This document shows, piece after piece, positions 1 through 25,070 of a stretch of DNA of 25,070 nucleotides. Every line of letters begins with the position of its first letter. Position 1 is the first letter of the stretch. The notes under the pieces are model-generated. The model worked only from the letters and a program-made list of their open reading frames with translations, searched no databases and was not told the DNA's origin. The DNA is taken from IMG/VR virus record IMGVR_UViG_3300018049_002861, positions 1 to 25,070 of that record; one strand, 5' to 3'. The DNA comes from a virus. A program made the translations under genes and the position numbers.

Positions 1-303
1 TGTAAAGTAATGAAAACTCGTTATGCAAAACCGTTTGAAGGTGTGCAAGTAAAAATTCCCTACGAAACAGGTATGAATCCATACAGTGGTCTTCTTGAAC
101 TTTTTGAAGCAAAAGGTCTTATCGAAAAAAGCGGTAATCGACTAAAGTATGTTAGCGCTAGCGGCGAAGAAATTCTTGAATATAGAAAAAAATGGACAGG
201 CGAATTACTAGATACAGTAATGGAAGAATATCATCTTAGAAATATAAATACCGACGAAGAAATTGAATTAGAGCAGGATACAGAAGAACTAGTTCAAGAA
301 TAA
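1..303 (+). CDS. uvsX: UvsX recombinase, C-terminal part (5' end outside window)
   Basis: The frame is open from base 1 and the apparent ATG at 10 is internal, so this is the 3' end of a longer gene. The visible 100 residues contain AKPFEGVQVKIPYETGMNPY followed by SGLLELFEAKGLI, which matches the C-terminal region of T4-type UvsX (the phage RecA homologue; T4 UvsX is about 391 residues). UvsX forms filaments on single-stranded DNA and performs strand exchange with UvsY and UvsW, both encoded downstream here. The last 25 residues are Glu/Asp-rich, like the acidic tails of RecA-type proteins. The Walker motifs lie upstream of the window and cannot be checked. The uvsY gene 245 bases downstream supports the call. 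Confidence 0.85.
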   Translation, partial: CKVMKTRYAKPFEGVQVKIPYETGMNPYSGLLELFEAKGLIEKSGNRLKYVSASGEEILEYRKKWTGELLDTVMEEYHLRNINTDEEIELEQDTEELVQE

Positions 304-318
304 AAAGGGAGAAATACA

Positions 319-549
319 TTGGACGAGAATCAAATCATTGATGTATGGGCGGTATTTAAAGAATATCTTGACAAAAAAAGTGTACACGATGTAGCTGAGC
401 GCTATGTTGACACTCTTGTAGATTATGGTGTTGCTGACGAAACACTGCGTGACTGTTTGGGTCAAGATGTTATACTAGACGAAGCTATTGAGTATTACTT
501 AGACGAAGACGACGCCGATGTCGACGACGACGAAGAGTGGGAACAGTAG
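319..549 (+). CDS. Small acidic conserved phage protein
   Basis: A 76-residue protein starting with TTG; a strong Shine-Dalgarno AGGGAG lies 7 bases upstream and there is no other usable start. The body is helical with a DVAERYVDTLVDYGV segment, and the tail (about residues 58-76) is almost entirely Asp/Glu. I recognise this type as a conserved unknown next to uvsX/uvsY in T4-like marine phages, but not a function. Its place between uvsX and uvsY suggests a role in recombination or replication, for example competing for a basic surface; this is inference. It ends in a TAG whose G can be the first base of the next gene's GTG. Confidence 0.75.
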   Translation: MDENQIIDVWAVFKEYLDKKSVHDVAERYVDTLVDYGVADETLRDCLGQDVILDEAIEYYLDEDDADVDDDEEWEQ

Positions 550-1004
550 TGGGCTGGTATAGTGAAATATCAAGAGACGTGGCTAAAATACCTGCTGCTG
601 TAGATTTTTACGAAAAGGAACTTGTATCGGCCAGGGCCGAAGTAAAGTTATCAGGTAGTGTAGAAAAAGCAGCAGCAGCTTTGCCGGGAACAGTAGAATA
701 TAGATTTAATCAATTGCAAGAAATTGAAGCTATATTAAATTATCTTAATATTGAACTGCGTAGGTTGCGTAGTTCTTTTTTTAAAAAGTATTTAGAAAAT
801 TATCAACGTGCACTTAGCAGTCGAGATGTTGAAAAATATGTCGACGGCGAAGCTGATGTTGTCGATTATGAAAAATTAGTAAATGAGTTTGCCCTAATTA
901 GAAATAATTGGTTAGGAGTCTTAAAAGGCCTAGATCAGAAGCAATGGCAGATAACTAATATAGTTAAGTTAAGAGTTGCAGGTATGGAAGATGCAGTTCT
1001 GTAA
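549..1004 (+). CDS. uvsY: UvsY recombination mediator
   Basis: UvsY loads UvsX on single-stranded DNA covered by gp32. The call rests on the overall helical, charged composition, on the size (151 residues against 137 in T4), and on the C-terminal segment IRNNWLGVLKGLDQKQWQ followed by KLRVAGMEDA, which resembles the end of UvsY from T4-like marine phages. Two GTG starts are possible, 537 and 549. I chose 549 (protein begins V/M-GWYSEISRD) because it overlaps the preceding TAG by one base and homologues begin near this segment; 537 would add four residues. Translation is probably coupled to the upstream gene. The close link to uvsX supports the identification. Confidence 0.8.
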   Translation: MGWYSEISRDVAKIPAAVDFYEKELVSARAEVKLSGSVEKAAAALPGTVEYRFNQLQEIEAILNYLNIELRRLRSSFFKKYLENYQRALSSRDVEKYVDGEADVVDYEKLVNEFALIRNNWLGVLKGLDQKQWQITNIVKLRVAGMEDAVL

Positions 1005-1012
1005 GGAAAGCC

Positions 1013-1570
1013 ATGAACTATTCAAAAGAGTATTTAGATCAATTAACTAATTTGCATGTCATAAAAAGTTTTGGCAATAGTACCAAAATACACAAACAAG
1101 TACAATCACTTGTTGAAAATAATAATATAAAAAGTATCTTAGATTACGGTAGTGGTAAAGGAGGTACTTCAGAAGCATTTAAAAACAAATGGCCAACAGT
1201 CAATGTAATTAGTTATGATCCTGTTACTAGTCCAATTGAATTACCTAATAATGTAGATCTCATATATAGTGCAGATGTGTTAGAACATATCGAACCAGAC
1301 TATTTTGATGAAACAATGGACTATCTTTTTAAAAGTTCAAAACATCAATGGCATCTAATTGCATGCCATCCTGCAAAAAAGTCTTTAAGCGATGGAAGAA
1401 ATGCACACTTGATTATAGAACAACCCGAATGGTGGTTAAAAGAATTTACAAAAAGACTTGGTACTGAATGGGAAATTGTACATTCTGAAGATTACATTAA
1501 AGTTGGAAAAACAAAAAAAGCAGGCGTACTACATTCTCTTAAATTTATAATAGAATTAAAAAGAAAATAA
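1013..1570 (+). CDS. Class I SAM-dependent methyltransferase
   Basis: A 185-residue protein with the SAM-binding motif I ILDYGSGKGG (residues 42-51), a motif II-like acidic YDP at 68-70, and a motif around SADVLEHIEPDYF typical of Methyltransf_11-like enzymes. The substrate is not evident. A Shine-Dalgarno AAGGAA sits 6 bases before the ATG. It is followed after one base by a second, unrelated methyltransferase and then by glycosyltransferases, so methylation of a sugar or a glycan end is plausible. The gene opens an accessory island between uvsY and uvsW. Methylation of DNA is an alternative, but no (D/N/S)PP(Y/F/W) motif is visible. Confidence 0.8.
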   Translation: MNYSKEYLDQLTNLHVIKSFGNSTKIHKQVQSLVENNNIKSILDYGSGKGGTSEAFKNKWPTVNVISYDPVTSPIELPNNVDLIYSADVLEHIEPDYFDETMDYLFKSSKHQWHLIACHPAKKSLSDGRNAHLIIEQPEWWLKEFTKRLGTEWEIVHSEDYIKVGKTKKAGVLHSLKFIIELKRK

Positions 1571-1571
1571 T

Positions 1572-2195
1572 ATGAAAAAAGTATTTGACTACTGGATGCC
1601 CGATACTGATGACCACTTTGAGAGATTAATTGCAAAGCGTGTTAAAAACGGCGGACCTGCTGAATATCAAGATGATGTAAGAGATGCTGCGTATAAGCAT
1701 GTAACTGATTTTGACGTTGTAGTAGATGCAGGCGCTAACGTAGGTTTATGGGCTAAGCCACTTGCTGAAAAGTTTAAAAAAGTAATTGCTTACGAACCAT
1801 TAGAACAAGTGTATTCCTGCTTAGAAAAAAATGTAACTGGGCTGCCCGTTGAAATTTACAGACATGCAGTTGGTAACGAAAATACTGTTGTTGAAATGAT
1901 ATACGATAGTGAAAATACAGGCGGAAGTTTTATAACCACCGTTGGATCCGGCAGTATTGAAATAAAACGTATAGATGATTTAAATTTGCCTAAGTTTGGA
2001 TTATTCAAAATAGATTGCGAGCGTCATGAACTTGAAGTTCTTAAAGGTGCAACAGAAACTATTTTAAAGTATAAACCTATTATTGTATGCGAACAGCAGG
2101 CTGATACTAACTTTTGTGCCGGTGAGTATTTGAGATCACTCGGAGCAATAGAAATTACAAATGTACGAAAAGATTATATTTTTGGATGGGAATAA
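1572..2195 (+). CDS. FkbM-family methyltransferase
   Basis: A 207-residue SAM-dependent methyltransferase. Motif I is VVDAGANVGLW (about residues 50-60), followed by AYEPLEQVY (73-81) where the acidic residue binds the SAM ribose. The later IKRIDDLNLPKFGLFKIDCE and LEVLKGATE segments are the hallmark of FkbM methyltransferases, which often O-methylate sugars or polyketides. The gene starts one base after the preceding stop and is followed directly by a glycosyltransferase (TAA then ATG), so it is almost certainly co-transcribed with both. I infer sugar O-methylation in the same glycan pathway. Confidence 0.88.
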   Translation: MKKVFDYWMPDTDDHFERLIAKRVKNGGPAEYQDDVRDAAYKHVTDFDVVVDAGANVGLWAKPLAEKFKKVIAYEPLEQVYSCLEKNVTGLPVEIYRHAVGNENTVVEMIYDSENTGGSFITTVGSGSIEIKRIDDLNLPKFGLFKIDCERHELEVLKGATETILKYKPIIVCEQQADTNFCAGEYLRSLGAIEITNVRKDYIFGWE

Positions 2196-3905
2196 ATGAC
2201 AAAAACACAAACTCCTCTTAAGATTTTTATTGGCTGGGATAGTCGTGAAGATATAGCATATCAAGTTGCAAAGAAAAGCATAGAAAATCTTGCTTCGGTG
2301 CCTGTTGATATTCAACCAATTAAGCAAAGAGAGCTACGTAGAGATGGTGTGTATCTAAGAGACGAAGATAAATTAGCCAGCACTGAATTTACATTTACTA
2401 GATATCTTGTTCCATATCTTGCTGATTATAAAGGCTGGGCGCTGTTTATTGACTGTGATTTTCTTTTTCTAGATGATGTTGCAAAACTATTCGAACAGGT
2501 AAATGACAACTATGCAGTAATGTGTGCGCAACACGATTATACTCCCCAACCGGGAAGGAAAATGGACGGAAAACAACAAATTCCTTATCCCCGAAAAAAC
2601 TGGTCTAGTATGATGTTGCTTAATTGTGCACATCCAAAAAATAAAGAATTTTTAACACCTGACAACATTAATGCAGAAAGTACTAGTGCAGCTTATGTGC
2701 ACAGATTCAGCTGGTTAGACGATCAAGATATCGGTAAATTAAGTCATGAATGGAATTGGTTAGTAGGATGGTATAAAGAACCAAAAGACGGGAAACCTAA
2801 AGCCCTACACTATACCGAAGGCGGTCCTTGGTTTGAAGAATACCAAGAATGCGAATATGCAATTGATTGGATTAAAATAGAGCATACAATAGTAAATGAT
2901 CTTCTTGAAGAATCCAAAAAAAAAATCAGCGACCTAAAAACAAGAGTCATTAGAATTGAGGATTTAACGCTATCTGCCGAGTTAAAGGAAATATACATTA
3001 GTCTAACTAATAAAATGTTAGATCCAACTCAAAAATATTTAAAAAATGATTTTGAAAACCAAATGGAGACAATGATGGGCGTTAAAGTTGCATCGATTCT
3101 AACTAAAAAACAAGACGATACTGATTTTGATTATCGTCGCAAAGGTGTAGATTATGATCCGTATCTTAAAGACTTCATTTTAGGCGTAGGCGGAAAAATT
3201 GGGGATTTTGACGATAAAGAAAGTTTGAAAGATCATACAATAGTAATAAGGGGGCTTGGCGGCGGTGGACAAAAGGCACTAAAATGGTGTCAAAAAAATA
3301 ATATTGATTTTTATGCAATAGATACAGGTTATATACAACCAAAGCTAGCTAAAACAAAACAATATCACAGAATAACAAAAAATAGTTTACAGAATCTTGG
3401 ACCACTTAAAGATTTTCCTAGTGATAGATTGAACAGGTTAAATTGGAGGCCACGTAAACACAGAGGCGGTTCTTATATTCTCATTTGTCCGCCAAGTGAA
3501 AAAGTAATGAAGTTTTATAACCAAGATTTAGATACTTGGATGGATAAAACTATTGCACAAATCAAAAAGCACTCTGATAGAGAAATACGAATAAGATTAA
3601 AGCCAAGTCGTACTGAAAGAGTTACCACAAATCCGATTCAAAGCGAATTTGATGACATGCATTGCTTAGTAACATTTAACAGTATTGCAGCAACAGAAGC
3701 CTTACTTTATGGTAAGCCTGCAATAACTTTAGCACCTAATGCAGCATCAATGATTTACGATGCTAAAATAGAAAATATAGAAAGCCTGCCGATGATATCT
3801 ACAGATCTAGTAGAAGCTTTTGCAAGACATTTGTCGTATAATCAATTTACCTCTGCTGAAATGCGTTCGGGTTTTGCATGGAAAACACTCCGGTCAATGG
3901 AATGA
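2196..3905 (+). CDS. Two-domain glycosyltransferase (GT-A plus GT-B-like module)
   Basis: A 569-residue protein. The N-terminal half (about 1-235) starts with IFIGWDSREDIAYQVAKKSI and has ALFIDCDFLFLDD with a DxD-type DCD at 86-88, the metal and nucleotide-sugar site of GT-A enzymes (GT8-like). A charged helical linker follows (about 236-320). The C-terminal module (about 335-569) has a strand ending ILICPPS, a basic IRIRLKPSR near 464-471, a Thr-Phe-Asn-Ser segment and a final region ending WKTLRSME. This module resembles the two proteins encoded at 3910-4833 and 5695-6540, although its version of their R-x-H-P motif is degenerate (RLKPS). Two glycosyl transfers by one chain, or one catalytic and one binding module, are both possible. 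Donor and acceptor are unknown. Confidence 0.8.
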   Translation: MTKTQTPLKIFIGWDSREDIAYQVAKKSIENLASVPVDIQPIKQRELRRDGVYLRDEDKLASTEFTFTRYLVPYLADYKGWALFIDCDFLFLDDVAKLFEQVNDNYAVMCAQHDYTPQPGRKMDGKQQIPYPRKNWSSMMLLNCAHPKNKEFLTPDNINAESTSAAYVHRFSWLDDQDIGKLSHEWNWLVGWYKEPKDGKPKALHYTEGGPWFEEYQECEYAIDWIKIEHTIVNDLLEESKKKISDLKTRVIRIEDLTLSAELKEIYISLTNKMLDPTQKYLKNDFENQMETMMGVKVASILTKKQDDTDFDYRRKGVDYDPYLKDFILGVGGKIGDFDDKESLKDHTIVIRGLGGGGQKALKWCQKNNIDFYAIDTGYIQPKLAKTKQYHRITKNSLQNLGPLKDFPSDRLNRLNWRPRKHRGGSYILICPPSEKVMKFYNQDLDTWMDKTIAQIKKHSDREIRIRLKPSRTERVTTNPIQSEFDDMHCLVTFNSIAATEALLYGKPAITLAPNAASMIYDAKIENIESLPMISTDLVEAFARHLSYNQFTSAEMRSGFAWKTLRSME

Positions 3906-3909
3906 TGCA

Positions 3910-4833
3910 ATGAAAATAATCAGCTATTTAAAATCAGTACCGGAACGTAATAGCAATAAAACAAAAACTGATCTATTAATAAATTATGCAGAAGGTGCAA
4001 AAAAGTTAGGTGACGAAGGTCAAGTACTTGCTGTACAAAACTGGCAACCTTCAGACGTAGCTGTAATACAGGGTTGGGTGTATGATAATATATCAACTTC
4101 GCATCTTAGATTAAGATCAGAAATAATAAAAAATCAACTAGCAAACAATAGATTTGTTTGCATTGCAGATGCAAATCTTTTTGGCTTTGTACCTAACAAA
4201 AAAGATTTATTTTTAAGATATAGCTTCAATGGCGTATTTCCTAGCACTGGTATTTATTGTGACGATACTGTTGATCCAAATAGATGGAATAAAATTAAAA
4301 ATACGATTAATATAGATATCGAACCGATAAAAAAAGGAAAAACAGTTTTACTTTGTGTTCAACGTAACGGTGGTTGGAGCATGAAAGGTCTTTCTAATAT
4401 AGATTGGATATTATCTACGGTTAAAAAGCTACGCATGCATACAGATAGAAAAATTGTAGTTAGATCTCATCCAGGTGACAAACGTGCAAAAGAATGGCTT
4501 AAGGCACCGCAGCTTAGAGAGCTTGATCAACTTGATGCGGTAATAAGCCCCATTGGCACGCCTTTAGAAAACGATTTATTTAAATGTCATGCTGTAGTAA
4601 ATCATAATAGTAGTAGCATTGTAGGACCTATTATAAAAGGTCATCATGCTTTTATCACTGATCCAAAAGACAGTCATTGTGCTGAGGTAGCAAACACAGA
4701 TCTAAGTTTAATAGAAAATCCAAACCTATTCGATAGGCAAAAATGGTTAGAAAGAATTAGTATGTTTCATTGGAGCTTGGGAGAACTAAGCAGCGGCAAA
4801 TGCTGGAAACATATGAGACAATATTGCAGTTAG
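3910..4833 (+). CDS. GT-B-like glycosyltransferase, tandem paralogue
   Basis: A 307-residue protein. I chose the ATG at 3910, five bases after the previous stop, over a longer frame from 3820 because the extra 30 residues overlap the upstream coding region and have no counterpart in the related protein at 5695. Recognisable segments are a strand near VLLCVQRNGGW, then TDRKIVVRSHPGDK with the R-x-H-P motif, HAVVNHNSSS, and the C-terminal IENPNLFDRQKWLERIS. The same order of segments occurs in the proteins at 5695-6540 and at the end of 2196-3905. The basic-His-Pro motif before a Ser-rich nucleotide-binding loop recalls TagF/KpsS-type capsule transferases; this similarity is by eye. The gene ends with a 4-base overlap with an opposite-strand gene. 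Confidence 0.7.
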   Translation: MKIISYLKSVPERNSNKTKTDLLINYAEGAKKLGDEGQVLAVQNWQPSDVAVIQGWVYDNISTSHLRLRSEIIKNQLANNRFVCIADANLFGFVPNKKDLFLRYSFNGVFPSTGIYCDDTVDPNRWNKIKNTINIDIEPIKKGKTVLLCVQRNGGWSMKGLSNIDWILSTVKKLRMHTDRKIVVRSHPGDKRAKEWLKAPQLRELDQLDAVISPIGTPLENDLFKCHAVVNHNSSSIVGPIIKGHHAFITDPKDSHCAEVANTDLSLIENPNLFDRQKWLERISMFHWSLGELSSGKCWKHMRQYCS

Positions 4834-5681
4834 CTATTCCAATATCTTTCTTTTCTGTTTACCATTAAATCTTTAGCTAAACTTTTACCTGTATTTTTCC
4901 TATCACCTTTCATGTGATCAATCCAAGTACCTAGCACTGTGTTAATTAGTGGGTGTCCTCCGCCCCCTGTTTTAGCTTCTTTTAAGTACATATCAGCACT
5001 GTAATCTAGCACATTAGGGTCACGTTCTTTTATTTTGTTTAATAAATCGCCAAACACAAAACTGTCGTGCCATTCTTCTAATTTAAAGATACCATTCTCG
5101 GCATCTTCATATACACGTTCAAATTCTTTCAAAAACTTTTGACATGTTTTATCATTTAGATTCATACCATAAAATCCACACTCAGGCCATGTTTGTGAAC
5201 CTTTGCCTCTGCCTACATATGTAATCCATTTTTCGTCGGGTAATAGATTTTTAAATTGATCGTATGACCATTTAGAATGAACAACAGTATCTGCGTCCAT
5301 CCACACACACCAGTCATATGATTTTTCACATGCATCAAACACTGCGTAGACTTTATTTGCAAAACGTACAGCATCCCATTTAAATGCTTTATGATAATCT
5401 CTAGGTCTTTTAGCTTTTATATCTTCAGGAGGTATGCCGTTTGCTTTAGGTACATTGCCCCATTTTTCTTTGAACGCATTTAGTTTAGGTAGTGCTTCTT
5501 TTGCATTAAATACTAATACCTGTGTTGGATCTTTTACAACTGGAGAGCAGTCTTCTGCATATACATAAAGTTGTATACGTTTGTCGACATTCTCTTCAAA
5601 ACTGGTGATAAACTTTTGCCCGTACAAATCTAAGCCAGGCTTGTGAAAAGTGGTAACTACTTTTATATCTTTAAATTGCAT
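4830..5681 (-). CDS. GT-A type glycosyltransferase on the opposite strand
   Basis: A 283-residue protein (start ATG 5681; a longer frame from 5813 would run into the divergent gene and adds residues without recognisable features). It opens with KVVTTFHKPGLDLYGQKFI, has a WCVWMDADTVVHSKW segment with a DADT metal-binding DxD-type motif at 129-132, and a WHDSFVFGDLL segment near the C-terminus that resembles acceptor-side parts of such enzymes. It transfers a sugar from a nucleotide donor; donor and acceptor are unknown. It is the only minus-strand gene in the glycan island. Its start lies 13 bases from the divergent start at 5695 and its stop overlaps the plus-strand stop at 4833 by 4 bases (TTAG), like a cassette inserted backward between two paralogues. 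Confidence 0.78.
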   Translation of the reverse strand: MQFKDIKVVTTFHKPGLDLYGQKFITSFEENVDKRIQLYVYAEDCSPVVKDPTQVLVFNAKEALPKLNAFKEKWGNVPKANGIPPEDIKAKRPRDYHKAFKWDAVRFANKVYAVFDACEKSYDWCVWMDADTVVHSKWSYDQFKNLLPDEKWITYVGRGKGSQTWPECGFYGMNLNDKTCQKFLKEFERVYEDAENGIFKLEEWHDSFVFGDLLNKIKERDPNVLDYSADMYLKEAKTGGGGHPLINTVLGTWIDHMKGDRKNTGKSLAKDLMVNRKERYWNS

Positions 5682-5694
5682 AAGGTATTTAACT

Positions 5695-6540
5695 ATGAAA
5701 TTCAATCTATGGACAAATAATGGAGCAATGAATAGTAGTCCTGTGTTCAAAGCTTTTGAAATCGGAGCTAAGTCTCTAGGACACGAAGTTGTACACAACA
5801 GTACTGACGGCATAGACGTGATATGGAGTGTGCTGTGGCACGGACGTATGGCACCAAATGAAAAGATTTGGCATAGAGCTAGGCAACAAAATAAACCTGT
5901 AATTGTATTAGAAGTTGGTGTTTTGAATAGAGGTACATATTGGAAAGTCGGCCTAAATGGTATAAACCGCGATGCTTATTTTGCTCCTACTGGTTTTGAC
6001 GGCGCAAGAAAATATATACTAAACTTACAAACAAAGCCGTGGCGAGATAATCGAGACGGAGATATTCTACTTGTTACTCAACATGATAAAAGTCAACAAT
6101 GGAAAAACATGCCTTCTATGTCCACGTGGGTTTACGAAACAATAGAAGAAATTAGAGGATATACTGATAGACAAATCACAGTACGATCACATCCTCGTTG
6201 CAGACTTTCAGGCCTGCAATTTGAGTTTAAAAATGTCAGAGTGCAAGAGCCAAAAAAGTTAGACGGAACTTATGATGATTTTGATTTTAATTGCAGGAAG
6301 TCATGGGCAGTAGTAAATTGGTCAAGCAATCCTGCGATAGAAGCTGCTATTCAAGGTATACCTGTGTTTATAGGTCCTAGTAGTTTAGCATACGAAGTAG
6401 GTAATCATAGCTACAGTACAATAGAAAATCCGTTAACACCTGACAGGACACAATGGTTAAATGATTATGCTCACAAAGAATATTCTGTTCCGGAAATACA
6501 AGCAGGCATACCTATAATATACTTGACAGAACGTCTTTAA
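5695..6540 (+). CDS. GT-B-like glycosyltransferase, tandem paralogue
   Basis: A 281-residue protein starting at ATG 5695; a longer frame from 5650 would overlap the divergent minus-strand gene. Its segments are NNGAMNSSPVFKAFEIGAKS, then IDVIWSVLWHGRM, ILLVTQHDKS, TDRQITVRSHPRCR (the R-x-H-P motif), WAVVNWSSNPAIEAAIQGIP, and IENPLTPDRTQWLNDYA near the end. The order matches the protein at 3910-4833, and the N-terminal halves share an [LF]NG element (KVGLNG here, RYSFNG there). It probably transfers a sugar or sugar acid to a surface glycan; the WSSNPA segment looks like a nucleotide-binding loop. No signal peptide or membrane segment is visible, so it should act in the cytoplasm. The specific donor is unknown. 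Confidence 0.7.
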   Translation: MKFNLWTNNGAMNSSPVFKAFEIGAKSLGHEVVHNSTDGIDVIWSVLWHGRMAPNEKIWHRARQQNKPVIVLEVGVLNRGTYWKVGLNGINRDAYFAPTGFDGARKYILNLQTKPWRDNRDGDILLVTQHDKSQQWKNMPSMSTWVYETIEEIRGYTDRQITVRSHPRCRLSGLQFEFKNVRVQEPKKLDGTYDDFDFNCRKSWAVVNWSSNPAIEAAIQGIPVFIGPSSLAYEVGNHSYSTIENPLTPDRTQWLNDYAHKEYSVPEIQAGIPIIYLTERL

Positions 6541-6551
6541 TAAATTATTAT
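6523..6551 (+). promoter_or_regulatory. Sigma-70-type promoter, probably leaderless
   Basis: A perfect TTGACA (6523-6528) and a TATTAT -10 (6546-6551, 5 of 6 bases) are separated by 17 bases. Transcription would be expected to start around 6558, essentially on the ATG at 6557. No Shine-Dalgarno precedes that ATG. The -35 lies inside the end of the preceding gene. It may be an early or host-polymerase promoter that uncouples the uvsW block from the glycan island. Confidence 0.5.
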
Positions 6552-6556
6552 AAAGA

Positions 6557-7555
6557 ATGTTTTTAGAACAACTGATTAGTAAGGCTAGCGAAGACGAGTC
6601 TGTAACCGACAACCATAGACAATTATTTAAAAGTTTATGTGTACAGGTTTATAGAAAAAGTCGTGCACTTACAGACAATCAACTAGAGCTAGCATTAACA
6701 AAATTAAAAACTTATTCTAAATACAAAGACGCATCCGAGTTGCCTTTGGAATTTCCGATTAGATTTATTGATAGATCTCGCTATGTAAAATTTACTCAAG
6801 ATAAAATTATTGTGAGATTTGTTTTTAATAAAAAACTTATAAATTTTATAGAACTAGCAAAACAATGGCTAGTAAGTAAAAACAAAATAGATAATACATA
6901 CACGTATAAATTTACAGATCAAAGCTGTTTTGAAATAGTTAATATACTACAACACCATAATTTTGAAATAGCACCCGAGTTAACTCAGCGATGTGTAGAA
7001 TTGCAGAAAATAAAAAATGATCCTACTAGTTATGTGCCAGGACTTTATAATTATGAAATCAAAAACCTTCCGCTAGATGCTGTTAATTTTTATACTAGTA
7101 AGTACGGTGCTCCGTCAAATGAAAATTTACACATGTACATAGATCGCAAACAACGAATAGGTCTTGAAATTATAGATACAACTTTTAATTCTAACGACAA
7201 ATACTTAGAAAAAATTGTCAATAGAAAATCAAGATTTGTTTATATTTCGCCTTCCGACTCAATAAAAGAAATAGCAAAAACCTTAAATAAACTTAACAGA
7301 GATAAAATTTTGTTTGTTCATGATTATAATTTCTTTGATGATCTCACTGACGAAGCTTTTAAAATACGAGATGAGTTAGAAACTACCTATACAGGTGAAA
7401 TAACTATGCAACTTAATTTAGAACAAGATACAAAAACAGAAACAATATTTGCACTATATCCGCGAACTAAAGGTTGGTTTAGAAAATTTCCGTTATCTGA
7501 TTTAATTATATGTTATAATAATTCAGGCTTTCCATTATTAGAAACAATAGAGTAA
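6557..7555 (+). CDS. Conserved phage protein with possible helicase-accessory (HARP-like) N-terminal domain
   Basis: A 332-residue protein directly before uvsW (3 bases apart). The N-terminal part has a segment ALTDNQLELALTKLKTYSKY, then SRYVKFTQDKIIVRFVFNKK, a Tyr-rich strand, and a helix FEIVNILQHHNFEIAPEL. This order (lTxxQ helix, 'vRF.fn' strand, 'f.i.pel' end) resembles the accessory domain found before the motor domain in some SNF2-like or phage helicases; I make this comparison by eye. No Walker A or DExH motif is present, so it is not itself a helicase. The C-terminal half is unrecognised. The position suggests a UvsW partner, but this is inference. A promoter with no leader lies immediately upstream. 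Confidence 0.65.
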   Translation: MFLEQLISKASEDESVTDNHRQLFKSLCVQVYRKSRALTDNQLELALTKLKTYSKYKDASELPLEFPIRFIDRSRYVKFTQDKIIVRFVFNKKLINFIELAKQWLVSKNKIDNTYTYKFTDQSCFEIVNILQHHNFEIAPELTQRCVELQKIKNDPTSYVPGLYNYEIKNLPLDAVNFYTSKYGAPSNENLHMYIDRKQRIGLEIIDTTFNSNDKYLEKIVNRKSRFVYISPSDSIKEIAKTLNKLNRDKILFVHDYNFFDDLTDEAFKIRDELETTYTGEITMQLNLEQDTKTETIFALYPRTKGWFRKFPLSDLIICYNNSGFPLLETIE

Positions 7556-7558
7556 AAT

Positions 7559-9022
7559 ATGCCAACATGTAAACTTATAATTCAGGATGAAGTAAACATC
7601 AAGCTCGAAGGTCTTGAGGTAGATATACGACGTAAACTAGCTAATGCTTTAAAGTTTGAAGTACCGTATGCTAGATATATGCCGCAATACAAATTAGGAA
7701 GATGGGATGGTAAGGTGGCATTCTTTGGCATCGGCGGTACTGGATATGTAAATCATCTTGATACAATCACAAAAGTACTTGCTGATAATAAAGTTACAAT
7801 TACAGAAATTGATGATCAACGTCATTCTATACAACTTGACTTTGCACAAGTTACAGATCGCTATTGGGCCGATAAAGGTATTGTATGGCCAAAAGGACAT
7901 CCTGCAGAAGGCGAAGAAGTTATTCTACGTGACTATCAGGTAGAAGCAATTAACAACTTTGCAAACAATCCACAGAGCTTGCAACAGATTGCAACTGGTG
8001 CAGGTAAAACCATTACAACTGCTACACTATCACACATGAGTGAAAAGTATGGACGCAGTTTGGTAATTGTTCCAAATAAATCACTCGTTACGCAAACAGA
8101 AGAAGATTACATTAATTGTGGACTAGATGTTGGCGTTTATTTTGGAGACCGAAAAGAGTTAGGTAAGACCCACACTATTTGTACCTGGCAAAGTTTAAAT
8201 ATATTAGACAAAAAACATAAAGACGGAAAAGCCGTGCTATCGCTAGCTGAATTTTTGGATGGTGTTAGCACTGTAATTGTAGACGAAGTGCATCAAGCAA
8301 AAGCAGAAGTTTTAAAAAACTTATTGACTCGTAATTTAAAAAATGCACCAATACGTTGGGGACTTACTGGTACTGTGCCTAAAGAACCTTTTGAATTTGA
8401 AAGTATACACGCAAGCTTAGGTCCTGTAGTTGGACAAATTACTGCTAAGGAGTTACAAGACAAAGGCGTATTATCTAATTGTCATGTAAATGTAGTGCAG
8501 TTAAAAGACCCAGTAGCTTATAATGATTATCAAACTGAATTAAAATACTTGACAACAAATGAAAAACGTATACAATATATAGCAAGTATACTTAACAGTG
8601 TGAAAGAGTCAGGCAACACACTAATACTAGTAGACAGAATTTCAGCAGGAAAAATGTTGCAAGACCTCATCCCAGGCAGTGTATTTGTTAAGGGGGATGT
8701 AAAATTAAAAGATCGAAAGGAAGCTTACGATGAAATCAATGAAGGAACTAATCACGTTGTTATTGCAACTTACGGGGTTGCGGCTGTGGGAATTAACATA
8801 CCTCGTATTTTTAATCTTGTGCTCATTGAGCCTGGCAAGAGTTTTGTTAGGGTAATTCAGAGTATAGGACGTGGTGTACGTAAAGCAAAAGATAAAGACT
8901 TTGTACAGATTTGGGATATAACTAGTACTTGCAAGTTTGCAAAAAGACACTTAACACAACGTAAGAAATTTTATAAAGAAGCAGAATATCCCTATAGTAT
9001 AGAAAAACAAGACTGGACTTAA
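7559..9022 (+). CDS. uvsW: UvsW superfamily 2 helicase
   Basis: UvsW (487 residues; 503 in T4) unwinds RNA-DNA hybrids, D-loops and branched DNA, drives fork regression, and helps switch replication from origin-dependent to recombination-dependent mode. The N-terminal domain contains YMPQYKLGRWDGKVAFFG, as in UvsW. Motor motifs are all present: Walker A ATGAGKT (145-151), motif II DEVH (242-245), motif III-like GLTGT, and motif VI QSIGRGVRKA (434-443) with both arginines. Full-length and intact. It follows its upstream neighbour by 3 bases and is followed after one base by a GTG-started gene, so they are co-transcribed. Confidence 0.93.
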   Translation: MPTCKLIIQDEVNIKLEGLEVDIRRKLANALKFEVPYARYMPQYKLGRWDGKVAFFGIGGTGYVNHLDTITKVLADNKVTITEIDDQRHSIQLDFAQVTDRYWADKGIVWPKGHPAEGEEVILRDYQVEAINNFANNPQSLQQIATGAGKTITTATLSHMSEKYGRSLVIVPNKSLVTQTEEDYINCGLDVGVYFGDRKELGKTHTICTWQSLNILDKKHKDGKAVLSLAEFLDGVSTVIVDEVHQAKAEVLKNLLTRNLKNAPIRWGLTGTVPKEPFEFESIHASLGPVVGQITAKELQDKGVLSNCHVNVVQLKDPVAYNDYQTELKYLTTNEKRIQYIASILNSVKESGNTLILVDRISAGKMLQDLIPGSVFVKGDVKLKDRKEAYDEINEGTNHVVIATYGVAAVGINIPRIFNLVLIEPGKSFVRVIQSIGRGVRKAKDKDFVQIWDITSTCKFAKRHLTQRKKFYKEAEYPYSIEKQDWT

Positions 9023-9023
9023 C

Positions 9024-9533
9024 GTGCAAATACTAACATTAGATAACAAATATTTTAGTTTGAATCAATTACCTAATGACGAAATCGAAGACGATATACG
9101 ATTTAGTATATTAGATAATTCAAACACAGCAGAGCCAGATTTCTTTTTCTTGCCATTGATATTTGTTGAGTCTTTTAATTCTCCTGCAATGGAACTTGAA
9201 ATAGACGGTAATAAATTCATTATGCCTTTGGACTGGAATATATTAGTTGGTGATCCGATGGCAGGCAATGACTTAGAAATATTACCGCTGACAAGTATTA
9301 ATGATAGGGGCTTCGAAGCGTTTATTTTTAATCCGTTATCCAGTTATACTCACAAATTTCTTAATGTAACAATTACAAACATATATAATGATGTAAAATG
9401 GTATTTTCCTAAAACAAAAAATGCTCAGCTCTTAACAATTCCGATTGAAAAAACAGACGAACCAAGGTGTGCATATTTTATTAGGGAAATAAACAGACAA
9501 AGTGAAACCTTACAGTTACACAATTTGCTATAA
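9024..9533 (+). CDS. Conserved T4-like phage protein of unknown function
   Basis: A 169-residue protein starting with GTG one base after the uvsW stop; the next in-frame Met is more than 50 residues in, so GTG is likely right, although the Shine-Dalgarno is weak. The sequence has a conserved-looking core: FFFLPLIFVESFNSPA, IMPLDWNILVGDPMAGN, ILPLTSINDRGFEAFIFNPL, and DVKWYFPK. I recognise this as a protein seen beside uvsW in T4-like marine phages, without known function. No zinc site, P-loop, signal peptide or membrane segment is visible. The block of Leu-Pro-Leu-Thr-Ser segments suggests a beta-rich fold. Confidence 0.75.
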   Translation: MQILTLDNKYFSLNQLPNDEIEDDIRFSILDNSNTAEPDFFFLPLIFVESFNSPAMELEIDGNKFIMPLDWNILVGDPMAGNDLEILPLTSINDRGFEAFIFNPLSSYTHKFLNVTITNIYNDVKWYFPKTKNAQLLTIPIEKTDEPRCAYFIREINRQSETLQLHNLL

Positions 9534-9544
9534 AGGAAAAATAC

Positions 9545-9910
9545 ATGGGAATAAAAGCTGGAAAGATTTGGGGTAATACCGAATTAATACATGCCAACGG
9601 TGTATTAGAATTCCATCGTATAGAATTCAAAGCAGGATACAAGTGTTCAGAACACGAACACAAGTTTAAATGGAACGGCTTCTATGTCGAGTCGGGCGAA
9701 ATGTTAGTTAGAGTATGGCAAGACGACGATCAAGAAGGTTTAGTTGATGAAACAATTTTAAAGGCAGGAGACTTTACCCAAGTCAAGCCAGGAAAGATTC
9801 ATCAGTTCCAAGGTTTAAAAGATGGCGTAGCTTTTGAACTTTATTGGGCTGAATTTGCCCATGATGATATTGTACGTCGCACAATTGGAACACACGTAAT
9901 AAGGGAATAA
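9545..9910 (+). CDS. Cupin-domain protein
   Basis: A 121-residue single-domain cupin (beta barrel). Cupin motif 1 appears as HEHKFKWNGFYVESGEM (His37, His39, Glu49) and motif 2 as GDFTQVKPGKIHQF (His86), giving the usual three-His/one-Glu metal set. A good Shine-Dalgarno AAAGGAAA precedes the ATG. The reaction cannot be read from the sequence; small cupins include sugar isomerases, epimerases, dioxygenases and sugar-binding regulators. Two genes lie between it and kdsA, so a role in sugar-nucleotide metabolism is plausible but inferred. Confidence 0.8.
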   Translation: MGIKAGKIWGNTELIHANGVLEFHRIEFKAGYKCSEHEHKFKWNGFYVESGEMLVRVWQDDDQEGLVDETILKAGDFTQVKPGKIHQFQGLKDGVAFELYWAEFAHDDIVRRTIGTHVIRE

Positions 9911-9913
9911 AAA

Positions 9914-10252
9914 ATGTTACAATGGTTATATGATATTTTAGGTATCAATCGTCAAGCAGTAAAAGCAAAAGTTGCAGAAAAACGTGCTGCTGTTAAAGAA
10001 AAAATTTCTGATGTAAAAGCTACTGTAAAAGAAGAAGTAAGTGGCACAATGTCAGAAGTAAAGTCAAAAGTAGCTGCTAAGAAAACAGCAGTAAAAGCAA
10101 AAGTAGCTGATGTAAAATCAAAAGCTACTGATTTTGCTTCGATGAAAAAAGCAGATCTTGTTGCTGAAGCAAAGAAGCAAAAAATTAAAGTAGCTGCATC
10201 AGCAAGTAAAGCAGCTATAATTGCTGAACTTGAAAAAAAGATAAATGGTTGA
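9914..10252 (+). CDS. Eleven-residue-repeat helical protein with SAP-like C-terminus
   Basis: A 112-residue Lys/Ala-rich protein. After a hydrophobic start (MLQWLYDILGI), residues 15-69 form five consecutive 11-residue units beginning AVKAKVA, AVKEKIS, TVKEEVS, EVKSKVA and AVKAKVA, a hendecad pattern like that of LEA-type and apolipoprotein-type amphipathic helices. The C-terminal 36 residues (MKKADLVAEAKKQKIKVAAS and KAAIIAELEKK) look like a SAP/HeH helix-extended-loop-helix, which binds DNA in other proteins. The gene has a strong AAGGGAA Shine-Dalgarno and overlaps the next gene by 8 bases. Possible roles are binding the phage or host nucleoid or coating membranes; neither is shown. I do not recognise a named family for the whole protein. 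Confidence 0.75.
   Translation: MLQWLYDILGINRQAVKAKVAEKRAAVKEKISDVKATVKEEVSGTMSEVKSKVAAKKTAVKAKVADVKSKATDFASMKKADLVAEAKKQKIKVAASASKAAIIAELEKKING
9956..10120 (+). repeat. Five tandem 33-base (11-codon) units
   Basis: The region encodes residues 15-69 of the preceding entry as five 33-base units. An 18-base run beginning AGCAGTAAAAGC occurs at 9955-9972 and again at 10087-10104, exactly 132 bases (four units) apart, which indicates recent duplication or conversion rather than convergence. The period is perfect, with no in-frame gaps. Confidence 0.75.
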
Positions 10253-10508
10253 CTACATTACCGGACAAGCTTTAATTTATGAGCGAGTTGACGGTGTAGT
10301 ATATGCACGATATCGAGATCCCCCTTATAATCATCAACCTCGTTGGATTATAGGTGGGGATGCCGATGCTGTTGCTAAAGCAAAAGGATCGTTTTTGTCT
10401 TGGAATGATTTTGAAACTATGAATAAGTTAGCAAAAGAACATCCAGCACTTAAAAAACAAATGTCTAAACTTTTAGATTTATATTTCCTTTTAAAGGATA
10501 ATCAATGA
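10245..10508 (+). CDS. Small conserved protein of unknown function
   Basis: An 87-residue protein starting at an ATG that overlaps the previous gene by 8 bases and ending in an ATGA overlap with kdsA, so translation is coupled on both sides. It has GQALIYERVDGVVYARYRDP, then a Pro/His/Trp-rich stretch PPYNHQPRWIIGG, and a helical C-terminus. The first half looks like a small beta unit and the rest like one or two helices. No function recognised. Position between the repeat protein and kdsA is the only clue; it may belong to the KDO block. Confidence 0.7.
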   Translation: MVDYITGQALIYERVDGVVYARYRDPPYNHQPRWIIGGDADAVAKAKGSFLSWNDFETMNKLAKEHPALKKQMSKLLDLYFLLKDNQ

Positions 10509-11281
10509 AAATTATAGCAGGACCGTGTCAACACGAAAGCCTTGAACATAGCACAATGATTGCCAAACACTGTAAGTCAGTGTGCGACGATCTAGGCATT
10601 GACTATTATTTCAAAGCTAGCTTTGATAAAGCAAACAGGACAAGTGCTAACGGTAAGCGTGGTCGTGGCATGCAACGCACTATGGACGACTTTGTACAAA
10701 TAAAAGAAAATCTTGATGTTAAGATTCTTACTGACTTTCATAGTGTGTTTGAAATTCATGCATGGCGAGGTGTCGACGAATGGTATAATGCTATAGATGT
10801 AATTCAAATTCCTGCGTTTTTATGTAGGCAAACAGACTTAATTACAACCGCTTGTAATTCAGGAAAAATTGTTAACATTAAAAAAGGACAATTCTTAGCA
10901 CCATGGGATGTTGAAGGTATATTATCAAAAACCAAAAGTGCTAACGAAGTATGGATAACTGAAAGAGGAACAAGTTTTGGATATAACACTTTGGTGGTTG
11001 ATTTCACTGGTATACTTTACATGCTTGAGCACTACAACAATCCTATTGTATTTGATGTTACCCACTCAGTACAGAAACCAGGTGGTAAAGGCTCAAGCTC
11101 GGGTGGTAACAGGAATTTTGTTGCTCCACTTTCCCGCGGCGCTGCTGCTATGGGCGTGGACAACTTTTTCCTAGAAGTCCATGATGACCCTGATAATGCA
11201 CCTAGTGATGGTCCTAATATGATACGTCTTGATAACTTTGAAACAGTTATTAAGGACATTAAGGATAGCTATCGTGAATAA
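10505..11281 (+). CDS. kdsA: 3-deoxy-D-manno-octulosonate 8-phosphate synthase (KDO-8-P synthase), metal type
   Basis: This enzyme condenses phosphoenolpyruvate and D-arabinose 5-phosphate to KDO 8-phosphate, the first committed step to KDO. The sequence (258 residues) has IAGPCQHES at the start, YFKASFDKANRTS (about 35-47), WITERGTSFGY, FDVTHSVQ, FLEVHDDP and APSDGPNM. Cys8, His187, Glu224 and Asp235 correspond to the four metal ligands of the metal-dependent class (Aquifex Cys11, His185, Glu222, Asp233); in the metal-free E. coli enzyme the Cys is Asn. It is full-length and appears intact. A Shine-Dalgarno AAGGAT lies 6 bases upstream. kdsB follows with an 8-base overlap. KdsC and KdsD are not in the window and would have to come from the host. 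Confidence 0.92.
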   Translation: MKIIAGPCQHESLEHSTMIAKHCKSVCDDLGIDYYFKASFDKANRTSANGKRGRGMQRTMDDFVQIKENLDVKILTDFHSVFEIHAWRGVDEWYNAIDVIQIPAFLCRQTDLITTACNSGKIVNIKKGQFLAPWDVEGILSKTKSANEVWITERGTSFGYNTLVVDFTGILYMLEHYNNPIVFDVTHSVQKPGGKGSSSGGNRNFVAPLSRGAAAMGVDNFFLEVHDDPDNAPSDGPNMIRLDNFETVIKDIKDSYRE

Positions 11282-11990
11282 CACTGCTATTTTTATACCA
11301 GCTAGATTAGCAAGCACTAGATTTCCAAAAAAGATGCTTGCTGACCTCAACGGCAAAAGTCTTATTCGTACAGTGTACGACAAATGCGTAGCTACTGGAT
11401 TAGATACCTATGTGTTAACCGACAGTGCCCAAATAAAAGAAGAAATACCAGCTGAGCATGTATTCATTACACCTTACGCTGATAACGGCACTGAACGTTG
11501 CGCACACGGCGTTGAAGCAGTATCGGGCAAAGGCTTTTTTAGACGAGCTTCGGGAATATATAAAAGTTATATTAATGTTCAAGGCGACATGCCTGACATT
11601 ACTGAAGATATAATCCTTGCTATTAAGCAAGGGTTAGACGAAGGGCATAAGGTAGTAACAGCATACACTGATATGGCTCCTGAGCTGCGCACAGATCCTA
11701 ACTCAGTTAAGATGATTCACAACGGCACACATGCGCACTGGTTTTGTAGAGCAAGTTTAGAGTACGGTGATCATCATCTCGGTGTATATGGTTACAATTG
11801 GCGCACACTGGTTAGCTATAAGTCTATGCCCCAGTCTGAAGAAGAAAAAATAGAGAAATTAGAACAGTTGCGTTTTCTTCAAAACGGTGTTAATATTAAT
11901 ATACAGAAGGTAGACTTCAATGGTATGGAAATAAATACACCAACAGATTTAGAGGAATGGCGCAAGCATAATGCCAAATGTAGAAATTAG
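11274..11990 (+). CDS. kdsB: CMP-KDO synthetase (3-deoxy-manno-octulosonate cytidylyltransferase)
   Basis: KdsB couples CTP and KDO to CMP-KDO, the activated donor. I chose GTG 11274 (238 residues) since the protein then begins NNTAIFIPARLASTRFP, the usual KdsB start with the nucleotide-binding Arg-rich loop, with AAGGA 8 bases upstream; an upstream ATG at 11229 would overlap kdsA by 53 bases. NVQGDMP (101-107) corresponds to the usual NVQGDEP, with Glu replaced by Met. Near the C-terminus, EINTPTDLEEW corresponds to the usual VDTPEDLE, so the first Asp (a proposed second metal ligand) appears as Asn. The protein is full-length, but these two changes make activity uncertain. It overlaps the PEP carboxykinase gene by 20 bases. 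Confidence 0.85.
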   Translation: MNNTAIFIPARLASTRFPKKMLADLNGKSLIRTVYDKCVATGLDTYVLTDSAQIKEEIPAEHVFITPYADNGTERCAHGVEAVSGKGFFRRASGIYKSYINVQGDMPDITEDIILAIKQGLDEGHKVVTAYTDMAPELRTDPNSVKMIHNGTHAHWFCRASLEYGDHHLGVYGYNWRTLVSYKSMPQSEEEKIEKLEQLRFLQNGVNINIQKVDFNGMEINTPTDLEEWRKHNAKCRN

Positions 11991-13170
11991 TACAGTACCT
12001 ACTGGAAGAAGTCCCGATAACAAATACTATTTCGGCGAACTTACAAGCGAGCTAGATTTAACTCGTCCTAAATATAATAAAATCGGTAAAGATGAAGACT
12101 TTGAAAAGTTCTTTGATCAAATTACAAGTTGCGAAGATTTAGATCATATTATCTATTTTACTACTTGCGGAATACGTTTTAGATTTATAACTAACGATTA
12201 TCGGCATGCCCAGTTTGTAAGAAATATGTTCACCGACGAAGATTGGGCAGACGAAGAGTCTTGGGATTGGACTATTTGTCATAGCACTTCGTTAAATATT
12301 GAAGAACCAAAGATCTATATTAACTTAGATAGTTGTGATATTTTAATTGCTGGCACAACATTTATGGGTGAAATTAAAAAGTCTGTATTTGGAGTTGTAA
12401 GTTTCTTACTACCAAAAAAGAATATTTTACCTATGCATTGTAGTGCATTTACATTTGCTGGCACTACAAATCTTATGTTTGGATTATCTGGTACAGGAAA
12501 AACTACGTTAAGTAGTGACCCTGATTTCATGCTCATAGGTGATGATGAGATTGCATGGCATAACAAGGGCATTGAAATGATCGAAACTGGTTGCTATGCA
12601 AAAAGCGAGGGGCTTACACCTGATACACACGAAACTATATTCAATGCAGTTGAAAAGGCAAAAGATCATAATACACTTGTGATCGAAAATCCCGGAGTGC
12701 CGAATGCTAGATTAAGCTATCCGTTGCATTGTGTTGAAAATGCATATCATCAAGATCGCGAATTTAATCACCCTAAAAACATCTTTTTCTTAACAATGGA
12801 TGCAAAAGGTGTATTTCCCTCAATAAGCAAAATTACCGGAAACACAGTAAAGCGTTTCTTTGAAACAGGGTACACTAGTCAAATGCCAGGCACCGAAGCA
12901 GGCACTGACGAGATTAAGCCTTTATTTTCGCCTTGCTATGGCTCGCCATTTATGCCAAGAGCAGTAAGTGAATATAGTGATTTACTAATGAAAAAGATAG
13001 ACGAACACAAATGCAATGTGTATTTGGTAAACACTGGTATGGACAAAAAAGGTGTTCGCTTTCCGCTTGACTTTACTAGACGATGTGTTAAAATAGCTAT
13101 TACTGAGGGAGCAGCAAACCAATCTACTGCTTGTTTAGCGATACTAGAAGAATTAATTAATGCCAAATAA
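11971..13170 (+). CDS. pckA: PEP carboxykinase (ATP), shortened form
   Basis: PckA converts oxaloacetate and ATP to phosphoenolpyruvate. Seen in order: TGRSPDNKYYF (Arg13 = E. coli Arg65), GTTFMGEIKK (Lys137 = Lys213), MHCSA (His156 = His232), the P-loop GLSGTGKTTLSSD (171-183), IGDDEIAW (Asp191/192), NARLSYP (Arg247 = Arg333), FLTMDAKGVFP, and YLVNTGMDKKGVRF. The spacing between Lys137 and His156 matches E. coli. The protein is 399 residues against about 540, lacking most of the usual region before Arg65 and being shorter in the middle and at the C-terminus. One position differs: E. coli Tyr207 is Phe131 here. Directly downstream of kdsA/kdsB, it could supply PEP to KdsA; this is inference. 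Confidence 0.88.
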   Translation: MPNVEISTVPTGRSPDNKYYFGELTSELDLTRPKYNKIGKDEDFEKFFDQITSCEDLDHIIYFTTCGIRFRFITNDYRHAQFVRNMFTDEDWADEESWDWTICHSTSLNIEEPKIYINLDSCDILIAGTTFMGEIKKSVFGVVSFLLPKKNILPMHCSAFTFAGTTNLMFGLSGTGKTTLSSDPDFMLIGDDEIAWHNKGIEMIETGCYAKSEGLTPDTHETIFNAVEKAKDHNTLVIENPGVPNARLSYPLHCVENAYHQDREFNHPKNIFFLTMDAKGVFPSISKITGNTVKRFFETGYTSQMPGTEAGTDEIKPLFSPCYGSPFMPRAVSEYSDLLMKKIDEHKCNVYLVNTGMDKKGVRFPLDFTRRCVKIAITEGAANQSTACLAILEELINAK

Positions 13171-13627
13171 AGAATTAGATTTATTTAAAGAACTTATTCC
13201 TGCTATTGATATGGGAATAAAAGAACTATACGATGCTGCTAGCGACGACGGCAAAAAAGATATAAAACTAGATTTATGGAATCTAAATAGATACATAAGT
13301 AGTGTTAAAGGTAACAGAGAGAAACAAGAATTAGCAGTATTTAAAGTAAACGAATACTATAATAAACATTGGGCAGAGATAGGTGCAAAACATCCTAAGT
13401 TGCAATGGCAATTACTGTGTGTTGCAGGCAAGACAGGAAAAAAAGAGTTTCATCCTTGGATTGGCCTTAAGAAGAAAAAAGGCGCAAACTCTAAAATAGT
13501 AAACATGCTTGCAGGCATTTATCCAAATATGAAGATGGACGAGGTAGAACTTCTTGCTGGAACACTTACAAAAAAACAAATCAAACAACTGGCTGAAGAC
13601 CATGGCGTCGACACTAAAGGACTCTGA
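13160..13627 (+). CDS. Probable clamp-loader small subunit (gp62-like)
   Basis: A 155-residue protein that starts 11 bases before the pckA stop. It contains WNLNRYISSVKGN, a helix with NEYYNKHWAEIG, the segment KHPKLQWQLLCVAGKTGKKE followed by FHPWIGLKKKK, and a C-terminus with MLAGIYPNMKMDEVELLAG and LTKKQIKQLAEDHG. This order resembles gp62 of T4-like marine phages, the subunit that with gp44 loads the gp45 sliding clamp; the identification rests on remembered motifs, not alignment. The usual partners gp44 and gp45 are not in this window, which weakens the call. It is full-length by comparison with such proteins. It overlaps the next gene by 26 bases. Confidence 0.5.
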   Translation: MPNKELDLFKELIPAIDMGIKELYDAASDDGKKDIKLDLWNLNRYISSVKGNREKQELAVFKVNEYYNKHWAEIGAKHPKLQWQLLCVAGKTGKKEFHPWIGLKKKKGANSKIVNMLAGIYPNMKMDEVELLAGTLTKKQIKQLAEDHGVDTKGL

Positions 13628-14306
13628 AAAGTCATATACTTGTGAATACTGCAAAAAAAGTTATGCTAGAGAAAAAACACTAGCAGCTCATATGTGTGAG
13701 CCAAAAAGGCGTTGGTTACAAAAAGACACAAAGCCTGCATTGTTAGGTTTATGGGCGTTTAACAGATTTTATAAGCTAAGTGCAGGAAGTAAAAAAGAAA
13801 AGACATACGACGACTTTTGCAAGTCACCATACTATAATGCTTTTGTAAAATTTGGAAGTTATTTAAATAATGTACAACCTTTATACACAGAAAGATATAT
13901 CGATCACGTTGTAACAAGTGGCATTAAACTAGATCATTGGTGTAAAGATGATTTATATGAAGCTTATGTGCTAGATCTAATTTTAAAAGAAGATGTACAA
14001 ACTGCATTAGAAAGATCGATTAATACAATGATAGAATGGAGTAAAGATAACTCACCATCGCCTTGGAATCATTACTTTAAATATGTTAATCCTAACAGAG
14101 CAGTATGGCATCTAAAAGACGGAAAAATTTCTCCATGGTTAGTGCTTAACTGCACTACAGGAAAAAATATGCTAGGTAAATTTTCAGATGAACAATTGAA
14201 TATGCTTGTAAATGTTATTGATCCAAAACACTGGAGTAGGAAATTTAAAAGTAAGCCTGCAGATGTTGAGCTAGTAAAACAAGTTGTTAAAGAAAGTAAA
14301 TTATGA
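13602..14306 (+). CDS. Conserved phage protein with N-terminal zinc finger
   Basis: A 234-residue protein. I chose ATG 13602 over the frame start at 13554 because the finger then lies near the N-terminus as in related phage proteins, and GAAGA precedes it. Residues 14-32 read C-x2-C-x12-H-x-C (Cys14, Cys17, His30, Cys32), a C2HC variant of a classical finger, within YTCEYCKKSYAREKTLAAHM. The rest has DDFCKSPYYNAFVKFGSYLN, DHWCKDDLYEAYVLDL and DPKHWSRKFKSKPADVELVK. I recognise it as a conserved unknown of T4-like marine phages. A DNA- or RNA-binding role is inferred from the finger. It overlaps the deformylase gene by the four bases ATGA. Confidence 0.72.
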   Translation: MASTLKDSEKSYTCEYCKKSYAREKTLAAHMCEPKRRWLQKDTKPALLGLWAFNRFYKLSAGSKKEKTYDDFCKSPYYNAFVKFGSYLNNVQPLYTERYIDHVVTSGIKLDHWCKDDLYEAYVLDLILKEDVQTALERSINTMIEWSKDNSPSPWNHYFKYVNPNRAVWHLKDGKISPWLVLNCTTGKNMLGKFSDEQLNMLVNVIDPKHWSRKFKSKPADVELVKQVVKESKL

Positions 14307-14794
14307 ATTTATTGTATTATCCTAACGAATTTTTATCTAAAACTTTAGACGAAGTTGATATAGAAAATATAACTTTTGACACTAAAGATATTAAAGAACA
14401 AATGTTAGACATAATGTTATCTAATATAGGCATTGGTTTAAGCGCAAATCAAGTAGGGCTAGATTACAGACTTTTTGTTATGGGAAATACTAGAGAAGAT
14501 GCAGTTATGTGCATTAATCCTAAAGTGTTACAATATACAGAAACAAAAAGTCTTGATGTCGAAGGTTGTTTAAGCTTTCCTGGTATAAACATTCAAGTAC
14601 AGCGCCCAAGAGATATTCTTGTTGAATACTATGACGAAAATCTAGAGTTGAATCGAACAGTAACTTCTGATTACAGTGCAAGATTATTTTTACATGAACT
14701 TGATCATTTAAACGGCATAACATTTAAAGATAGAGTATCTAAATTAAAATGGAACTTAGCTGAAAAGAAAGCAAAGAAAAATGCCCGACGTTGA
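14303..14794 (+). CDS. def: Peptide deformylase
   Basis: Peptide deformylase removes the formyl group from nascent bacterial proteins at the ribosome. All three catalytic motifs are present in 163 residues: GIGLSANQ (43-50, motif G-x-G-L-x-A-x-Q), EGCLS (87-91; Cys89 binds the metal) and HELDH (131-135; His131 and His135 bind the metal, Glu132 is the base). The protein lacks the long C-terminal extension of many bacterial enzymes, as seen in short phage versions. It ends in a Lys/Arg-rich helix (KWNLAEKKAKKNARR). Phage deformylases are known in marine phages; they may speed processing of viral or photosystem proteins. It overlaps the upstream gene by 4 bases and the downstream polymerase-like gene by 14. 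Confidence 0.93.
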   Translation: MNLLYYPNEFLSKTLDEVDIENITFDTKDIKEQMLDIMLSNIGIGLSANQVGLDYRLFVMGNTREDAVMCINPKVLQYTETKSLDVEGCLSFPGINIQVQRPRDILVEYYDENLELNRTVTSDYSARLFLHELDHLNGITFKDRVSKLKWNLAEKKAKKNARR

Positions 14795-15350
14795 CATTGA
14801 CTTTGCTGACAGATCTATTATACTAGAAAAACTACAGCACAGAGTTGCAATGCTTTCTAACGGAAAAAAGCATAACACTGGAATATATCCGACAGAAATT
14901 CCGCACAATCCTATAGACAACTGCTCTACACTAAACTACAAAGACGCAGATGATCGAGGATATTTTAAATTAGATTTTCTTAACGTAAGCATATACAAAG
15001 ATATTCAAAGCGAAGATCAATTAGATTATCTAGTTAGCAAAGAACCGTTATGGGATCTGTTGTGGCAAAAAGACTTTAGTGATTTAGTGTTTCATCTTAA
15101 CGGACATAGTGAAATTTTACAAAAATTGAAACCACGTAACGTAGAGCAACTAGCAGCTACACTTGCAATCATACGACCTGCTAAACGGTATCTTTTAAAT
15201 TCTGATTGGGATACAATTTTACGTGAAGTTTGGGTACAACCAGACGGTGATGAATATTTCTTTAAAAAGAGTCATTCTTTTTCGTATGCATTTGCTGTGA
15301 TTGTACATATGAATTTAATTTGTGAAAAAATTTCTTACGGATATACTTAG
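14781..15350 (+). CDS. Short C-family (DNA polymerase III alpha-like) core fragment protein
   Basis: A 189-residue protein that begins directly at the Pol III alpha catalytic motif MPDVDIDF (residues 1-8, the PDxDxD aspartates). Further matches to DnaE are FKLDFLNVSIYKDI (Asp65, corresponding to the third catalytic Asp in KFDFLGL), FHLNGHSEILQKLKP (like FQxES..M..L...P), VEQLAATLAIIRPAK (like the DL.A..AL.RPGP segment), and KKSHSFSYA (like NKSHSAAYA). It lacks the GSGAGS glycine loop, the PHP domain, the long fingers insertion and the OB fold, so on its own it is unlikely to be a full polymerase. It is a second copy of the family in this window, along with 19363-20997. Its role is unknown; similar short proteins occur in marine phages. 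Confidence 0.75.
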   Translation: MPDVDIDFADRSIILEKLQHRVAMLSNGKKHNTGIYPTEIPHNPIDNCSTLNYKDADDRGYFKLDFLNVSIYKDIQSEDQLDYLVSKEPLWDLLWQKDFSDLVFHLNGHSEILQKLKPRNVEQLAATLAIIRPAKRYLLNSDWDTILREVWVQPDGDEYFFKKSHSFSYAFAVIVHMNLICEKISYGYT

Positions 15351-15718
15351 TTTTTAGCTTTACGAATTAGTTGGACACTTTTTCTTTTTATTCTCTTAAC
15401 ACTTAAATTTGTTAAATTCACACACGGACCGAAAGTAATCTTCACGTCTTTGGTGTTCATAGATAATTGGCAATAACTAAATTCTTTTATTTCATTCCGC
15501 AAAAAAATATTTATTGGTATAAGTCTGTTAGATTCCCACCACCAGGCATTCCCCAGTTCTAAAAATCTATGCTTCTCGTCATCAGATCGTAACAATGTAA
15601 AGACATACATGTTTGTGACAACAGCATCTTGATTGGATATTATTCCTACATATTCATTACCACCGTATGTAACTACACTGATAAATGGAAAATCTTTTTC
15701 AATATTTTTTAATAACAT
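15347..15718 (-). CDS. Small conserved protein on the opposite strand
   Basis: A 123-residue protein (ATG 15718; a TTG two codons upstream is also possible). It begins with LLKNIEKDFPFISVVTYGGN, then EYVGIISNQDAVVTNMYVF, WWWESNRLIPINIFL and a basic C-terminal KRIKRKSVQLIRKAKN. The N-terminal region, with strands and a gly-gly turn, looks like a small Sm- or SH3-like barrel; this is impression only. I recognise the pattern as a conserved marine-phage unknown. Its stop overlaps the plus-strand stop at 15350 by TTAG, and its start faces the plus-strand start at 15736 across 17 bases. It shares this cassette-like arrangement with the minus-strand gene at 4830-5681. Confidence 0.7.
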   Translation of the reverse strand: MLLKNIEKDFPFISVVTYGGNEYVGIISNQDAVVTNMYVFTLLRSDDEKHRFLELGNAWWWESNRLIPINIFLRNEIKEFSYCQLSMNTKDVKITFGPCVNLTNLSVKRIKRKSVQLIRKAKN

Positions 15719-15723
15719 AAACA

Positions 15724-15731
15724 AATAAATA
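15724..15731 (+). promoter_or_regulatory. T4-late-like promoter box
   Basis: AATAAATA matches the T4 late -10 element TATAAATA at 7 of 8 positions. It lies in the 17-base gap before the virion-protein gene, with the expected transcription start about 6 bases after the box, near the ATG at 15736. The A+T-rich base composition makes single boxes weak evidence; the position before a structural gene raises it. Confidence 0.35.
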
Positions 15732-15735
15732 TAGT

Positions 15736-16533
15736 ATGCAAAACACGCCAGTATATTTATTAAACAACCGAACAGACATTATTATGAATGAATCTGGCTT
15801 CGTCACGGAGTATAGAGCAGTGTATCAAAAACAATTAAAAGTATATAAAGGTATAGACAATAAATTACAATTTAGATTACTAAATGCTGATCAAAAACCG
15901 CAAGATATAAGTGCACTTACGCCTTACTTTGTAGCGTATGATGAAAACAAAAGCACAGTAATAGAAAAAATAGGCACTTCGTTACAAACATCAGATAGCA
16001 CAGTTTTTAAAAACAAAGGTTTATTTGAAGTTGCCTTAGAGCAGGCTGATATTCAAGATCTTGATGATCAATTTTTAACATATAGCATTTATTTTAAAAA
16101 TACATCTAATGAAAATGTTTTGACTTATGTTAATTCATACTTTGACGGCACAAATACTATACATTTATCTGATAGCATTTATCCCGACCCTCAAGCTACA
16201 ACTGAGACTAGTAATTGGACAGAAATTGCACCATTGTATGACAGCACAACTGAATGGGTTACTGAATCTATATATGCAAAACCTGAATCAAACAATAATG
16301 ATGCGCTGCATACTATTGCATTTTATACTAGCACTTACGCCGGTAACATTAAAATTCAAGCTACTCTAGAAAATCAAATTACTAATGGCACTAATTGGGT
16401 AGATGTTTCTACAATAGCATTTGACGGTTCAACATCGCCTACTGTAAAAAACATAAATGGTGTATATACATATTTAAGATTTTTTGCAGATGCAGATCCT
16501 GAAGATATAGAAAAAATTCAAATTAGAAATTGA
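15736..16533 (+). CDS. Probable virion structural protein, beta-rich
   Basis: A 265-residue protein of strand-forming sequence. The N-terminal half (about 20-130) resembles small Ig-like domains of baseplate or tail fibre proteins with QLKVYKGIDNKLQFRLLNAD and DISALTPYFVAYDEN. The C-terminal half (about 150-265), starting at TETSNWTEIAPLYDSTTEW, and ending in DGSTSPTVKNINGVYTYLRFF, is again Asn/Thr/Ser-rich and beta-like. No transmembrane segment or catalytic motif is visible. The composition, a late-type promoter box and the lack of similarity to replication genes support a structural role; the exact part of the virion is not determinable. It stands isolated between replication genes. Confidence 0.65.
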   Translation: MQNTPVYLLNNRTDIIMNESGFVTEYRAVYQKQLKVYKGIDNKLQFRLLNADQKPQDISALTPYFVAYDENKSTVIEKIGTSLQTSDSTVFKNKGLFEVALEQADIQDLDDQFLTYSIYFKNTSNENVLTYVNSYFDGTNTIHLSDSIYPDPQATTETSNWTEIAPLYDSTTEWVTESIYAKPESNNNDALHTIAFYTSTYAGNIKIQATLENQITNGTNWVDVSTIAFDGSTSPTVKNINGVYTYLRFFADADPEDIEKIQIRN

Positions 16534-16557
16534 CAATAAACTTATTCTTGCTATAAT
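16530..16557 (+). promoter_or_regulatory. Consensus sigma-70 promoter, probably leaderless
   Basis: Both hexamers are perfect: TTGACA (16530-16535) and TATAAT (16552-16557), with a 16-base spacer. The expected start is 6-8 bases after the -10, at about 16564, the A of the primase ATG. There is no Shine-Dalgarno before that ATG, consistent with a leaderless mRNA. It is the strongest host-type promoter seen in the window, and should give early expression of the primase-helicase block. Confidence 0.7.
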
Positions 16558-16563
16558 AGTAGT

Positions 16564-17547
16564 ATGAATATAGTTCAAGATGTGATTACATTACATTTGC
16601 CGTCGCAGCAGAAAGTTACACCATCAGGATGGACATCTTTCAATGCACCTTGTTGTCATCACAACGGAACTTCTGCTGACACAAGACAGCGTGGCGGCAT
16701 CATTAAAGGGTCCGACGGAGAAGTGTCATACCATTGTTTTAATTGCGGATTTAAAACAGGATGGCAGCCTGGTCGCAACATATCTTATAAATTAAGACAA
16801 TTACTTCAATGGCTAAATGTACCTGACGATACAATTAATAAGCTTGCATTAGAAGTAATGCGTTCTAACGAAGGTATTCAAGTAAAAGAGTTTACATATG
16901 ATCTTCCCGAGTTTACTAGTGTACAATTACCACCAAATGCTGAAAAAATTATAGACATTGCTGAACCACCTAAGCATCTAGCAAGTATTTTTGAATATAT
17001 GCACAGTCGTCAACTAAACACTGATGATTATACTTTTTATTGGTCAGCAGATTTAGCTTTTAGAGATAGATTAATTATTCCATTTTACTACAAAGGTAAT
17101 ATTGTAGGTTGGACAGGAAGAACTATACAAGCTGATAAAAAGCCGAAGTATCTATCAGAGCAACAGCCTGGCTATTGTTTTAACTTAGACAATCAAACTG
17201 ATAATAAAGTATTTGCAATTGTTTGCGAAGGTGTTGTTGATGCTATACACGTTGACGGAATCGGTTTACTTGGATCGGAAATAAGTGAGCAGCAAGCACT
17301 ATTAATCAATCAATTAAACAAACAAGTTATAGTTGTACCCGATAGAGATAAAGCAGGCAAGAAGCTTGTATCGGCTGCAATAGAGCAAGGGTGGAGCGTT
17401 AGTATGCCTGACTGGGACGACGATATTAGCGACATTGCAGATGCAGTTGAACGTTACGGAAAGATCTATACGTTATACAGTATTGCCACACAGGCAGAAT
17501 CATACGCTGTGAAAATAAAATTAAAGGAAAAGAAATGGTTTGGATAA
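16564..17547 (+). CDS. 61: DNA primase (gp61-like)
   Basis: The primase makes RNA primers for lagging-strand synthesis and works with the gp41 helicase encoded three genes downstream. The 327-residue protein has an N-terminal zinc-binding module (Cys30/Cys31 and His33, then Cys58 and Cys61 in YHCFNCGF), and a Toprim domain with the acidic motif CEGVVDAIH (Glu222) and the metal-binding PDRDKAG (259-265, Asp260 and Asp262). The length is close to that of T4 gp61 (342). No Shine-Dalgarno precedes the ATG, and a consensus promoter ends seven bases upstream, so the transcript is likely leaderless. The last 13 bases overlap a short gene. Confidence 0.9.
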   Translation: MNIVQDVITLHLPSQQKVTPSGWTSFNAPCCHHNGTSADTRQRGGIIKGSDGEVSYHCFNCGFKTGWQPGRNISYKLRQLLQWLNVPDDTINKLALEVMRSNEGIQVKEFTYDLPEFTSVQLPPNAEKIIDIAEPPKHLASIFEYMHSRQLNTDDYTFYWSADLAFRDRLIIPFYYKGNIVGWTGRTIQADKKPKYLSEQQPGYCFNLDNQTDNKVFAIVCEGVVDAIHVDGIGLLGSEISEQQALLINQLNKQVIVVPDRDKAGKKLVSAAIEQGWSVSMPDWDDDISDIADAVERYGKIYTLYSIATQAESYAVKIKLKEKKWFG

Positions 17548-17651
17548 TCAATATAATTTTATGGCCTTATAGACGTATCACTGAAGAAATACGTTTTAGA
17601 AAAAGACTGAAAGAATTAAAGGATCAAGATCCTTTTGTTTACGAGGATTAA
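17535..17651 (+). CDS. Small 38-residue protein with hydrophobic N-terminus
   Basis: The ATG at 17535, with AAAGGAAA six bases upstream (inside the primase gene), opens a frame of 38 codons ending TAA at 17649-17651. The product starts MVWIINIILWPYRRITEEI and ends in a charged helix with KELKDQDPFVYED. The first 11 residues are hydrophobic and could sit in or against a membrane, with the rest a charged helix. The gene has a good Shine-Dalgarno and lies in the otherwise gene-free gap between primase and the next gene. Function unknown; it could be an antitoxin-like, antirepressor or membrane peptide, with no evidence favouring one. Confidence 0.6.
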   Translation: MVWIINIILWPYRRITEEIRFRKRLKELKDQDPFVYED

Positions 17652-17655
17652 CATT

Positions 17656-17904
17656 ATGTTTAATGAATTTACAAACGGAATATTTAAAGTACTCAAAAAA
17701 CTTAGTGTAGGCAATAGTGTTATACTTGCTATTATTTACACGCTTGGTCATTTTGTAATTGCAATTAGTACAGTTAGATTAATTACTGGAGCTAATTGGT
17801 TTGATGCAGGATTAACTGCGCTTATTGAACCAATATTAAATGGCTTTTGGTTTTACATCTTACATAAGTACCTAGCTAAACGTATTGCAAAGAGATTTAA
17901 ATGA
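17656..17904 (+). CDS. DUF2061-like small membrane protein
   Basis: An 82-residue protein starting at ATG 17656 with GAGG upstream; a TTG seven codons earlier is an alternative. Two probable membrane helices are visible, about residues 20-40 (NSVILAIIYTLGHFVIAIST) and 52-72 (AGLTALIEPILNGFWFYILH), with a basic C-terminus KYLAKRIAKRFK. The sequence TLGHFVIAISTVRLITG with a later IEPILNGFWFYILHKYLAKR is like the DUF2061 family of membrane proteins, whose function is unknown. It overlaps the gp41 gene by the 4-base ATGA and so is translationally coupled to the helicase. Effects on the host membrane or replisome anchoring are possible but unproven. Confidence 0.65.
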   Translation: MFNEFTNGIFKVLKKLSVGNSVILAIIYTLGHFVIAISTVRLITGANWFDAGLTALIEPILNGFWFYILHKYLAKRIAKRFK

Positions 17905-19331
17905 CAACAACTCAAAACACTGATTACGGATACGATATACAAAAAGTTTATTTAGAAATGATGCTTACAGATGCTGAAACATTTGTAAGATGCCAAAGTG
18001 TATTTGATCCGTCAGCGTTTGATAGGAAACTACAGCCGGCAGCAGAATTTTTAAAAAATTATGTTGCTGATCATAATTCGTTGCCTACTTTTCAAATGGT
18101 CAATGCTTCGTGTCAAACTGCACTTCAAGATCCCGGTGCATTAAGAGAAGAACACTATGATTGGCTATTAAAAGAATTTGAAGTGTTTAGTAGACACAAA
18201 GCACTAGAGTCTGCTATCTTAAAAAGCGCCGACTTACTAGAAAAAGGCGAATACGGACCTGTTGAAGATCTAGTTAAGAAGGCCGTGCAGATTGGTTTAC
18301 AAAAAGATTTAGGAACAGACTACTTTGCAGATCCACGAGCTAGACTTGAAGCAATTAAAGATAAAAATGGGCAAGTTAGTACTGGTTGGGATAGTTTAGA
18401 TAAGAAATTATTCGGCGGTTTTAACAGAGGCGAACTTAATATATTTGCAGGCGGCTCTGGCTCTGGTAAAAGTTTGTTCATGGCAAACTTGGGTGTTAAC
18501 TGGTGTTTGACAGGCCTTAATGTATTGTATCTTACATTTGAGCTTTCCGAAAACTTAGTGAGTATGCGAATAGATTCGATGACTACAGACATTCCTACAA
18601 AAGATGTTTTCAAGTCAATAGAAGATGTTGAAATGAAAGTAAAAATGATAGGAAAGAAAGCAGGTGCAATGCAGGTTAAGTACATGCCGAGTGGCTGCAC
18701 AGCAAATGATCTTCGAAGTTATATTAAAGAGTATGAAATTAAAACTGATAGAAAAGTTGATGTAGTACTAGTAGATTATCTCGATCTTATGATGCCAATG
18801 GGTGTTAAAGTATCACCTAGTGACATGTTTGTAAAAGACAAATATGTATCTGAAGAACTGCGTAACCTAGCAATGGAACTTAATACTGTATTTGTAACTG
18901 CCTCGCAGTTAAACAGAGGAGCAGTTGAAGAAGTAGAGTTTGATCATTCACATATTTCCGGCGGCCTTAGCAAGATCAATACAGCCGATAATGTGTTTGG
19001 TATCTTTACTAGTAGAGCTATGCGTGAACGTGGACGCTATCAAATACAACTTATGAAAACACGTTCGTCTAGCGGCGTGGGCTCTAAAGTTGATCTTGAA
19101 TTCGACGTTGATAGCTTGCGTATTAGAGATCTTGCAGATGATAGTGATTATCAAGAATTTTCAAAACGTAAATCTACAGTATTTGATCAAATTAAACGAG
19201 GTAACTCAACTGCACCCGTTGAAGAAGAAAAGAAAAATCCAGCCGAAGGCGATACTGTAGGTAAAATCAAAGCAGAAACAGATAGTACTATGTTACGCTC
19301 TTTCTTGAACAACTTGTCAACTGAGGAATAG
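17901..19331 (+). CDS. 41: Replicative DNA helicase (gp41-like, DnaB family)
   Basis: The 5'-to-3' hexameric helicase of the T4-type replisome unwinds the fork and binds the primase. The 476-residue protein has an N-terminal helical domain with DAETFVRCQSVFDPSAFDRK, then the RecA-like domain with Walker A GGSGSGKS (184-191), a conserved FELSENLVSMR stretch, Walker B VVLVDYLDLMM (Asp292) and an AMELNTVFVTASQLNRGA segment, followed by a charged C-terminal tail. Length and motif order match gp41 (475 in T4). It is complete. It overlaps the previous gene by ATGA and is followed by a short gap before the C-family polymerase gene. Confidence 0.93.
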   Translation: MTTTQNTDYGYDIQKVYLEMMLTDAETFVRCQSVFDPSAFDRKLQPAAEFLKNYVADHNSLPTFQMVNASCQTALQDPGALREEHYDWLLKEFEVFSRHKALESAILKSADLLEKGEYGPVEDLVKKAVQIGLQKDLGTDYFADPRARLEAIKDKNGQVSTGWDSLDKKLFGGFNRGELNIFAGGSGSGKSLFMANLGVNWCLTGLNVLYLTFELSENLVSMRIDSMTTDIPTKDVFKSIEDVEMKVKMIGKKAGAMQVKYMPSGCTANDLRSYIKEYEIKTDRKVDVVLVDYLDLMMPMGVKVSPSDMFVKDKYVSEELRNLAMELNTVFVTASQLNRGAVEEVEFDHSHISGGLSKINTADNVFGIFTSRAMRERGRYQIQLMKTRSSSGVGSKVDLEFDVDSLRIRDLADDSDYQEFSKRKSTVFDQIKRGNSTAPVEEEKKNPAEGDTVGKIKAETDSTMLRSFLNNLSTEE

Positions 19332-19362
19332 TAAATACTGCCTAAGGCAAAGAAAGGCAAGT

Positions 19363-20997
19363 ATGGCAGACAACGATTTAGAAAACATAGAAAAACTATT
19401 ACAAAGATTTAAAAGACCAATACCGCAAACAGAAGAATACACACTTAGGCTAGTTGAAGAATTTGAACTAATATTAAATCAGAGATTCACAGATTATTTT
19501 TTACAAATTTGTGACATTATAGATCTTACTCAAGACTTAACACACATGACTAGAGGATCTGCAGGAAGTAGCTTAGTTTGCTACTTGTTAGGCATTACTG
19601 ACGTAGATCCAATTAAATGGCGTATACCCGTAGCACGATTTATGAATCCAATGCGTGACGATTTACCAGATGTTGATATCGACTTCGAACATCATCGTCA
19701 GCTAGAAGTAATGGATCGCATATTTAAAAAATGGCCTGGTAAGACTGCTCGCCTAAGCAATTATGTAATGTACAGGCAAAAAAGTGCACGTAAAGAAGCA
19801 GCTAAACGCTTAGGAGTTAAAGGGAATCTACCCCGTAACTTTAAGTATGAAGATTACGACATTGATCCAAAGGAAGCAAAGCGTATCGAGAATAGACTTA
19901 TTGGTAAGAAGCGAGCAATATCAAAACATTGCGGCGGCATTGTAATGTTTACACGACAATTACCTAAAAGTTTAATTTCTCAAGATAATCAAATACTGTT
20001 AGACAAATATGAAGTAGAGGATTTAGAACACCTTAAAGTTGACATACTTGCAAACAGAGGTTTGTCGCAACTACTCGAAATTGATCCTGATACTGCTTTA
20101 GCAGATTACCCTGAAGAAGATCAAAAGACAAGTGAGTTGTTATGTCGCGGCGACATACTAGGTGTTACCCAGGGTGAGTCACCGGCTATGCGAAGATTGT
20201 TTAGAGCAATACAGCCAACTTCAGTTCACGATTGTGTGTTTGCTACAGCTATGGTTAGGCCAGTTGCTATGAGCGGCAGACAAAAAGCAGCAATGTTTCA
20301 AGACTGGAGTCAAGAAGCTATACAGGATAGTATAGTGTTTGAAGACGACGCAATATCAATTATATCAGATATAATAGGTGTTGATATGTATGAAGCAGAT
20401 ATGTATCGACGTGCATTTGCAAAAAAGAATGATGAAAAGATTTTAGAATTTGTAGAACGCATGGGAGTACACCCCCGAAAGCAAGAGGCCATGGCTGCCT
20501 TACAAAGTTTATCAGGATTTGGCTTATGTCGTGCACACGCAGTTAACTTAGGTCGTCTTATATGGGCCCTAGCTTACCAAAAAGCGCATAACCCTAAAGA
20601 ATTTTGGCGTGCAAATATAAAACATTGCCAAGGGTCATACAGACCCTGGGTATATCAAGTAGAGGCCCACCGTCAGGGTATACCCACATATTCAGGATGG
20701 TGGCATAGGGGGTTCCCTAATAATGTAGGGGTTCGACAACTATGGCTCGATAGGGTCGAGTTTGCAGGTGTTATTGCTAATGGGCGTTGTTATAGGGGCA
20801 AAGGCAACCGTTGGGTAACCTTTCTTACCCTTGGCATAGGCTACGGAGAATACATCGACATTGTAGTTAAACGTGCAGTATCTTATCGAGACGGTGACAT
20901 AGTTCAAGGTCAAGGTCGTATACAGCATAGTAATAATAGCGACTTTATTGATACTAGCATGGTCGACGTGTATTCGTTTACAGACTGGAACAGATAA
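19363..20997 (+). CDS. Compact C-family DNA polymerase-like protein (Pol III alpha core, no PHP)
   Basis: A 544-residue protein with the Pol III alpha (DnaE) core motifs in order: TRGSAGSSLVCYLLGITDVDP (63-83; glycine-rich palm loop), ARFMNPMRDDLPDVDIDF (91-108; catalytic PDxDxD at 102-107), LEHLKVDILANRGLSQ (221-236; third catalytic Asp227), GVTQGESPAMRRLFRAIQP (267-285; FQxES-like), VHDCVFATAMVRP (288-300), GFGLCRAHAVNLGRLIWALAYQKAHNPKEF (385-414; FNKSHAAAYA-like), and an OB-fold at about 465-523 (VEFAGVIANGRCYRG). There is no PHP/proofreading domain and no N-terminal part before the glycine loop, and no beta-clamp or tau-binding C-terminus. Full DnaE is about 1160. This is probably a phage polymerase or a polymerase-derived accessory; activity is unproven. 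Confidence 0.8.
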   Translation: MADNDLENIEKLLQRFKRPIPQTEEYTLRLVEEFELILNQRFTDYFLQICDIIDLTQDLTHMTRGSAGSSLVCYLLGITDVDPIKWRIPVARFMNPMRDDLPDVDIDFEHHRQLEVMDRIFKKWPGKTARLSNYVMYRQKSARKEAAKRLGVKGNLPRNFKYEDYDIDPKEAKRIENRLIGKKRAISKHCGGIVMFTRQLPKSLISQDNQILLDKYEVEDLEHLKVDILANRGLSQLLEIDPDTALADYPEEDQKTSELLCRGDILGVTQGESPAMRRLFRAIQPTSVHDCVFATAMVRPVAMSGRQKAAMFQDWSQEAIQDSIVFEDDAISIISDIIGVDMYEADMYRRAFAKKNDEKILEFVERMGVHPRKQEAMAALQSLSGFGLCRAHAVNLGRLIWALAYQKAHNPKEFWRANIKHCQGSYRPWVYQVEAHRQGIPTYSGWWHRGFPNNVGVRQLWLDRVEFAGVIANGRCYRGKGNRWVTFLTLGIGYGEYIDIVVKRAVSYRDGDIVQGQGRIQHSNNSDFIDTSMVDVYSFTDWNR

Positions 20998-21000
20998 ATA
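20993..21000 (+). promoter_or_regulatory. T4-late-like promoter box
   Basis: GATAAATA matches the T4 late TATAAATA at 7 of 8 positions and overlaps the stop of the preceding gene. The predicted start would be near 21006-21007, leaving a 17-base leader that contains AAGGT seven bases before the ATG at 21024, a sensible ribosome site. It sits before a gene whose product looks virion-packaged. Confidence 0.4.
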
Positions 21001-21023
21001 TTTTATCTATATAAGGTAATATT

Positions 21024-24000
21024 ATGTTTTTACGAGAATTATTAGTTGAAGATAGAGTAAAAGATTTTGATAAAGTACTAAAGCCTTATCTAAAAAATAA
21101 TCATACTAGCCGTGATTGGGCTGCAATTATATTATTAACAGGTAGTCCTAACTTGTTTCAACTTAAACATTTATTTGATGGATATTCTAGTGCTTTAAAA
21201 GATTTATCTTCTGATGAAATTTATAAAATAATAGATCATTACATTGATACTTACCCACAAGCACGTTCTGCAATAACAAAAGGCAAATTTAAAGCAAGTA
21301 ATTTTCCTTATAAAGAAAGAACAATAAATTCATTATTCCAATCAGGATTTCCAACTGCTACAGAATTAAAAAGAGAACACCAATTTAATAAAGAAAACGA
21401 TTTATGGGATCCTGTAAAATTAAGAGACACTTCGTCCCGTAGAGGTTCATTAGGCAAACCTAACACTCAAACTACACCTACATCTAATGAACCAACAGAT
21501 GCAGAACCATTTGGTGGTACATACAAACCAACAACACCAACACCAACATATGGAACTTCAGAAGCGTCGTTACTAAAGGATTTATATAATCATGCTCAAA
21601 GAGCTGACGGTTGGGAAATGTCTTTTATTCGTAGAACAGAAGATTCAGTTGTGCAGTTAATAAGCTTAATTATTGCAGCCTCGTCTCAAGATGGACTTGC
21701 TGCAATGCAACAAATGCGCCAACATTACTGGCAAGTTGTAGATAAAAATTATGGTAAGAAAAAAATAAATTATCCTGCAATTCTTGAAATTTTAAAGAGA
21801 TACAGAAATGTAGAAAAAACCAATCCTGTGCTCAAAGCGTGGGAAGATTTACCTAACGATGTAAAAAACACAGCATGGCAAAAATATAAAATACATTTAA
21901 AATACGGTTTTGATCTAGAAGACACCGGAGCTCATCCGGGCTTAGGACGCAGTCGCGAAAGATACGTGGTTGATCCTGATACTCTTCCTAAACTGCCTAG
22001 ACCCGGTGCGCCAAGAGATGTAGCAGAAAAGTCGTTAGAGCAGCAAATGCTAAAATATGATACCGAGGATTATGTCGATGACATTGAAGAAATATTAGGC
22101 GAAAGAGTAAAAGGTTATTGGAAAAAATTGAGTCCAGAAAAAATATCTGCCTATTTGGCTAATGTTAGCGTAGTTGCTGTAGACTATGACGTATTCGATT
22201 GGAACATGCGACTGTTAGCAAAAAATAAATTTGTAGATCCAATTAATAATTTAGATGACCCTATTTTGCAACTAGGTATAATGGGCGATCCTAGAAATAT
22301 AGAAAGCACGTTAAAAGCGTCTCCAGGGTTGCCAGAAAAGTATCCCGAAAGAAAAGTTATAGCACGATGGCCTGGCATGGGAATATGGGGCGCAGCATAC
22401 GGCGGCCCATATGGCGAAGATACTCTCCTATCTGGAGAAGATCAACTTATGGCATATCATCCTTCAAGAGCTGCAAGAACTGATGCTCATGAAATTAGAC
22501 ACAGAGCATTTAATATTATAAGTTTGCTACCAGCTTTGAGAAACAAACTACCTGCAGATCTAAAACCAGGAGGTAAATGGTGGGGAAGCTATGGCGATGA
22601 AAAGTACACGGATTGGGACAAAATAGAGATTGCAACTGGTGCTTGGGCAGAGCATGCATTGATTTATGCAGTTGATTATGCTGCCGGTACTACTCCAGAA
22701 AGACGTATGAAATTTTTTGATAACGGGATATTCAACACTAAAGATTACCCCATAAGTTATTGGAAAAAACTCTATTACGATACAAGTAAAGTAGTGGGCG
22801 ACTTCTTAAAAGAAATAGGTGCAGACAAAAGATTCATTAAGCCAAAGCCATTAAACTATTACAATCGTCCGCCGCTTCCGGGCGACAATATAGAAATATC
22901 AAATAGTATGGCACCGTACATTAAAACCAATCCAGGCTGGACTGAAATGTATCGACACATTTTATTAAATGACGATCTTGATCAACTTCAAAAAATTGAA
23001 GCGGCATTAGACGGCGACATGTTTATGGGCGGCTGGAACCTGAGACGGGCTGTTGATAAAAATCTTTTAGACAGATTCGATGTTATATACGAAGAAGCTC
23101 TGCGGGCAATGTATAATGCACATTTTAGTAGAGCATACAAATTTGCTTTACCTATAGCTATTAAGAAAAGTGAAACTTTGCTTGCAAACTGGAAGAAGAG
23201 AAACAATAAAACTGTAGAGCCAGAATATATAAGAACTAGAATTAATGAACTTAAAAATACTGTCGAAGAACTAGGAAAACTAAAAGATATAGAAATATTA
23301 TTGCCAGGCTATTTTGCAAAAAAAGTAAAGGCAGGAGAAATAGAACCAGCAACAAATGCTGAATTAAGAAGATTATTACCATACTCTATTGGAGATTACA
23401 GAGATCACAAAGCTCAAATCGAACTAGGAGCAATTCCTTTACCGGGCGTTGAGCCAAAAAGCAAAGATTCTATAAGCAGTAGTGATTGGGCAACTGACTA
23501 TCTTAGACCAGATCCAAACATTGAAAAGGAATTAAAAATACCTAACCATGTCTACGGTAACACAGTTGGTGACAGCGATCTTGTACAATATGCAGCAACT
23601 AGCGATGTAATTGCTTATTTGCTAGGTTACATTAAAAGAATACATGAGAATATACCTTGGCCTGCTAATTATGATATGGATGCTACTATACAGTATTATA
23701 ACGACGGCGGCGAAAAAAGAAGATATACTAGAAAGCCAGGTGTGCCTTATCCGATTACAGGACAAATTGCAACTCAACTTAAAGAAGCTTACGAAGCTGC
23801 ACAAAACGGTACAGAGCCTACTTACACAGGACCAAATACCAAAATTCCTACAAGCGAAGAACCTCCATTATCACCAGAGCCAGAGCCAGTCCAAGATCCT
23901 GATGTTGAGCCAACAAATGAACCAGACTATGACGATGAGTTTGATACGCCAATCGATGAACCTAATGAGCCAATCGATGAACCCGATGATGATGATGTCT

Positions 24001-24338
24001 CCTACAGTGCTGATGAATTAGAACCTATTCCTTATTATATCGCTCCTGGTATACAAATAGATAGATTAGATAGTCCGTTAGTCTTTAAGACTACTGATGC
24101 ATTTTTATCTAGATTGTCTTCAGGCGCACCTAGTCCTATTTACGATTTGTATAGCGATTCGATTCAATGGCCAGGCGATTATGATATAGACAAAGCTATT
24201 AATTTTTACAATCACTATATTTCTAAAAATCCAGGTGATTATCGTAGCCGAGACTTACCAAAGCGTATTAATGATGAACTGAGACAAGAATTACGTCAAA
24301 AGTATGCTAAGTTAAAAAGAAAAGGAACAGGAACTTAA
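21024..24338 (+). CDS. Large putative virion/capsid-packaged protein with HEXXH motif
   Basis: A 1104-residue protein. The start MFLRELLVEDRV resembles the capsid-targeting peptide of T4 internal proteins, with LVE fitting the gp21 protease site (L/I-x-E). A Pro/Thr-rich linker follows (about 145-180). The middle has TDAHEIRHRAFNI, an HEXXH zinc-metallopeptidase motif (His489, Glu490, His493), with a possible third ligand Glu543 in TGAWAEHALIYAVD. The C-terminal region has two related segments, IPWPANYDMDATIQYYN (873-889) and IQWPGDYDIDKAINFYN (1047-1063), separated by a Pro/Glu/Asp-rich linker (about 939-994). I infer a protein packaged in the head or tail and possibly delivered to the host; the peptidase function is a hypothesis. 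A late-type promoter box precedes it. Confidence 0.7.
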   Translation: MFLRELLVEDRVKDFDKVLKPYLKNNHTSRDWAAIILLTGSPNLFQLKHLFDGYSSALKDLSSDEIYKIIDHYIDTYPQARSAITKGKFKASNFPYKERTINSLFQSGFPTATELKREHQFNKENDLWDPVKLRDTSSRRGSLGKPNTQTTPTSNEPTDAEPFGGTYKPTTPTPTYGTSEASLLKDLYNHAQRADGWEMSFIRRTEDSVVQLISLIIAASSQDGLAAMQQMRQHYWQVVDKNYGKKKINYPAILEILKRYRNVEKTNPVLKAWEDLPNDVKNTAWQKYKIHLKYGFDLEDTGAHPGLGRSRERYVVDPDTLPKLPRPGAPRDVAEKSLEQQMLKYDTEDYVDDIEEILGERVKGYWKKLSPEKISAYLANVSVVAVDYDVFDWNMRLLAKNKFVDPINNLDDPILQLGIMGDPRNIESTLKASPGLPEKYPERKVIARWPGMGIWGAAYGGPYGEDTLLSGEDQLMAYHPSRAARTDAHEIRHRAFNIISLLPALRNKLPADLKPGGKWWGSYGDEKYTDWDKIEIATGAWAEHALIYAVDYAAGTTPERRMKFFDNGIFNTKDYPISYWKKLYYDTSKVVGDFLKEIGADKRFIKPKPLNYYNRPPLPGDNIEISNSMAPYIKTNPGWTEMYRHILLNDDLDQLQKIEAALDGDMFMGGWNLRRAVDKNLLDRFDVIYEEALRAMYNAHFSRAYKFALPIAIKKSETLLANWKKRNNKTVEPEYIRTRINELKNTVEELGKLKDIEILLPGYFAKKVKAGEIEPATNAELRRLLPYSIGDYRDHKAQIELGAIPLPGVEPKSKDSISSSDWATDYLRPDPNIEKELKIPNHVYGNTVGDSDLVQYAATSDVIAYLLGYIKRIHENIPWPANYDMDATIQYYNDGGEKRRYTRKPGVPYPITGQIATQLKEAYEAAQNGTEPTYTGPNTKIPTSEEPPLSPEPEPVQDPDVEPTNEPDYDDEFDTPIDEPNEPIDEPDDDDVSYSADELEPIPYYIAPGIQIDRLDSPLVFKTTDAFLSRLSSGAPSPIYDLYSDSIQWPGDYDIDKAINFYNHYISKNPGDYRSRDLPKRINDELRQELRQKYAKLKRKGTGT
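23949..23983 (+). repeat. Short in-frame repeat in acidic linker
   Basis: The 14-base CCAATCGATGAACC occurs at 23949-23962 and 23970-23983, a 21-base (7-codon) period. It encodes the duplicated PIDEP elements of the Pro/Asp/Glu-rich linker between the two related C-terminal domains of the large protein. Slippage in a flexible linker is the likely origin. Confidence 0.7.
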
Positions 24339-24511
24339 TGTATATTACACCTTGCATGAGCGTATGTAAAATTGTAGAAGGCATATGTGTAGGGTGTGGC
24401 AGAACAAAAGAAGAAATTTGCATGTGGATGCAAATGGATGACGAAAAACGATTGTCGATTATGCATAGATTAGGCTACGGTAAACGTCGTAAACGACCTA
24501 AGTCAGTATAA
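24338..24511 (+). CDS. DUF1289-like small Cys-rich protein
   Basis: A 57-residue protein overlapping the previous stop by one base (TAATG). The sequence has TPCMSVCKIVEGICVGCGRT (Cys6, Cys10, Cys17, Cys20) followed by KEEICMWMQMDDEKRLSIM and a basic tail GKRRKRPKSV. The pattern, C-x3-C-x6-C-x2-C-GR-[ST]-x2-E-I-x2-W, is that of DUF1289, small proteins found in proteobacteria, likely metal-binding. In a phage it suggests gene acquisition from a proteobacterial host, which is an inference. The basic tail could bind nucleic acid. Function unknown. Confidence 0.75.
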   Translation: MYITPCMSVCKIVEGICVGCGRTKEEICMWMQMDDEKRLSIMHRLGYGKRRKRPKSV

Positions 24512-24547
24512 TGATGTATTACAAATATATAAAATTTGTTTTATAGT

Positions 24548-24601
24548 AACCAGGTCTTATGATAGAAAACAACGTGTTAAAATATATCATAAGACCTGGT
24601 T
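24548..24601. terminator. Strong intrinsic terminator, between convergent genes
   Basis: A perfect 17-base-pair inverted repeat: AACCAGGTCTTATGATA at 24548-24564 and its complement at 24585-24601, with a 20-base loop, followed by TTGTATTTT. It closes the plus-strand block that ends with the DUF1289 gene. The minus-strand gene ending at 24609 also meets this hairpin, so it may stop both directions, although a U-tract is seen only on the plus side. Confidence 0.85.
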
Positions 24602-24608
24602 TTGTATT

Positions 24609-24827
24609 TTAGACTATTTTAATATCAGAAAAGCCACTAATTATAAGTGTAACAGTAGCATAATCACGCTCGGACTCTACAGCTATTTTATTATAAGCTT
24701 CTGCATGTGCTTCTATACTATGATGTGTCCACAAATAGTCAACTAGTGACTGCACACGCATTCCTAAACTGTATTCTGCAAATAAGTCAGTTTGCGGTTT
24801 TGAATTTACAATTTCTATAACATGCAT
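24609..24827 (-). CDS. Small conserved-looking protein on the opposite strand
   Basis: A 72-residue protein starting at ATG 24827. It begins MHVIEIVNSKPQTDLFAEYS and ends in a strand-rich TVTLIISGFSDIKIV; a central helix has RVQSLVDYLWTHHSIEAHAEA. The gene is complete, ends 8 bases from the bidirectional terminator and lacks a Shine-Dalgarno; a TAAATACC box lies just upstream. No function is recognised. The frame is open with ordinary composition, but its short length leaves some chance that it is not real. Confidence 0.5.
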   Translation of the reverse strand: MHVIEIVNSKPQTDLFAEYSLGMRVQSLVDYLWTHHSIEAHAEAYNKIAVESERDYATVTLIISGFSDIKIV

Positions 24828-24848
24828 CGCTGGTATTTAGTGAAAGAT

Positions 24849-24878
24849 GAAGCAGGGAGTACAATGACTCCCTGCTTC
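24849..24878. terminator. Perfect 12-base-pair hairpin, possible terminator of the minus-strand gene to the right
   Basis: GAAGCAGGGAGT (24849-24860) pairs with its complement at 24867-24878 over a 6-base loop. The stem is G+C-rich. There is no clear U-tract on either side, so it may be a terminator of the minus-strand gene ending at 24943 with weak release, or part of a structured RNA. Confidence 0.5.
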
Positions 24879-24942
24879 TTATGCGTAGTCGTCTATCAAC
24901 TACACCGGCCCTCTCTCCCAACCGGACAGAATATTTAGCAAG
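24879..24942. other. Non-coding, relatively G+C-rich stretch with further hairpins
   Basis: No open frame crosses this segment with an acceptable start. It holds GTAGT/ACTAC arms (24885-24889 and 24899-24903), and two CCGG tetramers (24905-24908 and 24922-24925) around a pyrimidine run. The composition is unlike the rest of the window. It may be an untranslated region of the minus-strand gene or a small RNA; no known family is recognised. Confidence 0.4.
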
Positions 24943-24950
24943 CTAAATAT
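24931..24950. repeat. Inverted repeat ATATTTAGC-AA-GCTAAATAT
   Basis: A perfect 9-base inverted repeat with a 2-base centre spans the stop codon of the minus-strand gene at 24943. It could be an operator-like site or a small hairpin in the mRNA. Confidence 0.6.
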
Positions 24951-25070
24951 ATTTCCAAACTGCGTATATTCTGTTGTTATTATCCCATTTGCATTCTTGC
25001 ACAGTGAAATTAAATTTTTCTGCTAATTCATAATTTTTTTCAAAACTCCACTTGAAAAAATCTATTTTAA
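24943..25070 (-). CDS. C-terminal end of a minus-strand gene (5' end outside window)
   Basis: Reading the minus strand from the right edge gives 41 codons before TAG at 24945-24943: the sequence includes FFKWSFEKNYELAEKFNF and ends QECKWDNNNRIYAVWKYI. It is an open frame with ordinary composition and no internal stop. The family is not recognised from such a short piece; the last strand-like residues suggest a beta edge. The following 60-90 bases hold the hairpins listed separately. Confidence 0.55.
   Translation of the reverse strand, partial: KIDFFKWSFEKNYELAEKFNFTVQECKWDNNNRIYAVWKYI

Follow-up and report, generated by a model that had tools for sequence, protein, structure and literature searches.

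Metabolism has one of its central branch points at phosphoenolpyruvate (PEP). On the side of its consumption, kdsA and kdsB have been listed among the auxiliary metabolic genes of surface-water viruses (PMC10653327), and KdsA has been found in a marine viral genome (PMC5332604). Judging from the available excerpts of these papers and from cyanophage S-SCSM2R, the marine systems resemble the locus described here in that KDO-8-P synthase and CMP-KDO synthetase are carried by phages. They differ in that the same excerpts describe no link to a PEP-forming enzyme, and the kds neighborhood of S-SCSM2R likewise lacks one. On the side of PEP formation, pckA and fructose-bisphosphate aldolase have been annotated on viral contigs from trench sediments (PMC12448302); the accessible part of that report offers annotation only, with no compact clade, gene neighborhood or host displacement. 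PEP carboxykinase (PEPCK) is also encoded by the giant viruses Catovirus and Klosneuvirus (reviewed in PMC9270025). These enzymes have the same fold as the phage protein, but they belong to viruses of eukaryotes, are at most 30% identical to it and fall outside the compact phage clade.

The phage enzyme shares with the cellular ATP-dependent PckA (PF01293; E. coli and T. thermophilus structures) the whole-length fold, the P-loop and the residues for metal, oxaloacetate and ATP. Unlike those enzymes, it has ∼400 rather than ∼530 residues, is only 30–36% identical to them, carries a fixed Y207F change and sits in a separate clade on a long stem. The literature searched contained no report of this compact clade, of its linkage to kds genes or of a bacterial replacement. 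Here we analyze a window of 25,070 nucleotides, a virus record in which such a pckA follows kdsA and kdsB. We favor, with some reserve, the reading that PckA is a mobile gluconeogenesis enzyme of phages, one that in this phage probably supplies PEP both for KDO and for sugar synthesis in general.

Arrival of pckA in a kdsA-kdsB locus

The window is a fragment of a T4-like phage. Its UvsX, UvsY, UvsW and DnaB-like genes, together with T4-like neighbors in related loci, provide the phage context expected of an auxiliary metabolic gene. A sequence-only reading of this DNA had proposed three overlapping genes, and these proved to be present: the open reading frames of kdsA (10505–11281, 258 aa), kdsB (11274–11990, 238 aa) and pckA (11971–13170, 399 aa), all on the plus strand, overlap by 8 and 20 bases and match their families far beyond chance. 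The kdsB start is most plausibly the GTG at 11274, which gives the 8-base overlap; the open reading frame list also offers an upstream TTG at 11229. On the same strand, a conserved gene of the syntenic block (10245–10508) overlaps the 5′ end of kdsA by 4 bases, and a conserved phrog_11758 gene (13160–13627) overlaps the 3′ end of pckA by 11 bases.

Other parts of the window deserve brief mention. A plus-strand cupin gene (9545–9910; PF07883, 1.5e-7) is a recurrent neighbor of phage kdsA, kdsB and pckA; it is conserved at 53 of the 70 phage kdsA loci and at 17 of the 36 pckA loci. A block at positions 1013–6540 consists of methyltransferase and glycosyltransferase-like genes, which have few Pfam matches and probably serve glycan modification. 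The separate genes at 14781–15350 and 19363–20997 have in common a PDVDIDF-like motif recalling DNA polymerase III alpha, and the former matches a phage DNA polymerase family.

In syntenic phages whose kdsB is 90–94% identical to that of the window, kdsA and kdsB are followed directly by a homologue of the gene at 13160, and pckA is absent. This synteny shows that the window pckA joined a pre-existing kdsA-kdsB pair. Base-level comparison places the extra unit between two copies of an 11-bp direct repeat, TAATGCCAAAT, one at the pckA start codon (11969–11979) and the other at that of the following gene (13158–13168), where it bounds the inserted unit on the right; in three relatives (L102, L103 and L105) the unit between the repeats is missing. 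Compared in this way, pckA appears to have been inserted via the short repeat. We propose that kdsA-kdsB would be a long-standing sugar-nucleotide pair of this T4-like phage group, and that pckA would have been acquired afterwards, from a family of compact ATP-PEP carboxykinases carried by phages, and placed between kdsB and the next gene.

The kdsA-kdsB locus of relatives also holds other, unrelated cargo (MetK, GAPDH, hemE, DegT, GMD and methyltransferases), and pckA lies in other phages near DNA polymerase or a gp46/gp45-like cluster, so the adjacency of pckA to kds genes may reflect shared insertion hotspots. In five syntenic relatives (L144, L145, L147, L148 and L154), kdsA and kdsB flank a DegT-type aminotransferase and a GDP-mannose 4,6-dehydratase, which suggests a broader sugar-nucleotide cassette. 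In another phage, a uroporphyrinogen decarboxylase (HemE-like) gene lies between kdsA and kdsB (L159:4073–5050).

A proposed PEP supply between KDO synthesis and gluconeogenesis

The order kdsA-kdsB-pckA recurs in other phages (L178 and L224). Elsewhere the arrangement is kdsA-pckA-kdsB (L166, L173, L175 and L243), pckA-kdsA (L226 and L233), kdsA-pckA (L223, L229–L231 and L234) or pckA-kdsB (L014). Viral-contig searches recovered more than 80 loci, and kdsA or kdsB is near pckA in 8 of 36 dereplicated pckA loci. On the PckA tree, kds linkage requires a minimum of three changes; a single clade of all kds-linked PckA is rejected (p = 8e-5), and a single origin of the window pckA with the main kds-linked clade is not rejected (AU test, p = 0.13).

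The commonest metabolic partners of phage pckA are class I aldolase and GAPDH. Of the 36 dereplicated pckA loci, 18 have one or the other no more than 5 kb from pckA, as against 1 of the 67 kdsA-only loci (Fisher p = 2.5e-9); the two sets come from different phage groups, so that this contrast is not a controlled comparison. The GAPDH neighbor is of type I and scores above cut-off, and the aldolase neighbor resembles fructose bisphosphate aldolase models with scores under their cut-off. Loci with pckA plus GAPDH and/or class I fructose-bisphosphate aldolase are L003, L180, L181, L183–L190, L194, L223 and L240; a PiT-like phosphate transporter gene is also present in some of them.

These partnerships raise the alternative that survives best, namely that pckA is general gluconeogenesis cargo, that its place beside kdsA-kdsB marks nothing but a cargo hotspot and that the PEP it yields is not specially tied to KDO. 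Such a view accommodates the dominance of aldolase and GAPDH, the varied cargo that enters the kdsA-kdsB locus of syntenic relatives, the clean insertion at the 11-bp repeat and the lack of a KdsA/DAHP synthase homologue in 23 of 30 pckA-bearing phage records. It fits less well with the several phages in which kdsA or kdsB adjoins pckA in differing orders. Moreover, in six of the seven records that do have both, some of them listed because the adjacency had been seen, the KdsA homologue adjoins pckA or is one gene off; among records of at least 40 kb, 2 of 22 have such a homologue, in both cases adjacent to pckA or one gene away. On balance we regard the cargo-only alternative as possible but rather unlikely. 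NeuB was considered as the PEP consumer of the kdsA-less phages and set aside, as it occurs in none of the 30 pckA records.

The sequence-only reading had gone further in the other direction, taking pckA for a dedicated PEP supply whose gene order might be conserved in related phages. Close relatives, which lack pckA, do not share this order, and it recurs in distant, nonsyntenic phages; the PEPCK fold and the catalytic residues apart from Tyr207 are kept. What endures of that proposal is a plausible supply of PEP to KdsA in the window phage, backed by the recurrent linkage, and what falls away is the word dedicated, given the many kdsA-less records and the aldolase and GAPDH partners. We infer the catalytic activity, the direction of the reaction and the use by KdsA of PckA-made PEP. 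Under the reading that we favor, PckA would most likely convert oxaloacetate and ATP to PEP during infection, in the service of gluconeogenesis in general. Some of this PEP would also pass to KDO-8-P synthesis, both here and in the several phages with an adjoining kdsA or kdsB. A PEP-making family that travels with gluconeogenesis genes, and that adjoins a sugar synthase using PEP, suggests that these phages push host carbon up into sugars and surface glycans.

Identity of KdsA and KdsB

KdsA scores 317.8 bits against TIGR01362, above the equivalog cut-off of 314, and 331 bits against NF003543 (cut-off 242); its best PDB match is 3fs2 (9.4e-77). By these matches it is clearly assigned as a KDO-8-P synthase, which would form KDO-8-P from arabinose-5-phosphate and PEP. 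KdsB passes the gathering score of PF02348 (CTP_transf_3; 7.7e-21) and lies under the NCBIfam cut-offs of TIGR00466 and NF003952 (92 vs. 155 and 153.8 vs. 193 bits, respectively). It is a probable CMP-KDO synthetase, which would convert KDO to CMP-KDO. The NCBIfam shortfall would also fit a KdsB that acts on another acidic sugar, so that the module would yield a different CMP-sugar; this is improbable, however, since the neighboring KdsA exceeds the KDO-8-P synthase cut-off and the PDB matches of KdsB are all KdsB proteins (for example, 2y6p at 1.8e-25).

The isomerase and phosphatase steps would be provided by the host. That KdsD is absent and host-supplied had been predicted, and the lack of any KdsD-type (SIS) gene in 16 related records, mostly fragments, is in line with this. 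Two candidates for the missing steps were rejected: the ∼310-aa gene 5′ of kdsA, considered as KdsD, has no Pfam match, with no SIS domain in the 16 records, and the HAD gene 3′ of pckA, considered as KdsC, matches the phosphomannomutase family PF03332 instead. HAD proteins of this eukaryotic-type phosphomannomutase family (L005:7226–7942 and homologues) are encoded directly or one gene 3′ of phage pckA in many loci.

The compact PckA in phages and bacteria

The window PckA matches PF01293 at 5e-93 (312.8 bits vs. a gathering score of 26.5) and reaches 272.9 bits against a curated cut-off of 590 for the NCBIfam pckA equivalog TIGR00224; it is therefore filed as a PF01293 member and not as that equivalog. 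At 399 aa it is ∼130 residues shorter than cellular enzymes. An AlphaFold model built from 50 relatives has a pLDDT of 89 and replaced an earlier model from 14 sequences (pLDDT 71). It aligns with T. thermophilus PEPCK (2pc9) over 382 residues with a Z score of 39.1 and an rmsd of 2.4, so the predicted PEPCK fold appears complete, with some parts shortened. In E. coli numbering, R65, K212, K213, H232, the P-loop, D268, D269, R333, R449 and T455 do not vary across 54 compact sequences. Phe occupies the position of Tyr207 in all 54, and 43 of 44 canonical sequences have Tyr there; we note this tyrosine as conserved in the canonical enzymes compared and do not take it as defining ATP-type PEPCK. 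In all, 25 differences between compact and canonical PckA are fixed, and dN/dS for pairs of compact PckA is 0.03–0.16. Mutants of Tyr207 bind CO2 and PEP more weakly, which if anything would favor the decarboxylating direction.

On the tree, the compact sequences group in a single clade (100/100) that is distant from canonical PckA and drawn almost solely from uncultured phages. Seven PckA matches, the only ones in an annotated phage collection, were rejected as relatives, being 31–42% identical and far from the compact clade; several are bacterial genome contigs or short contigs. A bacterial genome scan turned up the compact PckA in five genomes, all titled uncultured Alphaproteobacteria; four are single-cell-type isolates and one is labeled as a MAG. 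Their copies nest inside the phage sequences in a clade with 100/100 support. Because the compact form is the only type of PckA found in these five genomes, and because the copies are nested in the phage tree, the compact enzyme very probably works and forms PEP. The lost segments and the fixed change of Tyr207 to Phe could instead indicate that PEP formation has been lost and that the protein is mainly carboxylating, an oxaloacetate decarboxylase or a regulator, a view with which the 25 fixed differences and the low NCBIfam pckA score would agree, but it is very unlikely given that the other catalytic residues checked are all kept, that the full fold is predicted, that an E. coli Y207F mutant was crystallized with oxaloacetate bound (according to the title of PDB entry 6at3) and that, among the five incomplete genomes with no other PckA found, a PPDK/PPS domain is absent from four (G001–G004) and only weakly matched in the fifth (G005).

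The bacterial copies also bear on the wider history of the family. The five genomes with only compact PckA belong to a single genus of 12, in which four others have only canonical PckA and three have neither; in the wider family, canonical PckA is present in nearly all of the 149 genomes sampled. The simplest reading is transfer from phage to host followed by loss of the canonical pckA, with the incompleteness of the genomes as its main caveat. With no PckA found other than the phage-type enzyme, the five genomes suggest a phage-derived replacement of a central-metabolism gene, and they serve as a natural test of whether the compact enzyme works. The full sequence of events, in which a compact PEPCK evolved in phages, moved together with GAPDH and class I aldolase as part of gluconeogenesis, was repeatedly coupled to KDO synthesis and passed to bacteria, displacing the ancestral PEPCK in a small-genome alphaproteobacterial lineage, seems to us evenly poised between right and wrong. 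The old site of canonical pckA yielded no close homologue of the flanking gene. In compact-PckA genomes with informative contigs, pckA plus one gene lie between hprK and an acyl-CoA dehydrogenase-like gene (bacterial compact-PckA loci L245 and L247–L250). In sister genomes, hprK adjoins the acyl-CoA dehydrogenase-like gene without pckA (L307–L309), and the canonical pckA is located elsewhere.

Follow-up and report, generated by a model that had tools for sequence, protein, structure and literature searches.

The closest described system to the locus reported here is that of the group 2.2 jumbo phages, whose B-family polymerase, PolB, is accompanied by a split minimal Pol III alpha (Iyer et al. 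2021, PMC7824862). The C-family polymerases of bacteria are classified as DnaE1, DnaE2, DnaE3 and PolC, and bacteria with two-polymerase systems consisting of PolC and DnaE3 exist (PMC12926913). Phages with more than one replicative-type DNA polymerase are rare, having been reported for 8 genus-level groups versus 563 groups with one (PMC11348598), and the PF07733 domain is a cluster marker in marine jumbo phages, being present in 51.9% of PGC_A (PMC9123017). The protein described here, dnaE544, resembles the split minimal form in being phage-specific, in lacking the PHP and C-terminal domains and, very probably, in occurring beside PolB, but differs from it in consisting of one chain with a thumb, finger motifs equivalent to R709/R710 and an OB fold, and in belonging to a separate lineage. 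With bacterial DnaE1, DnaE2 and DnaE3 it shares palm, thumb, fingers, catalytic residues and OB fold, but neither the PHP domain nor the HhH/clamp-binding region or the C-terminal domain. Streptomyces phage TunaTartare and Cronobacter phage Ss1 also encode C-family polymerases; such full-length phage DnaE proteins measure 931-1137 aa, the two that were scanned contain PHP and HHH, and they cluster with bacterial DnaE, whereas dnaE544 does not. Finally, a 574-aa ORF of the uncultured phage LR756508 (484 kb) is compact like dnaE544, to which it is 39% identical over residues 8-531, and shares its genome with PolB, but has different neighbours and no split halves alongside.

The window, i.e. the whole stretch of DNA that was analysed, is an entire linear viral record of 25,070 bases and represents a fragment of a genome. 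It shows synteny with the jumbo phages Atu_ph07 (Agrobacterium), Phosso (Sinorhizobium) and PA5oct (Pseudomonas), comprising a UvsW-type helicase, a DnaG-type primase, a gp41-type helicase and a small Pol III alpha piece. Its source is a giant marine bacterial virus, a jumbo phage related to Atu_ph07, PA5oct and RaK2 rather than a generic T4-like phage, and by this synteny the window would come from a group 2.2 jumbo phage (PMC7824862). The original prediction had assumed a T4-like phage, where we find jumbo phages in which the combination of PolB with a split minimal Pol III alpha is already published (PMC7824862), and had overlooked the 189-aa Pol III alpha fragment inside the same window. 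The genes relevant to the following are:

7559 to 9022, plus strand: UvsW-type helicase, a conserved upstream neighbour (Pfam, PHROG, synteny)
14781 to 15350, plus strand: putative C-terminal half of a split minimal Pol III alpha, 189 aa, phrog_11778 (PHROG, fold match, invariant residues)
16564 to 17547, plus strand: DnaG-type primase, phrog_47, within the conserved block (PHROG match, synteny)
17901 to 19331, plus strand: gp41/DnaB-type replicative helicase, phrog_19 (PHROG match, synteny)
19363 to 20997, plus strand: dnaE544, predicted compact unsplit C-family DNA polymerase with palm, thumb, fingers and OB fold (Pfam/PHROG, structure, 104 distinct relatives, dN/dS)
21024 to 24338, plus strand: 1104-aa protein of a family that was not recognised, following dnaE544 (a relative lies directly 3' of the helicase in the related contig L106)

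Other parts of the window carry genes of different kinds. Three consecutive genes at 10505-13170 encode KdsA (3-deoxy-8-phosphooctulonate synthase, above the NCBIfam cut-off), a CMP-KDO synthetase of the KdsB type and a PEP carboxykinase (PEPCK) of the ATP type, short at 399 aa. The latter could supply the PEP used by KdsA, and a phage-borne PEPCK next to KDO genes looks unusual. A cluster of methyltransferase-like and glycosyltransferase-like genes at 1013-6540 is variable among relatives. The 1104-aa protein had no Pfam or PHROG match; it contains an HExxH-type stretch, DAHEIRHRAF, which reads AHEMRHRAF in L106, and is possibly a zinc metalloprotease.

The dnaE544 ORF starts with an ATG and encodes 544 aa in one chain. 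The start codon lies in the context AAAGAAAGGCAAGT-ATG, where AAAGAAAGGCAAGT is a plausible ribosome-binding sequence, and the gene is separated by 31 bases from the stop codon of the gp41-type helicase and by 26 bases from the next gene on the same strand. Pfam assigned PF07733 (Pol III alpha palm/NTPase, 8e-42) and PF17657 (finger domain, 1e-16), and PHROG assigned phrog_405 (DNA polymerase, 2e-68). In phmmer searches, the protein matched Pol III alpha chains of known structure at 4e-31. Its identity to bacterial DnaE amounted to 26-32% across the common core. An AlphaFold model built on an alignment of 21 sequences reached a mean pLDDT of 71.6, with stretches of low confidence in the finger region (residues 298-334, 352-357 and 378-388). 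This model matched Pol III alpha/PolC chains with Foldseek E values of 3e-17 to 9e-9, all else being far below, and gave VIA Z scores of ~21 to the Mtb and Taq alpha subunits and to PolC. The part of the model bearing on the C-terminus is:

20743 to 20994, plus strand: predicted C-terminal OB fold, model residues 461-544 (VIA Z ~9 to SSB/PriB OB folds)

Judged from sequence and predicted structure, dnaE544 is confirmed as a true Pol III alpha-type core comprising palm, thumb, fingers and OB fold. Thus, the compact, PHP-less Pol III alpha-like core adjoining gp41, as originally proposed from the DNA letters, was borne out by Pfam, PHROG, Foldseek and VIA, as was its OB fold by VIA, and the structure prediction that had been proposed as a check agreed with Pol III alpha and PolC.

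The catalytic aspartates of E. coli alpha are D401, D403 and D555. Residues of dnaE544 were numbered from an alignment to E. coli alpha (2hnh), which located the following elements:

19552 to 19560, plus strand: R64-G65-S66 in the loop TRGSAGSS, corresponding to GRGS of E. coli alpha (alignment to 2hnh; invariant in 104/104)
19669 to 19686, plus strand: catalytic strand D103-V-D105-I-D107-F108, corresponding to E. coli D401, D403 and D405 (alignment, conservation in 104 sequences)
20041 to 20043, plus strand: third catalytic aspartate D227, corresponding to E. coli D555, in K225-V-D227 (alignment, conservation in 104 sequences)

In addition, R92 corresponds to R390 of E. coli alpha, K225 to K553, R349/R350 to R709/R710 and H392 to H760, while the place of E. 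coli K758 is taken by an arginine, R390 of dnaE544. The protein thus contains the catalytic Asp triad and the PDxDxDF motif of the Pol-beta-like C-family palm, and each mapped active-site residue (R64-G65-S66, R92, D103/D105, K225/D227, R349/R350 and H392) is invariant among 104 distinct relatives. The three catalytic aspartates claimed in the original prediction (here D103, D105 and D227) are therefore indeed kept. The mutant pair suggested there, D105/D107, is off by one Asp, since the alignment puts E. coli D401/D403 at D103/D105, and D107 equals D405. The FNKSH-like segment proposed at the same time is recognisable by R390 and H392, the equivalents of K758 and H760, albeit loosely kept, as the degenerate motif reads FGLCRAH.

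Such conservation bears on whether the gene might be what is left of a bacterial or phage dnaE in decay. The absence of the big DnaE domains would agree with decay, but 265 positions are at least 99% invariant among 104 sequences, all 141 full-length relatives have the same compact architecture, and this architecture recurs in LR756508 at 39% identity. Moreover, dN/dS was ~0.03-0.11 in the few comparable pairs (dN 0.023 versus dS 0.88 in the closest informative pair), an estimate limited by the saturation of synonymous sites in most pairs. By these comparisons, dnaE544 is under purifying selection, and decay is contradicted by the data to a degree that leaves it hardly credible.

With regard to the parts that are missing, a Pfam scan detected neither PHP (PF02811) nor HHH_6 (HhH region) in dnaE544 or its relatives, while E. 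coli DnaE and two phage DnaE proteins used as controls gave both. The palm of dnaE544 starts near residue 20 and, as the longest open frame of the family among 153 relatives encodes only 605 aa, no relative has an attached PHP domain. A simple pattern for the bacterial beta-clamp-type motif, which would let an unrecognised clamp motif escape, had no match in 104 relatives, and the C-terminal (tau-binding) domain is lacking as well. The absence of PHP and of a clamp-binding tail, as first noted from the translation, thus held against positive controls and over all 104 sequences, respectively. The same data bear on the proposal that dnaE544 interferes with the host replisome, e.g. as a non-polymerising decoy against the host Pol III holoenzyme. 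Its homology to the core of the host replicase would agree with such a role, but the catalytic residues are invariant, the clamp-type motif, the PHP (epsilon-binding) domain and the tau-binding domain are absent, and the gene sits among the replication genes of the phage itself, in its own primase-helicase block. We therefore set host interference aside as very improbable.

The second C-family gene of the window codes for a protein of 189 aa that matched phrog_11778 at 1e-55. It starts with MPDVDIDF, i.e. with the PDxDxDF motif, and contains KLDFLNV and FFKKSH, which correspond to the KxD and FxKSH motifs of the split form. The family is conserved across 63 phage records, and D3, D5, D7, K63, D65 and H165 are invariant in 95-97 sequences. 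In phmmer searches against Pol III alpha the protein gave no match; its structural model had only Pol III alpha/PolC above background and covered E. coli alpha residues 400-784. In Atu_ph07, Phosso and PA5oct, the N-terminal half (PHROG 11127) is a separate protein of 170-190 aa with a GRGS loop, which ends with EFL plus one residue and stops where the MPDVDIDF of the C-terminal half begins. Sequence and model of the 189-aa ORF agree with the C-terminal unit of the split minimal enzyme (PMC7824862). A peptide deformylase gene at 14303-14794 (PF01327, 1e-38) overlaps the start of this ORF with its end by 14 bases. An origin of dnaE544 by fusion of the split halves was discarded, as dnaE544 is far closer to bacterial DnaE than the C-terminal half is; when the profile of the compact family was compared with that of each split half, the matches were weak.

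Neither a separate N-terminal half nor a gp43-type PolB was found within the 25-kb window, and none of the dnaE544-bearing contigs, all of which are at most 101 kb, carried either of them directly. Conversely, no unsplit relative was present on 26 contigs with an N-terminal half. For this reason, linkage was argued via contig ends. The marine contig G033 (165 kb) carries an N-terminal half and a full gp43-type PolB, and G007 (101 kb), from the same sample, carries a C-terminal half and a relative of dnaE544. Neighbouring contigs of a de Bruijn assembly share exact end overlaps. The ends of G033 and G007 share an exact and unique overlap of 77 bp, a 345-aa ORF reads across the junction, and the tetranucleotide correlation of 0.952 between the two is the top pairwise value in the set. 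The ordered parts of both map to complementary stretches of the 328-kb reference contig G020, one ending at ~207 kb and the other starting at ~211 kb, and conserved genes of G033 near this junction point are up to 73-82% identical to those of another dnaE544 contig, G005. A second same-sample pair (G057/G050) showed complementary synteny and no end overlap. On the basis of the overlap, the through-running ORF, the complementary synteny and the tetranucleotide correlation, PolB, the two halves of the split enzyme and dnaE544 very probably coexist in at least one phage of the lineage, which would hence have three polymerase gene sets. Of 44 dnaE544 loci extending at least 9.5 kb upstream, 40 contained the C-terminal half, and in three of the four others the gene that normally lies 3' of it sits at the edge of the locus. 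All four of the complete or large reference genomes that were checked contain PolB. The search for gp43 suggested in the original prediction is thus answered outside the 25-kb window, by the linked G033 and these four genomes, and we infer that the window's own genome also carries PolB and both split halves. The PolB of G033 ends with FNSLFDFGG, which we take to resemble the clamp-binding tail of RB69 gp43.

Relatives of dnaE544 are conserved in ~250 marine viral contigs. A first scan of viral contigs gave 190 stretches with relatives, the best 80 of which were kept, and a second scan, with a divergent member as query, gave 63 loci. The LR756508 protein as query retrieved nothing from the viral contigs, and a scan of genome_contigs gave one bacterial DnaE at 26% and no closer bacterial source. 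The gene is located downstream of the helicase in 135 loci. In L106, the C-terminal half and helicase of which are 76% and 82% identical to those of the window, dnaE544 is absent and the helicase is followed, after 27 bases (the empty site being 14585-14613, between helicase and next gene), by the relative of the 1104-aa gene. The comparison of L106 and the window is a clean single-gene presence/absence of dnaE544. Among 28 loci with a C-terminal half and at least 4 kb beyond the helicase, dnaE544 occupies this site in 3 and is absent from 25, which argues that it is dispensable in the wider group. Three configurations exist, given that LR756508 has the unsplit form and PolB without split halves, Atu_ph07, Phosso and PA5oct have PolB and split halves without a full-length relative of the unsplit form, and the linked G033/G007 have all of these.

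In a phylogenetic tree, the relatives from the window's lineage and the 574-aa protein of LR756508 formed one long-branch clade with a bipartition support of 100, albeit with few reference taxa. This compact clade lies outside the sampled DnaE1, DnaE2 and phage DnaE and does not group with the bacterial DnaE classes. Its position is relevant to a possible role as an error-prone lesion-bypass polymerase, functionally similar to DnaE2/ImuC. In favour of such a role, the top NCBIfam match of dnaE544 is the error-prone DnaE2 (PRK05672, 175 bits versus 163 bits for general Pol III alpha), the best bacterial tblastn matches are plasmid DnaE2 proteins at ~173 bits, and a proofreading domain is lacking. 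We nevertheless regard lesion bypass as unlikely, as the tree sets dnaE544 apart from DnaE2, DnaE2, DnaE1 and phage DnaE score almost alike, and no ImuA/ImuB was noticed within the 25-kb window.

The location of dnaE544, packed close behind primase and gp41-type helicase, would also agree with a primer-extension polymerase similar to DnaE3 of B. subtilis. Such an enzyme would extend the RNA primers of the phage primase over a short distance before PolB takes over, so that the two would share the work on the lagging strand. The missing proofreading and clamp parts would suit this task as well. On the other hand, many close relatives have the same primase-helicase block without dnaE544 at the site, and in T4-type replisomes PolB alone extends RNA primers directly; primer extension as the dedicated function is thus possible, yet doubtful. 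Taken together, dnaE544 is probably a minimal active accessory C-family polymerase for short-patch synthesis alongside the PolB replicase, serving gap-filling/repair or primer extension. That it is catalytically active is strongly suggested by the invariance of every mapped active-site residue, while low processivity and synthesis over short stretches are suggested, more weakly, by the lack of proofreading and clamp parts. In the mechanism we propose, a gp43-type PolB with its own proofreading domain would be the main replicase of the lineage, and dnaE544 would be made together with the primase-helicase block, fill gaps during repair or extend primers, and then hand over to PolB. An endonuclease III gene separates dnaE544 from the helicase in 46 of 135 loci (HhH-GPD, 7e-18; e.g. 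at 14493-15179 of L180), with the cysteine spacing of a 4Fe-4S cluster visible in its sequence. This adjacency, which concerns one subclade only and not the window, where the gene is absent, may hint at gap-filling in base-excision repair.

The split form is already published, and the compact single-chain form is a variant of the minimal C-family polymerases of phages. In the literature, most subscription journals of which were not covered, we found no description of the compact single-chain form or of its co-occurrence with the split form. It is conceivable, although we put this forward as a tentative idea, that the compact proteins represent a further main branch of the C-family with the smallest complete single chain known, in a mixed replisome of PolB and split and unsplit C-family polymerases. 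If so, the three polymerases would divide the work, e.g. into leading strand, lagging strand/primer extension and gap repair; different jobs are suggested by the fact that the lineage seems to have retained three gene sets, with catalytic residues conserved in each of the two that are C-family. In any case, dnaE544 indicates how much of Pol III alpha may be omitted with strong selection still acting on the active site, and offers a small target for testing the need for PHP and clamp-binding parts and the mixing of B- and C-family polymerases in one replisome.
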